Below, one piece after another: positions 1-64,000 of a stretch of DNA of 64,000 bases. Positions within the stretch are counted from its first letter, which is position 1. Each line of letters opens with the position of its first letter. Source of the DNA: Allomuricauda sp. M10. GTDB taxonomy: Bacteria; Bacteroidota; Bacteroidia; Flavobacteriales; Flavobacteriaceae. The notes beneath the pieces were generated by a model that did no database searches, was not told the DNA's origin, and saw nothing but the letters and a program-made list of their open reading frames with translations. The stretch spans positions 62,001 through 126,000 of the forward strand of contig NZ_JAJGBN010000006.1 in assembly GCF_020782875.1 (NCBI RefSeq). Reading direction: 5' to 3'. Made by a program: the position numbers and the translations under genes.

Positions 1-677
1 TGCTCATTGTTGATGATTTCCAAAATTTTACTGGCAGGTGACACATAACTCCCCATGGAAACGTTCGTTTGTGTAACACTACCTGAAATAGGGGCATAAA
101 TGTTGGCCAATGAAGTAATAGCCCCTTTTTCTACTTGACTGGGCGAAATATGGAGCATTTGCAATTGCTCCCTTAATCCTTGGTATTTGGCCTTGGCGGT
201 TTCATAGTTGCTTTTGGCTTGAAGGAAATTCTTTTGCGAAGCGATTTTTTCATCGTACAAGGTTTGGTTTCGCTCGAATTCGGCTTTCAAAAAATCCAGT
301 TGGTTGTACACCTGAAGATATTCCTGTTGCATTTGCACAAATTCTTGGTTTTCCAAGGTCACCAAAAGTTGTCCTTTTTTCACCTTGTCGCCAATTAAAA
401 GCGGTGTTTTTTTTACGAATCCGCCCATAAAGGCCATTACACTGGCCCTATTTTCAGGTGGTACATCGATCATTCCCGAAGTTTCCACTACATCAGGAAA
501 GCTTCTTTCTTCCAAACCGCCCAAAACAAAATTGTTGGCGGAAAATTGGTCTTGGGTCACTACAATGGCGTTCGATTCCGTTTCGGCTTCGGAAGTGCTG
601 TTTTCGTTGTTTTTGTTGCCACAGGCTGTCATCAATAAAAGGAAAACGGTGGCGTAGCTATAGATGATATTTTTCAT
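1..677 (-). CDS. RND efflux periplasmic adaptor lipoprotein (CusB/CzcB-like, HlyD family), partial
   Basis: Membrane-fusion subunit that would link an inner-membrane RND metal pump to its outer-membrane channel. The ATG is complementary to 675-677 and the frame runs off the left edge, so about 225 N-terminal residues are visible and the C-terminal barrel domains are missing. I see a lipoprotein signal (lipobox LLMTACG), an Asn/Glu/Ser-rich linker, a lipoyl-like half domain (GDKVKKGQLLVTL), a long Gln/Lys/Glu-rich helical hairpin, and the start of the second lipoyl half (IYAPISGSV). It begins 2 nt after the stop of the CusA-TolC gene, so it is the distal gene of a three-gene minus-strand unit. 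Metal specificity cannot be read. Confidence 0.9.
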   Translation of the reverse strand, partial: MKNIIYSYATVFLLLMTACGNKNNENSTSEAETESNAIVVTQDQFSANNFVLGGLEERSFPDVVETSGMIDVPPENRASVMAFMGGFVKKTPLLIGDKVKKGQLLVTLENQEFVQMQQEYLQVYNQLDFLKAEFERNQTLYDEKIASQKNFLQAKSNYETAKAKYQGLREQLQMLHISPSQVEKGAITSLANIYAPISGSVTQTNVSMGSYVSPASKILEIINNE

Positions 678-679
678 TG

Positions 680-3600
680 TTATAATGTTATGGTCAAGTA
701 ATTAATGGCAATCACGGTTTGGTTGTATTGGTTGAGCACATCCAAGTAATTCAACTGTATTTCGTAGGCATTCTCCAAACTTTGGATGTATTGAAAAAAG
801 TCGATTTCCCCATTGCTGAAGTTGCCCGAAGCGGCTTTCAAAATCTGTTCGGAAAGCAACCCCCCTTCATCTTCATAATAGGAAAGTTCCTTGGTCTGCT
901 GTTCCAACTGTTGCAAAAGCGATTTGTGCCTTTGGGTTGTGGTAATGCTGATCTCCTGGTTTTCCATGGCCGTGATCTTGGTCTGGATCTTTGAGGATTT
1001 CACCCTGTTGCTGTGTCCGAAGAAAAACAACGGAACCCTTATTCCCAATTGAACGCCATACAACGAAGTGCCCAACCCTTTGTTCGTACCTTGAAAATAT
1101 TCCAAGTCGATGTCCGGAAGCAATCGGTTTTCTTCCAAACTTTTTTGGGCATTGCTCAGATCTTGACGCTGATTCAAAAAAGCGGTTTCCGTTTCTGATA
1201 GTCCAGTAGCATTCAGAACGGAGAGTTTTCCCGGGTTTTCGACGGCAATGTCCAATGTGTCCCCACTTTGCACCAAACTAAAAATCAAAGCTTTTGTTGT
1301 CAATATTTCCCTTTGGATCTTGGAGTAGGCATTGGCAATCTGCCGTTGTTTGGCCTGCGCAGTTACCTTTTCCAGATAGTTGGTCTCACCAAGCTCAAAA
1401 CGTCGGTCCGCCGCATGGGCAAACTTGGTGTAGATGCTATCCAACGTGTGGTACATTTTAGCCTTTTGATGCAGTGTTTGGTAATCGTAATAGGCTGTAC
1501 TCAATGCTTGGAACAAGGTCTTTTTCTGAAGTTCCAAAGAGGATTTTTGCAGCTCGAAATTCGATTTCTGCACCTTGCTCTTGGCCCCATACACCGTCGG
1601 GAATTCCAACATCTGCTTTGCCCCGAAAACCTTCAAGGGTTCTCCGTTCAAGGCCAGGTTGTTCTCGTCATATTGATAGTAGAAATCCGTTTTTTCCAAC
1701 TGAAAGGCGGTTCCCTTCAATACTTCGGCCTGGTCCACCATCAAAGCGCCTGCCTGAATTCCCTTGTTGTTTTCCACAGATAGGGACTTCAAGTCTTCAA
1801 GGTTCAGTTTGGTTTGGGAAAATCCAGAAAAGGAAAGCAGGATTAGAATTAGGGTCAATCCCTGATTTTTCATCATCTTTTTCATTTTTCTTCTTTGTCT
1901 CATTCCCTTGAATTTGATGTTATGGGAATATGCATACAAAACAGGCAATACCACCAAGGTGAGCATGGTTGCCGTTACCAACCCACCGATAACCACCGTG
2001 GCCAAAGGACGTTGTACCTCGGCACCTGCATTAGTGGAGACCGCCATTGGCAAAAATCCTAAAGCGGCAGCCGAAGCGGTCAATAAAACGGCACGCAAAC
2101 GGTCTTTGGTTCCTTGTTTGATAAGATCTTCCATGGAGTCGAAATCTTTCCCCTTCAACTCCTTAAAATGTTCGATAAGTACGATACCGTTCAACACGGC
2201 AATACCGAATAAGGCAATAAAACCAACCCCTGCCGAGATGCTGAATGGCATTCCCCTGAGCCATAACAAAAGCACCCCTCCAACTGCGGAAAGTGGAATG
2301 GCGGAGAAAATCAACAAAGCTTCCTTAACCGAATGGAAGGCAAAATACAACATGATGAAAATGAGCAACAGGGCAATGGGCACTGCGATCATCAATCTTG
2401 CCTTGGCATTCTGTAGGTTTTCAAATTGTCCGCCATAGGAAATAGTATATCCGGTGGGCAGTTTGACGTTCTTGTTGATCAACAGCTGTACATCATCCAC
2501 CACGGATTGCAAATCACGGTTTCGTACATTGATACCCACAACTATCCTTCTCCGGGTATTGTCCCGTGATATTTTGGCTGCACCTTTTTGATAGGTGATC
2601 TCAGCTAGTTCGCTCAACGGAATTTTACCACCTGTTGGAAGATCTACGTATAAATTTTTAAGATCGGAAATATCATGACGGTTATCGGCATCCAACCGAA
2701 CGGCCATATCAAATTGGCGTTCCCCTTCAAACACACTGCCCACAATTTTTCCGGCAAATCCCATGGAGACCATTTCGTTCAGGTCCGCAATGTTGAGACC
2801 GTGACGGGCAATCTTGGCCCGATCGAAAGCAACGTTCATTTGCGGAAGTCCTTCCACCTTTTCCACGGTAATGTCCGAAGCGCCTTCCACATGTTCAATA
2901 AGTAGTTTGATCTCGTTGGCCTTTTTGTTCAAAATCTCAAGGTCTTCCCCAAAAATCTTGATGGCAATATCGGCACGAACTCCTGTAATCAACTCGTTAA
3001 AGCGCATTTCAATGGGCTGGGTGAATTCCACTTCCATTCCAGGGATCACAGCTAGTGCTTCCTTGAATTTATCCGCAAGCTCATCCTTGGTCTCCGCAGA
3101 AACCCATTCCGATTTCGGTTTCAGGGATATGATCACGTCGCTTTCCTCCATGGACATTGGATCTGTAGGAACCTCTGCGGCCCCGATCCTACTGACCACT
3201 TGGTTTACCTCGGGGAAATTTTCCAAAAGGATTTTTTCGATTCTGGTGGTAGTTTCCACAGTCTTGGCCAATGAGGTCCCTGTCTTGAGTACAGGTTGAA
3301 TCACAAAATCCCCTTCATCCAATGTAGGGACAAATTCACCACCCATGGTCGTAAAAAGAAGGACGGCCCCAACCAATAAGGCTGCGGCGATGGATAGCAC
3401 CAATTTTTTGCTCTCCATGGCCCAATGTATAACGGGTTCGTATTGTCTGTTGATCCAGTTTACCAACCGAGCCGATATCCCTTTGGATTCATCCTTTTTA
3501 GGTTTCAGGAATAGGGCCGAAGCAACGGGAACATAGGTAAAGCAAAGCAATACTGCTCCAAGTAGTGCAAAACTAAAAGTCAATGCCATCGGTTTGAACA

Positions 3601-5029
3601 TTTTTCCCTCAACACCGCTTAACGAAAGAATGGGGATGAAAACGAGTAGAATGATTAGCTGTCCAAATACAGCAGAGTTCATCATCTTGGTTGCACCTTG
3701 TACCGTTATTTTATCCTTAACGGCTTGAATTTCATGCTTTTCCAAATTGGTCAATTCCGATTGTTTTTGACTGATTTGGAATGCAATAAATTCCACGATG
3801 ATCACCGCTCCATCGATGATGATACCGAAGTCAATGGCGCCAAGGCTCAACAAATTGGCATCCACTCCAAAAATGTTCATCATGGTAAGGGCGAACAACA
3901 AACAAAGTGGAATTACGGAGGCGACAACAAGCCCCGAACGCCAATTTCCTAAAAGCAGAACGACAACAAAAATTACAATGAGACATCCTAAAATAAGGTT
4001 CTCTGTCACGGTAAAGGTGGTTCTTCCGATCAATTCACTACGATCCAAAAAGGGATTGATGTAAACCCCTTCCGGTAGGGCTTCCGAAATATTGGCTACC
4101 CTTTCTTTCACGGCTTCGATCACCCTTTTGGAGTCGGCATCTTTCAACATCATGATTTGGCCCAACACTTTCTCGCCTTCCCCATTACCAGTAATGGCAC
4201 CAAAGCGGGGAGCGCTACCGAACCCGACTTTGGCAATGTCCTTTATATAAATAGGAATCCCATTCCGGGTGGTTACCACTATATTTTCGATATCCTTGAG
4301 GTTGGCCACCAAGCCTTCACCGCGGATAAAGTAGGCTTGGTTGACTTTCTCAATGTATCCACCGCCAGCAATGCTGTTGTTTTTTTCCAAAGCAGTGAAA
4401 ACTTCACTGGCGGCTATGTCCAGAGCATTCAACTTTTGGGTCTGGATGGCGACTTCGTATTGTTTCAGGTGTCCACCCCAAGTATTGACCTCTACGACTC
4501 CAGGAATTCCAGAGAGTTGACGTTTCACGATCCAATCCTGAATGGTCCTAAGATCGGTGGAGGTATATTGCCCTTGATATTTGGGTTCAACATCGAGAAC
4601 GTACTGATAGATTTCCCCCAAACCAGTGGTTATGGGTCCCATTTCCGGAGTTCCAAAACCTTCTGGGATACGTTTGGAGGCCGATTTGATTTTTTCGGCG
4701 ATAAGTTGACGGGGCAAATACGTGCCCAAGTCATCCTCAAAGACAATGGTGACCACTGAAAGTCCGAATTTGGAAACCGACCGGATTTCCACAACCCCAG
4801 GTAAATTGGCCATTTCCAGCTCAATCGGGTAGGTGATGAACTGCTCCATGTCCTGTGTGGACAAACTACTGGAAGTGGTGAGTACCTGTACCTGGTTATT
4901 GGTCACGTCGGGGACGGCACCAATGGGGATTCTTGATAGGGAGTACAAACCTACCAAAGCAATAAATAAAGTAAAGAGTAGAACAATGAACTTGTTCTTT
5001 ACACTAAAAGAAATGATTTTTGAAAACAT
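680..5029 (-). CDS. CusA/CzcA-type heavy-metal RND pump fused to a TolC-like outer-membrane channel
   Basis: Proton-driven inner-membrane pump expelling metal ions, fused in frame to an outer-membrane factor. Residues 1-1040 are a full HAE1/HME-type RND protein: an N-terminal TM helix, a periplasmic porter domain, central TM block (SLGAIDFGIIIDGAVIIVE resembles TM4 of metal RND pumps with its acidic residues) and a second porter/TM half ending near LVVLPVLYAYSH. Residues ~1049-1449 are a TolC-family protein with two coiled-coil helical repeats. At the junction sits a signal-peptide-like segment (MMKNQGLTLILILLSFSGFSQ begins at residue 1052), as if a separate tolC gene had been joined by loss of a stop. 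The length, 1449 aa, is pump (~1040) plus channel (~400). It lies between a His-rich small protein and the adaptor. Confidence 0.93.
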   Translation of the reverse strand: MFSKIISFSVKNKFIVLLFTLFIALVGLYSLSRIPIGAVPDVTNNQVQVLTTSSSLSTQDMEQFITYPIELEMANLPGVVEIRSVSKFGLSVVTIVFEDDLGTYLPRQLIAEKIKSASKRIPEGFGTPEMGPITTGLGEIYQYVLDVEPKYQGQYTSTDLRTIQDWIVKRQLSGIPGVVEVNTWGGHLKQYEVAIQTQKLNALDIAASEVFTALEKNNSIAGGGYIEKVNQAYFIRGEGLVANLKDIENIVVTTRNGIPIYIKDIAKVGFGSAPRFGAITGNGEGEKVLGQIMMLKDADSKRVIEAVKERVANISEALPEGVYINPFLDRSELIGRTTFTVTENLILGCLIVIFVVVLLLGNWRSGLVVASVIPLCLLFALTMMNIFGVDANLLSLGAIDFGIIIDGAVIIVEFIAFQISQKQSELTNLEKHEIQAVKDKITVQGATKMMNSAVFGQLIILLVFIPILSLSGVEGKMFKPMALTFSFALLGAVLLCFTYVPVASALFLKPKKDESKGISARLVNWINRQYEPVIHWAMESKKLVLSIAAALLVGAVLLFTTMGGEFVPTLDEGDFVIQPVLKTGTSLAKTVETTTRIEKILLENFPEVNQVVSRIGAAEVPTDPMSMEESDVIISLKPKSEWVSAETKDELADKFKEALAVIPGMEVEFTQPIEMRFNELITGVRADIAIKIFGEDLEILNKKANEIKLLIEHVEGASDITVEKVEGLPQMNVAFDRAKIARHGLNIADLNEMVSMGFAGKIVGSVFEGERQFDMAVRLDADNRHDISDLKNLYVDLPTGGKIPLSELAEITYQKGAAKISRDNTRRRIVVGINVRNRDLQSVVDDVQLLINKNVKLPTGYTISYGGQFENLQNAKARLMIAVPIALLLIFIMLYFAFHSVKEALLIFSAIPLSAVGGVLLLWLRGMPFSISAGVGFIALFGIAVLNGIVLIEHFKELKGKDFDSMEDLIKQGTKDRLRAVLLTASAAALGFLPMAVSTNAGAEVQRPLATVVIGGLVTATMLTLVVLPVLYAYSHNIKFKGMRQRRKMKKMMKNQGLTLILILLSFSGFSQTKLNLEDLKSLSVENNKGIQAGALMVDQAEVLKGTAFQLEKTDFYYQYDENNLALNGEPLKVFGAKQMLEFPTVYGAKSKVQKSNFELQKSSLELQKKTLFQALSTAYYDYQTLHQKAKMYHTLDSIYTKFAHAADRRFELGETNYLEKVTAQAKQRQIANAYSKIQREILTTKALIFSLVQSGDTLDIAVENPGKLSVLNATGLSETETAFLNQRQDLSNAQKSLEENRLLPDIDLEYFQGTNKGLGTSLYGVQLGIRVPLFFFGHSNRVKSSKIQTKITAMENQEISITTTQRHKSLLQQLEQQTKELSYYEDEGGLLSEQILKAASGNFSNGEIDFFQYIQSLENAYEIQLNYLDVLNQYNQTVIAINYLTITL

Positions 5030-5106
5030 GATTCATAGAAAATGATAGCATTATAGATTCAATAAGGCCTCTGAAAAGTGCCCAGTTATGGCTGGGATAC
5101 TATGAA

Positions 5107-5505
5107 TTATGCTTGTTTGGGTGGTTGAAACAACCCATCGCCCCACACTTGGGAGTCTGACATCTGATAATGGAAATTTCCTTTTCTGGTCAATGGAATT
5201 TCCGAACGGGATCCCAAAAATGGGTTGGAATCCATGATAAAGACCAATTGTTGTAAACTTTGGGATTGATGCTGAAAAGGCAACTTTTCATGATCCTTCT
5301 GTTCTTCTTGGTGCTTTTGACTGTGGGAGGCTTTCAATTCGCCGTAGTGTTTGGACATGAAAACCATAAAATTATCACCATATTCCTCACTGTGGAACTT
5401 GTAGTGTTCCACCAATTGATCCAATTCCACCAAATCCTTAAAATGGATGTTGATGCTCTGGAGCAAAATGAGCATTGCGGTCCCTATGGTAATAAGTTTA
5501 TTCAT
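5107..5505 (-). CDS. Small exported His-rich protein upstream of metal efflux genes
   Basis: No family recognised. The 132-residue product starts with a hydrophobic signal or anchor (LITIGTAMLILLQSI), followed by a stretch rich in His, Gln, Lys and Glu around residues 55-90 (SHSQKHQEEQKDHEKLPFQH) and a short C-terminal part containing Trp and Pro. At least nine histidines are spread over the mature part, which suggests metal binding. It is the first gene of the same-strand run that continues with the CusA-TolC fusion 77 nt downstream and then the adaptor. A role in periplasmic metal buffering or sensing for the pump is inference from composition and position. Confidence 0.7.
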   Translation of the reverse strand: MNKLITIGTAMLILLQSINIHFKDLVELDQLVEHYKFHSEEYGDNFMVFMSKHYGELKASHSQKHQEEQKDHEKLPFQHQSQSLQQLVFIMDSNPFLGSRSEIPLTRKGNFHYQMSDSQVWGDGLFQPPKQA

Positions 5506-5591
5506 CCTGACACCATAAAATTACGACAATTCGAGGTAGGATAAATACCTGACCATTAATTTAGAATGATTCTGATATGGTTGATAATGAA

Positions 5592-7343
5592 TTAGTTGAT
5601 GTTCAGTATCACTGCTTGAAACGGTTTCATTTTTATGGAATCGTTAAAAATCTGAAGGTCATTATAGTTATTTATAAGAATTGGGGATTTGGCCCATCCC
5701 TTATCAAATGTTATGTCAGCGCTTTCTTTGGAAAAGTTTAACAGCATTAAAAGGGTCTGGTCTCCCAAGGTTCGGGTGTAGGCATAAATGGTTGGATGTT
5801 CCGCTGCATAAAGTTCGTAGCTTCCATATACGAGGACAAGGTTTTCCTTTCGAAGCTTTGTCAATTCCCGAAAATGGTTCAACACGGAACCAGGATCCGA
5901 GTTTTCCTTTTTTACGTTGATGTCGACATAGTTGGGATTCGTCGGTAGCCAAGGCGTTGCCACAGAGAATCCTGCGTTCTCTGAATTGTCCCATTGCATT
6001 GGGGTTCTTCCATTGTCACGTGAGCCAAAATTGAGTTTCTTCATGAACAAGTCCATATCCTCCCCTTCGGACAAAGCCTTTTGATAGCCATTAATTGCCG
6101 CTATGTCTTGGTATTGTGTAATGGTATCAAAATCGATATTCGTCATTCCCAATTCATCGCCATAATAGCAATAGGGTGTTCCCCGCATGCTCATAATAAA
6201 GGTGTTCAACAATTTGGCCGAAGCACTTCGGAAAACCTCGGAATCATTGCCCCACCTACTCACCATTCTGGCCTGATCATGATTGGCCAAAAAAATGGAA
6301 AGCCAACCGTCTTCCGCAAATTCCTTGTCCCAATTGCTGAAAACATCTTTCATGGTGGCCAATTCATATCCCTCATACTTGGGAATATCCACACCCTCAA
6401 AAGCATAGGCCATATTGAGTTCATTTCTATCCCGGTCCACCAATTGATGGGCATCATCAAAATTACGGCCGGCGCCTTCGGCAACGCTCATAACATCATA
6501 TTTACTGAAAACCTCTAAGTTCATTTCTTTCAAATAGTCATGGAGCCCATCCTGCATGGCGTAGTATTGGATAAAGTCCTTTTCAAAACCATCCGGAAAT
6601 TTAGGATAGGTAGTGTCCTTGGCTGCAAACTGGAAGGCATCCAATCGAAAACCATCAACACCCTTATCGGCCCAAAATTTCATGAAGTCATAGACCTCTT
6701 GGCGCACTTTGGGGTTGGACCAATTAAGGTCGGGTTGCTGTTTGGCAAAATAATGCAGGTAATAGGCATTTGTCAGTGAGTCATATTGCCAGGCATCGCC
6801 CTTTGCATCGAACAAACTATAGCGATATGGAGGGTCCCCTTTTTCAGCTGGCCACCAATGATAATAATCACGATAAGGATTGTCCCTTGAACTTCTGGAT
6901 TGTTTGAACCATTCATGCTGATCGCTGCTATGGTTCACTACGATGTCCATGACCAATTTGATATCCCGCTCATGCAATCCGGCCAAAAGGGCGTCAAAGT
7001 CTTCCATGGTTCCGAATTCGTCCATGATGCCACGGTAGTTGCTCACGTCATAACCGTTATCGGCATTTGGAGAACTGTAAATGGGATTGAGCCAAACGGC
7101 CGTGACGCCTAAACTTTTAATGTAATCGAGCTTTTCAATAATTCCTTTGAAGTCACCGACACCGTCACCATCCGAATCTTTAAAACTGCGGGGATAAATT
7201 TGGTAAACGATGGCTTCTTTCCACCACGCGGCATTTGGAATAGGGTCAGTAGTTTTAGAATCATTGTTTTGCTTACAGGAATTGGACACCACCAAGAATA
7301 TAAAAAGACAAATCACCAATCGAATTGAGGAACGTTTCATCAC
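5592..7343 (-). CDS. GH13 alpha-glucosidase / oligo-1,6-glucosidase-like lipoprotein
   Basis: Retaining alpha-glucosidase of the alpha-amylase family, probably exo-acting on alpha-1,4 or alpha-1,6 gluco-oligosaccharides at the cell surface or in the periplasm. The N-terminus has a lipoprotein signal (lipobox VVSNSC, Cys23). The (beta/alpha)8 barrel shows the four GH13 regions: DIVVNH at 133-138, GFRLDAF with the nucleophile Asp235, VAEG with acid/base Glu289, and NHD with Asp356. The motif QPDLNW at 203-208 is typical of the oligo-1,6-glucosidase/alpha-glucosidase branch. A C-terminal beta domain completes 583 aa, normal for this group. It is a single gene flanked by non-coding gaps; no SusCD partners are adjacent. 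Met1 or Met2 could be the start. Confidence 0.93.
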   Translation of the reverse strand: MMKRSSIRLVICLFIFLVVSNSCKQNNDSKTTDPIPNAAWWKEAIVYQIYPRSFKDSDGDGVGDFKGIIEKLDYIKSLGVTAVWLNPIYSSPNADNGYDVSNYRGIMDEFGTMEDFDALLAGLHERDIKLVMDIVVNHSSDQHEWFKQSRSSRDNPYRDYYHWWPAEKGDPPYRYSLFDAKGDAWQYDSLTNAYYLHYFAKQQPDLNWSNPKVRQEVYDFMKFWADKGVDGFRLDAFQFAAKDTTYPKFPDGFEKDFIQYYAMQDGLHDYLKEMNLEVFSKYDVMSVAEGAGRNFDDAHQLVDRDRNELNMAYAFEGVDIPKYEGYELATMKDVFSNWDKEFAEDGWLSIFLANHDQARMVSRWGNDSEVFRSASAKLLNTFIMSMRGTPYCYYGDELGMTNIDFDTITQYQDIAAINGYQKALSEGEDMDLFMKKLNFGSRDNGRTPMQWDNSENAGFSVATPWLPTNPNYVDINVKKENSDPGSVLNHFRELTKLRKENLVLVYGSYELYAAEHPTIYAYTRTLGDQTLLMLLNFSKESADITFDKGWAKSPILINNYNDLQIFNDSIKMKPFQAVILNIN

Positions 7344-7412
7344 AGTTAATTTATGCGCTATGTTCCTTAAAGATAGGTGATTTGCCTGAAATCTTATGGG
7401 TATGAAATGCGG

Positions 7413-10400
7413 TTATTCCAAACTGATGGTAGCACTTCCGTTTTTCTCCAAAAAGGCATTCAATTTTGGAAGTTGTTTATCCAAAGTACTGTTCAATTTT
7501 CCGATATGGATGTCGAGTTCCTTGGATAGCTCATCAAAAACCACATAAGACGCATCTGTCGGACGGGCATCTCCATTTTCAACACTACGTTGAAGGGAAA
7601 TGAACCTGTTGTTCAGCTTTATCGGGAAATTGAGGGGATCCTGTCCGGACTGGTTCTTGACTTGGTAAAGGTCTTCCTCCACAACGGTCAAGGGAACCAT
7701 AAGATCGCTCGAAAGTTTTTTGAACTGCTTGCTCGTGATACCTTTTCCAATACTGTCCAATTGCTTACGGATACTTCTGATTTGAATAACCGCTTCGTTG
7801 GCAATACTGGCCTTTTTGGTAATCTTGGAAGCCAATTCAAATTGTTTGTCCAGATCGTCGGCAGTGATACCTTTTAAGTTGGGATCTATCACAATATTAA
7901 AAGGGAGTTCCTGAACTACTTCATCACCTACTTTCATTCTGATCTTGTAGGTGCCCAAAGGTGCCTTTGGACCATTTTTGACCGATCCGCCCCAAATGAT
8001 GATCCCATCAAATGTGGTTGGCCCCGGATACCTTAGGTTCCATGAAAAGGTGTTGATGCCTTTGGCCGTAGTGGGTTTGGAAGTGCCCCTACCGTACCAA
8101 GATTCACCATCGTCTTTTTTATACTTAGGCTGATTCCCTCCAAAGGAGTCGATCAAATTTCCTTTCCCATCCAAAATTTCAAAAGTGATGGTATCTACCT
8201 GTTCTTCCAAATAATATTGAAAATTGGCATTGTAGATGCCCCGAATAGCGTCCGTTGGTTTAAATAGGACATTCTTTTTGCTTTTTAATTCTGGGGAGTA
8301 TTCACGAAGGGGCTGAATGTCATCCAAGATCCAGAATCCCCTACCATGAGATCCGAGGACCACATCGTTATCCTTTATCACCAAATCCCTGATAGGTGTA
8401 TCGGGAAGGTTTAATTGAAGGGGTTGCCAGTTGTCGCCATCGTTCATGGAAAAATAAACGCCATGTTCCGTGCCCAAAAAGAGCAGTCCTTCCCTTTGGT
8501 GGTCTTCGCGGATGGCTCTTGCAAAATGCCCTTTTTCAATTCCGGTGATGATCTTGGTCCAAGTTTTGCCGTAATCGTGCGTCTTAAAAACATAAGGCTC
8601 ACGGTCGTCAACCTGGTAACGGTTTGCTGCCACATACAAGGTCCCTGGATTGTGTATGGATTCATCAATGATACTTACCCTGGAGAATTTTGGAAGTTCT
8701 TTAGGGGTAATATCCGTCCAAGTCTTTCCCCCATCACGGGTGATGTGGATCTTCCCATCATCAGATCCTGCCCAAATGGTATTGATGTCGTGGTTTGATG
8801 GTGCCAATGCAAACACTGTGGCGTAGATTTCAGGACCATTCATATCCATAGTGATCATACCACCCGTTTTACCCAAAGTCTCCGGGTCGGCATAGGTAAG
8901 ATCAGGACTTATTCTTTCCCAAGTCTGTCCATCATTGGTCGTTTTCCAAACGTGTTGGGAACAAGTGTACATGACATTGGGATCTTTAGGCGCAAACATG
9001 ATCGGGAACGTCCATTGCCATCTTTCTGGAAGGGCACTTGCAGGTTCCCCAGAAAAAAAGCGGGGGTACACCTGTATGTCGCGGGTTTGGCCATTGCTTC
9101 TATCATAACGGGTGAGCAGAGCACCTTGGCTTCCTGCATAAAAGATATCGGGATTGGTAGGGCTTTGGGTAATCCAACCGCTTTCGCCTCCTCCTACGGC
9201 ATAATACCAACCATGGTTGGGTCCGCGGGCCTGCATAAAATCCCAACCCTCACTTGGTATGGCCAAAGTAGTGTTGTCTTGTTGGGCTCCGGCCACATGG
9301 TAGGGCACATCACTGGTAGCCATAACGTGGTACAGCTGTGTAGTAACATAATCCTGTTCTGTCCAAGTTTTACCTCCGTTAAGGCTTACAACCCCACCGC
9401 CATCATTACTGCTGATCATCCTATCGGGATTGTTGGGGTCGATCCATAGGTCGTGGTTGTCACCGTGGGGAGGATCAATGGTCACATCAAAGGTTTTTCC
9501 TCCATCTGTTGATTTGAAAAAGCCCACGTTCAATCCGTAAACCACGTCTTTATCTTTGGGGTCTGCAAACAATCGGGAATAGTAAAAGGCACGTTGTCTC
9601 AACTTACGCTCATTATTGGTGAGTTCCCAGGTTTTTCCACCGTCATCGGATCTAAATACACCCCCTTCATTGGCTTCAACAATGGCCCAAACCCTGTTGG
9701 AATCCACTGGCGAAACCGTAACCCCAATTTTACCTATCGGGCCTTTTGGCATTCCGGCATTTTGGGTAAGATCGGTCCAAGTTTCTCCACCATCGGTAGA
9801 TTTCCAAAGTTTACAATCAGTACCACCGCCCCACATTTTCCAAGCTTTACGGTATACCTGCCAAGTGCTGGCATAAATAATGTTAGGGTTATTTCTATCA
9901 ATGATCAGATCGGCAGCTCCGGCCTTATTGCTTACATAAAGTACTTTTTTCCAGGTGGCTCCACCATCTGTACTTTTAAAAACGCCACGTTCCTCATTGT
10001 CTCCATAAGGATGACCAAGGGCCGCCACGTACACGATATTTTCATTGGTCGGGTCGACGCGAACCCTTGCAATGGCTTGGGTTTCTTCCAGGCCTAAATG
10101 TGTCCAAGTCTTTCCGCCATCGGTGGTTTTGTAGACGCCATCCCCTTGGGTGATGCTTCCCCTTAGCTGGGTTTCGCCCATACCGATATATACTACATCT
10201 GGATTGGTCTCAGCTACTGCAACGGCACCAACAGAAGAGCTGGTTACCTGTCCATCGGTAACACAATTCCACGTATTACCGCCATCTATGGTTTTCCAAA
10301 GACCACCACCTGTGGCCCCAAAATAATATTCATTGGGCCTGGATGGACTTCCAGAAGCACCCAAAGATCGACCGCCCCTTTCCGGGCCTATATTTCGCCA

Positions 10401-10526
10401 TTTAAACCCGCTATAAAAACTAGTATCCACTTGCATAGCAGTGGTAGTTTGGGCATAATTAAATACTGAGGGGAGGAACATGGACAGTAGCAGCCATGTT
10501 CTGGTTGAGGTTTTTAGCATTCCCAT
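7413..10526 (-). CDS. Exported BNR/Asp-box (sortilin/VPS10-like beta-propeller) protein
   Basis: Large secreted beta-propeller protein of unknown substrate, often annotated only as a WD40/YVTN/BNR-like or glycosyl-hydrolase-like protein. A signal peptide ends near VFNYAQ (residue ~26). I count about eleven Asp-box motifs of the form S/T-x-D/N-G-G-x-T-W between residues ~75 and ~690 (for example KTIDGGNTW, KTTDGGKTW, KSTDGGETW, RSDDGGKTW, ITRDGGKTW), enough for two propellers as in sortilin-type ectodomains. The last ~300 residues form a separate region that lacks Asp boxes, with helices near the C-terminus. No catalytic residues of sialidases can be assigned. It is monocistronic. Translation may begin at the second Met (MLKTS). 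Confidence 0.85.
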   Translation of the reverse strand: MGMLKTSTRTWLLLSMFLPSVFNYAQTTTAMQVDTSFYSGFKWRNIGPERGGRSLGASGSPSRPNEYYFGATGGGLWKTIDGGNTWNCVTDGQVTSSSVGAVAVAETNPDVVYIGMGETQLRGSITQGDGVYKTTDGGKTWTHLGLEETQAIARVRVDPTNENIVYVAALGHPYGDNEERGVFKSTDGGATWKKVLYVSNKAGAADLIIDRNNPNIIYASTWQVYRKAWKMWGGGTDCKLWKSTDGGETWTDLTQNAGMPKGPIGKIGVTVSPVDSNRVWAIVEANEGGVFRSDDGGKTWELTNNERKLRQRAFYYSRLFADPKDKDVVYGLNVGFFKSTDGGKTFDVTIDPPHGDNHDLWIDPNNPDRMISSNDGGGVVSLNGGKTWTEQDYVTTQLYHVMATSDVPYHVAGAQQDNTTLAIPSEGWDFMQARGPNHGWYYAVGGGESGWITQSPTNPDIFYAGSQGALLTRYDRSNGQTRDIQVYPRFFSGEPASALPERWQWTFPIMFAPKDPNVMYTCSQHVWKTTNDGQTWERISPDLTYADPETLGKTGGMITMDMNGPEIYATVFALAPSNHDINTIWAGSDDGKIHITRDGGKTWTDITPKELPKFSRVSIIDESIHNPGTLYVAANRYQVDDREPYVFKTHDYGKTWTKIITGIEKGHFARAIREDHQREGLLFLGTEHGVYFSMNDGDNWQPLQLNLPDTPIRDLVIKDNDVVLGSHGRGFWILDDIQPLREYSPELKSKKNVLFKPTDAIRGIYNANFQYYLEEQVDTITFEILDGKGNLIDSFGGNQPKYKKDDGESWYGRGTSKPTTAKGINTFSWNLRYPGPTTFDGIIIWGGSVKNGPKAPLGTYKIRMKVGDEVVQELPFNIVIDPNLKGITADDLDKQFELASKITKKASIANEAVIQIRSIRKQLDSIGKGITSKQFKKLSSDLMVPLTVVEEDLYQVKNQSGQDPLNFPIKLNNRFISLQRSVENGDARPTDASYVVFDELSKELDIHIGKLNSTLDKQLPKLNAFLEKNGSATISLE

Positions 10527-10659
10527 AATGTTGGTGTTGGTTCTGAGTGGTTAAAATAAAGTTACAATTTACTCAATACCATTGAAAATGTTTCATCAAT
10601 TGTGTGGATGTCCCCCATATTTTTAAACTTTCTAAAGAAATGGTTGAAAAAACATAAGT

Positions 10660-11136
10660 TTATCCTTTCAATTGGTTCAATTGTTCGCCAAAATCATATT
10701 GAAGGTCTTCGTGCAACAATGGCAATTTCTTTTCGATATAAACCAATTGCCGATCATACAGATTTTTTAAGGTAGTGTTTCTGTTGATGGATGGACGCAG
10801 GGATTTCAGTCTTTCACAGAAATATAAAAGCAGCTCCACTTCGGTTTCTTTGCTGCCGGAATAGCGGATGTATTTTTTGATGGTTCGAAGGATCTTCCTT
10901 ACACTTTTCTTGATGTAGAAGAAACTGCTCACATTGATTTCAGAAAAAAGTTCATCCACTTCCTGCTTTACGGATTCGATGTATCCAGCTTCATTGTCTG
11001 CTTCAAAGAGTAAATAGGTTAGGAGTTCTTTGTTTTCCTTTTTGAAACGGGCCAATCGCAAGCAGAGTTGAACCACATCATCCGAAGATCGATATTGAAG
11101 TTCTTTTTTGAGCTGTGCTATGGTGGATGGCTTCAT
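10660..11136 (-). CDS. Conserved hypothetical helical protein
   Basis: No function recognised. The 158 residues are predicted mostly alpha-helical and charged (Lys/Glu/Arg-rich), with no signal peptide or membrane segment, so the product is probably cytoplasmic. It starts 6 nt after the stop of the upstream SDR gene on the same strand, which suggests co-transcription. The strong coding character, ATG start and tight spacing support a real gene. Confidence 0.75.
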   Translation of the reverse strand: MKPSTIAQLKKELQYRSSDDVVQLCLRLARFKKENKELLTYLLFEADNEAGYIESVKQEVDELFSEINVSSFFYIKKSVRKILRTIKKYIRYSGSKETEVELLLYFCERLKSLRPSINRNTTLKNLYDRQLVYIEKKLPLLHEDLQYDFGEQLNQLKG

Positions 11137-11142
11137 GATTGG

Positions 11143-11898
11143 TTATCTCAGATAGGAAGCTCCGTTCACATCGATGATGGTACCAGAGGAATAGGCCGCA
11201 CCATCAGAGGCCAAAAACAATATGGCATGGGCCACTTCTTCCGGTTGGGCCATTCGTTTAAAAGGGGATTCCCGCAACAGATTTTCACGTTCTTCCGGGG
11301 TGAGGGTTTCCTTTGCCATTTCGGTTTCGGTAAACCCCGGGGCCACAACCCCCACATAAATGTGATAAGGGGCTAATTTTTTGGCCAGGGACTGACTCAT
11401 GGCATTTAAAGCAGCTTTGCTTGCACCATAGGCCGGTTTGGTGGGCTCTCCCCGAAAGGATCCTCGGGAGGAGACGTTGACAATGTGACCGCCACCCGAT
11501 TTCATCATGGCTTTGGCGCCCCAATAACACAGGTTGGCTGCGGCAAAAAGGTTGGTTTCAAAGGTTTTTTCCCATGCATGGGTCCAATGATCGAAATCCA
11601 CTTTATCAATTTCATGGAAAATGGAAATGCCCGCATTGTTCACCAAAACATCCAACTGACCATAAACTTTAATGAATTCTGCAATCAATGCTTCGGTATC
11701 TGCTTTTTGGGTAATGTCCCATTTAAAAAGATGATGACCTTCTCCAGGCAGCTCTTTTAATGCCTTTTGGGCGGCTTCGTCATTACTTCTGTAGTTAATG
11801 CCGACTTTGGCCCCGTTTTGGGCGAATGCCATTGCAGTGGCTTTTCCGATGCCACGGGAGGCCCCTGTGATCAACACATTTTTTCCGGTAAAATCCAT
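11143..11898 (-). CDS. SDR family NAD(P)-dependent oxidoreductase
   Basis: Classical short-chain dehydrogenase/reductase acting on a hydroxyl/carbonyl substrate with NAD(P). Counting from the chosen Met, the cofactor motif TGASRGIG is at residues 11-18, NNAG lies near 85-88, and the catalytic Ser and YxxxK appear as NVSSRGS and YGASK. A C-terminal segment (ASDGAAYSSGTIIDVNGA) matches SDR dimer/substrate regions. The start at 11898 (MDFTGKNVLITG) is preferred over an upstream in-frame ATG at 11940, because family members start a few residues before the first beta-strand. The product is about 251 aa, normal for the family. Substrate unknown. Confidence 0.9.
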   Translation of the reverse strand: MDFTGKNVLITGASRGIGKATAMAFAQNGAKVGINYRSNDEAAQKALKELPGEGHHLFKWDITQKADTEALIAEFIKVYGQLDVLVNNAGISIFHEIDKVDFDHWTHAWEKTFETNLFAAANLCYWGAKAMMKSGGGHIVNVSSRGSFRGEPTKPAYGASKAALNAMSQSLAKKLAPYHIYVGVVAPGFTETEMAKETLTPEERENLLRESPFKRMAQPEEVAHAILFLASDGAAYSSGTIIDVNGASYLR

Positions 11899-11997
11899 AA
11901 TGGTGATACTTAATGCTTCAAAGATAATAGGATTGGGCATTTTTGAATGCTAATTTGAATTGCACTACCTTTAAATCCCTCAAACGTATCATCCCAT

Positions 11998-12438
11998 ATG
12001 GGCAATAAAAAAAGACATTGGCTTTTGAACGTACTGATCATAATCACCGTGGTGTTCTGCGTGCTCGTTTTTGTGGAGCATTACAAAAATTGGCATAAGA
12101 TAGAGGAGGGCAACCTTAGGATTTTTTCGGGTATCTACTTTCAAAAAGTCCCTTTAGCTGAGATAGACAGTATACTTTTGGTCGACAAATTGCCGGAAAT
12201 GGAACGTTCCAGCGGGTTTTCTTGGATGACCACCGAAAAAGGGGTTTTTAAGGATTCCATCACCCAAACCAAAGTCTATGTTTTTGTGGATGACCTAAGG
12301 CAGCAGAAAATTAAAGTGGTGCACCACGACTCGTTAAAAATGTACATCAACCTGAAAGATAGTCTTCAGACCCAGGAATTATACTCCATTTTGCAAACGG
12401 ATTTACAAAACCGTTCAACTTCCAAAGGAAATGAATAA
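11998..12438 (+). CDS. Hypothetical single-pass membrane protein
   Basis: No family recognised. A basic N-terminus (MGNKKRHW) is followed by one transmembrane helix (residues ~9-26) and then a ~120-residue soluble part, probably outside the membrane, with alternating beta-like segments and a Ser/Lys-rich tail. The DUF2141 gene begins on the next base after its stop codon, so the pair is almost certainly one transcript. It is divergent from the SDR gene, with 99 nt between the starts. Confidence 0.75.
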   Translation: MGNKKRHWLLNVLIIITVVFCVLVFVEHYKNWHKIEEGNLRIFSGIYFQKVPLAEIDSILLVDKLPEMERSSGFSWMTTEKGVFKDSITQTKVYVFVDDLRQQKIKVVHHDSLKMYINLKDSLQTQELYSILQTDLQNRSTSKGNE

Positions 12439-12849
12439 ATGAGGAATTTGTTTTTTTTCATTTTGATGTGTTTTCCCTTGATGCTCTTGGCTCAACATAC
12501 CATTTCGGTACACGTACATAATGTGCCCACTAAAAATGGAAAGGTAAATGTGGCGGTGTACAATTCAGATGAAGCCTTTCTTTCTTTTGAAAGTGTGTTG
12601 AAAACGGAAAGTGTTCCGGCGCATGAAGGCAGTGTGGTCTTAAAAATTGCGAACCTACCCGCAGGGGAATATGCCTTGGCCGTTTTTCATGATGAGAACG
12701 ATAATGGTAAACTAGATACTAATTGGTTGGGCATACCCAGGGAAAAAGTAGCTTTTTCAAATGCCGAGATGAAAACCTTCGGGCCACCCAAATACAAAGA
12801 ATGCGCCTTTCGCATTACCTCGGATTATGAGATCAATATTAATCTTTAA
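12439..12849 (+). CDS. DUF2141 family exported protein
   Basis: Small secreted beta-sandwich protein of the DUF2141 family; function unknown. It has a signal peptide (cleavage near LMLLAQ, residue ~19) and the family hallmarks: an N-terminal strand followed by GKVNVAVYNSDEAFL, the middle segment LPAGEYALAVFHDENDNGKLDTNWLGIPRE (broken here across residues ~74-103 of the protein) and FGPPKYKECAF. The Asp/Asn-rich turn DENDNGKLD looks like a calcium-binding loop. The length, 136 aa, is typical. It sits between a membrane protein gene (0 nt gap) and the DUF423 gene (10 nt gap), forming a three-gene plus-strand unit. Confidence 0.9.
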   Translation: MRNLFFFILMCFPLMLLAQHTISVHVHNVPTKNGKVNVAVYNSDEAFLSFESVLKTESVPAHEGSVVLKIANLPAGEYALAVFHDENDNGKLDTNWLGIPREKVAFSNAEMKTFGPPKYKECAFRITSDYEININL

Positions 12850-12859
12850 ATTATTGTAG

Positions 12860-13252
12860 ATGGGAACATTGTTCATGGCGCAGCTAATGGGAGCCCTTTA
12901 TGGACTTTTAGCTGTTATTTTTGGTGCCTTCGGAGCACATGCCCTTAAAAAGAAATTGACCCCCGAACTCTTACATAGTTTTGAGACAGGGGTCAAGTAT
13001 CAGATGTACCACGCCTTAGTGCTTTTGGTACTTGGTTTTAATCTAAGTTTCGATAGGCCTTTGGATTCGGCCATGGTCAATTGTTTCATTTTTGGTACCC
13101 TCTTGTTTTCCTTCAGTATTTACGCTCTTTGTTTGAGCGCAGCCAAAGGGGAAAAACTTCGGTTTTTGGGTCCGGTTACCCCAATTGGGGGATTGCTTTT
13201 GGTTGTCGGTTGGGCCCTATTGCTTTATTCCTTTGTTTCCAATTTGATTTAG
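12860..13252 (+). CDS. DUF423 family small membrane protein (YgdD-like)
   Basis: Inner-membrane protein of the DUF423/YgdD family, function unknown. About four TM helices are visible in 130 residues, and the family signature FGAFGAHALKKKL occurs near residues 21-33, followed by FETGVKYQMYHALVLL. A later ATG at 12878 (MAQLMGAL) is an alternative start. It is the third gene of the plus-strand unit with the DUF2141 gene and converges on the minus-strand exported protein gene 33 nt away. No clear terminator hairpin separates them. Confidence 0.9.
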   Translation: MGTLFMAQLMGALYGLLAVIFGAFGAHALKKKLTPELLHSFETGVKYQMYHALVLLVLGFNLSFDRPLDSAMVNCFIFGTLLFSFSIYALCLSAAKGEKLRFLGPVTPIGGLLLVVGWALLLYSFVSNLI

Positions 13253-13285
13253 AGCCTTCGGTCTTCAACATGAATGTTCCCTTGG

Positions 13286-13888
13286 TTATTCAAAAAGCAT
13301 CTCAAAAATCAGATAATGTTTCAACCCAAATTCCTTGCCCCAACTTTCCACGTCTTTGCCACTGCTGTCCACCGCGCACCACATTTTCCAGCCATCTTTT
13401 TCATAGGGTAAAATGTAGGCGAATGCTGGAAAGGGTTTGCCTATTTCAATATCTATTTGGGTTCCGATATCCCTAAGCGAATAATCGAAGGTATCCATAG
13501 CCTCATACATCCTGTTATTTCCGAAGCGTTCAAACCTGAAAAACACCTTGAGTTGATCTTGGGTGAATTTTTTTCCAGTGATCTTAAATTTTAAGGTATC
13601 GGAACTGATTGGGGGCATTCCCGTTATTTTGGCCGTATTCACAATGGTGTCGATTTCGGTAATTTCCCCATCCCATAATTTTTTGGCGATGATGCTTACA
13701 TGTTTGCCCTTTAGCGCTTCCCCAATAAACTGTACATGATAGTAATCTATTCCCTCGAAGGATAAAATGTCCTGGATTTCTTGGTTGGTTGAACCGTATT
13801 CCGTTTTCATTTGAATTGCACCATCCAATTTTGATTGACCGGATGCGAAGAGGGGGAGAAGTACTAAAATCAATAACAGTTTATTCAT
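13286..13888 (-). CDS. Hypothetical exported protein at the end of the sigma/anti-sigma operon
   Basis: No family recognised. From Met at 13888 it has a clean signal peptide (MNKLLLILVLLPLFASGQS), then about 180 residues with beta-rich character and a C-terminal end FEMLFE. An upstream in-frame ATG at 13912 would add a poor leader, so 13888 is preferred. It follows the second DUF4097 gene by 45 nt on the same strand and is the last gene of the ECF sigma operon. Its role may relate to the envelope function of that operon, which is inference only. Confidence 0.75.
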   Translation of the reverse strand: MNKLLLILVLLPLFASGQSKLDGAIQMKTEYGSTNQEIQDILSFEGIDYYHVQFIGEALKGKHVSIIAKKLWDGEITEIDTIVNTAKITGMPPISSDTLKFKITGKKFTQDQLKVFFRFERFGNNRMYEAMDTFDYSLRDIGTQIDIEIGKPFPAFAYILPYEKDGWKMWCAVDSSGKDVESWGKEFGLKHYLIFEMLFE

Positions 13889-13933
13889 AATTGGGTTTTT
13901 TGGCAAGGACAATTTGCCGTTTTCAGCATTTAT

Positions 13934-14644
13934 CTACAACCTAAGATAAACATTACCGTTGATCGTATTCAATTTCATTCGGTGGGAGGCGTTGCCAAAA
14001 CTACCCTCCACTTTTTGCCCTACATGACGCTTGGATACCGTAAGGTTCATTTTTTCATCCGCATAAATGTTCCCGTTCAAGGTTTCGGCCACCATTTGGG
14101 TATCTTTCATTACCAGGTCGATCGCTCCATTGATGGTCTGAAGGTCCATATCGCCATTGTACTTTTTAATGTCGATATCCCCGTTGATCAATTCGGCGGT
14201 AAAATTGCCTTCAATAACTTCGGATTTTAATTTTCCGTTAATGCTACTGACCTTAAACGAAGCATTTTTGGGTACATAGAGCACATAGTTGAACTTGTAG
14301 GTTTCCTTGGTAAAATAATACCGGTTTTCTTCATCAGGATGGTTTTTGTTCCATTCATCATGAAAGGCTTTGAACAAGGCTTTGGGTTCCGAAGTGATGC
14401 TGATGGTATTGGAACCTTCCTCGATTTCCAATTTATACAGGTCTAGATATTTACCGTCTTCCGTGGTAAGGTCTGCCTTGAAATAAACGGTGGATTTGTC
14501 CCATGTTTTCACTTCAATGTTGGATGCGAATTTTACATCGAGATCAATAAATTGGCCAGAATAGTTAAAATTCTTTTCAATGACTTTTTGGGCGCTCAAG
14601 GATAGGGTGTAAAGCCCTATCAAGGCTAAAATGAAATTTTTCAT
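13934..14644 (-). CDS. DUF4097 family beta-strand repeat exported protein (second copy)
   Basis: Secreted beta-helix/beta-solenoid-type protein of the DUF4097 (adhesin-head GIN-like) group. A signal peptide ends near LSLSAQ. The body shows the family's short repeated strand-turn units such as INGKLKSEVIEG, INGDIDIKKYNGDMDL, INGAIDLVM, LNGNIYAD and INGNVYLRL. The terminal INGNVYLRL also resembles the end of its upstream neighbour (STNGNMYLRKK), so the two genes look like divergent paralogues. It lies 33 nt downstream of the first copy, in the sigma/anti-sigma operon. Ligand or function unknown. Confidence 0.85.
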   Translation of the reverse strand: MKNFILALIGLYTLSLSAQKVIEKNFNYSGQFIDLDVKFASNIEVKTWDKSTVYFKADLTTEDGKYLDLYKLEIEEGSNTISITSEPKALFKAFHDEWNKNHPDEENRYYFTKETYKFNYVLYVPKNASFKVSSINGKLKSEVIEGNFTAELINGDIDIKKYNGDMDLQTINGAIDLVMKDTQMVAETLNGNIYADEKMNLTVSKRHVGQKVEGSFGNASHRMKLNTINGNVYLRL

Positions 14645-14677
14645 GACTGTTCGTTTTTTTGATGTTTTGGATTGTGA

Positions 14678-15430
14678 TTATTTTTTTCTGAGATACATGT
14701 TTCCGTTGGTGGATTTCATGGAAAAGCTGACCCCTCCGCCATTGATGGTAGATTTGATATTCCTTCCCAAAAGGGATCGCATCCCGTTCTTTTCTTCCGC
14801 TTTTACATCGAAATCGGTGTACACATTTCCGTTCAACGTGCTTAGGGATAGATTGGCAGGCGTGTTGCCGGGCAAGGACACATCAACTGCGCCATTGGTA
14901 GAGTAGAGGGAAATGGGTGAATCTTGTTTCACCGTTCCGAAGGTCACATTCAGTTCCCCGTTGAGGGTATTGGCAGTAACCGGACCGTTTACGTTGGTGA
15001 CCCTTACGCTACCGTTCAATTGGGCATCTGCCTCAATTTCGCCTGCGAAACCGTCAATTTCAATATCCCCGTTCCAAGTGCTCTTCACGGAAACGTTTTG
15101 GTTTTTTGGGAGATAGATTTCGGCATCACCGGATTTCCTTAAGTTATAAACGATAAGCGTACTGCCATCCTGAATAACCGAAAAACCTACATCGGTATTA
15201 TCGGTGCCGCCTTCGCCCACCAATTTGAGTCCTTTAGCCCTTTCCGGGGTTTCAACGGATGGACCGGATTTGATCAACAGTTCATTGGAACTGTGCGTTT
15301 TTACAATTACGTCCGCTTTGGACTCGATTTTTACCCACTGGATGCCACTCAACGATTTGGTATAATCGGCTTGGGCCTGGGCAACCGCACTGGCAAATAG
15401 TGCGACTAGGATAATGGTGAATTTTCTCAT
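14678..15430 (-). CDS. DUF4097 family beta-strand repeat exported protein (first copy)
   Basis: Secreted DUF4097-type protein with signal peptide (FASAVAQA). The repeat units are visible as WNGDIEIDGFAGEIEAD, LNGSVRVTNVNGPVTA, LNGELNVTFG, TNGAVDVSLPG and LNGNVYTDF, forming a likely right-handed beta-solenoid of ~250 aa. It starts 19 nt after the anti-sigma factor gene stops and precedes a paralogous copy. Such genes often follow ECF sigma/anti-sigma pairs in Bacteroidota and may report on or protect the cell surface. That role is inference. Confidence 0.85.
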   Translation of the reverse strand: MRKFTIILVALFASAVAQAQADYTKSLSGIQWVKIESKADVIVKTHSSNELLIKSGPSVETPERAKGLKLVGEGGTDNTDVGFSVIQDGSTLIVYNLRKSGDAEIYLPKNQNVSVKSTWNGDIEIDGFAGEIEADAQLNGSVRVTNVNGPVTANTLNGELNVTFGTVKQDSPISLYSTNGAVDVSLPGNTPANLSLSTLNGNVYTDFDVKAEEKNGMRSLLGRNIKSTINGGGVSFSMKSTNGNMYLRKK

Positions 15431-15449
15431 GATTTTCGTTTTTTGATAT

Positions 15450-16241
15450 TTATGTTAAACTTGGTAATACTGCTTTGATCTGTTCTTTGATGAAGGGCTG
15501 GGTATCTTCATTTTCCAACAATTTCTTCATGGGTTCCGCTGCTTTTTTCTCTTGGATGAGCACCAGCGCTTGGATAATGGCTACCTGTATGCTTGGATTT
15601 TTTTCTTTCTCCAAGGCTTCAATGAGCACATTTTTTACGGTTTCCGAAGAAGTGTATTTGGAAAGGGCCTCGAATGCGGTCAACCGAACGTTGTCGTTAT
15701 CGTCATGGAGCAACCTGTTCCCTAATGCCTGAATGATGGATTCATCCGGATTCTCGAACTCGTCAATATAGGCCACACCCTGTATCCGTTTACTGGCCGA
15801 TTGGTTTTCCATGAGGGAAAGCATGGCAGTCTGTTTCATATTGAGGTTCTCGTCTTGCAGTTCCGCCAATTGTTGATCAATTTTTTTCCGTTGGAAAACA
15901 CCTCCCATTTGAAAGGAAGCGACCAACAAGGCAATACTGGCTGCAACTTTCAGTACGGAGTTCGCCCAATGATGATTTTTCTTTTCGGAGGACAAGGGAA
16001 CGACTTTGCCCAAAGTTGCTTTTTCAGATTGCAAAGCTTCTTCAAAACTGGATCGCAACCGTTCCGAAGGAACTTCAACCACATCGCTCTTAAAGGCGGT
16101 GAAAAGGGTTTTCGTTTCGTTGACTTCCTGTTGGCATTGGGTACAATTTGCTAGATGCTCCTCAATGATCTTTACGGTTTTGTTATCCAAGGAGCCATCT
16201 AAATATTCGGGGATCAGATCTGAGATGTGTTTGTTTTCCAT
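15450..16241 (-). CDS. Anti-sigma factor: zinc-finger, one TM helix, HEAT-like repeats
   Basis: Membrane-bound anti-sigma factor that should hold the adjacent ECF sigma factor. The cytoplasmic N-terminus carries a zf-HC2-type motif (His29-x3-Cys33-x2-Cys36 in EEHLANCTQCQQEV). One TM helix lies at about residues 93-112 (SIALLVASFQMGGVF), followed by a short coiled-coil-like stretch. The C-terminal ~110 residues consist of about three HEAT-like repeats (ALGNRLLHDDNDNVRLTAFEAL; VLIEALEKEKNPSIQVAIIQAL; PMKKLLENED). The outer HEAT domain is a plausible protein-binding sensor. It begins 2 nt after the sigma gene. Confidence 0.9.
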   Translation of the reverse strand: MENKHISDLIPEYLDGSLDNKTVKIIEEHLANCTQCQQEVNETKTLFTAFKSDVVEVPSERLRSSFEEALQSEKATLGKVVPLSSEKKNHHWANSVLKVAASIALLVASFQMGGVFQRKKIDQQLAELQDENLNMKQTAMLSLMENQSASKRIQGVAYIDEFENPDESIIQALGNRLLHDDNDNVRLTAFEALSKYTSSETVKNVLIEALEKEKNPSIQVAIIQALVLIQEKKAAEPMKKLLENEDTQPFIKEQIKAVLPSLT

Positions 16242-16243
16242 GG

Positions 16244-16768
16244 TTATATCGTTTCTAAATAGATTTCCTTCAATTTTTTTAATATGCGGCAGACCTTGGT
16301 CTTGATCGCACCTGGGGTGCTGCCCATCATTTCCGCCAAGTCATCATAGCGTATTTCCTGATAGCGGTTCAAGAAAATAAGTTCACGGTCTTCCGGGGAC
16401 AATCGGTTCAATGCATTTTGTAAATGGGCATTGTTTTCGGTCATGTCATTTACTTCTTCCGCCGATTGGTACGCCAAAACCTCAATATCCTCAAACGTTT
16501 TGTGGTGTCTGGTAAAATGTGTCTTTAAACTGTTTCTGGCAATGGTGAACAGCCAAGACTTGAACGACCCCAATTGGTATGAACTTCTATACTTGATCAA
16601 TTTGTAAAAAACATCCTGGGTAAGATCTTCACTCAACATGCGATCCCCTGTCATTTTGAACAGAAAATTGAACACATGTTTGTGGTGTCTATCAAAGAGT
16701 AGCCTGAGCAAGTCTAAGTTGCCCTCGGACACTTTTTGCATGATCATTTCATCTGAAAGCGCTTCCAA
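16244..16768 (-). CDS. ECF-type RNA polymerase sigma factor
   Basis: Alternative sigma factor of the extracytoplasmic-function class, 174 aa. Region 2 is visible at ~25-95 (LTQDVFYKLIKYRSSY; KSWLFTIARNSLKTHF) and region 4 at ~115-170 (LSPEDRELIFLNRYQEIRY; MGSTPGAIKTKVCRILKKL), joined by an acidic linker. It heads an operon with the zinc-finger anti-sigma factor (2 nt gap), two DUF4097 proteins and an exported protein, so it most likely autoregulates this set on an envelope signal. The target promoter sequence cannot be derived from a single promoter. Confidence 0.95.
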   Translation of the reverse strand: MEALSDEMIMQKVSEGNLDLLRLLFDRHHKHVFNFLFKMTGDRMLSEDLTQDVFYKLIKYRSSYQLGSFKSWLFTIARNSLKTHFTRHHKTFEDIEVLAYQSAEEVNDMTENNAHLQNALNRLSPEDRELIFLNRYQEIRYDDLAEMMGSTPGAIKTKVCRILKKLKEIYLETI

Positions 16769-16907
16769 AAGATGTTTTTTAGTTGGCGTTTACTATATAT
16801 AGTCAGGAAAATGTAAAAGGTTACATCACCAGTAAAAAAAATTAAAGGTTGATGTCAGGTAGATTTGGAAATAGGTACTTTCCCTTTGAAAATCCTAAGG
16901 TGAGTTG

Positions 16908-17306
16908 TTATTGGTAGGTGGTAATTTTTATGACCCCACTTGCGCCCCTTGAACCATATTCGGCAGCGTCAGATCCAGTGAGGGCTTCAATTTTCTTAAT
17001 GTTTACACTTTCTACCAATTGATTTACCGAATAGAAGGAATTGCCCACGGTATAGCCATTGAGGATATAAAGGGGTTCCGTGGCCGTTCCACTGACCTGG
17101 TTGGCTGCCTTCATAAAGTAGGGAATGCCATTTCTCATGGTGATGCCGGACAAGCGCCTGACCCTATCGATCAAAGGAATATTTTGATTGTTCTTTTCCT
17201 TTATTTGTTGTGCGGCCAATTTATTGTATTCAGAAGATTTGGAAGATCCACAAGCCATCACAACAAACATTGCCAAAACAGAACTAAAACGAATAAGGGT
17301 TTTCAT
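16908..17306 (-). CDS. TonB-plug-domain-only lipoprotein
   Basis: A 132-residue lipoprotein (lipobox FVVMACG, Cys19) whose mature part is essentially a TonB-dependent receptor plug domain without a barrel. The segment PLYILNGYTVGNSFYSVNQLVESVNIKKIEALTGSDAAEYGSRGASGVIKITT (residues ~78-130) follows the SusC/receptor plug pattern of 'hINGxx...hxxIExIxVLKGxxAxxYGxRGAxGVIhITT'. The protein ends there, 70 nt from the Cys-tailed peptide gene. This is a known but poorly understood Bacteroidota architecture; an inter-membrane or receptor-gating role is speculative. Confidence 0.85.
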   Translation of the reverse strand: MKTLIRFSSVLAMFVVMACGSSKSSEYNKLAAQQIKEKNNQNIPLIDRVRRLSGITMRNGIPYFMKAANQVSGTATEPLYILNGYTVGNSFYSVNQLVESVNIKKIEALTGSDAAEYGSRGASGVIKITTYQ

Positions 17307-17376
17307 AGGAAAAGATTGAACACTACAATCTATTCATTTTTATTGAAAATCGGGCTAAAATAAGAGGTAAGATTTC

Positions 17377-17526
17377 CTAATGGCAACCACAATTGCCATC
17401 GCCACAATCCTTGGAATTTTTTTTACGCCCTGGAATCAGAGATTTTGGCAGCAGGAATTTGTAGACCAAATAGGCAACGGCCGCGGCCACGATCACATAA
17501 ACCAATATGTTCTGCACCGATTCCAT
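17377..17526 (-). CDS. FeoB-associated Cys-rich membrane peptide
   Basis: 49-residue protein with one TM helix (ILVYVIVAAAVAYLVYKFLL) and a basic linker ending in the Cys/His tail DCGDGNCGCH, the hallmark of FeoB-associated Cys-rich membrane proteins. Start and stop are tightly coupled: the last base of its ATG codon region overlaps the feoB stop as TAATG. The tail probably binds iron or assists Fe(II) transfer through FeoB (family inference). It completes a feoA-feoB-peptide operon. A longer upstream reading would overlap feoB heavily and is rejected. Confidence 0.88.
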   Translation of the reverse strand: MESVQNILVYVIVAAAVAYLVYKFLLPKSLIPGRKKNSKDCGDGNCGCH

Positions 17527-19742
17527 TAGATCAGGATTTGATAAGCGAGCAATGCTACAAGGTAGGCAAAAACACTCATGAAGCCTAATTGCAACAAAGG
17601 CCATTTCCAGGAATTGGTTTCCCGTTTTACAATGGCCAAGGTGCTCATACATTGCATGGCAAAGGCATAGAACAACATTAAAGATATTCCAGATGCCAAG
17701 TTGAACAACGGTTTGCCTGAAGAGTCAAGTTCGGCTGCCATACGGGTTTTGATAGTTTCCTCCTCATCACTTCCCACACTGTAAATGGTGGCCAACGTAC
17801 CTACAAATACTTCACGTGCCGCAAAGGAAGTAAGTACGGCTATGCCAATTTTCCAATCGTACCCCAACGGTTTTACAACTGGTTCAAAAGCTTTTCCGGC
17901 TTGGCCAATATAGGAGTGTTCCAATTTATAACTGGCAATTTCCTGGGCTTCGGCCCTATCCCTAAGTTCGTGGGTCATGGATTGTATGGAATCCTGAATA
18001 ATGTTAGCGGCAACCCCATCTTCCAAAGCACTTTCACGGTAAGCATCTATATTGTTCTGGATGTAGTTTTTGCTATACGTGCTCAAGCCTTCCTTTTCGA
18101 TTCGGTCGTTCACAATCTGCTCGGCATTCTTGAAATCTTCCGAATAGCCGTTGGAGCCCAAAAACCAGAGTACAATGGAGATAGCCAAAATGATTTTACC
18201 TGCCCCAAAAACAAAACTCTTGGTCTTTTCCAAAACGGTATAGGCCACATTTTTTAGAAGCGGAAGCCTATAGGTTGGCATCTCCACCATAAAAAGGGAC
18301 CTACTCTTGATCTGTAAAATCTTGTTCAAGATCATCGCCGAGAAAATGGCCATGCCAAATCCGATGAGGTACAAAAGCATTAGGGTAAGTGCCTGATAAC
18401 TCAATCCGAGAATGCTTCCTTCCGGAATTACCAAGGCAATCAATATAAGATAAACGGGCAACCGTGCGGAACAAGTGGTAAACGGTGTCACCAAAATGGT
18501 GATCAATCTCTCTTTCCAATTTTCAATGGTACGGGTGGCCATAATGGCTGGAATGGCACAGGCATTCCCCGAGATTAAGGGCACTACACTTTTTCCACTA
18601 AGTCCAAAGGGGCGCATCAATCGGTCCATCAAGAAAACCACCCTGCTCATATATCCTGATTCTTCCAGTAGTGAAATGAACAGGAACAAAAAGGCAATTT
18701 GGGGTATAAAGATCACGATACCACCGATTCCTGCAATGATCCCTTCAGCCAAAAGGTCCGTCAAAACTCCGGGAGGAAGGGTAGTTTTAATCCATTCGGC
18801 CGCCATGGCAAATTGCTCGTCAATGAAATCCATGGGGTAGGAACTCCATTCAAAAATGGTCTGGAAGATGAGCAAGAGAATGGCAAAGAAAATGAGGTAC
18901 CCGAAAATTTTGTGCGTCAAGATTTTGTCCAAAGATCCCCGCAATCCTTTTGCTGCCAAGAAATCTACTTTGTAGGTCTCCTTCAAAGTGTTGTTGATGA
19001 ACTGGTACCGGAGAACGGTTTCCTTGTGCTGTAATTTTTTAAGTTCTTCCTTGGATTTGGTGGCAAATGATGTGGTGTCCTGAATGCGTTTCTTTTCGAT
19101 GGGCATAAAGTTCACATCTTGGGTAATTACCAGCCAAAGCTTGTAAAGATCTTCGTTAGGGAAGGTTTTTTGAAGCCTTTCAAAATATTCGGGAGAAATC
19201 CTTTTGGTGTCCACATTGGGTGCGGAGGACAGGTTTTTATAATCGGCGATGAGTTCCTTTACTCGTTCTATGCCTTCACCTTTTCGGGTGCTGACCAAGG
19301 CTATTTTGGTGTCCAGTTTTTTTTCCATGGCTTCTATATCCAAGGAAATCCCTTTTCTGGACATGCGATCGGCCATATTGATGACCAAAATGGTCGGAAT
19401 TTTTAGGTCTTTGATCTGGGTGAAAAGGAACAGGTTTCGTTTCAGATTTTCCACATCGCTAATCACCACGGCTACATCAGGGTAATCTTTATCGTTTTTA
19501 TTTAGCAGAAGTTCCACCACCAGACTTTCATCCAAAGAAGTAGTGTTAAGGCTATACGTGCCTGGAAGATCGAGAATATGGGCCTTCACCCCCCTTGGCA
19601 GCTTACAAATTCCTTCTTTTTTTTCTACAGTGATACCTGGATAGTTGCCCACCTTTTGTTTGAGCCCGGTAAGTTGGTTGAAAACGGAGGTTTTTCCGGT
19701 ATTGGGATTACCGATCAGGGCAACGTTGATATTCTTGCTCAT
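17526..19742 (-). CDS. feoB: Ferrous iron transporter FeoB
   Basis: Inner-membrane Fe(II) transporter with N-terminal GTPase. The G1 motif GNPNTGKTS is at residues 11-19, G3 DLPG at 58-61 and G4 NMAD at 122-125. The GDI helical region follows to about residue 270, then the polytopic membrane domain with the Gate-like motifs EESGYMSRVVFLMDRLM and PLISGNACAIPAIMATRTI, and the second half CSARLPVYLILI and FAAREVFVGTL. The length, 738 aa, fits the family. Its start overlaps the feoA stop by 4 nt (ATGA) and its stop overlaps the Cys-tailed peptide start, so the operon is translationally coupled. Iron regulation is expected but I cannot define an operator confidently. Confidence 0.97.
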   Translation of the reverse strand: MSKNINVALIGNPNTGKTSVFNQLTGLKQKVGNYPGITVEKKEGICKLPRGVKAHILDLPGTYSLNTTSLDESLVVELLLNKNDKDYPDVAVVISDVENLKRNLFLFTQIKDLKIPTILVINMADRMSRKGISLDIEAMEKKLDTKIALVSTRKGEGIERVKELIADYKNLSSAPNVDTKRISPEYFERLQKTFPNEDLYKLWLVITQDVNFMPIEKKRIQDTTSFATKSKEELKKLQHKETVLRYQFINNTLKETYKVDFLAAKGLRGSLDKILTHKIFGYLIFFAILLLIFQTIFEWSSYPMDFIDEQFAMAAEWIKTTLPPGVLTDLLAEGIIAGIGGIVIFIPQIAFLFLFISLLEESGYMSRVVFLMDRLMRPFGLSGKSVVPLISGNACAIPAIMATRTIENWKERLITILVTPFTTCSARLPVYLILIALVIPEGSILGLSYQALTLMLLYLIGFGMAIFSAMILNKILQIKSRSLFMVEMPTYRLPLLKNVAYTVLEKTKSFVFGAGKIILAISIVLWFLGSNGYSEDFKNAEQIVNDRIEKEGLSTYSKNYIQNNIDAYRESALEDGVAANIIQDSIQSMTHELRDRAEAQEIASYKLEHSYIGQAGKAFEPVVKPLGYDWKIGIAVLTSFAAREVFVGTLATIYSVGSDEEETIKTRMAAELDSSGKPLFNLASGISLMLFYAFAMQCMSTLAIVKRETNSWKWPLLQLGFMSVFAYLVALLAYQILI

Positions 19743-19981
19743 AGGGGTTGGTTTTCGTCAATGATATCCAGCTCTATGAGTTCGGCCAGTGATCGTCTTA
19801 TGGCAATGTGGCTCCCACTAAGGTTGATGTAAATGGGGTCGTTCAAAGGGGCCACCTGGATCAGCTCTATGCTGTTTCCGGGGAGGCAACCGAGTTCCAA
19901 CAATTTTATGGGAAGAACATGTTCCTCAAAATCCTTGATGATTCCCTTTTGGCCTTGGGTGAGGTCTGCAACAGTAGCCAC
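19739..19981 (-). CDS. feoA: Ferrous iron transport protein FeoA
   Basis: Small cytoplasmic SH3-like accessory protein of the Feo system, 80 aa. It shows the FeoA pattern: a leading ADLTQGQKGIIKDF strand, ELGCLPGNSIELIQVAPLNDPIYINLSGSHIAIRRSLAELI, and a short C-terminal tail. It overlaps feoB by 4 nt. A minus-strand -7 element (TATTTTTG, complementary to 20013-20020) lies about 32 nt upstream of the start and is the likely operon promoter. Confidence 0.95.
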   Translation of the reverse strand: MATVADLTQGQKGIIKDFEEHVLPIKLLELGCLPGNSIELIQVAPLNDPIYINLSGSHIAIRRSLAELIELDIIDENQPL

Positions 19982-20012
19982 TAAGCTTATTTAGATTGAA
20001 TATAATTAAGGG

Positions 20013-20020
20013 CAAAAATA
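20013..20020 (-). promoter_or_regulatory. Putative -7 element of the feoAB promoter
   Basis: On the minus strand this reads TATTTTTG, an exact match to the Bacteroidota TAnnTTTG element, at a normal distance from the feoA start (19981). A -33 element is not obvious in the AT-rich DNA upstream. Confidence 0.5.
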
Positions 20021-20067
20021 AGTAAAAATGATAAATAATCGGTCATCATTCCTCTTAAGGTTTTCCG

Positions 20068-20742
20068 TTAGTCCTCATAACTGGCTTCAAGAGTTTTGAT
20101 GTCTTCCAGTAATTTGCTGATTTCCTCCCTATTGGTGCCATCATAAAAGCCACGTATCCTTTTCTCCTTGTCAACCAAAATGAAGTTTTCAGTATGGATC
20201 ATGTCATAGGGACCACCATCGCCATCGGTCTTCACGGCCAAGTACGATTTACGGGCCAGTTCATAGATCTGTTTCTTATCACCGGTCACCAAATTCCATT
20301 TACTATCCACTACGCCCTTTTCCAAAGCATATTTTTTCAATTGGGGTACGGAATCGATCACCGGGGTAACTGAATGCGAGAGCAGCATGATGTTTGGGTC
20401 ATCTAAAATGGCATCTTGAATTTCGGCCATGTTCTTGGTCATGATGGGGCAAATAGTGGGGCAGGTGGTAAAAAAGAAATCCGCAACGTAAATTTTATCC
20501 TTGTAATTTTCTTGGGTAATGGTGTCCCCGTTTTGGTTCAACAAGGCAAAATCAGAAATGGTGTGGTATTTCTTTTTATAGAAAAGAGTACTGTCCACAA
20601 GGGATTGGTCCACCATGTTGGGTTGGTAAATGGGCAGCACATTTTCGGGCTGTAAGGCGTTGTAAAATAGGTAAATGATGATGGCCGAGAGACCCAAGAA
20701 CACCAACCCGAACAATTTGTATTTTGCAAAAAAGGAACCCAT
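20068..20742 (-). CDS. SCO1/SenC family copper protein
   Basis: Membrane-anchored thioredoxin-fold protein that likely delivers copper to, or reduces, the CuA site of cytochrome c oxidase. One N-terminal TM helix is at residues ~10-28. The metal-binding motif is Cys94-x3-Cys98 (FFTTCPTICPIM), with the conserved distal His183 in MIHTENFIL. Length 224 aa. It is a single gene downstream (in genome order) of feoA on the same strand, 86 nt away, and divergent from rseP. Confidence 0.93.
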   Translation of the reverse strand: MGSFFAKYKLFGLVFLGLSAIIIYLFYNALQPENVLPIYQPNMVDQSLVDSTLFYKKKYHTISDFALLNQNGDTITQENYKDKIYVADFFFTTCPTICPIMTKNMAEIQDAILDDPNIMLLSHSVTPVIDSVPQLKKYALEKGVVDSKWNLVTGDKKQIYELARKSYLAVKTDGDGGPYDMIHTENFILVDKEKRIRGFYDGTNREEISKLLEDIKTLEASYED

Positions 20743-20861
20743 GGTGCAAAATTACGGCCCAAGCTATGATTCGCCATGATAAAACTCAACTTTTGTTCCT
20801 AAATCTTTCTTAAATCGATGTATGGACAAAACCAAGGTTTTTTTATCACTACCTAAAAGGT

Positions 20862-20869
20862 TACTTTTG
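20862..20869 (+). promoter_or_regulatory. Putative -7 element of the rseP promoter
   Basis: TACTTTTG matches TAnnTTTG and lies 24 nt before the rseP ATG. No good TTG -33 element is seen, so the assignment is moderate. Confidence 0.45.
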
Positions 20870-20892
20870 TGCGTTTTAACAAATACTGACTG

Positions 20893-22248
20893 ATGACCCC
20901 TATATTAATAAAGACCATACAATTCTTTCTAAGCCTTTCCCTGCTTATTGTTTTGCACGAGTTGGGGCATTTTATACCTGCCAAGATCTTTAAGACGAGG
21001 GTCGAAAAATTCTTTCTCTTTTTTGATGTGAAGTTTGCCCTTTTTAAAAAGAAGATAGGCGAAACGGTTTATGGTATCGGTTGGTTGCCGTTGGGAGGTT
21101 ATGTGAAAATCTCCGGGATGATCGATGAGAGCATGGACACCGAACAGATGAAGGAAGAGCCCAAACCTTGGGAGTTCCGAAGCAAACCGGCCTGGCAACG
21201 CTTGATCATCATGGTTGGTGGGGTAACTGTAAACTTTATTTTGGCAGTGGTCATCTATATTGGTATGGCCTATTCCTATGGAGACGAATACATCCCCATG
21301 GACAGCTTAAAGGATGGGGTTTGGGTAACCGAAAAATCCATCGGTGACGAAATAGGGATCCAGACCGGAGACAAGATCATTGCAGTTGATGGGAATGAAC
21401 TTAAAACCTTCAGAAGTGTTTTTGCCGAATTGATCAATGGCAACACCATTACTTTGGAAAGAGATGGTCAACGAATTGAAAAGGAAATTCCGGTTGATTT
21501 TATTTCAACCTTATTGGAAGATGAAGATAAGATCCAGTTTTTGAGTTTTAGGGTGCCCTTTATCGTAAACCAGGTTCCGGATACTTCCCATAATAAAAAT
21601 GCAGGCTTTAGATCTAAAGACGAGTTTATCAACATTAACGGTTCGCCTGCCAAGTATCGCGATCAGGTGATGACCATATTGGACAGCAATAAGGGAAAAG
21701 AAGTTGATGTGCTTGTAAAAAGGGAAGACGGTATGGAGCATCATGTGATTGCCCAAGTAAGCAAGGATGCCAAATTGGGCTTGGAAACTGCGGCAATCAC
21801 TATGGAAGATTTTCAGAACAAAGGAGTATTCAGGATAGAGACCCAAAAATATTCCTTTTTGGAGGCGATTCCGGCAGGAATCAACAAAGGAGTATCTACC
21901 CTGTCAAGCTACATGAAGCAGTTGAAAAAAATCTTCAATCCAGAAACTGGAGCCTATAAAGGTGTGGGAGGCTTTGCTGCCATTGGTGGCATGTTCCCCG
22001 ATTCTTGGAACTGGCCAGCCTTTTGGGCCACAACGGCTTTTATATCCATTATTTTGGCATTCATGAACATATTGCCGATACCCGCTTTGGATGGGGGGCA
22101 TGTGATGTTCTTATTATACGAAATGATCACGGGGCGCAAGCCAAGTGATAAATTTTTGGAGTATGCGCAGATGGTAGGCTTCTTTTTATTGATCGCTTTG
22201 TTGCTGTTTGCCAATGGAAACGATCTTTACAAATGGCTTTTTAAATAG
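20893..22248 (+). CDS. rseP: Site-2 intramembrane metalloprotease RseP
   Basis: Intramembrane zinc protease that releases anti-sigma factors or clears signal peptides. The catalytic HELGH motif is His22-Glu23-x2-His26 in the first TM helix. The periplasmic part holds two PDZ-type domains (around residues 130-300, e.g. IQTGDKIIAVDGNEL and INGSPAKYRDQVM). The third catalytic region NILPIPALDGGH with the conserved Asp is near residue 400, followed by the last TM helix. The length, 451 aa, is typical. It may act on the anti-sigma factor encoded at 15450-16241, which is inference. Confidence 0.96.
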   Translation: MTPILIKTIQFFLSLSLLIVLHELGHFIPAKIFKTRVEKFFLFFDVKFALFKKKIGETVYGIGWLPLGGYVKISGMIDESMDTEQMKEEPKPWEFRSKPAWQRLIIMVGGVTVNFILAVVIYIGMAYSYGDEYIPMDSLKDGVWVTEKSIGDEIGIQTGDKIIAVDGNELKTFRSVFAELINGNTITLERDGQRIEKEIPVDFISTLLEDEDKIQFLSFRVPFIVNQVPDTSHNKNAGFRSKDEFININGSPAKYRDQVMTILDSNKGKEVDVLVKREDGMEHHVIAQVSKDAKLGLETAAITMEDFQNKGVFRIETQKYSFLEAIPAGINKGVSTLSSYMKQLKKIFNPETGAYKGVGGFAAIGGMFPDSWNWPAFWATTAFISIILAFMNILPIPALDGGHVMFLLYEMITGRKPSDKFLEYAQMVGFFLLIALLLFANGNDLYKWLFK

Positions 22249-22264
22249 AAAAGCGATTTTTTTG

Positions 22265-22296
22265 TTTGTGGTATAATAAAGAATCTGCTATATTTG
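22265..22296 (+). promoter_or_regulatory. Promoter of the tRNA-Asn / GIY-YIG locus
   Basis: A -33 TTTG (22265-22268), a 20-bp spacer and a perfect -7 TATATTTG (22289-22296) predict a transcript start about 22303, roughly 13 nt before the truncated tRNA copy. This is the only convincing promoter before the intact tRNA. Confidence 0.7.
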
Positions 22297-22315
22297 CACC
22301 CGCTTAAGGTAAAAT

Positions 22316-22357
22316 TCCTCCTTAGCTCATCCCGATAGCTATCGGGAGGTTAGAGCA
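22316..22357 (+). pseudogene. Interrupted 5' fragment of tRNA-Asn
   Basis: Positions 22316-22329 are identical to the first 14 nt of the intact tRNA-Asn at 22670, and 22348-22357 (GGTTAGAGCA) match its D-arm continuation. In between, the D-loop bases GTT are replaced by an 18-bp perfect palindrome. After 22357 the similarity ends, so the anticodon and T arms are absent. The identity to the real tRNA extends two bases further upstream, giving a 16-bp direct repeat (22314-22329 and 22668-22683). It cannot give a functional tRNA. Confidence 0.8.
22330..22347. repeat. 18-bp perfect palindrome inside a tRNA fragment
   Basis: TCCCGATAGCTATCGGGA is its own reverse complement. It sits exactly between the two tRNA-matching blocks of the broken tRNA-Asn copy. 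Similar CCCGATAGCTATCGGG palindromes are, to my knowledge, dispersed in Flavobacteriaceae genomes; I did not notice another copy in this window. Confidence 0.85.
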
Positions 22358-22381
22358 GGAAATAAAAGTTCTTTACAAGTT

Positions 22382-22666
22382 TTGAGTTCGGTTTATGTTA
22401 TTTACTCTGTAAAATTGGACAAATATTATATTGGAGAGTCAGTTGATATTCCAAATAGAATATCCCAGCATAACAATAGATTTTTTAAGAACAGTTTTAC
22501 CTCAGGTAGTGATGATTGGGAAATTTTTCTGGTAATAGAATGTGGTTCAAGGGAATTGGCCAGGAAAATTGAATCTCACATAAAGAAAATGAAGAGCCGA
22601 AAGTATATCGAGGATTTGAAGAAATATCCCGAAATAGTTTCAAAGCTGATAAAAAAATATAATTGA
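22382..22666 (+). CDS. GIY-YIG nuclease family protein, free-standing, next to tRNA-Asn
   Basis: Small single-domain GIY-YIG endonuclease-like protein (94 aa). The motif appears as VYVIYSVKLDKYYIGES, followed by the conserved Arg in DIPNRISQHN and a Lys/Glu helix ARKIESHIKKMKSRKYIEDL. No ATG is available in frame before the motif, so a TTG at 22382 is taken as start; the frame is open back to a TAA at 22310. It lies between a broken 5' copy of tRNA-Asn and the intact tRNA gene, 3 nt upstream of the latter, in their transcript. A homing or tRNA-targeted role is suggested by position only. Confidence 0.8.
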   Translation: MSSVYVIYSVKLDKYYIGESVDIPNRISQHNNRFFKNSFTSGSDDWEIFLVIECGSRELARKIESHIKKMKSRKYIEDLKKYPEIVSKLIKKYN

Positions 22667-22669
22667 CAT

Positions 22670-22743
22670 TCCTCCTTAGCTCAGTTGGTTAGAGCATCTG
22701 ACTGTTAATCAGAGGGTCCTTGGTTCGAGCCCAAGAGGGGGAG
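22670..22743 (+). tRNA. tRNA-Asn (anticodon GTT)
   Basis: A full cloverleaf can be folded: acceptor TCCTCCT pairs with AGGGGGA (one T-G wobble), D arm with GTTGG loop, anticodon stem TCTGA/TCAGA with loop CTGTTAA (anticodon GTT at 22704-22706), T arm CTTGG-TTCGAGC-CCAAG, and discriminator G. The following CA is not a complete encoded CCA. No promoter of its own is evident; transcription probably comes from 22265-22296 through the GIY-YIG gene, and a terminator follows at 22752. Confidence 0.97.
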
Positions 22744-22751
22744 CAAAAATG

Positions 22752-22786
22752 AAGAGCTGCACGAAAGTGTGGCTCTTTTTGTTTTT
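22752..22786 (+). terminator. Intrinsic terminator of the tRNA-Asn transcript
   Basis: The stem AAGAGC-T-GCAC pairs with GTGT-G-GCTCTT around a GAAA loop and is followed by a T-rich run. It ends the tRNA transcript. Any start codon for the downstream cupin gene before about 22790 would lie inside it. Confidence 0.85.
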
Positions 22787-22879
22787 ACATGGTTATGGTT
22801 GAACGTTTATCCTAGTTCAGACCAAATATTTACTATCCCAAACGACGCTTTTTTCCCTACCTTACTGAAAAAGAATACC

Positions 22880-23356
22880 ATGAAACATGTTGTATTACTG
22901 GTGTTAGCTGTAGCTCCCTTTCTAGGGTTTTCCCAAACCTCGGAGTATACCATTACCAGCTATAAGATTGAAGGCGTAAAAGCGCCCAACACCCATTATA
23001 TTGGTGAAGCATGGTTAAACCCCATACTCCTTGCCGATGCCGATCTGGATTATAACATTACCAAAGCAACTTTTAGGGCCAATTCAACCTTGGACTGGCA
23101 CAAACATCCCACCCCACAAGTACTCATCATTGTTGAAGGTGAGGGGTATTATCAGGAAAGAGGAAAAGCCCCCATTATCCTTAAGACCGGGGATGTGATC
23201 AAATGTGAAAAAGAAGTGGAGCATTGGCATACCGCAACAAAAGAAAGCAATGTAACCTATTTGGCCATTTATGGGGGAACCGAACCCACTGTTTGGACCG
23301 AAGTGCTTACCCAAGAATACTACGATCAGGTAGCGGAGAAACTAAAGAAAAATTAA
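22880..23356 (+). CDS. Exported cupin-domain protein
   Basis: Small secreted cupin (about 158 aa) with signal peptide MKHVVLLVLAVAPFLGFSQ. The metal-binding cupin motif 1 is seen as WHKHPTPQVLIIVEGEGYYQ (two His and a downstream Glu) and motif 2 as GDVIKCEKEVEHWHTA. The start at 22880 is chosen because it creates a proper signal peptide; an upstream in-frame ATG at 22769 lies within the tRNA terminator. Enzyme activity unknown. It converges on the hydrolase gene across a shared terminator. Confidence 0.88.
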   Translation: MKHVVLLVLAVAPFLGFSQTSEYTITSYKIEGVKAPNTHYIGEAWLNPILLADADLDYNITKATFRANSTLDWHKHPTPQVLIIVEGEGYYQERGKAPIILKTGDVIKCEKEVEHWHTATKESNVTYLAIYGGTEPTVWTEVLTQEYYDQVAEKLKKN

Positions 23357-23357
23357 T

Positions 23358-23391
23358 GAAAAAGCCCCCAATTTTGGAGGCTTTTTCGTTT
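23358..23391. terminator. Bidirectional terminator between cupin and hydrolase genes
   Basis: GAAAAAGCC pairs with GGCTTTTTC, with an inner CCAA/TTGG stem. A- and T-tracts on the two sides would serve both convergent genes. Confidence 0.85.
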
Positions 23392-23399
23392 TTTGATGA

Positions 23400-24263
23400 T
23401 TATTGTTCCAAAAAGGGTTTCAAATTGGCCCAGACAGCATCAAAGTTTTCAAGGAAAACCACATGGCCCGCATTCGGAACAATTCCAAGTTGACAGTTGG
23501 GAATCATTTGATAAGCAGCCATGACCGTTGCCATGGGAGCATTACCGTCACGTTCCCCGGCCAAGAGCAGTACAGGACATTGAATACTGTTGAACAGTTC
23601 CTTGCTGGCTGTCATTTCATTATAAAAGTGGGCCAAATTGGTCCAAAATTCCTGTAAGCGATCAGGTTCTGGCATGAGTGCCAACTGCTGTGCTTTGTAC
23701 AGGGGGTCGGCATTGAGCATCTGGGTGTCCAAAATAACCTTTCGCAGTCCAGGTACCTGTTCCCCTGCACCAATGGCGATAAGCTTTTTAACCCTTGAAG
23801 GATACAAGCTTGCCACTTTGTAAGCGGCGTAAGCACCGTCACTAAAACCGAGAACGGTAGCGCTGTCACGGGTTACCGTATTGATGGCAGCCATTACATC
23901 GTTCGCTTTTTGTTCATAAGTAATGGGTGAATGCCCGATTTCAGAACGCCCGTGCCCTCTTGTGGAAATGGCGATTACCCTGTAATCTTGTTTCAAGCTG
24001 TCAATGAACCTCCCCATTTCGTATAGGGAACCTAAACCACCTCCATGCAGGATAACAAAGGGTTTTCCCTCGCCATAAACTTCAAAGTAGATTTTGGCAT
24101 CCCCTGCTTGTGCATATTGTCCGATAGCCGTGTTGTTTCCATAAGGGATCGCTCCATTTGGTGAAGGTTCTGCTTGCATGAAATGTCGCATTCCATTCTG
24201 GGCCATCCCTGATATGGACAATGTTGCCAACAGAGCAAAAAGGGCGAATATTTTCTTATTCAT
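23400..24263 (-). CDS. Exported alpha/beta hydrolase
   Basis: Secreted alpha/beta-hydrolase-fold enzyme, probably an esterase or similar. A signal peptide ends near SISGMAQ (residue ~22). The oxyanion region is HGGGLGS at 73-79, the nucleophile elbow GFSDG has Ser141, and the acid and base are likely Asp239 (GERDG) and His267 (NAGHVVF). The length, 287 aa, is normal. Its start overlaps the end of the upstream exported protein gene by 8 nt, and a DinB gene precedes that, so three minus-strand genes form a unit. Substrate unknown. Confidence 0.92.
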   Translation of the reverse strand: MNKKIFALFALLATLSISGMAQNGMRHFMQAEPSPNGAIPYGNNTAIGQYAQAGDAKIYFEVYGEGKPFVILHGGGLGSLYEMGRFIDSLKQDYRVIAISTRGHGRSEIGHSPITYEQKANDVMAAINTVTRDSATVLGFSDGAYAAYKVASLYPSRVKKLIAIGAGEQVPGLRKVILDTQMLNADPLYKAQQLALMPEPDRLQEFWTNLAHFYNEMTASKELFNSIQCPVLLLAGERDGNAPMATVMAAYQMIPNCQLGIVPNAGHVVFLENFDAVWANLKPFLEQ

Positions 24264-24960
24264 TTTTGTGTACTATTTTAAGATCCTTGAAAAAACCTTC
24301 GGTTCCTACCTCTACCCAAAGACCAATCCCGCCCGTTTGTTGCGCCCCAAGCTTGAGGTCGTTAACAATGAGGGATGGTTGCACATTTCCATTTAAATAT
24401 AGTTTGGCGATGGCACCATTCACCACTATTTTCATGGTAATCCATTCATCAAGGCCCATATCGGCATATGACTCGTATTGCCCAGGGAAATCCTTGCGAA
24501 GTCGGGCAAATTTATAATCAGGATATGAGAAATACTGGATGGCATGGTTTCTTCGCAACTGATCTTCTGCACGTCCGTTGGTCGGACGAATGTAGAACGA
24601 TTCGAACTGGGAATTGTCTTTTGATATCCTAAAGGCCAATCCCAAAAAACCACGTGCAAATTCAGGAGCCTCAGCCGTTAATCTGCTTAGCACCTTGACT
24701 TCAATAATGCCATTGATAAAATCATCACCAACCAGTTTCAAAAATGTAGGCTCGTCTACCGTTGAAAGCATATTGTTTGGATTGGTAGGGAAATTTTGCA
24801 TGTCGCGCTGCACCCTAAGAACCTGTTCGCCATTTAGGGCAACGATATCCGATAACACGTGGCTGAACTGAAATCGTTGCCCTTGATAATGTAACTGTTG
24901 CCCTTGGGCCATAAAAACACAGCCCACCAAGGAGAAGAACAGCACATAAACAATTTTCAT
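24256..24960 (-). CDS. Exported concanavalin/laminin-G-like hypothetical protein
   Basis: Secreted protein of about 234 aa with signal peptide ending at FMAQGQ. The body is beta-rich with features of a jelly-roll sensing domain (ARGFLGLAFRISKDNSQFESFYIRP; DEWITMKIVVNGAIAKLYLNG; GGIGLWVEVGTEGFFKDLKI), resembling DUF1080/LamG-type folds, but I cannot assign a family firmly. The start at 24960 is preferred to an upstream ATG at 24996, which would overlap the DinB gene and lack a signal. It overlaps the hydrolase gene by 8 nt. Confidence 0.78.
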   Translation of the reverse strand: MKIVYVLFFSLVGCVFMAQGQQLHYQGQRFQFSHVLSDIVALNGEQVLRVQRDMQNFPTNPNNMLSTVDEPTFLKLVGDDFINGIIEVKVLSRLTAEAPEFARGFLGLAFRISKDNSQFESFYIRPTNGRAEDQLRRNHAIQYFSYPDYKFARLRKDFPGQYESYADMGLDEWITMKIVVNGAIAKLYLNGNVQPSLIVNDLKLGAQQTGGIGLWVEVGTEGFFKDLKIVHKNE

Positions 24961-24979
24961 TCTGCTAAGGTACAATGCC

Positions 24980-25507
24980 TCAGAAAAGCTTTTCATTGGG
25001 CGGTTTAACCCCGGCCAACCTCAAATAAATGGTGGCCTGCCCCCTGTGGTGAGTCTGGTGCTCGAACATTTTGTCCAATGCCTTCGCCTTGGTCATCTCA
25101 AACTGTCCAAAAAGGTTGACCGATTCACTCAATTGGTCTTCGGACAAGTTTTTCAATCCGGTAATGACATAATCGTATCCGGCATTAACCAATTCGATCA
25201 CATTTGCTTTTGATGTGTCCATGGTCTTTTCAGATTCCCCAAAGCCTACTGGACTTTCAGTGCCTGTAATCGCAGCCATGAACCCATAATTGGCATCGGT
25301 AATGTGTAACAATTGCTGCGCAAAGGAACGTACCTCAGGGGTTGCCTTAAAGTCGAACTTATCATCGGGCATGGTCTCCATATACTCTAAGGTATAGGCT
25401 TTGGCGCGTTCCCAATCCGCTATCATATCGGATAGGTTTTGGGCATTGATGTTAGTGATGGCCATAACCATGAAGGCCATTGCAAGAAGAATGTTGTTTG
25501 TTTTCAT
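24980..25507 (-). CDS. DinB family protein
   Basis: DinB/YfiT-like four-helix protein, 175 aa, with a signal peptide (LAMAFMVMAITNINAQ), so it is an exported member. Metal-binding histidines are suggested by LLHITDANYG (His67 region) and FEHQTHHRGQA (~152-158), the usual 'H...HxxxH' set of this fold. Members act as thiol-dependent metalloenzymes; the substrate here is unknown. First gene of the three-gene minus-strand unit with the jelly-roll-like protein and the hydrolase. Confidence 0.9.
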   Translation of the reverse strand: MKTNNILLAMAFMVMAITNINAQNLSDMIADWERAKAYTLEYMETMPDDKFDFKATPEVRSFAQQLLHITDANYGFMAAITGTESPVGFGESEKTMDTSKANVIELVNAGYDYVITGLKNLSEDQLSESVNLFGQFEMTKAKALDKMFEHQTHHRGQATIYLRLAGVKPPNEKLF

Positions 25508-25648
25508 TAGTGAATTATTTAGTTTGATAGTGTCCAGTTGTGAATGTGTTTATCATACCCACTTCGTTAAAGTCGATGATGGGTGATGGTTCCTTACAAA
25601 ATAGATGAAAAATTAATGTTGATTTATTTTTCCATCCATTCTAAAAAT

Positions 25649-25677
25649 AAAAAGCCACCTTTTGAGGGTGGCTTTTT
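25649..25677. terminator. Terminator downstream of the PepSY/YceI genes
   Basis: AAAAAGCCACC pairs with GGTGGCTTTTT around an 7-nt loop, flanked by A and T runs. It lies between the PepSY-type gene stop (minus strand) and the divergent DinB start region, so it mainly ends minus-strand transcription. Confidence 0.85.
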
Positions 25678-25702
25678 CAGTTTCGTGGGGAACTACTTAT
25701 CG

Positions 25703-26212
25703 TTATACAAGGAGCAATACGATGGTCAATAGAAAACCTGCTACTGCAAAATAGAGTCCCTTTTTATAAATGGGGGCATTGGGTTTGAACATAAAAAATG
25801 CCGATACCGAAAAGAAAAGCAACGCAATTCCGAAGAAAATGCCCAACCAGAACAACGGGTTGCCCGTGTGCATTTTGTGGAGTTTGTTCATGTTTTCCAA
25901 GATCATGGGCAAACGCTTCTCTGTATAGGAGGCCTCACCGGTTTTCTGGTTGTAGGTTCCTCCATCAAAATAAACTAGGTCGCCCTCAATCTTGTCTGCT
26001 TTAAAGGCTCTTTTGCGCAAGGCTGCGCCCAAGGCTTCCCCTTCAAGATTGGGTTCCAATGTGGTGTTTACCTCGTATTCACTTTTTAAGAAGTCCGTGC
26101 TACGGAACGTAAGTACAATGCCGCTTATCGCATAAACTGCCATAATCCCGGCCAAAAAGAATCCCAAGTAACGGTGAAATTCCCTAAACGTATTCTCTGA
26201 TTTTCTTCCCAT
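25703..26212 (-). CDS. PepSY-associated TM helix protein
   Basis: Membrane protein of the PepSY/PiuB-like family, about 169 aa. It has an N-terminal FREFHRYLGFFLAGIMAVYAISGIVL helix with the conserved His, an extracytoplasmic PepSY-like domain (~50-105), a second helix after MNKLHKMHTGNPLFWLGIFFGIALLF, and a third at the C-terminus. The histidines in HRYLG and HKMHTG resemble haem or metal ligands of this family. The start at 26212 is used because an upstream ATG at 26269 overlaps a run of Pro/Phe codons with no homology. It lies 81 nt from the YceI gene on the same strand. Confidence 0.85.
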   Translation of the reverse strand: MGRKSENTFREFHRYLGFFLAGIMAVYAISGIVLTFRSTDFLKSEYEVNTTLEPNLEGEALGAALRKRAFKADKIEGDLVYFDGGTYNQKTGEASYTEKRLPMILENMNKLHKMHTGNPLFWLGIFFGIALLFFSVSAFFMFKPNAPIYKKGLYFAVAGFLLTIVLLLV

Positions 26213-26293
26213 GGTAATTGGTTGCTGTAAAATAAAGAAGAAGGGAGGTATGGGCCTTCCCTTCTTCATGGTTAATTCTCTTGATCTAGATAA

Positions 26294-26854
26294 TTATTGT
26301 TGAGCCATTTCAAGGTTGATGGTCATTTCCACATCATCGCCCAAAGTTGGGGTGTCTCCACCAACTCCAAATTCAAGTCTGTTTATGGTTCCTGTCAACT
26401 TAAGGCCAGCTTTTAATTTATTGCTACGTTGATCGGTAATGATTCCGTTTACTTTTCCTTCCAAGGTTATAGGTTTGGTTACCCCGTGCATGGTCAAGTC
26501 ACCGGTCAAGGTAAAGGTCTTGTCACCTGTTTTGGAATACCCCGTGCTTTTAAAGCTGATGGCAGGAAATTTTTCGGCATCGAAGAAATCGGCGCTTTTT
26601 AAATGGCCGTCACGTCTTTCGTTATCGGTATCAATGCTGGCGGTTTGGATTTCCACGCTGAATTCGGCATTTTCAAAAGAATCGCTAGCGGTGGCGGTAA
26701 TATCAAAATCACCAAAACTTCCCTCTACTTCAGAGATCATCAAGTGGGTAATGGCGAATCCAATTTTGGAATGCGATTTATCAGATTTCCAGGTCGATTG
26801 AGCCGAAGCGACCAGACCGGTCAACAAGGCAATGGCAAATAGTGTTTTTTTCAT
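26294..26854 (-). CDS. YceI family periplasmic lipocalin-like protein
   Basis: Secreted YceI-family beta-barrel (186 aa) that in relatives binds isoprenoid-type lipids. The signal peptide ends at LVASAQ. Family motifs are clear: SKIGFAITHLMISEVEGSFGDFD, DNERRDGHLKSADFFDAEKFPAISFKSTG, LTGDLTMHGVTKPITLEG and FGVGGDTPTLGDDVEMTINLE. It is followed on the same strand by the PepSY-type membrane protein, a pairing that suggests a quinone/haem or lipid redox function; that is inference. Confidence 0.94.
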   Translation of the reverse strand: MKKTLFAIALLTGLVASAQSTWKSDKSHSKIGFAITHLMISEVEGSFGDFDITATASDSFENAEFSVEIQTASIDTDNERRDGHLKSADFFDAEKFPAISFKSTGYSKTGDKTFTLTGDLTMHGVTKPITLEGKVNGIITDQRSNKLKAGLKLTGTINRLEFGVGGDTPTLGDDVEMTINLEMAQQ

Positions 26855-27098
26855 TTTCTTGATTTTTTGTGTTTGTAGAGTTTCTTTAAATTTTAGCCTG
26901 TAAAGTAAACCAAAAATTACAAAATGTCCCCATCTCTATGCCAGAATAGAGGGGAGGCCAAAGATGGGTAATGTTTTGGATACCGAACAACTATTTTCTG
27001 CAAACGACAAAGGTTAACCTCCAATCAACCAGAGGGTTGTACAAAGTAGGTTAAAATGTCGTTCAGGGGGCAAATATGGTTGTTTGGAAATCTGTTTT

Positions 27099-27127
27099 TT
27101 GGCAGATGCGTTTTATCCCTAGATTTG
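27099..27127 (+). promoter_or_regulatory. Promoter of the LytS/LytTR operon
   Basis: TTG at 27099-27101, 18-bp spacer and TAGATTTG at 27120-27127 match the Bacteroidota consensus. The predicted start site (~27134) leaves a leader of about 16 nt before the TTG start codon of the kinase. Confidence 0.6.
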
Positions 27128-27149
27128 ACCTTTATTTAAATGCAAAGTA

Positions 27150-28148
27150 TTGATTTCTAGAAAGGAGCTTCTTTTCCAAATTGTATTGCACATCATCGTG
27201 CTCCTATTTTTCTCGTTTGATAGAAATGAGGAGACCATTAGCTTTGATAAGGCACTTTTTCTTTTGTATTACAGTGGCGCCACCGTGGTTGTTACCTATT
27301 ACCTCATGCCCAAATTTTTGTACAGAAAGAAATATTGGCAATTTTTCCTTGGATTTGCCATCATTGTGGCTACCGTAATTTCCATAGAGGAATTGATTTT
27401 GGAGCCCCTCATGTACCCTGGTACCAAAAGAGGTGATAATTTTCCGGGAATATACATCTCCCTTTTGGGACTGTTGCCGGTCATGTTCATTCTATCGGGA
27501 TGTAAATTTGGTTGGGACGCCCTTCAAAAACAGGCACAGATTGATGAATTGGAAACGGCCATCCAGGAAAGCGAGATCCAGTTTTTACGAAGTCAGATCA
27601 ATCCCCATTTTTTGTTCAACAACTTGAACAATCTGTATTCATACGCCTTACAGAATTCACCCAAGACCCCAGAGATCATTTTGGAGATGAGCGGGGTTTT
27701 GCGCTACATGTTGTACGAATCCAAGGAACAGTTTGTACCTTTAAAGAAGGAGCTGGAACAATTGGGGAACTTTATCCGGTTGTACAAGTTGCAGATAGAG
27801 GATAGGGGTGTTGTTCAGTTTGAAGTGAATGAAATTGAAGAGGATTATAAAATTGCCCCGTTGATCTTGATCGTATTTATTGAGAATGCTTTTAAGCATA
27901 GTCAATCGGGCCAGTCTTCGGATATTAAGATAGATGTTTCCATTAAAGTAGAGAACGATGTACTGGAGTTCCACTGTAAGAACAATTTTGAAGTGATGGC
28001 TAGTTTGGATACAGTTGCCAAAGGAATCGGGCTTCAGAACGTGCGTAAACGTTTGGAGATTTTATATCCGAAGAAGCACAAACTCGAAATAAAGGAATCC
28101 GCCAACACCTACGATGTTTATTTAAGGCTTGAACTGGAAAAAGCATAA
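27150..28148 (+). CDS. LytS-type sensor histidine kinase
   Basis: Membrane sensor kinase with about four N-terminal TM helices (residues 8-120), a coiled linker, and the His_kinase domain: SQINPHFLFNNLNNLY with the phospho-acceptor His153, and ATPase motifs PLILIVFIENAFKHS and GIGLQNVRKRLEILY. The length, 332 aa, is typical. The first usable codon in frame is TTG at 27150: no ATG exists between the in-frame TGA at 27126 and the first conserved helix, and an ATG at 27140 is out of frame. Its response regulator gene starts 3 nt after its stop. Confidence 0.92.
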   Translation: MISRKELLFQIVLHIIVLLFFSFDRNEETISFDKALFLLYYSGATVVVTYYLMPKFLYRKKYWQFFLGFAIIVATVISIEELILEPLMYPGTKRGDNFPGIYISLLGLLPVMFILSGCKFGWDALQKQAQIDELETAIQESEIQFLRSQINPHFLFNNLNNLYSYALQNSPKTPEIILEMSGVLRYMLYESKEQFVPLKKELEQLGNFIRLYKLQIEDRGVVQFEVNEIEEDYKIAPLILIVFIENAFKHSQSGQSSDIKIDVSIKVENDVLEFHCKNNFEVMASLDTVAKGIGLQNVRKRLEILYPKKHKLEIKESANTYDVYLRLELEKA

Positions 28149-28151
28149 AGT

Positions 28152-28844
28152 ATGAGATGCATTATCGTTGAAGATCAGCCGCCTGCACAGCGTATTTTAA
28201 AAAAGTTCATCCAAGATGTGCCCAACTTGGAGCTGGTTGGCGTTTTTTCAGACGGTTTGCAAGCCATGGAATTCTTGAAGGCTGAACCCGTGGACCTCAT
28301 GTTTCTCGACATTCATTTACCTAAGATCAATGGTCTCGATTTTTTAAAAAGCATTCCAGAGGCACCCCATGTGGTCCTCACTACCGCTTTTTCCGAATAT
28401 GCCCTGGAAGGGTACGACCTTAATGTGGTAGATTATCTTCTAAAACCTTTTTCTTTTCAACGGTTTTTACAGGCCGTGAACAAGGTCAGTTTGAAACAGG
28501 AACACCTAACACCTAAGAATGATGTGTCTCAGGTTAGCGAGATTTACGTCAAATCTAGCCATGAGCATATCAAGGTTTCAATCCGTGATATTTATACCAT
28601 TTCTTCGGATTCCGATTATACCGAAATCCATTTGAAGAACAAAAAAATATTATCCAACGAGCCCTTGCGACATTGGTTGGATGTACTTCCCGTGAACCAG
28701 TTTTTCCAGGTACACAAATCGCATATCATCAACACCCAAAAAATAGATCGCATTTCGGGGAACCAGGTATTGCTCACCAACGGCGCAAAAATTCCTTTGG
28801 GACGTGCGTACAAGGACCACTTTCTAAAAAGCGTATTACAATAA
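28152..28844 (+). CDS. LytTR family response regulator
   Basis: Two-component regulator of 230 aa. The receiver domain (residues 1-120) has acidic residues Glu7-Asp8, the phospho-acceptor Asp53 in FLDIHLP, Thr/Ser near 80 and Lys near 103. The LytTR DNA-binding domain spans ~135-228 (IYVKSSHEHIKVS; FFQVHKSHIIN; LTNGAKIPLGRAYKD). It pairs with the adjacent LytS-type kinase. Target genes cannot be read from the window. Confidence 0.95.
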   Translation: MRCIIVEDQPPAQRILKKFIQDVPNLELVGVFSDGLQAMEFLKAEPVDLMFLDIHLPKINGLDFLKSIPEAPHVVLTTAFSEYALEGYDLNVVDYLLKPFSFQRFLQAVNKVSLKQEHLTPKNDVSQVSEIYVKSSHEHIKVSIRDIYTISSDSDYTEIHLKNKKILSNEPLRHWLDVLPVNQFFQVHKSHIINTQKIDRISGNQVLLTNGAKIPLGRAYKDHFLKSVLQ

Positions 28845-28862
28845 TTGACCAACCTAAAAAAG

Positions 28863-28893
28863 AAAAGGCCCGGGATGTTGTTCCGGGCCTTTT
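28863..28893. terminator. Bidirectional terminator between the LytTR gene and the symporter gene
   Basis: AAAAGGCCCGG pairs perfectly with CCGGGCCTTTT around a 9-nt loop. It separates convergent transcripts ending at 28844 and 28923. Confidence 0.9.
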
Positions 28894-28922
28894 CGATTTA
28901 TATGGAAATGTTTTCCGCTTCT

Positions 28923-30572
28923 TTACTTAGCAAAGTAGACATAGATGGCGATTACTACCACACAAATGAAAGCACTGGCCAATTTCACGTGCTTCCAAGG
29001 CTCAATGGATACCTGTTTGGTATACTCCAGTGTGAAAGGTTCTTTCCTTGGGTAAATTTTACCAATGATCAACATGATGATGATATTGGTAATGAAGAGT
29101 ATAGCCATTACGTGCAGGTAGTGGGGATAAGCTCCTGCTTCTACCATATGCAACTCTTGTGGGTCGGTAATACCGTTGGCCTTGGCCTCTGCCAATGCAC
29201 TTGCTACCATTCTTGGGCCCACTATAAATTGACTGATGATATACAGAATGGAACCGGAAAGAATACCGATTTTGGCCGCAATAGCGGGCACTCTTTTGGT
29301 CAAATATCCGATGACGATGATGGTAAAGATCGGGATGCTATAAATACCGTTGATTTCCTGAAGATAATTGAAAAGACTTCCAGCATTGGCAATGAGCGGT
29401 GCAATGAACATCGCCGCCAAGGCCAAACAGATACCAAAGATCTTCCCATACTTTACTATGGTCATTTCTGATGCTTCTTTGTTGATGTGCTGCTTGTAGA
29501 TATCAATTCCGAACAAGGTTACAGAACTGTTCAATACACTATTGAAAGAACTCAAAATGGCCCCAAACAATACTGCGGCAAAAAAGCCCATTAACGGTTT
29601 AGGCAATACGGCACGCACCAATTCAGGATACGCAAGGTCGCTACTGGCCAAACCACCTTCAAAATAGTAATAGGCGATCATTCCAGGTAAAACCAGGATG
29701 ATGGGTCCTAAAATCTTCAAGAAAGCGGCCAACAAGAGTCCTTTTTGACCTTCGGCCAAGTTTTTAGCACCCAAGCCCCTTTGAATGATCTGTTGGTTGG
29801 TTCCCCAATAGAACAATTGTACCAGCATCATCCCGGTAAAAATCGTGGCAAAGGGTACTTCTTGACCCGGATTTCCTGTGGAATCAAAACGTTCAGGATT
29901 TGCGGACATCAAGGTGTCCAATCCTCCCAGAACACTTCCGTCGCCAATGGCCATCAACCCAAAAACAGGAATCAGTAAACCGCCAATGATAAGTCCGATT
30001 GCGTTGATACTATCTGAAACGGCTACTGCCTTCAATCCACCGAAAACGGCATAAATGGAACCTACGATCCCGATACCCCAAATACAGATGACCAATGCTG
30101 TGGAATCGGATACCCCGAGTACTTTAGGCACATCGAACATGCCACTAATGGCCACAGATCCTGAATAAAGAATCACAGGAAGTAATACCACCACATAACC
30201 CGTGAGGAACAATCCTGAAGTAATGGTTTTTGTCGTAGTGTCGAACCTTTTTGCCAAAAATTGGGGAACGGTGGTAAGTCCACCCTTCAAATAACGTGGA
30301 AGCAAGAACATGGCTGTGACCACAATGGCCAACGCGGCCAGAGTTTCCCATGCCATAACGGATAGACCATCCTTGTAAGCGCTACCGTTCAGCCCTACGA
30401 TTTGTTCCGTAGAAAGGTTGGTCAAGAGCAATGAGCCGGCAATCACGCCTGCCGTTAGGCTTCTTCCGCCCAAAAAATAACCATCAGATGATGTTTCATC
30501 CGTTTTGCGAACGGACCACCAGGATATGAATGCTACCAAGAGCGTAAATCCCAAAAATGAAATAAGTGCCAT
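28923..30572 (-). CDS. Sodium:solute symporter (SSS/SGLT type), probable xylose or sugar uptake
   Basis: Inner-membrane Na+-coupled symporter, 549 aa with about 14 TM helices. SSS-family features include GYFLGGRSLTAGVIAGSLLLTNLSTEQIVGLNG near residues 32-64 and LFGAILSSFNSVLNSSVTLFGIDIY around 340-365. It follows xylA by 62 nt on the same strand, so D-xylose is the likely substrate; this is inferred from context, since SGLT-type proteins carry several sugars. Confidence 0.9.
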   Translation of the reverse strand: MALISFLGFTLLVAFISWWSVRKTDETSSDGYFLGGRSLTAGVIAGSLLLTNLSTEQIVGLNGSAYKDGLSVMAWETLAALAIVVTAMFLLPRYLKGGLTTVPQFLAKRFDTTTKTITSGLFLTGYVVVLLPVILYSGSVAISGMFDVPKVLGVSDSTALVICIWGIGIVGSIYAVFGGLKAVAVSDSINAIGLIIGGLLIPVFGLMAIGDGSVLGGLDTLMSANPERFDSTGNPGQEVPFATIFTGMMLVQLFYWGTNQQIIQRGLGAKNLAEGQKGLLLAAFLKILGPIILVLPGMIAYYYFEGGLASSDLAYPELVRAVLPKPLMGFFAAVLFGAILSSFNSVLNSSVTLFGIDIYKQHINKEASEMTIVKYGKIFGICLALAAMFIAPLIANAGSLFNYLQEINGIYSIPIFTIIVIGYLTKRVPAIAAKIGILSGSILYIISQFIVGPRMVASALAEAKANGITDPQELHMVEAGAYPHYLHVMAILFITNIIIMLIIGKIYPRKEPFTLEYTKQVSIEPWKHVKLASAFICVVVIAIYVYFAK

Positions 30573-30634
30573 TTAGTAAAATTTGATTGTTTGGCCATTG
30601 GTTGAGAGCCAAATGGATTAGTTTGTTTTGTTAA

Positions 30635-31960
30635 TTATATAAATTGGTTGATGATGTTCTCAAACAACTCCTGTTGACCACTCCGCTTTTGAATGTTCTG
30701 ATGAGCATTGGCATGCGTATAAAGATCCTCTAAAGTAAGTTTTCCTTCTTCAAAGGCCTTTCCGGTACCAGAGTCAAAAGAGGTATAACGGTCTCTTCTT
30801 CTGCTAAGATAGTCTGAATTTTCCAAAATACTGTGAGCTGCAAGCAATGCTCTTGAAAACGCATCCATTCCCCCAATATGGGCATAGAAAATATCTTCCA
30901 GATCTGTGGAGTTCCTTCTGATCTTCGCATCAAAATTGATGCCACCGCCCTGAAAACCTCCCGCTTGAAGGATCACCAACATGGCTTGGGTCAGTTCATA
31001 CACATCCACGGGGAATTGGTCGGTGTCCCACCCATTCTGGTAATCTCCCCGATTAGCATCGATACTTCCCAAAAGGCCATTATCGGCAGCGACCTGCAAT
31101 TCATGTTCAAAAGTGTGTTGGGCCAAAGTGGCGTGGTTCACTTCAATGTTGAGTTTAAAATCACCTAAAAGATCATACTTAGTCAAAAAGCCCAAAACTG
31201 TGGCTGCATCAAAATCATATTGGTGTTTGGAAGGTTCCATGGGTTTCGGTTCAATGAAGAAGGTTCCCTTGAAACCTTGTTTGCGGGCATAGTCTTTCGC
31301 CATATGAAGAAAACGGGCCATATGGTCCAACTCTCTGCCCATATCCGTGTTCAACAACGACATATAGCCTTCACGACCACCCCAAAACACATAATTTTCG
31401 CCCCCAAGTTTGATGGTGGCATCCAAAGCATTCTTGATCTGGGCCCCGGCAAAGGCCACCACATCAAAATCGGGATTGGTAGCTGCACCGTTCATATAAC
31501 GGGGGTTGCTAAAGCAATTGGCTGTTCCCCAAAGGAGTTTTACCCCGCTTGCCTTCATTTTTGCTTGGGCGTAATCGGTGATGAGATCCAATCGCTTTTC
31601 CGATTCCGCAAGAGTACTTCCTTCTGCGATCAGATCAAAATCATGGAAGCAAAAGTATGGAGCGCCAATTTTGGTGATGAACTCAAACGCGGCATCCATC
31701 TTATCCTTCGCCTGTTGGATCGGGTCCGAACTCGTTAACCAGGGGAAAGATTGGGTAGGTGCCCCGAAGGGATCGGCACCGACTCCTGTGAAGGTATGCC
31801 AGTATGCGATAGCGAACCGAAAATGGTCCTTCATCGATTTGCCGTCCACCATTTTGTTTTCGTCATAGTATTTAAAGGCAAGTGGATTGTCCGATCCTTT
31901 TCCTTCAAACGGAATTTTTGGGATCCCCTTAAAAAATTCCTTGTCTCCTGTTGTGATCAT
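30635..31960 (-). CDS. xylA: Xylose isomerase
   Basis: Isomerises D-xylose to D-xylulose in the cytoplasm. The chosen Met at 31960 gives a 441-aa protein, normal for class II xylose isomerases; an upstream in-frame ATG at 32074 would run back into xylB. Catalytic His106 and Asp109 are in CFHDFDL. Metal and substrate residues appear in [35 protein letters not shown] and [16 protein letters not shown]. It starts 13 nt after the xylB stop and forms the middle gene of a xylB-xylA-symporter operon. Confidence 0.97.
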
Positions 31961-31973
31961 AATATGGATTTGT

Positions 31974-33458
31974 TCAGTTGTGCAAATAGTTGTTGAGTTC
32001 CTTTTTCCATTTTTGATAGGCCTCTTTATATGCAGTTGATGAGGTATCTGGGGAAAAGGTTTGTTGTATGGCATCCGAAGCCGTGGCCTCGGTCATGTTT
32101 TTAAAATCACCAAACGCCAAAGCTGCCGCTCGGGCCGCTCCCACTGCACCCGTAGTTTCTACAATATTGATTTCGCTCTTAGTGAGTGAGGCAATGGTCT
32201 TGGCAAAAATGTTGGCCTGGAAAAGGTTGTCGCTCCCAGCTTTGATGGAAGTGATATGTACCCCATCGTTCTTTAAAATTTCCATACCATACACAAAGGA
32301 AAAGGCAATGCCTTCCAGTGCCGCCCTGAATAGATGGGGAGCCTTATGGATATTGAAATTGAGATTCAGAATGCGTGATCCTTTATCCTTGTTTTCCAAC
32401 ATGCGCTCGGCCCCATTCCCAAAGGGAATGATTTGAAGTCCGTTTGACCCGATAGGCACCGATTCGGCTTTTAGGTTCATGTCATGGTAGGAAAGTCCTT
32501 GGGTTAGCTCGTTCTTGATCCAACTGTATTGGATCCCCGTTCCGTTGATGCAGAGTAACTTGCCAATTCGGGGTTGATCGGCCGTATGGTTGGTATGGGC
32601 AAAACTGTTGATTCGGGTATGCTCATGCGTCTGTTCATGGTCCGAAATGGCGTAGACCACTCCCGAAGTGCCGCCTGTGGCCGCAATTTCTCCAGGTAGC
32701 ATTACATTTAACGAAAGGGCATTGTTCGGTTGGTCACCAGCCCGGTACATGATAGGGATACCTTCTGGTAACCCGGATTCCATAGCGCCCCGTTTGCTTA
32801 CGGTTCCTTGTTCTGAAAAAGAGGGACGAATTTCAGAAACCAAGGAAGGGTCGATTCCTGCTTCTTCCAGAAGCCAGGTAGCCAATGCATTTTCCTTAAA
32901 ATCCCACAGGATCCCTTCGGAAAGGCCAGAAGGCGTGGTCACACATTTCCCGGAAAGTTTTAAGGCGATATAATCCCCGGGCAACACGAACTTATAGATG
33001 CTTTTAAAAAGTTCGGGCTCATGGTCCTTGACCCATTTCAACTTGGAAAGGGTAAAATTGCTGGGGGAATTCAATAAATGCTGTACGCACTTTTGCTGAC
33101 CCACTTTGTTGAAAAGCGCTTCCCCGGTTTCCACCGCCCTACTATCGCACCAAATGATGGATGGTCGCAGTGGTTTCAAGTCTTTGTCTACCACCACTAA
33201 ACCGTGCATTTGATAGGAAATCCCAATTCCCTTGATTTGTTTTTTATCGATATGATGCTTGGTGATCAATTCCTGAGTGGCATTGCATGCATGCTTCCAC
33301 CAAAAATCGGGGTCTTGTTCTGCCCAACCCTTTTGGGGCGAATCAATGGGCATTTCCTGTTTGGGTTGTTGTGCAATGGCGACAACGCTGCCATCTTCGG
33401 CATGAACCAGTGCAGCTTTTATGGAGGAACTGCCAATATCGTAACCTATCCAATACAT
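31974..33458 (-). CDS. xylB: Xylulokinase (FGGY family)
   Basis: Phosphorylates D-xylulose. N-terminal FGGY motif [13 protein letters not shown] at residues 5-17, conserved IWCDSRA near 108-114 and the C-terminal FGGY-type ATP-binding region [18 protein letters not shown] with [13 protein letters not shown] follow the family. The length, 494 aa, is typical. First gene of the operon; its start lies 197 nt from the divergent DUF5690 transporter gene. Confidence 0.93.
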
Positions 33459-33599
33459 AAATTGAAGTGGAATTCTTCAATGAAAATAGTTATTTATAGA
33501 TGAACTCTCTTTTTAAATTCGGATTATATCTTCTAATTCTTAAAAAGTGTAATTTTTTTCTAACAATTTTTTAATCTAAAAAGAAGCGGAACTTTATTA

Positions 33600-33607
33600 T
33601 AAATTTG
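33600..33607 (+). promoter_or_regulatory. Putative -7 element upstream of the DUF5690 gene
   Basis: TAAATTTG matches TAnnTTTG in the 197-nt gap between xylB and the first phosphonate gene. The predicted start leaves about 40 nt of leader, within which lies the TATTTGTAAA motif discussed under 33631. Confidence 0.45.
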
Positions 33608-33630
33608 AGTAATTTGAAACATTATTTTAG

Positions 33631-33640
33631 TATTTGTAAA
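33631..33640 (+). promoter_or_regulatory. TATTTGTAAA motif, candidate regulator site before the phosphonate genes
   Basis: The same 10-mer occurs at 37480-37489 and, inverted, at 37608-37617 just before susC, i.e. before each of the two plus-strand units of the phosphonate island. Composition is AT-rich, so chance is possible. The XRE-cupin protein at 36779-37345 is the obvious candidate to bind it. Confidence 0.35.
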
Positions 33641-33655
33641 CATATAATATAAGGT

Positions 33656-34936
33656 ATGTTGAAAAAGCGGTCGAGTTTAATCTTTGTGCTACACGCCTCC
33701 TTGGCTGCCTTTGGCACTTACTTTTGCATGTATGCCTTTAGAAAGCCCTTTTCCGTGGCCACTTTTGAAGGCTTGTCCTATTTTGGGGTCAACTACAAAA
33801 TTTTACTGGTCATTGCCCAGGTGATCGGGTATGCGCTGTCCAAATTTGTGGGGATCAAGGTAATTTCCGAATTAAAGCCCAACCGAAGGTTGATGTACCT
33901 GATTGCCTTGATCGTGATGGCGGAACTTTCCTTGCTGTTATTTGCATTGGTGCCTGCCCCTTACAATATTGTTTTTATGTTCCTGAACGGTTTGCCGTTG
34001 GGAATGATCTGGGGCATTGTGTTCTCCTATATTGAAGGGAGAAGGTTCACGGACATCCTTGGGGTGGTACTCTCGGCCAGTTTCATCGTTTCCAGTGGCG
34101 TGGTCAAATCTGTGGGGCTTTATGTGATGCACCATTGGGGAATTACTGAATTTTGGATGCCAGTGGTAACCGGGGCATTGTTTTTTATTCCTTTGCTTCT
34201 TTGTTCCTATTTGTTGCAAAAAGTACCGCCGCCGACTGCTGATGATATCGAAAACAGGACCGAACGGATCCCGATGACGAAGGAAGACCGCAGACATTTG
34301 GTAAAGCAGTTCTTTTTTCCGTTGCTCCTAGTGGTCATCTTTTACACCTTTTTGACGGCCTTCAGGGATTTTAGGGACAATTTTGCCCGCGAATTGTGGG
34401 ACAGCATCGGTTATCAAGGTGATATTTCGGTGTTTTCTACATCCGAGATCATCATTGCCATTGTGGTGCTACTGATTATTGGCACCATTTTCTACATCAA
34501 GGATAATTTTAAAGCTTTGCTCACCTATCACGGATTGTTATTGTTGGGGACCGTGGTGTTGGCCTTGTCCACCATCCTGTTCCAAACCGGGGTTTTAGAT
34601 CCTTTTGTTTGGATGGTCTCTACAGGATTTGGACTTTACATTTGCTATGTGCCCTTCAACTGTCTGTTTTTTGATCGGTTCATTGCGGCTTTCAAAGTAA
34701 GGGGCAACTCCGGTTTTCTCATTTACATAGCGGATGCTTTTGGTTATGCAGGCAGTGTTTTGGTTTTGCTGTATAAGAATTTCGGACAGGCCAAGCTCTC
34801 ATGGCTCAACTTCTTTGTGTACGGTACCTATGCCGTGGCGGTGATTGGCATCGTGATCACGGTCATGTTGTTCCTGCATTTTGGCGCACGTCATAAATCA
34901 GAAAATAGTAATCAAGGATTAGATTATGGAAAATAG
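33656..34936 (+). CDS. DUF5690 family MFS-like transporter, probable phosphonate importer
   Basis: Polytopic inner-membrane protein of 426 aa with about 12 TM helices. It carries FGTYFCMYAFRKPFSVATF near its N-terminus, a signature of the DUF5690 group, and a charged central loop (around residues 195-230) as in major-facilitator proteins. It is the first gene of the phosphonate unit, and its stop overlaps the FAD-oxidoreductase start by 11 nt. Import of aminoethylphosphonate-type compounds is inferred from context; no substrate is established for the family as far as I know. Confidence 0.85.
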   Translation: MLKKRSSLIFVLHASLAAFGTYFCMYAFRKPFSVATFEGLSYFGVNYKILLVIAQVIGYALSKFVGIKVISELKPNRRLMYLIALIVMAELSLLLFALVPAPYNIVFMFLNGLPLGMIWGIVFSYIEGRRFTDILGVVLSASFIVSSGVVKSVGLYVMHHWGITEFWMPVVTGALFFIPLLLCSYLLQKVPPPTADDIENRTERIPMTKEDRRHLVKQFFFPLLLVVIFYTFLTAFRDFRDNFARELWDSIGYQGDISVFSTSEIIIAIVVLLIIGTIFYIKDNFKALLTYHGLLLLGTVVLALSTILFQTGVLDPFVWMVSTGFGLYICYVPFNCLFFDRFIAAFKVRGNSGFLIYIADAFGYAGSVLVLLYKNFGQAKLSWLNFFVYGTYAVAVIGIVITVMLFLHFGARHKSENSNQGLDYGK

Positions 34937-36098
34937 ATACGATGCCGTCATCATTGGTGGTGGCATTTTGGGAACCTTTCATGCTTACCACGCCATGGAA
35001 ATGGGCCTAAAGGTATGTTTGGTTGAAAAGGATGCCTATCCTAAAGGGGCCACCACACAAAATTTTGGCCAAGTGGTACCTTCGGGAATGAACTCCAAAT
35101 GGCAACAATTCGGAAGGGAAAGCCTTCGCATTTATAAAGAGATCCAATCACAGTTCAATATCAGTATTCGGCAAAATGGAAGCGTGTATTTGGCATCCAA
35201 CGAAGAGGAGGAACAATTGTTGGTGGAACTGAGGGCCATCAACAACAGCAATGATTATACCTCCAAAATGCTCACCAAAAGTGAATGCCTGGAACGTTAC
35301 CCGGGCTTAAGAAAGGATTATGTGACCGCTGGTCTCTTTTTCCCGGAAGAAGTTACGGTGGAACCCAGGATCATGATCCATAGGTTGCAGGAATTTTTGT
35401 CGACCTACAAGGGGATGGAAATCAAAATGAGTTTTCCTGTAATTGGGTGCGAACGCAACGGCGAATGGGTGAAGGTGGATAGTGCATCAGGGGAATCGCT
35501 TTGGGCAAAAAAAGTCATCATTTGCAATGGCAGCGATTTTAAGAACCTGTATCCCGAAGTATTTGCCAACAGCGACCTTGAGGTATCCAAGTTACAGATG
35601 ATGCAGACCAAACCCCAAGGGAATTATGAACTAAAAGGCTCCATTTTAACCGGATGGTCCATCAGAAGGTACGAGGCTTTTTATGAATGCCCGTCCTATG
35701 CCGAAATCAAAAAGAACGAACCTGAAGATAGTCTTCAAAAACAGTGGGGCGTTCATATTTTGTTCAAGCAGGCAACGGATGGTTCCATAATTTTGGGAGA
35801 TTCCCATCAATATGCCGATGCCAATTCCATAGAGGATTTGGGATATGACCTGGATATGGACATCGACCACTTTATGGTGGAGGAAGCCAAGAAAATTATC
35901 GATTTGCCTACCTATGAAATCCAAAGAAGATGGTATGGCATGTACTCCCAATGCAAAACCAATGATATTTTCCAGAAGACGATCGGGGAACATATCCACA
36001 TCGTCACCGGAATTGGGGGTAAAGGAATGACAGGAAGTGCCGGATTCAGCAAAAAGAATGTAGCATCAATTTTTAATACGCAGAAAATCAACTTATGA
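34926..36098 (+). CDS. FAD-dependent oxidoreductase of phosphonate catabolism (TIGR03364-like)
   Basis: DAO-type flavoenzyme, 390 aa. The Rossmann motif GGGILG is at residues 12-17, followed by VEKD and the GATTQNFGQVVPSGM segment characteristic of the TIGR03364 group linked to phosphonate operons. A C-terminal GIGGKGMTGSAGF region closes the FAD site. Members of this and related groups oxidise N-methyl-2-aminoethylphosphonate, and in some cases plain aminoethylphosphonate, to phosphonoacetaldehyde (published for PbfC/PbfD-type enzymes; exact subgroup not determined here). It overlaps the transporter gene by 11 nt and the HAD hydrolase gene by 4 nt, so the three are one translational unit. 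Confidence 0.9.
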   Translation: MENRYDAVIIGGGILGTFHAYHAMEMGLKVCLVEKDAYPKGATTQNFGQVVPSGMNSKWQQFGRESLRIYKEIQSQFNISIRQNGSVYLASNEEEEQLLVELRAINNSNDYTSKMLTKSECLERYPGLRKDYVTAGLFFPEEVTVEPRIMIHRLQEFLSTYKGMEIKMSFPVIGCERNGEWVKVDSASGESLWAKKVIICNGSDFKNLYPEVFANSDLEVSKLQMMQTKPQGNYELKGSILTGWSIRRYEAFYECPSYAEIKKNEPEDSLQKQWGVHILFKQATDGSIILGDSHQYADANSIEDLGYDLDMDIDHFMVEEAKKIIDLPTYEIQRRWYGMYSQCKTNDIFQKTIGEHIHIVTGIGGKGMTGSAGFSKKNVASIFNTQKINL

Positions 36099-36778
36099 AA
36101 GACATTAAACTAGCGGTTTTTGATATGGCCGGAACAACGGTGAACGAAGATAATGTGGTTTACAAAACGGTTAGGCAGGCTTTGGCCAAATGGGGTGTTG
36201 ATGTTCCCTTGGAAACGGTTCTTGAATATGGTGCCGGAAAGGAAAAGTATAAGGCAATTTTGGATGTGTTGGAAGCCACCAAGGCCGAGCGTGATGAAGA
36301 AGTGGATGCCAAGGCCGTACACAGCGATTTTAAAGAAATGCTTAAAGAAGCCTATGCCAATTTACAAGTGACTCCGTATGATGGGGTGGAGCAACTTTTT
36401 GAAATCTTAAAGTCCCACGGGGTAAAAGTGGTGTTGAACACGGGATATGATCGAAAAACGGCGCAATCCCTTTTGGATAAATTGGGTTGGGAACCCGGCA
36501 AACAAATTGATGCCTTGATCACTGCGGATGATGTGGTGAACGGAAGGCCCTCTTCGGAAATGATAGACAAGGCCATGGAGATGTTCCAAATTGAAGGTCC
36601 GGAACATGTTTTGAAGGCTGGCGATTCCGTTATCGATATTGAAGAAGGCAAAAATGCCAACTGTGGTATTACCGTGGCCGTGTTATCAGGAGCACAAACC
36701 CGTGAGCAGTTGGAAACCGCAGAGCCTACCTACATCCTTACTTCATTGGATGCTTTGGCTGGGGTGCTATATCCTTGA
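36095..36778 (+). CDS. Phosphonatase-like HAD hydrolase (PhnX-like, TIGR03351 type)
   Basis: HAD-superfamily hydrolase of 227 aa, expected to split phosphonoacetaldehyde into acetaldehyde and phosphate, or act on a close analogue. Motif I is DMAGTT with nucleophile Asp10; LNTGYDR (Asn115) is motif II; GDSVIDIEEG (Asp177, Asp181) is the metal motif; ADDVVNGRPSSEMI resembles the PhnX segment before motif III. A small alpha-helical cap follows motif I with lysines at 49-52 (GAGKEKYK), the region where PhnX carries its Schiff-base Lys; whether that residue is truly conserved needs alignment. It overlaps the FAD gene by 4 nt. Confidence 0.9.
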   Translation: MKDIKLAVFDMAGTTVNEDNVVYKTVRQALAKWGVDVPLETVLEYGAGKEKYKAILDVLEATKAERDEEVDAKAVHSDFKEMLKEAYANLQVTPYDGVEQLFEILKSHGVKVVLNTGYDRKTAQSLLDKLGWEPGKQIDALITADDVVNGRPSSEMIDKAMEMFQIEGPEHVLKAGDSVIDIEEGKNANCGITVAVLSGAQTREQLETAEPTYILTSLDALAGVLYP

Positions 36779-37345
36779 TCAGATAAAGAAATACACCACC
36801 AACATTTTGGAGGGCACAGCCCCTCGGTTGATCGGAACATGGGGGATTCTACCATCAAAGAAAATGGAGTCCCCTTCTTTTAACAACACTTCTTGGTCCC
36901 CAATTACATAGGAACACTCCCCGGTTAAAATGTATTTGAATTCAAAGGCATCTGTAACTACTTTTTCCCGCTTTGAATTGGGTTGTACTTCCAAAAGAAC
37001 ACTTTCAAATCCAACGGAGTTCAGTTGTTTACTAAAGATGTAATTATAGGTAAAGCCAATGGCCTCGTCCTCTTTTTCAATAATGGTTTGGTCATCTTTC
37101 CGGGAAACCAAAAAATTCTGGCCGTTTACTTTGGGCATCCCATCAAAGAAATCTGTGAGTTCCGTATCCAACGCACCAACGATTTTTAAAAACACCGGTA
37201 AGGACGGTATGGTCCTTCCATTTTCTATCCTGGAAATTAATCCGGCAGTTACTCCAGCATTGATGGCAACATCGTTAATGGTCTTTTTATTGTTCTTCCG
37301 TATTTCCTTGATCCGTTTGCCTATTCCAATTAAATAATCTTCCAT
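36779..37345 (-). CDS. XRE family transcriptional regulator with cupin domain
   Basis: DNA-binding regulator of 188 aa. The helix-turn-helix spans residues ~8-62 (KRIKEIRKNNKKTINDVAINAGVTAGLISRIENGRTIPS, given in two parts around residues 11 and 30), and the C-terminal cupin, ~105-185, binds a small effector (EFKYILTGECSYVIGDQEVLLKEGDSIFFD, residues ~133-162). It is encoded against the flow, its stop abutting the HAD gene stop, and its start faces susC across 280 nt. It is the natural local regulator of the phosphonate genes; the effector may be a pathway phosphonate (inference). Confidence 0.92.
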   Translation of the reverse strand: MEDYLIGIGKRIKEIRKNNKKTINDVAINAGVTAGLISRIENGRTIPSLPVFLKIVGALDTELTDFFDGMPKVNGQNFLVSRKDDQTIIEKEDEAIGFTYNYIFSKQLNSVGFESVLLEVQPNSKREKVVTDAFEFKYILTGECSYVIGDQEVLLKEGDSIFFDGRIPHVPINRGAVPSKMLVVYFFI

Positions 37346-37550
37346 TTTGGGGTATGCTCGCTATTTTAATATTTATCACATTCTGTCAATATTCATAATT
37401 ACTAAAAAAAGTCTTCAATCCCTTATAAAAATGGATTCTTTTCAAAATACCTATAAATATAGGGCTTATTAAAAGTGCATATTTGTAAATAATGTTTACC
37501 TAACATTGGGCAGTTTCTTTTAACCTTTCCGTATCCTTTTTTTAATCTGT

Positions 37551-37567
37551 TTAAGGGCATGCCTTAA
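37551..37567. promoter_or_regulatory. 17-bp dyad between the XRE regulator and susC
   Basis: TTAAGG-gcatg-CCTTAA is a hyphenated perfect inverted repeat lying about 60 nt upstream of susC, in the 280-nt gap facing the XRE regulator gene. It is a good-looking operator-like site, but I found no second copy upstream of the other phosphonate unit. Confidence 0.4.
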
Positions 37568-37607
37568 CTCTTGTGTTGGATATTTGTTGATAAATAATTA
37601 ACCAAAT

Positions 37608-37617
37608 TTTACAAATA
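37608..37617 (-). promoter_or_regulatory. Inverted copy of the TATTTGTAAA motif before susC
   Basis: TTTACAAATA, the reverse complement of the motif at 33631-33640, ends 8 nt before the susC ATG. A further direct copy lies at 37480-37489. Confidence 0.35.
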
Positions 37618-37625
37618 CTCAACAA

Positions 37626-40600
37626 ATGAAAAAATCAATCCTAGCGTTTTTACTTGCCTTTACCGTAAGTATGATCGGCTATTCCCAGAGTACTTTTTCA
37701 GGGAAGGTAGTAGACGAGAACAGCATGCCCCTGCCTGGGGCCTCCGTTGTTGTGAAGGGTAGCACCACTGGTGTGGCTACAGACTTTGATGGGAACTTTG
37801 AAATTCAGTTGCCCAGTGCCAATGAAACTTTGCTGGTTACCTATATAGGGTATCTGGCAAAAGATTTCTCCACAGCGGGTCAATCCACTGGGACCATTAT
37901 GTTGCAACCTGATTCCCAGCAGCTGGACGAGGTTGTGGTAACGGCCTTGAACATTACAAGGGACGAAAAATCCTTGGGCTATGCTGTGCAAAAGGTTGGG
38001 GGCGATGAGGTGTCCCAATCTACCAGCACCAACACCGTAAGTACCCTTGCCGGTAGAACAGCCGGGGTACAGGTGGTGACAAACGGTACAGGGCCTGGAC
38101 AATCTTCATCCGTTGTGATAAGGGGGTATTCCTCTATGCAGGGAGACAACCAACCACTTTTCATTGTGGATGGTATTCCAATCAACAATACAACGGATAC
38201 CAGAACCAATACCTTGGGCGGCGCATCTAACATGAACCTTGATTATGGTAACGGTGCTGCGGAGATCAACCCTGACGATGTTGCCTCCATTTCTGTATTG
38301 AAAGGTGCCAACGCAACGGCACTTTATGGTTCCAGGGCAGCCAACGGTGCGGTGATCATTACCACTAAATCCGGTAAAGGAAGAAGGAGTGGTATCAGTT
38401 TTAGTTCCAAGACCACTTTTGAAAGTGTTTTGAAAGCTCCCGAATATCAAGGAGTTTATGGACAGGGTAAAAACTTTGATTTTGCCTTTTCAGATGGCTA
38501 CGGAAATGGAACCTATGATGGTGTGGATGAATCTTGGGGTCCCCTTTTGGACGGTACCTTAAGACCACAGCATGATTCTCCTACCACCAACGGTTTACGT
38601 GGAGGTGATGTTCACGGATTGGACTATGTCTTGGGTTCCTCTGGGGTCGATCTTCAAAGAAGGGGAGATATCATAGCCACTCCATTTGTGTATGGTGGTA
38701 ACCCAGCTAAAGAATTCATGGAAACCGGTAGAACCTTGATCAATACCGTTTCCCTTTACGGATCCAACGAAAATGGAAACTACCGTGTGAGCTATACCAA
38801 TTTGGACAACAAAGGTATTGTGCCCAATACGGATTTAAGAAGAAACACGATCTCCGTTTCTGGGGATTATCAAATTTCCGATAGGTTGAGTTTGTCCTCC
38901 AAGATCAACTACATCCGTTCAGATTCGGATAACCGTCACGTAAACGGTTATGGTACGGAATCTGTAATGTACCTCTTCATATGGTGGGGCCAACAAGTGA
39001 ATGTTAAAAACTTGAGGAACTACTGGCAGGATGGATTGGAAGGCTTCCAACAGTTCAACTACAACTACAATTATCACGACAACCCATACTTTACCATGTA
39101 TGAAAATACCAATGCTCTTGCTAAGGACAGGGTTATTGGTAACCTTTCAGCAACCTATAAGATCAACAACGATTTTAAATTTATGGTACGTGGTGGTCGT
39201 GATTTCTTCTCTGAATACCGATTCATCAAAAGGGCCTATTCCACTCAACGATTCCCTAATGGTCAGTACCGGGAAGACAAGATCAATTTTCAGGAAACCA
39301 ACTTGGATTTCTTGTTGACCTATGACAAGAGAATCAATGATAAATTCAATGTGAATGCCAACTTCGGTGGAAACAGAATGGTTCAGAAAAACCATTTCAA
39401 TGCTTTGATGGCCAACAAACTTTTGATTCCGGGAATCTATTCCTTCTCGAATGTGGATGGTAATTTGGTGCAAACAACCAGCCGTCCGGAAAAGCAGATC
39501 AATTCTTTGTATGCGTTTGCACAATTGGGATGGAACAACAGTGTGTATTTGGATTTGACTGCTCGTAATGACTGGTCGTCCACACTTCCTAAGCAAAACA
39601 ACTCCTATTTTTACCCATCTGCATCGTTGAGTGTGGTACTTACCGATTTGTTGGACATCAACAACAACGATGTTCTAAACTTTGCCAAACTACGTGGTGG
39701 TTGGGCACAGGTAGGTAGCGATACTGATGCATACCGTCTTTCAGAATATTACGCTTTAGGAACACCTGTAGGAGACAATCCAACTGCAAGTCCATCCAGT
39801 ACGTTGCCAAACTTCGATTTGAAACCTGAGATCCAAACCTCTTACGAATTTGGTACTGACCTTAGGATGTTCAACAACAAATTGACCTTGGATGCCACCT
39901 ACTACAACACGGTTTCCAAAAACCAGATCTTGGATATTGACCTTCCTGTAACTTCAGGAAAATCTGCCAGGACCATCAATGCCGGTAAGATCAGAAACCA
40001 AGGGGTAGAGATCATGTTGGGCGTTACCCCTTTCGAAAGCAAGAATTTTTCTTGGAACTCTTCCTTCAACTTTGGTTTAAACCGAAACAAGATTTTGGAA
40101 TTGGCCGATGGTGTGGATAGATATTCTTATGGCGGAAACGGAATTACCTTGGTTGCCGAAAAAGGCGGTTCGCTTGGTGATATGTGGGGAACCGGATTGG
40201 TAAAGGTAGAAGATAAGGACAGTCCTTATTACGGCGAAGTGATCTTCAACAACGGTTTGGTGCAACAGGACAATACCTTGAGAAAAGTAGGGAACTTCAA
40301 CCCTGACTTTACCTTGGGCTGGAACAACACCATTAAGTACAAGAACATTTCCCTCAACTTCCTTTTGGATTGGAGACAAGGCGGGGAATTGCTTTCCAGA
40401 ACACGTTTGATCGCTGCAACTTCCGGAAACGTGGTGGAAACCCTTTGGGGTCGTTCCCCAGAGTACGGTGGTGCTCACCCAGGTATTGCCGATTCTGGAC
40501 TAACCTATACCGATACCAATGGAACAACTTGGAACGATGGTATCATTGGTGATGGTGTGATGTTGCAAGGAGGTGAATATGTGCCCAATAATGTAATCGT

Positions 40601-40913
40601 TGCTGCCAATGCTTACCATAACAACCGTTACAGAAGGGACAATGACACTGAAGGTATTTACGATGCCACTTTCATCAAATTGAGGGAAGCCAGATTGACT
40701 TACGATTTCCCTAAAGGGTTCTTGAAAACAGACGATATCAAGAATTTGAGCTTCTCCATTATCGGAACCAACCTTTGGTTGTGGGCCAAGGATTTCAACC
40801 ATGGCGACCCAGAATTGTTGTCTTTCGGAGGAGGAAGTTTTGTTCCCGGGGTGGAAAATGCCACAGTACCTACAACGCGTAGTGTAGGATTTTCAATCAA
40901 CGTAGAATTTTAA
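37626..40913 (+). CDS. SusC/RagA family TonB-linked outer-membrane transporter
   Basis: Outer-membrane TonB-dependent importer of 1095 aa. Signal peptide ends at MIGYSQ. A carboxypeptidase-regulatory-like domain follows (GKVVDENSMPLPGASVVVKG, residues ~28-47, up to ~105), then the TonB-box-like LDEVVVTALN, the plug (ending SRAANGAVIITTKSG at ~240), and a 22-strand barrel ending FSINVEF. It pairs with the SusD-like lipoprotein 20 nt downstream. It sits inside a phosphonate gene set, so a phosphonate-bearing glycan or lipid fragment is the likely ligand (inference). Confidence 0.95.
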   Translation: MKKSILAFLLAFTVSMIGYSQSTFSGKVVDENSMPLPGASVVVKGSTTGVATDFDGNFEIQLPSANETLLVTYIGYLAKDFSTAGQSTGTIMLQPDSQQLDEVVVTALNITRDEKSLGYAVQKVGGDEVSQSTSTNTVSTLAGRTAGVQVVTNGTGPGQSSSVVIRGYSSMQGDNQPLFIVDGIPINNTTDTRTNTLGGASNMNLDYGNGAAEINPDDVASISVLKGANATALYGSRAANGAVIITTKSGKGRRSGISFSSKTTFESVLKAPEYQGVYGQGKNFDFAFSDGYGNGTYDGVDESWGPLLDGTLRPQHDSPTTNGLRGGDVHGLDYVLGSSGVDLQRRGDIIATPFVYGGNPAKEFMETGRTLINTVSLYGSNENGNYRVSYTNLDNKGIVPNTDLRRNTISVSGDYQISDRLSLSSKINYIRSDSDNRHVNGYGTESVMYLFIWWGQQVNVKNLRNYWQDGLEGFQQFNYNYNYHDNPYFTMYENTNALAKDRVIGNLSATYKINNDFKFMVRGGRDFFSEYRFIKRAYSTQRFPNGQYREDKINFQETNLDFLLTYDKRINDKFNVNANFGGNRMVQKNHFNALMANKLLIPGIYSFSNVDGNLVQTTSRPEKQINSLYAFAQLGWNNSVYLDLTARNDWSSTLPKQNNSYFYPSASLSVVLTDLLDINNNDVLNFAKLRGGWAQVGSDTDAYRLSEYYALGTPVGDNPTASPSSTLPNFDLKPEIQTSYEFGTDLRMFNNKLTLDATYYNTVSKNQILDIDLPVTSGKSARTINAGKIRNQGVEIMLGVTPFESKNFSWNSSFNFGLNRNKILELADGVDRYSYGGNGITLVAEKGGSLGDMWGTGLVKVEDKDSPYYGEVIFNNGLVQQDNTLRKVGNFNPDFTLGWNNTIKYKNISLNFLLDWRQGGELLSRTRLIAATSGNVVETLWGRSPEYGGAHPGIADSGLTYTDTNGTTWNDGIIGDGVMLQGGEYVPNNVIVAANAYHNNRYRRDNDTEGIYDATFIKLREARLTYDFPKGFLKTDDIKNLSFSIIGTNLWLWAKDFNHGDPELLSFGGGSFVPGVENATVPTTRSVGFSINVEF

Positions 40914-40933
40914 TCAGGCTAATACACAACATA

Positions 40934-42388
40934 ATGAAAAAGATATTCTTTATAGCTACCGTACTTGTAATGACCCTTTGGTCGTGCGACAAGTTTGACG
41001 TGAGCAACGATAATCCGGATGTGGCGTTGAACATCAACCAAAACCCGGAACTGCTTTTGACCAACCTTCAAAGAAGGGCCATCAGAGAAGCTGTAGGTGG
41101 GTCTTGGAGCGAAGGAAACCTAATGGGACAATATGGGGCACGTATTGTGTTTACCTCTTTTGACCTTTTTGACTGGGGAGATCAAGGCGGCGCCTGGGAC
41201 AGCTATTACAGTGCCATTCGAGATGCCAAGGAATTGGAAAAATTGGCCAATGCCAATGAACTTGATAGTTACGTTGCTGTTTCAAGGATCATGCAAGTTT
41301 GGGCTTTTAGTATCTTGACCGATATGTGGGGAGATGTTCCCTTTTCGGAAGTAAACCAAGCAAGCGAGGCCAATCACGCCCCTGTTTATGATACACAACA
41401 GGATATTTACACGTCCATGTTGGAAGAATTGGCCAATGCGAATTCCATTTTGTCGGGTTCTGAATTGAATGCCATTAAAGGGGACCTATTGTTCGATGGG
41501 GATCTATCGCTTTGGAGAAAATTTGCTAACTCGTTGAGATTGCGTTTGGCCCTTCGTTTGAGCGAGGTTGCTCCATCTACTTCATCCAGTGTGATTTCAG
41601 AAATTTATAACAACCCTGGGCAGTATCCTGTGATGGCTTCCAATGACGACAATGCAGTACAAACCTTTCTTGCCGCCAATCCAGATGCACACCCTGTTAC
41701 CGAGGAATCCGTTTACCGTGTAGGTTCTTATAACGAGTACAGGATTTCCGAGCATTTTGTGACCATGTTGCAAGGATTGAACGATCCCCGATTGGAATTT
41801 TTCGCCGACCCAACCGCCAATTCGGTTACTTTGGGTACCCCAGAAATTGTGGGTATGTTGAACGGAGTTGTGGATGGTCCTGCTTATACCTACCAAGGTG
41901 GTGATGCTTTCCTTTCCAAGTTCAATATCGATTACTTCTATTTTCAGGCTAATGCCAACCAAGCAAGGTTGATGTTGTATTCCGAAGTACAGTTCATTTT
42001 AGCGGAAGCGGCCCAAAGAGGATGGATCACAGCTGATGCACAAGCGTTGTATGAGGAAGGGATCACGGCCAACTTCGCCTATTGGGATGTGGCCATGCCA
42101 GCGGATTATTTGACCAGTACAGGAGTAGCTTTTGATAATACGTTGGAAACCATCATGACCCAAAAGTACATCAACTTGTTCTACACCGATTACCAAGGAT
42201 TCATTGAATACAAGAGAACTGGTTTCCCTGCAACCATTGAACCAGGACCCGATGCTTTCTACGATGTATATCCAAGCAGGTTCGAGTACCCAAGTGAAGA
42301 GGAATCGTTGAATAATGCCAACTATACTGAGGCTGTCAACAGAATGGGAAGTGATAAGATCACGACCAAGGTTTGGTGGGAAAATTAA
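40934..42388 (+). CDS. SusD/RagB family nutrient-binding outer-membrane lipoprotein
   Basis: Surface lipoprotein that caps the SusC barrel and binds the ligand. Lipoprotein signal with lipobox MTLWSC (Cys19); 484 aa; helical TPR-like repeats in the SusD fold, with the N-terminal NPELLLTNLQRRAIREAVGG and a C-terminal YEEGITANFAYWDV / YTDYQGFIEYKRTGFP region typical of the SusD_2-like group. It lies 20 nt after susC and 8 nt before the phosphodiesterase-type lipoprotein gene, all in one transcript. Confidence 0.93.
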   Translation: MKKIFFIATVLVMTLWSCDKFDVSNDNPDVALNINQNPELLLTNLQRRAIREAVGGSWSEGNLMGQYGARIVFTSFDLFDWGDQGGAWDSYYSAIRDAKELEKLANANELDSYVAVSRIMQVWAFSILTDMWGDVPFSEVNQASEANHAPVYDTQQDIYTSMLEELANANSILSGSELNAIKGDLLFDGDLSLWRKFANSLRLRLALRLSEVAPSTSSSVISEIYNNPGQYPVMASNDDNAVQTFLAANPDAHPVTEESVYRVGSYNEYRISEHFVTMLQGLNDPRLEFFADPTANSVTLGTPEIVGMLNGVVDGPAYTYQGGDAFLSKFNIDYFYFQANANQARLMLYSEVQFILAEAAQRGWITADAQALYEEGITANFAYWDVAMPADYLTSTGVAFDNTLETIMTQKYINLFYTDYQGFIEYKRTGFPATIEPGPDAFYDVYPSRFEYPSEEESLNNANYTEAVNRMGSDKITTKVWWEN

Positions 42389-42396
42389 CACAGCCC

Positions 42397-44067
42397 ATGT
42401 TTTATCAGTATATAAAAAAAGGTTTGATCATGACCACGGGAATTTTGTTCCTGTGGTCTTGTTCTTCCAAAGAGGATGATACCCCTAAGGGTATAGAACA
42501 CATAGTGATTATTGGTGTGGATGCCATGAGTCCAAACGGGATTCAAAAGGCCAATACCCCGATGATGGATACCATGATCCAAAATGGGGCGGCTACCATG
42601 CATGCCCGTTCCGTATTGCCATCAAGTTCCAGTCCCAATTGGGCTAGTATGATCATGGGGGCCGATACCGAACAGCATGGAATCACTTCCAACGGCTGGG
42701 AGAAATTCGACCATCAATTACCGCCTGTGGTGGTAACCAAAAATGGAACCTTCCCAACCATTTTTACCTTATTCCATGATCAGCGACCAGAAGCTCATGT
42801 AGGTGCCATTTATGACTGGGATGGCTTTGGTCGTTTGTTCGAAAAGGAGGATGTCGATTTTGATATTGACGGAGATCATGAGGACAATACAACACTGCAG
42901 GCTGTAAACTACATTAAGGAACATACCCCTAAATTCACCTTTGTGCATTTGGATCATGTGGACCATGCAGGCCATGCCTTGGGGCATGGAAGTCCGGAAT
43001 ATTACAAATCCGTGGAAAAGGCGGACTCTTTGATCACGGAGATTGTCAATGCGACCAAAGAAGCGGGTATCTTTGAAAAAACCTTGTTCATTGTTTCTGC
43101 CGATCACGGTGGAATTGGTTTTGGGCACGGGGGTGAGAGTCTGGCCGAAATGGAGATTCCCTTCCTCCTTTATGGTGCAGGAATCAAAAAGGGCTATACA
43201 ATTGAAGAGACCGTTTACCAATACGACAATGCTGCCACGGTGGCCTATGCCATGGGATTGCAAACTCCCCAATCTTGGATCGGGAGACCCGTTAAAGGAG
43301 CGTTCATCGGCAATGAAAAACCTAACTTGACCTATAAGCGCAAGGAACAAATTACTCAACCCAAGATACTTCCAGATGCTGGCTATTTTGAACCTGCTGG
43401 GGGAGTGTTTAAGGCTGATTCCGTTGCCGTGGTGATGCAGAACCCCAACAATGTGGGTGAGATCAGATATACCATTGGAAATGCTGTTCCGACCATGGAA
43501 AACAGCAAGGCATATCAAGATACTTTTTATTTGAGGCAGACCGAGATCGTAAAGGCAGGGATTTTTCAAGAAGGGCAAATGGTAAGTACGATTGCCGAGG
43601 CCAATTTCAGGTTGGTCCCTGAAACAAAAGAAGACCCTGTTGCCTATGCCATTTATTACGGGGAAGGGATGGACAAATTGCCCAATTTCGCTACCTTAAA
43701 GCCTGTTAAAGAAGGTTTTGTTGCAGAATTCTCCCATAAACAAGCATTGACGGATGATGTACAACAAGAACAGGTAGCCTTGGTTTTGGAAAGTTATTTG
43801 GATATTCCCGAAGATGGGAAATATGGCTTTTTCACCAATAGTGACGACGGGAGTAAACTCTATGTGAACGGAAAATTGTTAGTAGACAATGACGGTGACC
43901 ATGGAGTCATGGAGCGTGGCGAAGCCATTGAATTGATGAAAGGCAAACATTTGATCAGGGTAGAATTTTTTAACGGCGGAGGAGGCTACCATTTGGATGT
44001 GAAATACCAAGGGGCCAACATTCCAAAGCAGATCATTCCCGCCAATCATTTATACAGAGAAAAATAA
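42397..44067 (+). CDS. Alkaline-phosphatase-superfamily phosphodiesterase lipoprotein with C-terminal PA14-like domain
   Basis: Exported phosphatase or phosphodiesterase of the nucleotide pyrophosphatase/type I phosphodiesterase branch. Lipoprotein signal (LFLWSC). Metal motifs: VIIGVDAMSP near the start of the mature part, nucleophile region PSSSSPNWASMIMG (Ser/Thr), LDHVDHAGHALGHG, and the His/Asp site SADHGGIGFGHGG. From ~residue 440 a carbohydrate-binding PA14-like beta domain appears (FFTNSDDGSKLYVNGKLLVDNDGDHG). The start at 42397 is chosen because an ATG at 42373 overlaps susD and lacks the signal. In this island it may release phosphonate or phosphate from conjugates (inference). Confidence 0.88.
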   Translation: MFYQYIKKGLIMTTGILFLWSCSSKEDDTPKGIEHIVIIGVDAMSPNGIQKANTPMMDTMIQNGAATMHARSVLPSSSSPNWASMIMGADTEQHGITSNGWEKFDHQLPPVVVTKNGTFPTIFTLFHDQRPEAHVGAIYDWDGFGRLFEKEDVDFDIDGDHEDNTTLQAVNYIKEHTPKFTFVHLDHVDHAGHALGHGSPEYYKSVEKADSLITEIVNATKEAGIFEKTLFIVSADHGGIGFGHGGESLAEMEIPFLLYGAGIKKGYTIEETVYQYDNAATVAYAMGLQTPQSWIGRPVKGAFIGNEKPNLTYKRKEQITQPKILPDAGYFEPAGGVFKADSVAVVMQNPNNVGEIRYTIGNAVPTMENSKAYQDTFYLRQTEIVKAGIFQEGQMVSTIAEANFRLVPETKEDPVAYAIYYGEGMDKLPNFATLKPVKEGFVAEFSHKQALTDDVQQEQVALVLESYLDIPEDGKYGFFTNSDDGSKLYVNGKLLVDNDGDHGVMERGEAIELMKGKHLIRVEFFNGGGGYHLDVKYQGANIPKQIIPANHLYREK

Positions 44068-44068
44068 C

Positions 44069-45343
44069 ATGCATATCAACTTCAAAAAATCAGGTGTTTT
44101 GGCCGTTCTGTTTTTTACGGCTTTGATTGTAAAAGGTCAAAAGCAGCAATTGCCTGCTTGGGAACCTGGTTTTTTGGACATCCATCATATCAATACTGGA
44201 CGAGGTGATGCTGCTTTTATGATTTTTCCTGATGGTACCAACTTGTTGGTAGATGCGGGAGATATGTCCGAGACCCATCCAAGGACCACATCGAGTAGAA
44301 ATGCCCAGTTGGTTCCTAACAGGTCCAAAACGGCACCTCAATGGATTGTGGATTATATCGACCAGTTTTTGCCCAAAAGTCAGGAACGAAAGTTGGATTA
44401 TGCCCTCATCACCCATTACCACGATGACCATTTCGGGGAAATTGATTCCTTACGAAAAACAGCTCCCGGAGGGTATCAATTAACCGGAATCATGGAAGTG
44501 GGAACCTTGATTCCCATCAAAAAATTGATCGATCGCGGATTTGAATTCCCCATCAACCTGAAGGATCCCAAAGTGCAAGCCGAGCAGCGCTTTTCTAGCG
44601 ATGCCTATGGAATGGTGCCCACTTTAAAAGAGTATTGGAAGTTTATCGATTATCAAACTAAAAAAGTTGGATTGGTCAATGAAGCATTGAAGGTGGGCCG
44701 TTCGGATCAGATTACATTAAAAAATAATCCAAAGGATTATCCGGAATTCTTGATTCAGAACATTGCCTCCAATGGAAACATTTGGACGGGGTATGATAAT
44801 TCGTTTTATTCCCTTTTCAAACAAGGGGAATACCCTGGGGAGAATCCATTGAGCAATGGCATCCGAATCGATTACGGCAAGTTCAACTATTACACGGGCG
44901 GTGATATTTCCGGCATAGACGGCATGGGTCAGACGGATTTGGATGCTTTGGAATCCCACGTGGCCCCAGTAATTGGCCCGGTGGATGTGGCCACACTCAA
45001 CCATCACGGAAACCGCGATTCACAAAATCCATTTTATGTTCGGACCATCAGGCCTCGTGTCTGGATCCAACAGAATTGGACCGCCGATCATCCGGGCGAG
45101 GAAGTTTTAAGAAGAATAACATCAACACAATTGTACCCAGGCGAACGAGATATTTTTTCAACCATCATGCTTCAAGGCACCAAGGATGTAATCGGGGGCA
45201 GGTTGGATCAATACAAAAGCCAAAAGGGACATATTGTGGTACGGGTTTACAATCATGGGAATTCGTACGATATTTATGTGTTGAACGATTCATCCGAAGA
45301 AAGGGAAATACTGGCGAAATATGGACCATATGAAGCACGATAA
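44069..45343 (+). CDS. Exported MBL-fold metallo-hydrolase (ComEC/Rec2-related type)
   Basis: Secreted metallo-beta-lactamase-fold protein, 424 aa, with signal peptide ending near IVKGQ. The zinc motif is THYHDDHFGE (residues ~112-121), preceded by the ComEC-type entry FLDIHHINTGRGDAAFMIFPDGTNLLVDAG. Later metal ligands include LNHHGNRDS near 310-318. It starts 1 nt after the phosphodiesterase lipoprotein gene stops and overlaps the PLP-enzyme gene by 23 nt. Substrate unknown; a phosphodiester or phosphonate ester is suggested only by the neighbourhood. Confidence 0.88.
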   Translation: MHINFKKSGVLAVLFFTALIVKGQKQQLPAWEPGFLDIHHINTGRGDAAFMIFPDGTNLLVDAGDMSETHPRTTSSRNAQLVPNRSKTAPQWIVDYIDQFLPKSQERKLDYALITHYHDDHFGEIDSLRKTAPGGYQLTGIMEVGTLIPIKKLIDRGFEFPINLKDPKVQAEQRFSSDAYGMVPTLKEYWKFIDYQTKKVGLVNEALKVGRSDQITLKNNPKDYPEFLIQNIASNGNIWTGYDNSFYSLFKQGEYPGENPLSNGIRIDYGKFNYYTGGDISGIDGMGQTDLDALESHVAPVIGPVDVATLNHHGNRDSQNPFYVRTIRPRVWIQQNWTADHPGEEVLRRITSTQLYPGERDIFSTIMLQGTKDVIGGRLDQYKSQKGHIVVRVYNHGNSYDIYVLNDSSEEREILAKYGPYEAR

Positions 45344-46691
45344 GCACAACGCGGAATCTGTTGTGGAAGGCGACATCAACCTCACCTCTGCAAGGGGAGA
45401 ATGGTTGAAGGAAGAAGTGAACTACCAGACCAAGGAACTATTGGATAAGGATGCTAAATACTTTTTGCACCAATCCATGTCCACCCCGTGTTTGGATGTC
45501 TTAAAAAATTGCGAAGGTTCCTATTTGGAGAGTATTTCGGGGAAGCGCTATCTGGATTTTCATGGCAACAATGTGCACCAAGTAGGATTTTCGCACCCTA
45601 AAATGGTGAGTGCACTCATGGGGCAACTTCAGGAACTTACATTTTCAACCCGAAGATATACCAATGAAAAGGCCATTCAGTTTGCGGAAAAATTGACGTC
45701 CTATACCCCAAAAGGCCTGAATAGAATTTTGCTTACTCCGAACGGGAGTTCTTCCATAAGTATTGCTTTAAAATTGGCCCGTGCGGTGACCGGAAAGCAC
45801 AAAGTGGTTTCCTTTTGGGATTCGTTCCATGGAGCCAATTTGGATGCCATCAGTGTAGGTGGCGAATCCATTTTTCAGGAACATATGGGTCCTTTGATGC
45901 CCGGTGTGGAACGCATTCCACCTCCGATTACCTACCGTGGTATTTTTGAAGGAAACGAGGAAAAGGCCTTGGAATATTTGGAGCATGTGTTGTCCAAAGA
46001 TGATGAGATCGGTGCCTTTTTGGCCGAGACCATCCGCAACACCGATGTTCAGATTCCAACCGCAAAATATTGGCAAGGCGCCCGTGAACTTTGTGATAAG
46101 TATGGGGTACTGTTGATTTTGGATGAAATTCCGATCGCCTTCGGACGTACGGGAAAAATGTTCGCCTACGAACTGTTCGGTATTGAACCCGATATCCTTT
46201 GTTTGGGCAAAGGCTTGGGTGGAGGCATTGTTCCCCAAGCAGCCATTGTGACCCGTGAAGAGTACAACCGTTTCGGACATATTTCCTTGGGGCACTATAC
46301 CCATGAGAAAAGTCCGTTGGGCTCGGTGGCCGGATTGACCCTTTTGGAAATTATTGAAGAAGAAAACCTATTGCAAAAAGTAAAGGCGGATGAGGAATTC
46401 ATGAAAAAAGCCCTTTACAAAATGCACAGAAAATATTCTTTGATAGGCGATGTGCGCGGGGTTGGACTTTTATGGGGAATCGAATTGGTGACCAATAGGA
46501 CCTCTAAGGAAAAAGCGACTGCCGAAGCCGAGGAAATCATGTACGAATGCCTAAAGAATGGATTGAGTTTCAAAGTTTCCAAAGGAAATGTACTGCAACT
46601 CTCCCCTCCTTTGACCATTTCAAGAGAAGAACTGGAAAAAGCCTTGGACATTTTAAACCAGGCTTTTCTAAAAACCAACGCTATAGCTTAA
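45321..46691 (+). CDS. PLP-dependent (R)-1-hydroxy-2-aminoethylphosphonate ammonia-lyase-like (PbfA-like)
   Basis: Class III aminotransferase-fold enzyme, 456 aa. PLP Lys297 lies in CLGKGLGGG, with Asp268-Glu269 (LILDEIP) before it. The segments FLHQSMSTPCLDVL, YLDFHGNNVHQVGFSHP and SFWDSFHGANLDAISVGGE are those I associate with the PbfA group, which eliminates ammonia from (R)-1-hydroxy-2-aminoethylphosphonate to give phosphonoacetaldehyde; this is recognition from memory, not a search. The start overlaps the MBL gene by 23 nt; a second ATG at 45330 is possible. It ends in TAATG, sharing its last base with the next start. Confidence 0.82.
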   Translation: MDHMKHDKHNAESVVEGDINLTSARGEWLKEEVNYQTKELLDKDAKYFLHQSMSTPCLDVLKNCEGSYLESISGKRYLDFHGNNVHQVGFSHPKMVSALMGQLQELTFSTRRYTNEKAIQFAEKLTSYTPKGLNRILLTPNGSSSISIALKLARAVTGKHKVVSFWDSFHGANLDAISVGGESIFQEHMGPLMPGVERIPPPITYRGIFEGNEEKALEYLEHVLSKDDEIGAFLAETIRNTDVQIPTAKYWQGARELCDKYGVLLILDEIPIAFGRTGKMFAYELFGIEPDILCLGKGLGGGIVPQAAIVTREEYNRFGHISLGHYTHEKSPLGSVAGLTLLEIIEEENLLQKVKADEEFMKKALYKMHRKYSLIGDVRGVGLLWGIELVTNRTSKEKATAEAEEIMYECLKNGLSFKVSKGNVLQLSPPLTISREELEKALDILNQAFLKTNAIA

Positions 46692-48280
46692 TGAAAAAAA
46701 TCAACCAACTACTGATCTACTTATTTGTGGGCACCGTCCATTTGATGGCCCAATCGGAACCCCAAATTTTGATTCAACCCTACTTGCAGAATGCCAAACC
46801 CAATTCCATTACCATTATGTGGGAGACCACCAATGGAGAAGAGAGTATTGTGGAATATGGAACCACTCCAAAATTGGGCAAAAAGGCCCTGGGAAAAGCC
46901 GAGGACATCAACTTTTCGGAATCGAGGGTACATACTGTTAAATTAACAGGCCTGGATCGCTTTACCGAATACTACTATCGGGTGAAAACGGGTTGGGCCA
47001 AATCGGAAATCTTTCAATTTAAAACGCCGCCCTTTGCAAGTGATGAGGAATCGTTCAACATAGTTGCCATGAGCGATATGCAATACGATAGCCAAAATCC
47101 GAATAAGTTTTCAGAAGTGGTGAACGAGGGCATCATTCAATATTTAAAAAAGGAATTTGGTGGTAAATTGCCCAATAACCTGGCCATGATCATGATTCCG
47201 GGAGACTTGGTTCAGAGCGGCAGCCAATACTATCAATGGAAAGACCATTTCTTTGACCCTGCCCAAAAATTATTTGCCGAAGTGCCCGTGTACCCGGTTT
47301 TGGGGAACCATGAACGCAATTCCATTTTTTACTTCAAATATTTCAGTCTTCCCGAGAACGGAACTCCAGCATATGCTGAACATTGGTGGTTTAAAGATTA
47401 CGGAAATACCCGTGTGATCGGGTTGAATTCCAATGACGGGTATCGGGATTTGAGGGAGCAATACGAATGGTTGGAAAAGGTACTGGAAGACACGGAAAAG
47501 GATGATAATATCGACTTTGTTTTTGCCCAACTCCACCATCCCTACAAATCGGAGCTTTGGATTCCAGGAGAAGAAGAACCCACGGGAAAAGTGGTTAAAA
47601 TGCTGGAAGAGTTCTCAACCAAAACAGGGAAACCCAGTATTCACTTTTTCGGTCATACCCATGCCTACTCCAGGGGACAGTCCAGAGATCACAAGCATTT
47701 GTGGATCAATGTGGCTTCTGCAGGAGGTTCCATCGATAATTGGGGCGAGTTTGAAGGCAGGGATTACGATGAGTTCACGGTTTCCCAAGATGAATATGGT
47801 TTTGTGATGGTTGAGGTGGATGGAAATCGAAATGACCCAAAATTCACCATAAAAAGGATAAGTCGCGGCAATGAATCCAAGCTAAGGGATAATGAGCTTC
47901 GCGATAGCATCACCATTTGGAAAATGGAAAAGAAACCCGAAACCCCGAAAACAATTTCACCTATAAACAACGCAGAAGTTGAGGATGAATTTGCCATGTT
48001 AAAAGCTGGTGAATTTTCAAGCCCGATCAGTGGAGCTTTCCATGGTGCTGCCCATTGGCAGGTTTCCGAAACCAAGAATTTTGAAAAATTGGCTTTGGAC
48101 AGTTGGAAACAATATGAAAACTGGTACTATGAAGAAGACCGTCAAAAAGATGACGACCTTACCGATGAAAAAACCAAACGATTGAAACCCGGAACCACCT
48201 ATTATTGGAGGGTCCGTTACCGCGACCAAAACCTCAACTGGAGCGATTGGTCCGAAACCACATTATTTAAAACCAAATAG
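46691..48280 (+). CDS. Exported purple-acid-phosphatase-like metallophosphoesterase
   Basis: Secreted calcineurin-like phosphoesterase, 529 aa, with signal peptide (LFVGTVHLMAQ). The N-terminal FN3-like domain (PNSITIMWETT...FTEYYYRVKTG) is that of purple acid phosphatases. The metallophosphoesterase motifs are MSDMQYD, PGDLVQSG, LGNHERN, LHHP and FFGHTHAYS. A C-terminal FN3-like domain ends the protein (TYYWRVRYRDQNLNWSDWSE). The start at 46691 is translationally coupled to pbfA by a TAATG overlap. The first motif has Asp-x-Gln rather than the usual Asp-x-His, as seen in some family branches. It precedes another exported phosphatase gene by 3 nt. Confidence 0.9.
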   Translation: MKKINQLLIYLFVGTVHLMAQSEPQILIQPYLQNAKPNSITIMWETTNGEESIVEYGTTPKLGKKALGKAEDINFSESRVHTVKLTGLDRFTEYYYRVKTGWAKSEIFQFKTPPFASDEESFNIVAMSDMQYDSQNPNKFSEVVNEGIIQYLKKEFGGKLPNNLAMIMIPGDLVQSGSQYYQWKDHFFDPAQKLFAEVPVYPVLGNHERNSIFYFKYFSLPENGTPAYAEHWWFKDYGNTRVIGLNSNDGYRDLREQYEWLEKVLEDTEKDDNIDFVFAQLHHPYKSELWIPGEEEPTGKVVKMLEEFSTKTGKPSIHFFGHTHAYSRGQSRDHKHLWINVASAGGSIDNWGEFEGRDYDEFTVSQDEYGFVMVEVDGNRNDPKFTIKRISRGNESKLRDNELRDSITIWKMEKKPETPKTISPINNAEVEDEFAMLKAGEFSSPISGAFHGAAHWQVSETKNFEKLALDSWKQYENWYYEEDRQKDDDLTDEKTKRLKPGTTYYWRVRYRDQNLNWSDWSETTLFKTK

Positions 48281-48283
48281 AAA

Positions 48284-49357
48284 ATGAAAAATAAGATGTT
48301 GCTTTTGATGGCTGCCTTGGTAGCTTTTCTAAAGATAAGTGCACAGGATTCCGATACCAAAGTGATTTTGATCACCCTGGATGGGTATCGTTGGCAGGAA
48401 TTGTTTACAGGTGCCGACCCTTTGTTGATCGGGAACAAGGACTACGTTCATGAGGTAGATGCTCTAAAGAATGCCTTTTGGAGAGAAACTCCTGAGGAGA
48501 GAAGGGAAGCTTTGATGCCCTTTTTCTGGACCCAAGTTGCTAAAATGGGACAGTTACATGGAAACCGAACATTGGGAAGCAAGGTGAATTTGACCAATAC
48601 CATGTGGTTTTCCTACCCTGGGTACAATGAAATCTTGACCGGGACCGCCGATGATAAAAACATCCGCAGCAACGACAAGATAGAAAACCCCAATGTTACC
48701 ATTTTGGAATTGTACAACAACATGCCTGAAGGGAAAGGGAAAGTGGCCGCTTTTGGGAGTTGGGATGTGTTTCCGTTTATCATCAACGAGGAGCGTTCCG
48801 GTGTTCCCGTGAATGCGGGGTTTGAGACGGCTACAGGCAATTTGAGCGAAAGGGAGAAATTCCTGAACGAGCTGCAGGGTCAAATCCCAAGTCCTTGGGG
48901 TAGTGTTCGGTTGGATGCCTTCACCCATCATTATGCCTTGGAGCATATGAAAAAGGAACATCCCAAATTACTATACATCTCCTATGGCGAAACGGATGAC
49001 TTTGCCCATGATGGGGATTATCAAGCATACCTAAATTCGGCACACAATACCGATGCCTTGATCAAAGAACTTTGGGACTTTACCCAACAGGATCAATTTT
49101 ATAAGGATCAAACTCTTTTCATCATCACTACAGACCACGGTAGGGGAACCGAGCCTTTGGATACTTGGAGAAGCCATGGTTCCGAGGTCAATGGGGCAGG
49201 TGAGGTATGGATGGTCACCTTCGGAAAAGATGTAAAGCCAACTGGGGAAGTAAAATCGGAAGAGCAACTCTATTCCAACCAGTTTGCACCGACCATTTTG
49301 AAAAAATTAAATGTTGCCCTTCCAAAGGAAATGAAGGGTCAACCTTTGAAAAATTAA
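48284..49357 (+). CDS. Exported alkaline-phosphatase-superfamily protein (phosphoglyceromutase-like)
   Basis: Secreted member of the alkaline phosphatase/PPM superfamily, 357 aa, signal peptide ending FLKISAQ. Metal residues are suggested by LITLDGYRWQELF (Asp), the nucleophile region TMWFSYPGYNEILTG (Ser/Thr), SYGETDDFAHDGDY (Asp, His) and TTDHGRG (Asp, His). The protein is shorter than the lipoprotein member at 42397 and lacks a PA14 domain. It is the last gene of the phosphonate island; a terminator follows at 49408. Confidence 0.85.
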   Translation: MKNKMLLLMAALVAFLKISAQDSDTKVILITLDGYRWQELFTGADPLLIGNKDYVHEVDALKNAFWRETPEERREALMPFFWTQVAKMGQLHGNRTLGSKVNLTNTMWFSYPGYNEILTGTADDKNIRSNDKIENPNVTILELYNNMPEGKGKVAAFGSWDVFPFIINEERSGVPVNAGFETATGNLSEREKFLNELQGQIPSPWGSVRLDAFTHHYALEHMKKEHPKLLYISYGETDDFAHDGDYQAYLNSAHNTDALIKELWDFTQQDQFYKDQTLFIITTDHGRGTEPLDTWRSHGSEVNGAGEVWMVTFGKDVKPTGEVKSEEQLYSNQFAPTILKKLNVALPKEMKGQPLKN

Positions 49358-49407
49358 GTTTAAGTAGGTTTAATTTCAGTTTATTAGTTTGCGTTAATTT
49401 GCGATGC

Positions 49408-49431
49408 ACCCACACTTTAAGTGTGGGTTTT
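49408..49431 (+). terminator. Terminator of the phosphonate island
   Basis: ACCCACAC pairs with GTGTGGGT around TTTAA, followed by TTTTG. It separates the island from the Crp/Fnr gene. Confidence 0.75.
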
Positions 49432-49503
49432 GCATATTGGGACAAAATTGATTCGGGAATTTCTTTATTAAAATAATTACCTTAGGGGACCTATACCAAC
49501 AGC

Positions 49504-50136
49504 ATGGAAGAAGATCTTATTGGAACATTCAGCAATTATTTTGAACCACCCCTGATCGAGGAAATCCTTCAAGTGGGAAAATTGATGGAAGTCCCCGCAG
49601 GGGAAACCATCATGGATATAGGCCAATACATCCGTAGTATGCCGTTGCTGCTTTCCGGGGCCATAAAAGTGTTGCGGGAAGATGAGGAAGGGGATGAGTT
49701 GCTGCTGTATTATTTGGAACAAGGCGAAACATGCTCGGTGACCATGGCCTGTTGCATGGGACACACCAAGAGCGAGATCAGGGCCATAACCGAAACCGAT
49801 GTTAGAATCATCATGGTCCCCGTTCAAAAGATGGAAGAATGGATGGCCAAATATCAAGGTTGGCGCAATTATGTGTTCGATAGTTACCACAACCGATTGA
49901 ACGAGTTGTTGCAGACCGTGGACAGTATCGCATTCAAGAACTTGGATCAAAGGTTGGTGGAGTATCTTAAAAAGAAAGTGGAAGTGACCAACGACAATAA
50001 GATCAGGAGTACCCACCAAGAAATTGCCTATGATCTACATACATCAAGGGTCGTGGTTTCCAGGTTATTGAAAAAGCTGGAAAAAATGAAAAAGCTCAAA
50101 TTGCATAGGAGTTACATTCATGTTCTAGATCTGTAA
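49504..50136 (+). CDS. Crp/Fnr family transcriptional regulator of the sulfide/cytochrome bd module
   Basis: Cyclic-nucleotide-binding-fold regulator, 210 aa. The beta-roll spans ~20-110, the dimer helix ~115-150 and the winged HTH ~155-205. In place of the cAMP phosphate cassette it has ETCSVTMACCMGH with Cys77, Cys83 and Cys84, which suggests a thiol or persulfide sensor rather than cAMP; no N-terminal Fe-S cysteines as in Fnr are present. The recognition helix is TSRVVVSRLLKKLE with Arg182 and Arg187 (CRP Arg180, Arg185) and Val183 where CRP has Glu181. It likely binds the GTAAC-N4-GTTAC dyads found at 50139, 51928, 53809, 56136, 56582, 58203, 60737 and 62490. No such site precedes its own gene. 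Confidence 0.9.
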   Translation: MEEDLIGTFSNYFEPPLIEEILQVGKLMEVPAGETIMDIGQYIRSMPLLLSGAIKVLREDEEGDELLLYYLEQGETCSVTMACCMGHTKSEIRAITETDVRIIMVPVQKMEEWMAKYQGWRNYVFDSYHNRLNELLQTVDSIAFKNLDQRLVEYLKKKVEVTNDNKIRSTHQEIAYDLHTSRVVVSRLLKKLEKMKKLKLHRSYIHVLDL

Positions 50137-50138
50137 TT

Positions 50139-50182
50139 GTGCCCTTTGTTACTGTGGGCTACCATTAGGCACTATATTTTTG
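50139..50182 (+). promoter_or_regulatory. Crp/Fnr-box promoter of the SulP gene
   Basis: Degenerate dyad GTGCC-CTTT-GTTAC at 50139-50152, 22 bp, then -7 TATTTTTG at 50175-50182. The right half is perfect and the spacing equals that of the better sites. Because the -7 element covers 50175-50182, translation must begin downstream at the ATG at 50198. Confidence 0.6.
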
Positions 50183-50197
50183 CGCAAAACCAATCAG

Positions 50198-51931
50198 ATG
50201 CTCATAAGGTATTTTCCTTTTTTATCATGGATCCGCAATTATGACCGTTCGTTGTTGTACGGCGATTTGATTGCAGGGATAACTGTTGGGATAATGCTCG
50301 TGCCCCAAGGAATGGCTTATGCCATGATCGCTGGTATGCCGCCCATTTATGGGTTATATGCTTCTTTGATACCACCCTTTATTTATGCTTTAACGGGCAC
50401 ATCGAGACAATTGGCAGTTGGCCCTGTGGCCATGGATTCCTTATTGGTTGCTGCAGGTGTTGGGGCATTACATTTAGCAGGCATTGAGGATTATATAGCG
50501 GCCATACTCTTTTTAACCCTGCTCATAGGGGGCGTCCAGCTTCTATTAGGAATATTGAAGATGGGATTTTTTGTCAATTTTTTGTCAAAACCCGTAATCA
50601 GTGGTTTTACTTCGGCGGCAGCCATTCTTATTGGCCTGGGGCAGCTTAAACATATATTGGGAACCGAATTCGAACAATCGAGCAAGATTCATCTACTGAT
50701 CGGAAATATCGTGGGCAGTTTGGGAGAAATCAATCCCTATACCTTGATTTTTGGCGTTTTGGCAGCGCTTGTTATAATTATACTGAATAGGGTAAGTAAA
50801 AAGATTCCCACCCCTTTGTTAATGGTGGTCTTGGGTATTTTGATCGTTTCCATATTTGGTTTGGATACATTGGGAATACGTGTTGTGGGCCAGATACCAA
50901 AGGGATTGCCGGCATTTCAACCCCCGCCCATTTTATGGGATAGGATCGGCCAATTGCTTCCCATAGCTATTACCGTGGCCCTTTTCGGGTTTATGGAGTC
51001 CATTTCAATAGCCAAAACTGTGGAAGAAAGACACCCAGAGTACGAACTCGATGCCAATCAAGAGCTTAGGGCGTTGGGTATGTCCAATATATTGGGGTCG
51101 TTTTTCCATTCTTTTTCGGTTTCAGGAAGTTTTTCCAGGACAGCTGTCAATGACCAGGCAGGAGCAAAAACAGGAATGTCCCTTATTTTCAGCGCCCTAT
51201 TGGTGGCTGGGGTCCTGCTTTTTCTAACTCCTGTGTTCCATAATTTGCCTACCGTAGTACTGGGTGCTATCATTATCGTATCAGTTTTTGGGTTGATAGA
51301 CCTCAAATATCCAATGGTACTTTGGAAAAATAGAAAGGATGAGTTTCTGCTTTTGGTGGCGACTTTCTTGATGACCTTATTCATTGGTTTGATAGAAGGT
51401 ATCCTATTGGGGGTATTGCTTTCTCTCTTGTTGCTGGTCTATCGCATTTCCAATCCCCATATTGCCATTTTGGGAAGAATTAAGGGAACCAATTATTTCA
51501 GAAATATCGACCGATTTTCGGATGAGGTAGAAATTGATCCGGATAAGCTGATCTTAAGGTTTGATGCCCAGCTGTATTTTGGTAACAAGGATTATTTCAA
51601 AAAACAATTGTACAAACAAATAGAAAAAAAAGGAATCGGATTAAAGGTCGTTGTGCTGAACGCGGAAGCAATCAATTACATAGATAGCAGTGCCACAGTC
51701 ATGTTGGAGCGCATCATATTGGACCTTCGGGAAAAAGGTATCAAATTCCTAATTGCTGGGGCCATAGGCCCTACGAGGGACATTTTGTACAGTAGCGGCC
51801 TGATCGATGTTTTAGGTGAAGAAAATCTCTTTGTCCAAACCTTTGAAGCGGTAGATGGCTGTTTCGACCAACAGGAAAGAAGTATGATTCAGAAACGGGT
51901 ATCATTACAGTCCAAGTCCAAGAGTTTGTAA
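50198..51931 (+). CDS. SulP family anion permease with STAS domain
   Basis: Inner-membrane sulfate permease-family transporter, 577 aa. Family signature LVPQGMAYAMIAGMPPIYGLYASLIPP lies around residues 31-57 (given here in overlapping pieces), followed by 10-12 TM helices and a C-terminal STAS domain (residues ~440-560; VVVLNAEAINYIDSSATVMLE). The start at 50198 is required by the promoter -7 box at 50175-50182, which overlaps an upstream TTG. Within this module it could export sulfite, thiosulfate or sulfate produced from sulfide oxidation, or import sulfur oxyanions; direction unknown. Confidence 0.92.
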   Translation: MLIRYFPFLSWIRNYDRSLLYGDLIAGITVGIMLVPQGMAYAMIAGMPPIYGLYASLIPPFIYALTGTSRQLAVGPVAMDSLLVAAGVGALHLAGIEDYIAAILFLTLLIGGVQLLLGILKMGFFVNFLSKPVISGFTSAAAILIGLGQLKHILGTEFEQSSKIHLLIGNIVGSLGEINPYTLIFGVLAALVIIILNRVSKKIPTPLLMVVLGILIVSIFGLDTLGIRVVGQIPKGLPAFQPPPILWDRIGQLLPIAITVALFGFMESISIAKTVEERHPEYELDANQELRALGMSNILGSFFHSFSVSGSFSRTAVNDQAGAKTGMSLIFSALLVAGVLLFLTPVFHNLPTVVLGAIIIVSVFGLIDLKYPMVLWKNRKDEFLLLVATFLMTLFIGLIEGILLGVLLSLLLLVYRISNPHIAILGRIKGTNYFRNIDRFSDEVEIDPDKLILRFDAQLYFGNKDYFKKQLYKQIEKKGIGLKVVVLNAEAINYIDSSATVMLERIILDLREKGIKFLIAGAIGPTRDILYSSGLIDVLGEENLFVQTFEAVDGCFDQQERSMIQKRVSLQSKSKSL

Positions 51932-51971
51932 CTTTGGTCACAGAAAGTTATGGCATACCATTTTATATTTG
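51928..51971 (+). promoter_or_regulatory. Crp/Fnr-box promoter of the CstB-like operon
   Basis: GTAAC-TTTG-GTCAC at 51928-51941 overlaps the stop codon of the SulP gene; exactly 22 bp later comes -7 TATATTTG (51964-51971), and the ATG follows 17 nt after it. A clean example of the module's site. Confidence 0.82.
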
Positions 51972-51987
51972 ATAAAAACCATATCAC

Positions 51988-53397
51988 ATGAAGATTGAAC
52001 AGATTTATACAGGATGCTTGGCCCAAGGGGCTTATTATATAGAAAGTGAAGGAGAAGCGGCTATTGTGGATCCGTTGAGGGAAGTAAAGCCCTATATTAA
52101 AAAAGCTGCTGAGGGTGGCGCGAAAATCAAATATATTTTTGAGACCCACTTCCATGCCGATTTTGTAAGCGGGCACGTTACGCTTGCCAAGGAAACCGGT
52201 GCGGCAATCATTTATGGCCCAACGGCCAAACCCTCTTTTGATGCCATTATTGCCACCGACGGACAAGAGTTCCAATTGGGTAAGTTGACTATCAAGGTAT
52301 TGCATACCCCGGGCCATACCATGGAGAGCTCTACCTTTTTGCTTAAAGATGAGAACGGAAAGGACTATGCCATCTTTAGTGGCGATACCTTGTTTCTTGG
52401 CGATGTAGGAAGACCCGATTTGGCCCAAAAAGCGGCACATATGACCCAAGAGGAATTGGCAGGTACATTGTATGAGAGCCTTCGCAATAAGATCATGCCC
52501 TTGGCCGATGATTTGATCGTTTATCCTGCACACGGTGCCGGTTCCGCTTGCGGAAAGAACATGATGAAAGAGACCGTTGATACCTTGGGCAATCAAAAGA
52601 AAATGAACTATGCCCTTCGGGCAGATATGACCAAGGACGAATTTATCGCCGAGGTTACCGAAGGCTTGTTGCCTCCGCCTCAATATTTCCCTTTGAACGT
52701 GAAAATGAACAAGGAAGGGTATGAGGATATAGATACCATTTTGAAAAGAGGTACGCACGGTTTGAGCCCGGATGCCTTTGAAGTGGCTGCCAATGAAACA
52801 GGAGCTGTGGTATTGGATGTACGCCACCAAGATGATTTTGCAAAGGGTCATGTGCCAAGATCTATCTTCATTGGTTTGGATGGAAGCTTTGCGCCTTGGG
52901 TGGGAGCCTTGATCGCCGATGTGGAACAGCCCATTCTTTTGGTGGTTCCAGAAGGTAAGGAACAGGAAACCGTAACCCGACTTTCTAGGGTTGGTTTTGA
53001 TCATACCCTAGGTTATTTAAAAGGTGGAATCGAAGCTTGGAAAGCGGCAGGAAAGGAATATGATACGGTACCCAATGTAAATGCCGAGCAATTCAAGATT
53101 ATGGTGGATAAAGGCGTTCCTGTTTTTGATGTTAGGAAGGAATCCGAATACAAGGCAGAACATGTGGTAGATGCCAACTTGACCCCCTTGGATTATTTGA
53201 ACGATCACTTGGCCGAATTCCCAAGTGAAGAAACTTTTTACATTCACTGTGCCGGGGGCTATCGCAGTATGATCGCATCTTCCATTCTTAAAAGCAGGGG
53301 AATTCATAACTTAGTGGATGTATCCGGTGGATTTGCCGAAATCAAAAAAGCAGGGGTGCCTGTAACGGATTACGTTTGTCCATCGACCTTAAAATAA
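51988..53397 (+). CDS. CstB-like persulfide dioxygenase fused to two rhodanese domains
   Basis: Cytoplasmic multidomain enzyme for sulfane-sulfur oxidation, 469 aa. The N-terminal MBL domain has THFHADFVSGH (His54, His56, Asp58, His63), the ETHE1/persulfide-dioxygenase type of site, and LHTPGHTMESS and FSGDTLFLGDVGRPDL follow. Residues ~260-355 form a rhodanese homology domain whose active loop lacks a Cys (LLVVPEGKE). The C-terminal rhodanese (~370-460) has Cys421 in YIHCAGGYRS. This MBL, pseudo-rhodanese, rhodanese order is that of staphylococcal CstB. It lies under its own Crp/Fnr-box and 8 nt upstream of a rhodanese lipoprotein. Confidence 0.9.
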   Translation: MKIEQIYTGCLAQGAYYIESEGEAAIVDPLREVKPYIKKAAEGGAKIKYIFETHFHADFVSGHVTLAKETGAAIIYGPTAKPSFDAIIATDGQEFQLGKLTIKVLHTPGHTMESSTFLLKDENGKDYAIFSGDTLFLGDVGRPDLAQKAAHMTQEELAGTLYESLRNKIMPLADDLIVYPAHGAGSACGKNMMKETVDTLGNQKKMNYALRADMTKDEFIAEVTEGLLPPPQYFPLNVKMNKEGYEDIDTILKRGTHGLSPDAFEVAANETGAVVLDVRHQDDFAKGHVPRSIFIGLDGSFAPWVGALIADVEQPILLVVPEGKEQETVTRLSRVGFDHTLGYLKGGIEAWKAAGKEYDTVPNVNAEQFKIMVDKGVPVFDVRKESEYKAEHVVDANLTPLDYLNDHLAEFPSEETFYIHCAGGYRSMIASSILKSRGIHNLVDVSGGFAEIKKAGVPVTDYVCPSTLK

Positions 53398-53405
53398 GAA
53401 AAACC

Positions 53406-53786
53406 ATGCGCCATTGGTTTAAACTAACATTGTATTCAGTGATTTTCGCCACTGTGGTTTCGTGTCAGTCCCAACAAGATGCAACCATCACCAGGGTAGA
53501 CAAGGAGACCATAAAGGCGGAAGTCATTGGAAAGGATGTGCAACTTGTGGATGTGCGCACTCCTGAAGAATACAATGCAGGGCATATTGATGACGCCATC
53601 AATTTTGACCTGAGCAATAGGGTAGCCTTTTTAAAACAGATCGAGACCATGGACAAAGAGCAACCTGTTTATGTGTATTGTATGATCGGGTCACGCAGTG
53701 CCTATGCTGCCAAAATCCTTCGCAGTAAGGGTTTTACCAAAATCTATGACTACTCCGGAGGCTACGACGACTGGAGAAAACCCTAA
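53406..53786 (+). CDS. Rhodanese-domain lipoprotein
   Basis: Exported lipoprotein (lipobox TVVSCQS) with a single rhodanese domain of about 100 aa. The active-site loop is VYVYCMIGSRSAYA with the catalytic Cys, and the strand QLVDVRTPEEYNAGHIDDAINFDL is the usual CDC25-type entry. The Met at 53406 is used because an upstream ATG overlaps the CstB-like gene and lacks the signal. It is 8 nt downstream of that gene, so it is in the same transcript. Probably a periplasmic sulfurtransferase or persulfide carrier. Confidence 0.88.
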   Translation: MRHWFKLTLYSVIFATVVSCQSQQDATITRVDKETIKAEVIGKDVQLVDVRTPEEYNAGHIDDAINFDLSNRVAFLKQIETMDKEQPVYVYCMIGSRSAYAAKILRSKGFTKIYDYSGGYDDWRKP

Positions 53787-53808
53787 TTTTTTGCAATTTC
53801 TTCCTTAT

Positions 53809-53852
53809 GTAACCAGCGTTACTGACCACGTTTGGCATTCACGGTATTTTAG
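53809..53852 (+). promoter_or_regulatory. Crp/Fnr-box promoter of the second rhodanese operon
   Basis: GTAAC-CAGC-GTTAC (53809-53822), 22 bp, then -7 TATTTTAG (53845-53852; one mismatch to TAnnTTTG). The ATG of the downstream rhodanese is 20 nt further on. Confidence 0.8.
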
Positions 53853-53871
53853 CCCTTAAATAGAATAAAGT

Positions 53872-54216
53872 ATGTCATTACTCAGCTTTTTGTTCAAGGG
53901 ACAAACACTGCCGGAACAGGTACAGATATTGGACCGTGAAGATTACAAAATGGCCATTTCCAAAGGAAAGGTACAATTGGTAGATGTTAGGACCCGGGGA
54001 GAGTTTATGGCTGGCCACATCAAAGGAGCAAGCAATATCGACTTTTTTCAGGGCTCTGCCTTTCAGTCCGCTTTTTCCAAATTGAAAAAAGATAAACCCC
54101 TATATATTTATTGCCAATCCGGGAATCGCAGTCAAAAAGCGGCAAGGATGTTGGCAGACATGGGATTCCAAGAAGTATATGACCTCCGTGGAGGATACAG
54201 GACCTGGACCTATTAA
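53872..54216 (+). CDS. Cytoplasmic rhodanese-like protein
   Basis: Single-domain rhodanese of 114 aa without signal or TM. QLVDVRTRGEFMAGHIKGASNIDFF starts the domain and IYCQSGNRSQKAA contains the catalytic Cys. It starts 50 nt after the Crp/Fnr-box and 12 nt upstream of the HMA protein gene. Together with the lipoprotein rhodanese it suggests sulfane-sulfur transfer on both sides of the membrane (inference). Confidence 0.9.
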   Translation: MSLLSFLFKGQTLPEQVQILDREDYKMAISKGKVQLVDVRTRGEFMAGHIKGASNIDFFQGSAFQSAFSKLKKDKPLYIYCQSGNRSQKAARMLADMGFQEVYDLRGGYRTWTY

Positions 54217-54227
54217 TTCAAGTTGGG

Positions 54228-54497
54228 ATGAAAACAATATTTCACGTACAGAACCTTAAATGTGGTGGATGTGCAAGAACCATTTCCAACAAACTGTCGG
54301 AAATGAACGGTATAAAAGAGGTGATTGTGGAGAAGGAACGCTCATCGGTTAGCTTTGAACATCAAAGCGCCGATGACGCTTCCTTGGTTAAAGACACCTT
54401 GAGACAATTGGGGTACCCAACCCTTGATGATGAGAACGGAATGTTCTTAAAGGCCAAATCTTTTGTAAGTTGTGCCAATGGCAAATTGGGACTATGA
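54228..54497 (+). CDS. Heavy-metal-associated (HMA) domain protein
   Basis: Small copper-chaperone-like protein, 89 aa, with ferredoxin-fold HMA domain. The metal site is Cys12-x2-Cys15 in LKCGGCARTI, with the typical EVIVEKERSSVSFEH and LRQLGYP motifs. A Cys near the end (SFVSCANGK) is unusual. It overlaps the next gene as ATGATGA. A link to copper or to sulfide-metal chemistry is inferred from neighbours. Confidence 0.9.
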   Translation: MKTIFHVQNLKCGGCARTISNKLSEMNGIKEVIVEKERSSVSFEHQSADDASLVKDTLRQLGYPTLDDENGMFLKAKSFVSCANGKLGL

Positions 54498-55132
54498 TGA
54501 AACAGGTGGGCCTTCCTTTGTTGGTGTTACTATTGGTGCTTTCCTGTAAACAGGGACCCAAGACTTCTGAAACCAACATATTGCAACCCGAGGCAAAGTC
54601 CCCAACGGAAATGGAAGTGGGTGCAACCACACAAACCCCAAAGGAAATGGGGATGAAGTTCGCCCAGGAAACCCAGAAAGTGTTGGGCAAGAACCTTATG
54701 GGAACCATTCAGAACAAAGGGGTGGAGGAGGCTGTGGTATTCTGCAATGAAAGGGCCTATCCATTGACGGATAGTATGTCCATGAATTTCAATGCGAGGA
54801 TTAAAAGGGTGTCGGACAAACCCCGTAACCCTGATAATGCTGCCAATGCATCGGAGCTGGCATATATTGAAACTTTTAAAAAGGATGTAGCCGCTGGGGT
54901 TACCCTGGAACCCATCCTAAAAGAGGTCAACGGAAAAGTTCATTTCTATTATCCCATTGTTACCAACAGTATGTGTTTGAATTGCCATGGAATTCCGGGC
55001 AAAAGCATTCAGGCCGATGTAGTTCAGCATTTGTCCCGATTATATCCCGATGACAAAGCCACTGGCTATGACGTGAATGAAGTCAGGGGTATTTGGAGCA
55101 TTGTTTTTGATGCCCCAAACGATTCCAATTAA
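54494..55132 (+). CDS. Haem-binding DUF3365 (Tll0287-like) lipoprotein
   Basis: Exported lipoprotein (lipobox LVLSCKQ) with a DUF3365/Tll0287-like PAS-type domain. A c-type haem site is visible as MCLNCHG near residue 170 of ~212, and conserved KRVSDKPRNPDNAANASEL and VTLEPILKEV motifs fit the family. It overlaps the HMA gene by 4 nt, and either of two tandem Met codons (54494, 54497) may start it. It could sense or carry electrons in response to redox or small gases (inference). Confidence 0.87.
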   Translation: MMKQVGLPLLVLLLVLSCKQGPKTSETNILQPEAKSPTEMEVGATTQTPKEMGMKFAQETQKVLGKNLMGTIQNKGVEEAVVFCNERAYPLTDSMSMNFNARIKRVSDKPRNPDNAANASELAYIETFKKDVAAGVTLEPILKEVNGKVHFYYPIVTNSMCLNCHGIPGKSIQADVVQHLSRLYPDDKATGYDVNEVRGIWSIVFDAPNDSN

Positions 55133-55139
55133 ACCTTGA

Positions 55140-56018
55140 TCACGGTTTTGAAGGTTTCTTAAAACCGTACACCAATTGCCCCCAGAATCCTTTTGGCAGT
55201 TTTTCATCCCCAGGGAAACCCAGTTCAATTTTACCACTGTCTTCCGGGATATAGTTTGTTTTGAAGATATAATCCCAAATACTCAGACTGATCCCGAAAT
55301 TTACACCGTACGAACCTTCTGGAATGGTATAGGCGTGATGATACAGGTGCATTACCGGATTGTTCAATACATATTTCAAGGGGCCATATGTCAATTTAAT
55401 GTTGGAATGATTAAAATGCCCTATGGCAATAGCGGCAAAATGAACAATATAGGCCTGCTCGGGCTCAAATCCGCCTAGGACCATCACCCCCAAAGTCTTT
55501 AAAGGTTTGTAAAGGATGTTTTCCATCCAATGATAGCGCAAATGGGCGGCAAAGCCCATTTCCTTCACACTGTGGTGCACTTTATGAAATTCCCAAAGCT
55601 TGGGGTATTTGTGCAAAAGCACATGGGTGAACCATTGTACAAAATCCAAAATGATAAAAAACACAACTAGCTGCACCCACTGTGGCCAATGCGCAATATC
55701 TACAATGGCCAAGGTTTTGGATGTGACGCCCATATCGCCGAACAAAACGCCAAGCATTTTGTAGACCCCGTTGATGACAATAGCGAAAATGAAGAAATTA
55801 AAGAACATGTAGAACCCATCCAGCCAAAAATCCTTCCGGATGATGGATTGTTCCTTTCGCCATGGGAACAAAATTTCCAACCCCCAAACCAAAAGGGAAA
55901 TGGCAATCAACCCCCAAAAATAATTGGTGTACCAAGGCACCTCAAACAAAATGGACTTCCAGGTCCAATTTAAGGTACCCATCAAACCATTTACAAAAGC
56001 GTTTATATAATCTTGCAT
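55140..56018 (-). CDS. Fatty-acid hydroxylase/sterol desaturase family membrane protein
   Basis: Integral membrane di-iron oxygenase-family protein of about 292 aa with four or five TM helices. The His motifs of the FA_hydroxylase superfamily are visible: FTHVLLHKYPKLWEFHKVHHS (His-rich box 1-2) and HLYHHAYTIP (box 3). The start at 56018 is preferred; an in-frame ATG at 56045 would also be possible. It is convergent with the DUF3365 gene (8 nt apart) and divergent from the DUF2892 gene, so its inclusion in the sulfide module is by position only. Substrate unknown. Confidence 0.88.
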   Translation of the reverse strand: MQDYINAFVNGLMGTLNWTWKSILFEVPWYTNYFWGLIAISLLVWGLEILFPWRKEQSIIRKDFWLDGFYMFFNFFIFAIVINGVYKMLGVLFGDMGVTSKTLAIVDIAHWPQWVQLVVFFIILDFVQWFTHVLLHKYPKLWEFHKVHHSVKEMGFAAHLRYHWMENILYKPLKTLGVMVLGGFEPEQAYIVHFAAIAIGHFNHSNIKLTYGPLKYVLNNPVMHLYHHAYTIPEGSYGVNFGISLSIWDYIFKTNYIPEDSGKIELGFPGDEKLPKGFWGQLVYGFKKPSKP

Positions 56019-56085
56019 ATTCTTGATCAATATGTCGTGGAACACGACCCGAGCCTTACCAGTTATTGTAAGTTTAAGCTTAAAA

Positions 56086-56099
56086 GCACTTTAAAGTGC
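56086..56099. promoter_or_regulatory. Perfect 14-bp palindrome upstream of the sterol-desaturase-family gene
   Basis: GCACTTTAAAGTGC is its own reverse complement. It lies 68 nt upstream of the minus-strand start and about 20 bp downstream (minus sense) of a -7-like TATTTTTG (complement of 56117-56124). It may be an operator or an mRNA stem. Confidence 0.4.
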
Positions 56100-56135
56100 C
56101 TAACTTAAATATACTGCAAAAATAATACAGCCTAT

Positions 56136-56179
56136 GTAACACAGGTTACTATATGGTTTGGCATGGTTCACTAATTTTG
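56136..56179 (+). promoter_or_regulatory. Crp/Fnr-box promoter of the DUF2892 gene
   Basis: GTAAC-ACAG-GTTAC (56136-56149), 22 bp, then -7 TAATTTTG (56172-56179). The box and -7 region share long identity with those at 62490-62533, including GACCCAA after the -7 box. The coding start is 87 nt downstream, leaving an unusually long leader for this set. Confidence 0.85.
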
Positions 56180-56193
56180 ACCCAATGTTCTGA

Positions 56194-56237
56194 TTACCAA
56201 AAAATGAGAAGTGAAAAATGACGTGATTTTTTGGTAA
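56194..56237 (+). promoter_or_regulatory. Leader hairpin of the DUF2892 transcript
   Basis: TTACCAAAAAA (56194-56204) is perfectly repeated in inverse orientation as TTTTTTGGTAA (56227-56237) with a 22-nt loop, inside the predicted 5' leader. It may be a structured leader or a second protein site. Confidence 0.4.
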
Positions 56238-56265
56238 CTTGTATGGGTATCATAAACTAAGCATT

Positions 56266-56472
56266 ATGAAAAAAAACATGGGCGGTGCAGACCGCGTTAT
56301 CCGAATCATCCTAGCACTGGTAGTTGGAGCATTGTACTATTTTAATGTGATAACAGGAACATTGGCATATGTGTTGCTAGCATTTGCGGCAATCTTTGTC
56401 TTAACGAGTTTTGTTAGTTTTTGTCCCTTGTACACCCTTTTTGGGATCAACACTTGCAAGGTCAAAAACTAG
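56266..56472 (+). CDS. DUF2892 (YgaP-like TM domain) small membrane protein
   Basis: 68-residue membrane protein with two TM helices, family DUF2892, which in YgaP is fused to a rhodanese domain. Motifs GGADRVIRIILALVVGAL and SFCPLYTLFGINTCKV are characteristic, the latter with two Cys. The ATG at 56266 is chosen over an upstream ATG in the leader. Presence of several rhodaneses in the same module suggests it anchors or accepts persulfide from one of them (inference). Confidence 0.9.
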   Translation: MKKNMGGADRVIRIILALVVGALYYFNVITGTLAYVLLAFAAIFVLTSFVSFCPLYTLFGINTCKVKN

Positions 56473-56490
56473 GTTTTTTGGTTGGTTGAT

Positions 56491-56527
56491 AAAAAAGAGC
56501 CGTTCTTTTTAAAGAGCGGCTTTTTTT
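56491..56527 (+). terminator. Terminator after the DUF2892 gene
   Basis: GCCGTTCTTT pairs with AAAGAGCGGC (one G-T wobble), flanked by A- and T-runs (7 T). Confidence 0.85.
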
Positions 56528-56581
56528 ATGGGTAAAAAAATGATAGATTTCAATTTATAAAACCCTCTTTTTAAGGATTAT

Positions 56582-56625
56582 GTAACTTTAGTTACATTTT
56601 TTTATGACTTTCCTCAATATTTTAC
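56582..56625 (+). promoter_or_regulatory. Crp/Fnr-box promoter of the type II sulfide:quinone oxidoreductase gene
   Basis: GTAAC-TTTA-GTTAC (56582-56595), 22 bp, then -7 TATTTTAC (56618-56625, two mismatches to TAnnTTTG). The ATG is 27 nt beyond. Confidence 0.78.
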
Positions 56626-56651
56626 GATAAAAATTAACAGAACAGACAAAA

Positions 56652-57914
56652 ATGAAATCACATTATCAAATATTGATCATTGGGGGAGGTACCGCAGGAA
56701 TCATGACGGCAGCCCAATTATTGAGGAAGAACCAAAAGCTGGATATAGCCATCATCGAGCCCTCCGAAACACATTACTATCAACCTGCTTGGACCTTGGT
56801 TGGAGCAGGAGCCTATGATTTTAAGAAGACCGCCAGGCCCATGGCCGATGTTATGCCCAGTGGCGTGGACTGGATAAAAGACAAGGCCAAAGCTTTTCAA
56901 CCTGAACAGAATACGATTACCACTGAAAGTAGTGGCGATATCACCTATGATTTTTTAGTGGTCGCTCCTGGATTGGTCATGGAACCCAGTATGATCAAGG
57001 GGCTTCCCGAGGCATTTGAAAAAGGCGTCGCTTGCAGCAATTACATCGATCCAGAATTCACTTGGGAAACCATACGCAATTTTAAAAAGGGGAATGCCCT
57101 GTTTACCCAACCTACAACCCCTATCAAATGTGGTGGTGCACCGCAAAAGATTGCCTATTTGGCTGCTGATTATTTTGGGAAGAATGGGTTAAAGAATAAA
57201 ACCAATGTGATTTTTGCCACCCCGGGATCGGTAATTTTTGGGGTAAAGGAAATAAGGGAAACCCTAATGAAGGTCATTGATCGGTATGGCATCCATTTTA
57301 AGCCGTTTTATGCTCCAAAGGAGATCGATGTTGAAAACAAGATTGTACACTTTAGCCATACTGCCCCGGAAGAGAATCGTTGTATAATAAACGAAGACAA
57401 TGATTTGGGTGAAATAATGATCGGTGATGTGGACATTCAAGTCCCATTTGATATGTTGCACTTGGCCCCTCCACAGGCGGCCCCAAAATTTGTAAGGGAC
57501 TCTGTTCTGGCCAATGCATCCGGCTGGTTGGATGTGGACCACCATTCCATGCAGCACAACAAGTTCGGGAACATTTTCGGTTTGGGTGATGTGGCGGCAC
57601 TTCCCACAGCCAAAACAGGAGCTGCGGTTAGAAAACAGGTTCCTGTTGTGGTGGACAATATCCTAAAATTGATGGAGCACAAATCTGCCGATAACAAATC
57701 CTACAACGGTTATTCCTCTTGCCCCTTAGTGACCGGTTATGGAAAAATGACCTTGGCCGAGTTTGATTATAACAACAATTTTATCCCCGACCCCAAACTA
57801 AAGCGGATGCTTGTTTTTAATAGTGCCAAGGAGCATTGGAGGCTTTGGATGTTGAAGAAATACGGCCTGCCCAACCTGTATTGGAACAAAATGCTGAAGG
57901 GTAAAAATGTTTAG
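56652..57914 (+). CDS. sqr: Sulfide:quinone oxidoreductase, type II (SQOR-like)
   Basis: Membrane-associated flavoprotein that oxidises H2S to sulfane sulfur and reduces quinone, 420 aa. GGGTAGIMTAAQLLRK (10-25) is the FAD motif. The redox cysteines typical of the SQOR type are Cys160 (PIKCGGAPQKI) and Cys357 (YSSCPLVTGYGK); HYYQPAWTLVGAG resembles the active-site entry. It would feed electrons to the quinone pool and thus to the cytochrome bd encoded downstream. It is under a Crp/Fnr-box promoter and followed by a small membrane protein gene. Confidence 0.93.
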   Translation: MKSHYQILIIGGGTAGIMTAAQLLRKNQKLDIAIIEPSETHYYQPAWTLVGAGAYDFKKTARPMADVMPSGVDWIKDKAKAFQPEQNTITTESSGDITYDFLVVAPGLVMEPSMIKGLPEAFEKGVACSNYIDPEFTWETIRNFKKGNALFTQPTTPIKCGGAPQKIAYLAADYFGKNGLKNKTNVIFATPGSVIFGVKEIRETLMKVIDRYGIHFKPFYAPKEIDVENKIVHFSHTAPEENRCIINEDNDLGEIMIGDVDIQVPFDMLHLAPPQAAPKFVRDSVLANASGWLDVDHHSMQHNKFGNIFGLGDVAALPTAKTGAAVRKQVPVVVDNILKLMEHKSADNKSYNGYSSCPLVTGYGKMTLAEFDYNNNFIPDPKLKRMLVFNSAKEHWRLWMLKKYGLPNLYWNKMLKGKNV

Positions 57915-57940
57915 CATCAAAGGATTACGGATGCATCAAC

Positions 57941-57984
57941 ATGAGAATTATCATGTTCTGTAGGCCGTATGGAACTTAAATTTG
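57941..57984 (+). promoter_or_regulatory. Weaker dyad promoter upstream of the 38-residue membrane peptide
   Basis: ATGAG-AATT-ATCAT (57941-57954) is part of a 20-bp dyad AACATGA...TCATGTT, lying exactly 22 bp before a -7 TAAATTTG (57977-57984). The TGA/TCA cores equal those of the site at 60737, but the outer G and C are missing. It could alternatively be an RNA hairpin of the SQR 3' end. Confidence 0.4.
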
Positions 57985-58019
57985 GTTCCAATTAAAACCA
58001 ATACATTGTGAAAACACTC

Positions 58020-58136
58020 ATGAATATCCCCCTAGTATCTTGGGAGAACGGCATCTGGATGATTGGCTTGTTCGCCTTGGTGGTCGTTGTTTTGGTAGTT
58101 GCGGTCTTTGCCATGATGAACAGCGGAAAAAAATAA
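58020..58136 (+). CDS. 38-residue single-pass membrane peptide between sqr and cydA
   Basis: Small protein with one strongly hydrophobic TM helix (WMIGLFALVVVVLVVAVFAMM), an N-terminal MNIPLVSWENG and a short basic end (NSGKK). A GTG at 58008, in frame, could be an alternative start. It sits just upstream of cydAB. Small TM subunits such as CydX or CydS accompany cytochrome bd in other bacteria, but a strong terminator and a new promoter stand between this gene and cydA, and no sequence similarity to CydX is evident. Coding is supported by reading frame, TM character and a candidate promoter only. Confidence 0.55.
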   Translation: MNIPLVSWENGIWMIGLFALVVVVLVVAVFAMMNSGKK

Positions 58137-58156
58137 TTGAAATTGATATGTTTACG

Positions 58157-58202
58157 GTTTTAACATGACGACCCAAATCGTCATGTTAAAACTTTGTTTT
58201 TT
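58157..58202 (+). terminator. Strong terminator before cydA
   Basis: A 15-bp perfect stem (GTTTTAACATGACGA / TCGTCATGTTAAAAC) with loop CCCAAA is followed by a T-rich tract. It isolates cydAB from upstream transcription; the Crp/Fnr box begins at the next base (58203). Confidence 0.92.
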
Positions 58203-58246
58203 GTAACATGGGTAACCTAATAAGATAATTTTCGGGGTTATTTTTG
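58203..58246 (+). promoter_or_regulatory. Crp/Fnr-box promoter of cydAB
   Basis: GTAAC-ATGG-GTAAC (58203-58216; right half has one mismatch to GTTAC), 22 bp, then a perfect -7 TATTTTTG (58239-58246), 18 nt before the cydA ATG. Confidence 0.8.
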
Positions 58247-58263
58247 ATTTCAAAATCATATCC

Positions 58264-59637
58264 ATGGAAACGGAAATACTCGCCCGTATTCAATTTGCCT
58301 TCACAGTTGCGTTTCATTACATCTACCCCCCTTTAAGTATTGGCCTAGGTCTGTTGTTGGTCATTTTTGAAAGTATCTACATCAGGACCAAAAAGGAAAT
58401 CTACCATAAACTGGCCCGATTCTGGACCAAGATTTTTGCACTTACTTTTGGTATCGGTGTGGTGACAGGTATAGTCATGGAGTTTGAGTTCGGGACCAAC
58501 TGGGCCGTGTATTCCCGGTATGTGGGCGATGTTTTTGGAAGTGCACTCGCGGCCGAAGGTATTTTTGCCTTCGCTCTCGAAAGTGGATTTTTGGGCATAT
58601 TGCTTTTCGGGTGGAACCGGGTCAAGCCTTGGGTCCATTTGGTTTCCACCATCGGAGTATTTTTAGGGTCGATGTTCTCAGCCATTTGGATTGTGGTGGC
58701 CAATAGTTGGCAACAGACCCCGGCTGGGTTTCACATTGTGGGAGAAGGGATGGAAGCCCGGGCAGAGATTACAGATTTCTGGGCCATGGTGTTCAATCCT
58801 TCCAGTGTGGATAGATTGACCCACGTTTGGCTGGGAGCCTTTTTGGCCGGAGCTTTTTTGGTCATGAGTGTCCATGCCTATTACATGGTCAAGGGCAAGT
58901 ACATTGAAATTTCAAGAAAGGCCTTTAAGATTGCGCTGATCGTAGCGACCATATTTTCATTGGGACAATTGTTCACAGGACATCAATCCGCAGATGGGGT
59001 GGCTAAAAATCAGCCTGCAAAATTGGCTGCATTGGAAGGACATTATGAGGAATCGGCCCCAGCGGATATGTACATCATGGGTTGGGTGGACCAAGAAAGC
59101 CAAGAAGTATCGGGAATCAAGATACCTGGAGGACTTTCTTTTCTATTGGACTACAATTTTGAAACCCCAGTAACCGGACTCAATGCCTTTCCCGAGGATG
59201 AACGCCCATCACAAGTGAACGCCGTATTCCAATTTTATCATATTATGGTAGCCATAGGAATGACTCTGATCTTCCTGACCTTGTTCGCCAGTTTTTTATT
59301 ATGGAGGGGCAAGCTCTTTCAAAAGAAATGGTTGCTCTGGATATTTGTATTTGCGGTATTCCTACCTCAGATAGCAAATCAGGTGGGTTGGTTTGCCGCA
59401 GAAATGGGAAGGCAGCCATGGGTGGTCTATGGTCTTTTAAGAACCGACGAAGCCTTTTCACAGGCTGTTTCTGACAATCAGATCATGTTTTCGTTGATTC
59501 TATTCTTTTTGATATACGCCTTGTTGTTCACCTTGTTCATCTATCTATTGCACAAAAAGATCAAACACGGGCCATACGAAGAAGCGGAAAGCGACGAAAC
59601 ACCTTTTGGAGGAACATTGACTCACATGATTAACTAA
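58264..59637 (+). CDS. cydA: Cytochrome bd ubiquinol oxidase subunit I
   Basis: Large catalytic subunit of the high-affinity, sulfide-tolerant quinol oxidase, with about nine TM helices. Haem and quinol residues are visible: His18 (VAFHYIYPPL), Glu in ALESGFLGILLFGW, His in HVWLGAFLAG, and GWFAAEMGRQPWVVYGLLRT of the Q-loop side. At 457 aa it is shorter than E. coli CydA (522), which points to a short Q-loop type. It is followed by cydB after 5 nt and preceded by a Crp/Fnr box and a terminator. Confidence 0.96.
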   Translation: METEILARIQFAFTVAFHYIYPPLSIGLGLLLVIFESIYIRTKKEIYHKLARFWTKIFALTFGIGVVTGIVMEFEFGTNWAVYSRYVGDVFGSALAAEGIFAFALESGFLGILLFGWNRVKPWVHLVSTIGVFLGSMFSAIWIVVANSWQQTPAGFHIVGEGMEARAEITDFWAMVFNPSSVDRLTHVWLGAFLAGAFLVMSVHAYYMVKGKYIEISRKAFKIALIVATIFSLGQLFTGHQSADGVAKNQPAKLAALEGHYEESAPADMYIMGWVDQESQEVSGIKIPGGLSFLLDYNFETPVTGLNAFPEDERPSQVNAVFQFYHIMVAIGMTLIFLTLFASFLLWRGKLFQKKWLLWIFVFAVFLPQIANQVGWFAAEMGRQPWVVYGLLRTDEAFSQAVSDNQIMFSLILFFLIYALLFTLFIYLLHKKIKHGPYEEAESDETPFGGTLTHMIN

Positions 59638-59642
59638 ACAAT

Positions 59643-60680
59643 ATGGAAACATTTTTAGGATTGGATTATCCCACATGGTGGTTTTTGGTCGTTGGCGGTT
59701 TGTTCTCAGGATATGCCATCTTGGATGGGTTCGACTTTGGGGCAGGTGCTTGGCACCTCTTTCTAAAGAAAGAACACAGCCGAAGGATTGCCTTGAATGC
59801 AGTGGGGCCTGTATGGGATGGTAACGAGGTATGGTTGGTGATTGGGGGCGGAGCCTTGTTTGCAGGTTTCCCATTGATGTACGCCACATTGTTCTCATCA
59901 CTCTATATCCCCTTTATGCTGTTTTTGCTCTTCATCATCTTTAGGGCCATTTCCATAGAATTTAGGGGGAAGGAACCCATGTTGTGGTGGAGAAGGCTTT
60001 GGGATATCTGTTACAGCATTTCCAGTATCATGCTGGCCTTTTTGCTTGGGGTTGTACTCGGAAATGTGTTGCAAGGCATCCCGATAGGGGAGGATTATCA
60101 ATATAAAGGCGGTGTCCTTTTTGAATTTTTGAATCCATACGCCTTGATGACCGGATTTACCACCTTATCACTTTTTATGGCACATGGAGCTATTTTTCTA
60201 CTGTTGAAGACGGAAGGCAGATTATTTGCCAAACTGACGAGACTATTAAAAAGGGGAATGATCTTTTTTATGGTGAGTTTTTCCATTACCACCCTATATA
60301 CGTTGATCTACATTCCCCACCTTTCGGACGATTTTAAGAGTAATCCATCGCTTTTTGTGATCCCACTCTTGACCTTTTTGAGTATAGCCAATGTGCCCCG
60401 TTTGGCGGAGAAAAGAAAATACAAGTGGGCTTTTTTGTTTTCATCATTGACCATTGCCTTTTTGTTGGTTTTGGTGGCGGTTGAATTGTATCCCGTGCTC
60501 CTTCGTTCTACCATAGACCCTAAGTTTCATATCGACATATACAATGCCGCTTCCTCTACCAAATCGTTACAGATTATGTTGACAATTGTGGCCATCGGTA
60601 CCCCTTTGGTACTGTTCTATACCATATTTGTGTACAAAACATTCTGGGGCAAGGTCAAGTTGGACGAGACCAGTTATTAG
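59643..60680 (+). CDS. cydB: Cytochrome bd ubiquinol oxidase subunit II
   Basis: Second subunit of cytochrome bd, 345 aa with about nine TM helices. Family features include DYPTWWFLVVGGLFSGYAILDGFDFGAG (start of helix 1, residues ~8-35), GPVWDGNEVWLV near 55-66 and FRAISIEFRGKEP near 101-113. It lies 5 nt after cydA. Length and motifs fit CydB. No cydX-like gene follows directly; 118 nt later another Crp/Fnr-controlled gene starts. Confidence 0.96.
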   Translation: METFLGLDYPTWWFLVVGGLFSGYAILDGFDFGAGAWHLFLKKEHSRRIALNAVGPVWDGNEVWLVIGGGALFAGFPLMYATLFSSLYIPFMLFLLFIIFRAISIEFRGKEPMLWWRRLWDICYSISSIMLAFLLGVVLGNVLQGIPIGEDYQYKGGVLFEFLNPYALMTGFTTLSLFMAHGAIFLLLKTEGRLFAKLTRLLKRGMIFFMVSFSITTLYTLIYIPHLSDDFKSNPSLFVIPLLTFLSIANVPRLAEKRKYKWAFLFSSLTIAFLLVLVAVELYPVLLRSTIDPKFHIDIYNAASSTKSLQIMLTIVAIGTPLVLFYTIFVYKTFWGKVKLDETSY

Positions 60681-60736
60681 TTGTTTATATAGGTTTATAC
60701 AATTGAAAGGCAACTCATTAGGTACCTTTTTTCTAT

Positions 60737-60780
60737 GTGACCTAAGTCACTTTATATCTGAAACCCTAAAGTTAATTTTG
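60737..60780 (+). promoter_or_regulatory. Crp/Fnr-box promoter of the type III sulfide:quinone oxidoreductase gene
   Basis: GTGAC-CTAA-GTCAC (60737-60750) is a perfect dyad with the E. coli CRP-like core TGTGA-N6-TCAC, 22 bp, then -7 TAATTTTG (60773-60780), 18 nt before the ATG. Confidence 0.82.
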
Positions 60781-60797
60781 GTGAAAATGATATAAAA

Positions 60798-62255
60798 ATG
60801 GCAAAAATTGTTGTTCTGGGAGCCGGAATAGCGGGTCATGTGGCCGCTTCGCATCTCAGAAGAAAGCTCCCAAAAGAGCATGAAGTGGTGGTGGTTTCAC
60901 CCAATAGTAACTACCAGTGGATCCCATCCAATATATGGGTTGGGATCGGTAGGATGAAACCCAGGGATCTCATATTTCCATTGGCCCCCCTGTACGCCAA
61001 AAAACATATCGATTATAAACAGGCCAAAGCCATCAGTTTTTATCCCGAAGGAGATAATGATGAGCAGAAACCCTACGTCTTGGCAGAATATGTGACAGGG
61101 GACGAGAAGGGAAAGCAAGAGAAGGTCACCTATGACTATCTGATCAATGCAACGGGTCCAAAACTCAATTTTGAAGGGACCGAGGGACTTTCACCAGGTA
61201 AGAACAAGGCACATTCCGTTTGCACCTATACCCACGCCCAAGAAGCTTGGGTGGCCCTGGAAGAGGTCATCAAACAAATGAAGCAGGGCAAAAAGGTCAA
61301 GATTCTGATCGGTACAGGTCATGCCAAGGCCACCTGCCAAGGTGCCGCTTTTGAATACATTTTGAATGTGGAGCAAGAGCTTAGAAGACACAAGGTAAGG
61401 GATATGGCCGAAATCACCTGGATTTCCAACGAATACCAACTAGGGGATTTTGGGATGGACGGAATGCTGTTGAGCTACGGAAGCAATATCATGAAATCCA
61501 ACGAAATGGTGGAGATGGTCTTTGAAGACCGGGGAATCCATTGGATTTTGGGAGCCGGGGTCAACAAAGTGGAAGATGGGTTGGCTCATTATGAAACCCT
61601 TGATGGCGAATACAAGCAGGAAAGCTATGATTTCGCCATGTTGATACCCTCATTCTCGGGTCATGGATTTAAGGCCTATGACAAGAATGGGGGTGATATT
61701 ACGGAAAAACTCTTTAAAGGGTTTATGATCGTTGATGCCGACTACACGCCCAAACCTTACGAGGAATGGACGGTTCAGGACTGGCCGGAAACCTATCAAA
61801 ACCCATCGTACGCCAATATTTTTGCACCGGGGATAGCCTTTGCACCTCCCCATGGCATTTCAAAACCGAGAAAGAGCAAAAACGGAACGGACATCACCCC
61901 AGCTCCACCACGTACGGGAATGCCTTCGGGCATTACGGCAAAATTAGTGGCCGATAATATTATTGAGATGATCAAAAACCCGAACCACGAATTGCATCAT
62001 AAGGGCTCAATGGGTAACATGGGAGCTGCCTGTATCGCTTCGGCCGGGTTTGGAATGACCAAGGGTAGTGGCATCAGCATCACAACTTATCCCATTGTGC
62101 CCGATTTCAAAAAATATCCGGATACCCATGGTAGAAAACTGGGTAAAACCTTTGGTTCTATCGGTTTGGCCGGACACTGGCTAAAATTGGCATTGCACTA
62201 TGCCTTCATCTACAAAGCAAAAATGAAACCTTTTTGGTGGTTAATTCCTGAATAG
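60798..62255 (+). CDS. Sulfide:quinone oxidoreductase, type III-like
   Basis: FAD-dependent SQR-family protein of 485 aa distinct from the type II enzyme. FAD motif VVLGAGIAGHVAASHLRRK (4-22). IPSNIWVGIGRMKPRDL and the long insert with TGHAKATCQGAAFEYI are those of the archaeal/bacterial type III group; Cys residues in ATCQGA and GAACIASAG are redox candidates. The C-terminal HWLKLALHYAFIYKAKMKPFW is amphipathic/hydrophobic and may attach it to the membrane. It is followed 7 nt later by a small basic peptide gene. Confidence 0.88.
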   Translation: MAKIVVLGAGIAGHVAASHLRRKLPKEHEVVVVSPNSNYQWIPSNIWVGIGRMKPRDLIFPLAPLYAKKHIDYKQAKAISFYPEGDNDEQKPYVLAEYVTGDEKGKQEKVTYDYLINATGPKLNFEGTEGLSPGKNKAHSVCTYTHAQEAWVALEEVIKQMKQGKKVKILIGTGHAKATCQGAAFEYILNVEQELRRHKVRDMAEITWISNEYQLGDFGMDGMLLSYGSNIMKSNEMVEMVFEDRGIHWILGAGVNKVEDGLAHYETLDGEYKQESYDFAMLIPSFSGHGFKAYDKNGGDITEKLFKGFMIVDADYTPKPYEEWTVQDWPETYQNPSYANIFAPGIAFAPPHGISKPRKSKNGTDITPAPPRTGMPSGITAKLVADNIIEMIKNPNHELHHKGSMGNMGAACIASAGFGMTKGSGISITTYPIVPDFKKYPDTHGRKLGKTFGSIGLAGHWLKLALHYAFIYKAKMKPFWWLIPE

Positions 62256-62262
62256 AAAAATC

Positions 62263-62397
62263 ATGACACGACGCATATCAAAATACAAGCGATTTATGAT
62301 GATGAACCCCATCGTCCAGTTTTTTAAATTCATTTTTTTGAGCTTAAAAGTGTTGGTGATCGTAGCCGGGGGACACGGGGGTACCCGAAAGGCTTAA
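62263..62397 (+). CDS. 44-residue basic peptide after the type III SQR gene
   Basis: Short ORF with ATG 7 nt after the SQR stop; product has a very basic start (MTRRISKYKRFMM), a hydrophobic segment (IVQFFKFIFLSLKVLVIVAGG) and a Gly/His/Arg-rich end (GHGGTRKA). Tight spacing and composition suggest a real, perhaps membrane-associated partner of the SQR. No family recognised; a purely random ORF cannot be excluded. Confidence 0.5.
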   Translation: MTRRISKYKRFMMMNPIVQFFKFIFLSLKVLVIVAGGHGGTRKA

Positions 62398-62489
62398 ACC
62401 CTGACATTCATCATTGTACAAAACCTCAATACGGATTTCCTTTGTGGGGACTTCTTCGTATTGGGGTTTTTTCATTCCCAAATTTCTTA

Positions 62490-62533
62490 GTAACACAGGT
62501 TACTGTGTGTGTCTTTTTACGCATCTAATTTTG
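62490..62533 (+). promoter_or_regulatory. Crp/Fnr-box promoter of the TolC-adaptor operon
   Basis: GTAAC-ACAG-GTTAC (62490-62503), 22 bp, then -7 TAATTTTG (62526-62533), 20 nt before the ATG. The half-sites and spacer ACAG are identical to the site at 56136. Confidence 0.85.
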
Positions 62534-62552
62534 ACCCAAATTAAAATAGCAT

Positions 62553-63857
62553 ATGAAGCGAATACTTATAGCAATCACACTCATTGGTATACAGGGAACC
62601 CTGTGGGCCCAAGACCATGTGAAGATTTCCATGGAAGATGTCTTGGCAAGGGTTCAGGAGTCCAATGCCAGCATCAAGGTATCCGAACAGGAAGCCAAGA
62701 TGGCCAAATACGATTACCAATTTTCAAGTTCTATTTTTTTGCCTCAGGTATCGGTTTCCCATACCGGGATAACGACCACCAATCCTTTGATGGCCTTTGG
62801 CTCAAAACTCAACCAAGAGATATTGACCCAGGCAGATTTTAACCCTGCCCTATTGAATGATCCCGATCAAATAGAAAACTTCGCCACCAAGATTGCAGTG
62901 GAGCAACCACTCATCAATATGGATGGTTTCTATCAACGCAAAGCGGCTAAAACCACTATGGAGGCGAAAGATCTTCAGGCACTACGCACAAGGGATTATT
63001 TGGATTTTGAGGCGCAAAAGGCCTTTGGACAATTGCAATTGGCCCACAGGGCGGTACAGGTATTGGAAAAAGCCTTCGAAGCGGCTAATGCGAACCTGAA
63101 CACGGCCCAGAACAGCTTCAATCAGGGATTGCTACAGAAAGCAGATCTGCTGGAAGTGAAAGTTAGGGTCACCGAAGTAGAGAACCAACTGAACTCGGCC
63201 AAAAGCAACGTAAAAAATGCATCCGATTATTTGGCTTTTTTAATGAACGAACAAGGCAACGTGGTGTATGAACCTACCGAAGAATTGATGCCCAATGATT
63301 TAGGAGGATCTGCCGAGGCAACATTGGAAAATCGTGCCGATGTAAGGGCCATGGACTTGGTTTCCGAAGCGTACAAGGCCAACATGAGGGCAGAGAACAT
63401 GACCTTTTTGCCACGGTTGAATGCCTTTGCCAGTTATGAAATGTACGATGACCAAATTTTCCGTACTGATGCCAAGGGATATATCATCGGGGCAAGTTTA
63501 AGCTGGGATGTTTTTAAAGGAGCCCAACGCTTTGCAAAAGTGGGCAAGAGCAAAACAAATTATGAGAAAGCGAAACAAGAATACGAACAGTACGTTGCCA
63601 AAAGTTCTATGGAGCTACAACGCACCAGAAGGATGGTCGAAGATGCGCGCAACAGGCTCCAGACCTCAAAATTGGCTATGGACCAATCCGAAGAATCCTT
63701 GAGAATACGTACAAACCGATTTAAGGAAGGCTTGGAAAAAACAACCGATCTATTGATGGCAGAGGCCATGTACGCCGAAAAGCAATTGGCCTACTACCAA
63801 ACCATTTTCGAATATAACCAAGCACAATCCCTACTAACATTTTTAACCAAAGAATAA
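62553..63857 (+). CDS. TolC family outer-membrane efflux channel
   Basis: Outer-membrane factor of a tripartite efflux pump, 434 aa. Signal peptide ends at GTLWAQ. The TolC fold shows two similar helical halves with GLLQKADLLEVKVRVTEVENQLNSAK (first half) and KSSMELQRTRRMVEDARNRLQTSKLAMDQ (second). Unlike the channel fused to CusA at the left edge, this one is a free protein. It is followed 7 nt later by a lipoprotein adaptor and is under a Crp/Fnr-type promoter, so efflux is part of the sulfide/low-oxygen response. Confidence 0.93.
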   Translation: MKRILIAITLIGIQGTLWAQDHVKISMEDVLARVQESNASIKVSEQEAKMAKYDYQFSSSIFLPQVSVSHTGITTTNPLMAFGSKLNQEILTQADFNPALLNDPDQIENFATKIAVEQPLINMDGFYQRKAAKTTMEAKDLQALRTRDYLDFEAQKAFGQLQLAHRAVQVLEKAFEAANANLNTAQNSFNQGLLQKADLLEVKVRVTEVENQLNSAKSNVKNASDYLAFLMNEQGNVVYEPTEELMPNDLGGSAEATLENRADVRAMDLVSEAYKANMRAENMTFLPRLNAFASYEMYDDQIFRTDAKGYIIGASLSWDVFKGAQRFAKVGKSKTNYEKAKQEYEQYVAKSSMELQRTRRMVEDARNRLQTSKLAMDQSEESLRIRTNRFKEGLEKTTDLLMAEAMYAEKQLAYYQTIFEYNQAQSLLTFLTKE

Positions 63858-63864
63858 TTGCGAT

Positions 63865-64000
63865 ATGAAAAACACTACGATATATAAAAATGCCTTTATC
63901 GCCCTTGCATTGGGGATTACCCTTGCAAGTTGCGGAAGTGACAAGGAGCAGAAAAAGGATGGTGGACCGGCAGTTCCCGTGACCGTTGCCGAAGTGGAAA
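63865..64000 (+). CDS. Efflux RND periplasmic adaptor lipoprotein, partial
   Basis: First 45 codons of a HlyD/AcrA-type adaptor: lipoprotein signal with lipobox LASCGS, a Lys/Glu/Gly linker (SDKEQKKDGG) and PAVPVTVAEVE, the start of the first beta strands. The rest lies beyond the right edge, where an RND pump gene is expected. Confidence 0.8.
   Translation, partial: MKNTTIYKNAFIALALGITLASCGSDKEQKKDGGPAVPVTVAEVE

Follow-up and report, generated by a model that had tools for sequence, protein, structure and literature searches.

The CRP consensus resembles GTGA-N6-TCAC, and the N-terminal cysteine cluster of FNR binds a 4Fe-4S cluster. The sulfide and persulfide regulators SqrR/BigR/YgaV, CstR, and FisR belong to families other than Crp/Fnr and are mostly repressors; to our knowledge, no sulfide regulator of other phyla belongs to Crp/Fnr. 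Flavobacteria are abundant marine heterotrophs. No regulator of sulfide-oxidation genes in Bacteroidota was found in the literature searched, outside which most subscription papers lie. NtcA is described in PMC3898017 as a class II activator that binds GTAN8TAC at -41.5, with a 22-nt example.

The window analysed is a 64,000-nucleotide stretch of Allomuricauda sp. M10; the host genus carries sulfide-oxidation genes. It contains a Crp/Fnr-family gene followed by genes for anion transport, sulfur metabolism, respiration, and efflux, including a product that we take to be CstB-like (Table 1). Judging from the sequence, the adjacent Crp/Fnr-family protein very probably runs a compact sulfide/sulfane-sulfur regulon as a class II activator.

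Table 1. Genes and predicted promoters of the cluster. Promoter entries give the dyad, the distance to the -7 element, and that element; model rank refers to the genome scan.
Feature	Position	Strand	Basis
Crp/Fnr-family regulator, 210 aa	49504..50136	+	Pfam cNMP_binding, HTH_Crp_2; alignment; covariation
Promoter 1 (SulP), GTGCC-N4-GTTAC, 22 bp, TATTTTTG	50139..50182	+	Model rank 12
SulP-family anion permease	50198..51931	+	Pfam Sulfate_transp and STAS; sulP subfamily model above cut-off
Promoter 2 (CstB-like), GTAAC-N4-GTCAC, 22 bp, TATATTTG	51928..51971	+	Model rank 2
Presumed CstB-like protein, metallo-beta-lactamase fold and two rhodanese domains	51988..53397	+	Pfam Lactamase_B, Rhodanese (2 stretches)
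Rhodanese protein, 3' of CstB-like gene	53406..53786	+	Pfam Rhodanese
Promoter 3 (rhodanese operon), GTAAC-N4-GTTAC, 22 bp, TATTTTAG	53809..53852	+	Model rank 8
Likely operon: rhodanese, HMA-domain protein, Tll0287-like protein	53872..55132	+	Pfam; operon from spacing
Fatty-acid-hydroxylase family protein	55140..56018	-	Pfam FA_hydroxylase
Promoter 4' (divergent, fatty-acid-hydroxylase gene), 22 bp, TATATTTA at 56106-56113	56106..56149	-	Model rank 11
Promoter 4 (YgaP-like TM/DUF2892), GTAAC-N4-GTTAC, 22 bp, TAATTTTG	56136..56179	+	Model rank 3
YgaP-like transmembrane (DUF2892) protein	56266..56472	+	Pfam YgaP-like_TM
Promoter 5 (first SQR), GTAAC-N4-GTTAC, 22 bp, TATTTTAC	56582..56625	+	Model rank 7
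Sulfide:quinone oxidoreductase-like flavoprotein (first SQR)	56652..57914	+	Best NCBIfam type III SQR, 228 bits, below the 525-bit cut-off
Promoter 6 (cydAB), GTAAC-N4-GTAAC, 22 bp, TATTTTTG	58203..58246	+	Model rank 4
cydAB, cytochrome bd oxidase	58264..60680	+	Pfam Cyt_bd_oxida_I; cydB model above cut-off
Promoter 7 (second SQR-like gene), GTGAC-N4-GTCAC, 22 bp, TAATTTTG	60737..60780	+	Model rank 5
Second SQR-like flavoprotein	60798..62255	+	Pfam Pyr_redox_2; SQR_III 59.6 bits, below cut-off
Promoter 8 (TolC-family gene), GTAAC-N4-GTTAC, 22 bp, TAATTTTG	62490..62533	+	Model rank 1
TolC-family outer-membrane efflux protein	62553..63857	+	Pfam OEP

A sequence-only reading of the window had described eight dyads of the GTAAC-N4-GTTAC type, each 22 bp upstream of a TAnnTTTG -7 element. 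All eight are present, and the spacer is exact in every one. Mismatches to the dyad number 2 (50139), 1 (51928), 0 (53809, 56136, and 56582), 1 (58203), 2 (60737), and 0 (62490). Those to TAnnTTTG are, in the same order, 0, 0, 1, 0, 2, 0, 0, and 0, which matches the six perfect elements described, and the off-consensus -7 of the first SQR promoter is found again in many same-genus loci. Flavobacterium -7 boxes occupy -12 to -5 (PMC9723704). With a 22-bp spacer the dyad then spans -48 to -35 and is centred at -41.5, in agreement with the class II placement near -42 given in that reading. A dyad near -41.5 with a fixed -7/-10 spacing characterizes class II CRP-type promoters, and the window has both, its position being taken from the Flavobacterium -7. 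We infer activation by the bound protein from this dyad position.

The count of eight promoters holds for the sites named and falls short as a total. Read on the minus strand, the 56136 dyad lies 22 bp from TATATTTA, a ninth promoter that had been missed. Such two-way dyads occur in 45 of 71 loci and adjoin the YgaP-like gene in 40 of these 45. The divergent gene encodes a sulfite-dehydrogenase-like molybdoenzyme, not a fatty-acid hydroxylase, in 20 of the 45; in locus L064 the product matches Pfam Oxidored_molyb, with SorA as best match, below cut-off. One palindrome may serve both divergent promoters at 56136, and the two-way dyad is a clear setting in which to ask if a single dimer can work with two polymerases. 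The ninth, weaker candidate that had been listed at 57941 is a conserved site and not a member of the GTAAC motif. It is kept in 10/10 loci, namely the window and nine same-genus relatives picked because the stretch also follows their SQR gene; the distance to TAAATTTG (TACATTTG in L072) is 22 bp. Its dyad is [AC]TGA-N6-TCAT, and it was therefore set aside from this regulon; the site probably belongs to a different Crp/Fnr protein.

Enrichment in related genomes had been named beforehand as the test on which the proposal could fail. The proposal withstood it: the combination of site, 22 bp, and -7 occurs 262 times in 71 loci, whereas permuted arms average 0.73 and reach at most 12 (dyad <=1, -7 <=1 mismatches). 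Gene by gene in these loci (dyad <=2, -7 <=2, <=400 bp upstream), a site precedes SulP in 45/51, CstB-like in 59/66, YgaP-like in 44/48, first SQR in 19/22, second SQR in 7/7, CydA in 17/18, TolC in 25/25, and the second rhodanese in 42/57. The scan that had been proposed for the whole genome (3.93 Mb) was run with a model containing none of its own sites, scoring 150 of the 1518 first-look candidates; nine of the 12 best matches fall in the cluster. The regulon called compact is thus concentrated in the cluster and not confined to it. An outside match (C18:430208) precedes a further sulfide:quinone reductase gene, and is flanked on one side by this type III SQR gene, which exceeds the NCBIfam cut-off, and on the other by a gene whose YHS match is below threshold. 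Model matches at E <= 0.01 are found in 34/35 same-genus genomes and 7/23 others. Genome G003 has neither a regulator match nor a model match, and the 20 kb covered around its SulP and CstB genes contain no regulator and no site; as SulP there is just 52% identical, this may be another locus type rather than a regulator loss. Genome G030, which lacks a regulator match, has seven model matches and counts against the neighbour's role, though it is 71% complete.

The regulator belongs to the Crp/Fnr superfamily, with PF00027 and PF13545 above their cut-offs and Crp/Fnr proteins as the best solved-structure matches listed. Its recognition helix is S181-R-V-V-V-S-R187, and its only cysteines are 77, 83, and 84. 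Cys77 is invariant in 72/72 close and 100/100 wider homologues, while Cys83 and Cys84 vary in the wider set. The AlphaFold model has low confidence in the cysteine region (pLDDT < 50 at residues 80-82). Identity with NtcA or CRP was rejected on the equivalog models (45.4 against a cut-off of 244.95 bits, and 58.5 against 266 bits), as was an FNR-type Fe-S oxygen sensor (19 bits against 228; no N-terminal cysteine cluster).

The regulator dimer would bind GTAAC-N4-GTTAC centred at -41.5 and recruit RNA polymerase with the Bacteroidota housekeeping sigma factor to the -7, largely replacing a -33 element. R182 and R187 are the predicted invariant DNA contacts, and residue 183 would fix the base at -5 (V for A:T, E for G:C). 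The outputs would be sulfide oxidation by the SQRs, persulfide and rhodanese enzymes, SulP anion export, efflux, and a bd oxidase, an enzyme expected to be sulfide-resistant. The target genes and Cys77 suggest a sulfur signal, the probable inducer being a reactive sulfur species that works through the cysteines of the effector-pocket region. A regulator that senses oxygen, NO, or a nucleotide, with the sulfur genes as part of a respiratory regulon, is rather unlikely. The presence of cydAB among the targets is consistent with it, and the heme-binding Crp/Fnr proteins HcpR and PgRsp have been linked to NO or redox state (PMC12750200, PMC6955866). The absence of an N-terminal Fe-S cysteine cluster, with cysteines at 77, 83, and 84 only, argues against it, as does the recurrence of sulfur genes as targets over many genera, several of whose names were assigned by eye. 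TauE- and YeeE-like genes, further candidates for anion export, were also seen by eye among the targets in other genera.

It is improbable that the regulator is mainly a repressor that covers the -33 region and is released by reactive sulfur, like the sulfide repressors known from other phyla. The dyad does adjoin the -33 position, and the sulfide regulator BigR is a repressor (PMC5823870). Just 107/262 sites, however, have a TG right behind the dyad that could be left over from a -33 element, which suggests promoters in need of help, and the uniform -41.5 position with a rigid 22 bp is a class II activator signature (PMC3898017).

The assignment of the sites to the neighbouring protein, proposed earlier from adjacency, is backed by covariation of residue 183 with the site base at -5. 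The set comprises 100 loci across the phylum, 54 with V and 46 with E at this position. GTAA-N6-TTAC sites are found in 25/54 V loci against 1/46 E loci, and GTGA-N6-TCAC sites in 15/46 E loci against 1/54 V loci, by a Fisher test that ignores kinship. The spacer peaks at 22 bp in both groups. When all palindromic arms are enumerated, GTAAC and GTGAC/GTGAT emerge on top without having been named beforehand. Residue 183 is the best predictor of site type among 210 columns (61/62 rows); column 121, outside the DNA-binding helix, reaches 60/62 with seven residue states, and kinship alone could bring about such near-equal prediction. The tree has four V/E changes among rows with sites and two independent pairs on well-supported branches, a number with which a sign test cannot reach significance. 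Locus L121 is an exception, with E at 183 and a GTAAC site, and the GTGAC-N4-GTCAC site of the second SQR in the window, which occurs under a V-type regulator, counts against the covariation reading. Own-type sites are absent in 29/54 V and 31/46 E loci at the stringency used (roughly 7.5-14.5 kb searched), and in a V subgroup whose residues 77/83/84 are C-G-G, 2/14 loci have sites. The comparison indicates that one amino acid of the neighbouring regulator would decide which DNA word is read. The V and E loci form a natural experiment in which one recognition residue would rewire a regulon.

Binding of the dyads by another Crp/Fnr protein of the genome, with the neighbour as a bystander, is highly unlikely. 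Two further Crp-type proteins exceed the Pfam cut-off, and some homologue loci lack sites; the helices of these two, TESAIR and TESLIR, are nevertheless of another type, and it is the neighbour's residue that covaries with the base at -5. A family search of the genome found no other Crp/Fnr protein with the regulator's helix.

With <=2 dyad and <=1 -7 mismatches, the window has 8 occurrences, leaving out 56582 (two -7 mismatches) and including the divergent 56136 reading. In 100 first-order Markov sequences the pattern averages 0.28 occurrences and never exceeds 2. With the spacer set to any other length between 14 and 31, the window has 0 or 1. Relaxing the -7 to <=2 gives 11 in the window against a Markov mean of 1.97 and maximum of 6. 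None of 59 other permutations of the GTAAC arm exceeds 1 at dyad <=1 and -7 <=1, where the real arm gives 6; at dyad <=2 and -7 <=1 the best permuted arm, ATGAC, gives 5 against 8. ATGAC has bases in common with GTAAC. The plain dyad is not enriched genome-wide (17 GTRACN4GTYAC against 63 for a reversed-pattern control), and 6 of these 17 fall inside the 12.4 kb that the cluster spans (binomial P about 1e-11). The 262 sites include many that are almost copies of each other in same-genus genomes; their information lies in the dyad and -7, with little in the spacer. Coincidence or descent from one duplicated promoter has a negligible chance of explaining the geometry: same-genus species do have some nearly identical promoters, but permuted-arm and Markov controls fail to reproduce the pattern, spacer information is low over the 262 sites, and the spacers of the window's eight sites differ from each other, which contradicts duplication.

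The class II activator reading, if true, names the regulator, defines its DNA word, and lists promoters that can be tested. A wider proposal is tentative, its chance somewhat below even. It holds that in a phylum-wide Crp/Fnr family the nucleotide pocket has become a cysteine sensor of reactive sulfur (invariant Cys77, often Cys83-Cys84). This family would be a master activator of the sulfide oxidation carried out by Bacteroidota and would have switched more than once between V183 with GTAA-N6-TTAC and E183 with GTGA-N6-TCAC. The 22-bp geometry and kinds of targets would be kept, and some dyads would let one dimer serve two divergent class II promoters.

SqrR/BigR/YgaV, CstR, and FisR control similar target enzymes (SQR, persulfide dioxygenase, and rhodanese). 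HcpR and PgRsp of Porphyromonas gingivalis are also Bacteroidota Crp/Fnr proteins with redox-linked roles; they bind heme and have other targets. The class II promoters of E. coli CRP are alike in the CRP fold, and the GTGA-N6-TCAC of the E183 homologues resembles the CRP consensus. Cyanobacterial NtcA ranks second for the regulator in sequence and fold searches of solved structures. The two systems differ in that the present one is from Bacteroidota, has a TAnnTTTG -7, and has sulfur targets. They share a 14-bp dyad fitting GTAN8TAC, a centre at -41.5, and 22 nt to the -7/-10, and the NtcA helix TRVTVTR and that of the regulator both read R-V-x-V-x-R.

The window occupies bases 62001-126000 of contig C21 in a 3.93-Mb genome of 24 contigs. 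Its cluster is headed by the gene for a 210-aa Crp/Fnr-family protein whose nearest named relatives, by protein search, are from Allomuricauda/Flagellimonas species. The sequence-only reading placed eight promoters here, each a dyad related to GTAAC-N4-GTTAC followed after 22 bp by a -7 element of the TAnnTTTG type. All eight dyads and -7 elements were found in place, every pair 22 bp apart. The pattern count of 8 is far above chance (mean 0.28 in 100 Markov sequences) and far above controls with permuted arms of the same bases, and alternative spacers of 14 to 31 yield 0 or 1. The observation of a fixed geometry is right. The left arm of the SulP promoter departs from the consensus.

Features of the cluster and outside matches of the site model (C-numbers are contigs)
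Feature	Position	Strand	Description
Crp/Fnr gene	49504-50136	+	First gene of the cluster
SulP, CstB-like protein, rhodaneses, HMA protein, Tll0287-like protein			In this order after the Crp/Fnr gene
YgaP-like membrane protein, SQR-like flavoprotein, cydAB, second SQR-like flavoprotein, TolC-family protein			Follow in this order
Fatty-acid-hydroxylase gene		opposite	The one such gene in the cluster
Second kind of 22-bp promoter	57941-57984	+	[AC]TGA-N6-TCAT, then TAAATTTG; TACATTTG in locus L072
Outside match	C18:430208		Between type III SQR over cut-off (657 vs 525 bits) and protein with sub-threshold YHS match
Outside match	C19:389639		Flanked by YceI and pyruvate-phosphate-dikinase genes
Outside match	C1:459905		Upstream of ferritin-like gene
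Outside match	C19:286005		Upstream of thioredoxin-like gene and ArsP-type permease
Outside match	C1:699211		Upstream of ORF without Pfam match

The 56136 dyad has a second, minus-strand reading: TATATTTA, a -7 element with one mismatch, lies 22 bp from it in the direction of the divergent gene. Such two-way dyads are present in 45 of 71 loci (L046-L116, from named records retrieved by protein search). The plus-side gene is YgaP-like in 40 and SQR in 1, the remaining 4 having no assignment; on the minus side, 25 loci have a fatty-acid hydroxylase and the other 20 an ORF in which the motif CGGNGRS occurs. One such ORF, in L064, encodes a molybdopterin oxidoreductase; its closest family is that of the SorA sulfite dehydrogenases, with a score short of the model's cut-off. 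The weaker ninth candidate at 57941 stands as a conserved 22-bp promoter, kept in 10/10 loci examined and preceding a small membrane ORF at 58010; its dyad motif is different, and it probably serves another Crp/Fnr protein.

Gene order is mostly retained within the genus, and the site, spacer and -7 element recur in the 71 loci. With spacer 22, a perfect -7 follows 94/366 exact, 69/190 one-mismatch and 43/1138 two-mismatch dyads, both strands being taken, so that an exact palindrome enters twice; the runner-up spacer has 15. By a loose criterion (dyad <=2, -7 <=2, within 400 bp upstream), sites precede SulP in 45/51, CstB-like in 59/66, second rhodanese in 42/57, YgaP-like in 44/48, first SQR in 19/22, CydA in 17/18, TolC in 25/25, and second SQR in 7/7. 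Sites also occur in Maribacter, Robertkochia, Aequorivita, Zhouia, Neptunitalea, Sphingobacterium, and a MAG labelled Saprospiraceae, before CstB-like, TauE-like, YeeE-like, peroxiredoxin, and other genes (TauE, YeeE and peroxiredoxin by eye); among these distant-genus loci, no site was found in L104 and L115. In a set of 262 sites that includes many near-copies from the same genus, information sits in the dyad and -7, with <=0.6 bits at the first three spacer positions and <=0.3 beyond. Exact dyads at L051:19099, L057:19182, L059:19310, and L062:19323, 22 bp from a degenerate -7 (2 mismatches), precede a gene for a putative lipoprotein, which in L051 belongs to DUF2202.

A sequence-only model of 56 columns, trained on 54 sites from other genomes, ranked the cluster's nine sites, including the divergent reading of 56136, 1-5, 7, 8, 11, and 12 in the whole genome. 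The dyad at C18:430208 is exact (L008 = G000:C18:428712-431725, dyad 1501-1514), and its -7 on the SQR side is poor (2 mismatches). The C19:286005 site is GTGAC-N4-GTCAC with 22 bp and a perfect -7 (L009 = G000:C19:284508-287521, dyad 1501-1514). Matches at E <= 0.01 occur in 34/35 same-genus genomes and 7/23 other relatives. A search of genome G003 gave neither model nor regulator match, and G030, 71% complete, has 7 model matches and no regulator match.

The adjacent Crp/Fnr protein had been proposed as regulator. In 100 loci around its homologues, phylum-wide and picked by hand from match lists, recognition-helix residue 183 is V in 54 and E in 46, and R182 and R187 are present in all 100 best-scoring homologues. 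A search for palindromic arms with 22 bp and a -7, no motif being named beforehand, returned GTAAC in V loci (31 matches in 25 loci, runner-up 2), and GTGAC (5 matches, 5 loci) and GTGAT (5 matches, 4 loci) in E loci. GTAA-N6-TTAC occurs in 25/54 V and 1/46 E loci, GTGA-N6-TCAC in 15/46 E and 1/54 V loci; both have their spacer peak at 22, and many loci have no site within the stretch examined. E-type sites lie before the same kinds of genes (by eye). The second SQR site has GTGAC-N4-GTCAC arms despite a V regulator (same-genus loci where seen).

When the window and 22 named loci from the set of 71 are joined to the 100, making 123 rows, 62 favour one site type: GTAA in 46 rows with V, GTGA in 15 with E, and GTAA in a single row with E (L121). 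Residue 183 is the best predictor among 210 columns (61/62), followed by column 121 (60/62, with 7 states). The tree requires 4 V/E changes among these rows and gives 2 independent pairs on well-supported branches; across 200 pairings, site type changed along with the residue in 1.9 of the 2 pairs and against it in 0.0, numbers too small to reach significance. The assignment is backed by covariation, with pairs too few for phylogenetic significance. E at this position is a DNA contact in CRP. Structure-match alignments give E in CRP and V in NtcA, and the V/E change therefore runs in the expected direction. Sites directly upstream of the regulator's own gene in Neptunitalea (L108:9953 and L109:9953, both +) and E-type ones at L228:4321 (+) and L232:5215 (-), by eye, are predicted lineage-specific autoregulation.

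Cys77 is invariant (72/72 close homologues, 100/100 wider set); Cys83 (71/72) and Cys84 (72/72) are kept in close homologues and vary in the wider set. In structure-match alignments, all three align with CRP's cAMP-binding region. This conservation, together with the target genes, suggests a reactive-sulfur sensor, the fold model being uncertain there. The best match by fold and by sequence, PDB 3dv8 (Eubacterium rectale Crp/Fnr), has one Cys aligned with Cys77 and another with either Cys83 or Cys84, and a cysteine motif of this kind may therefore extend outside Bacteroidota.

An excerpt of PMC9723704 places Flavobacterium -7 boxes at -12 to -5; with 22 bp, the dyad would lie at -48 to -35. 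The centre computed from it, -41.5, is a class II position and agrees with the proposed value of about -42. TG immediately follows the dyad in 107/262 sites, at -34/-33, perhaps a remnant of a -33 element. The regulator is predicted to be a class II activator because of this dyad position and the NtcA precedent. The original interpretation, slightly enlarged, is well supported. The literature searched appears to contain no description of the regulon, its V/E switch across the phylum, or the probable sulfur input. A promoter architecture of this kind is already known: in the NtcA promoters described in PMC3898017, GTAN8TAC lies at around -41.5, and in one cited case the -10 is 22 nt away.
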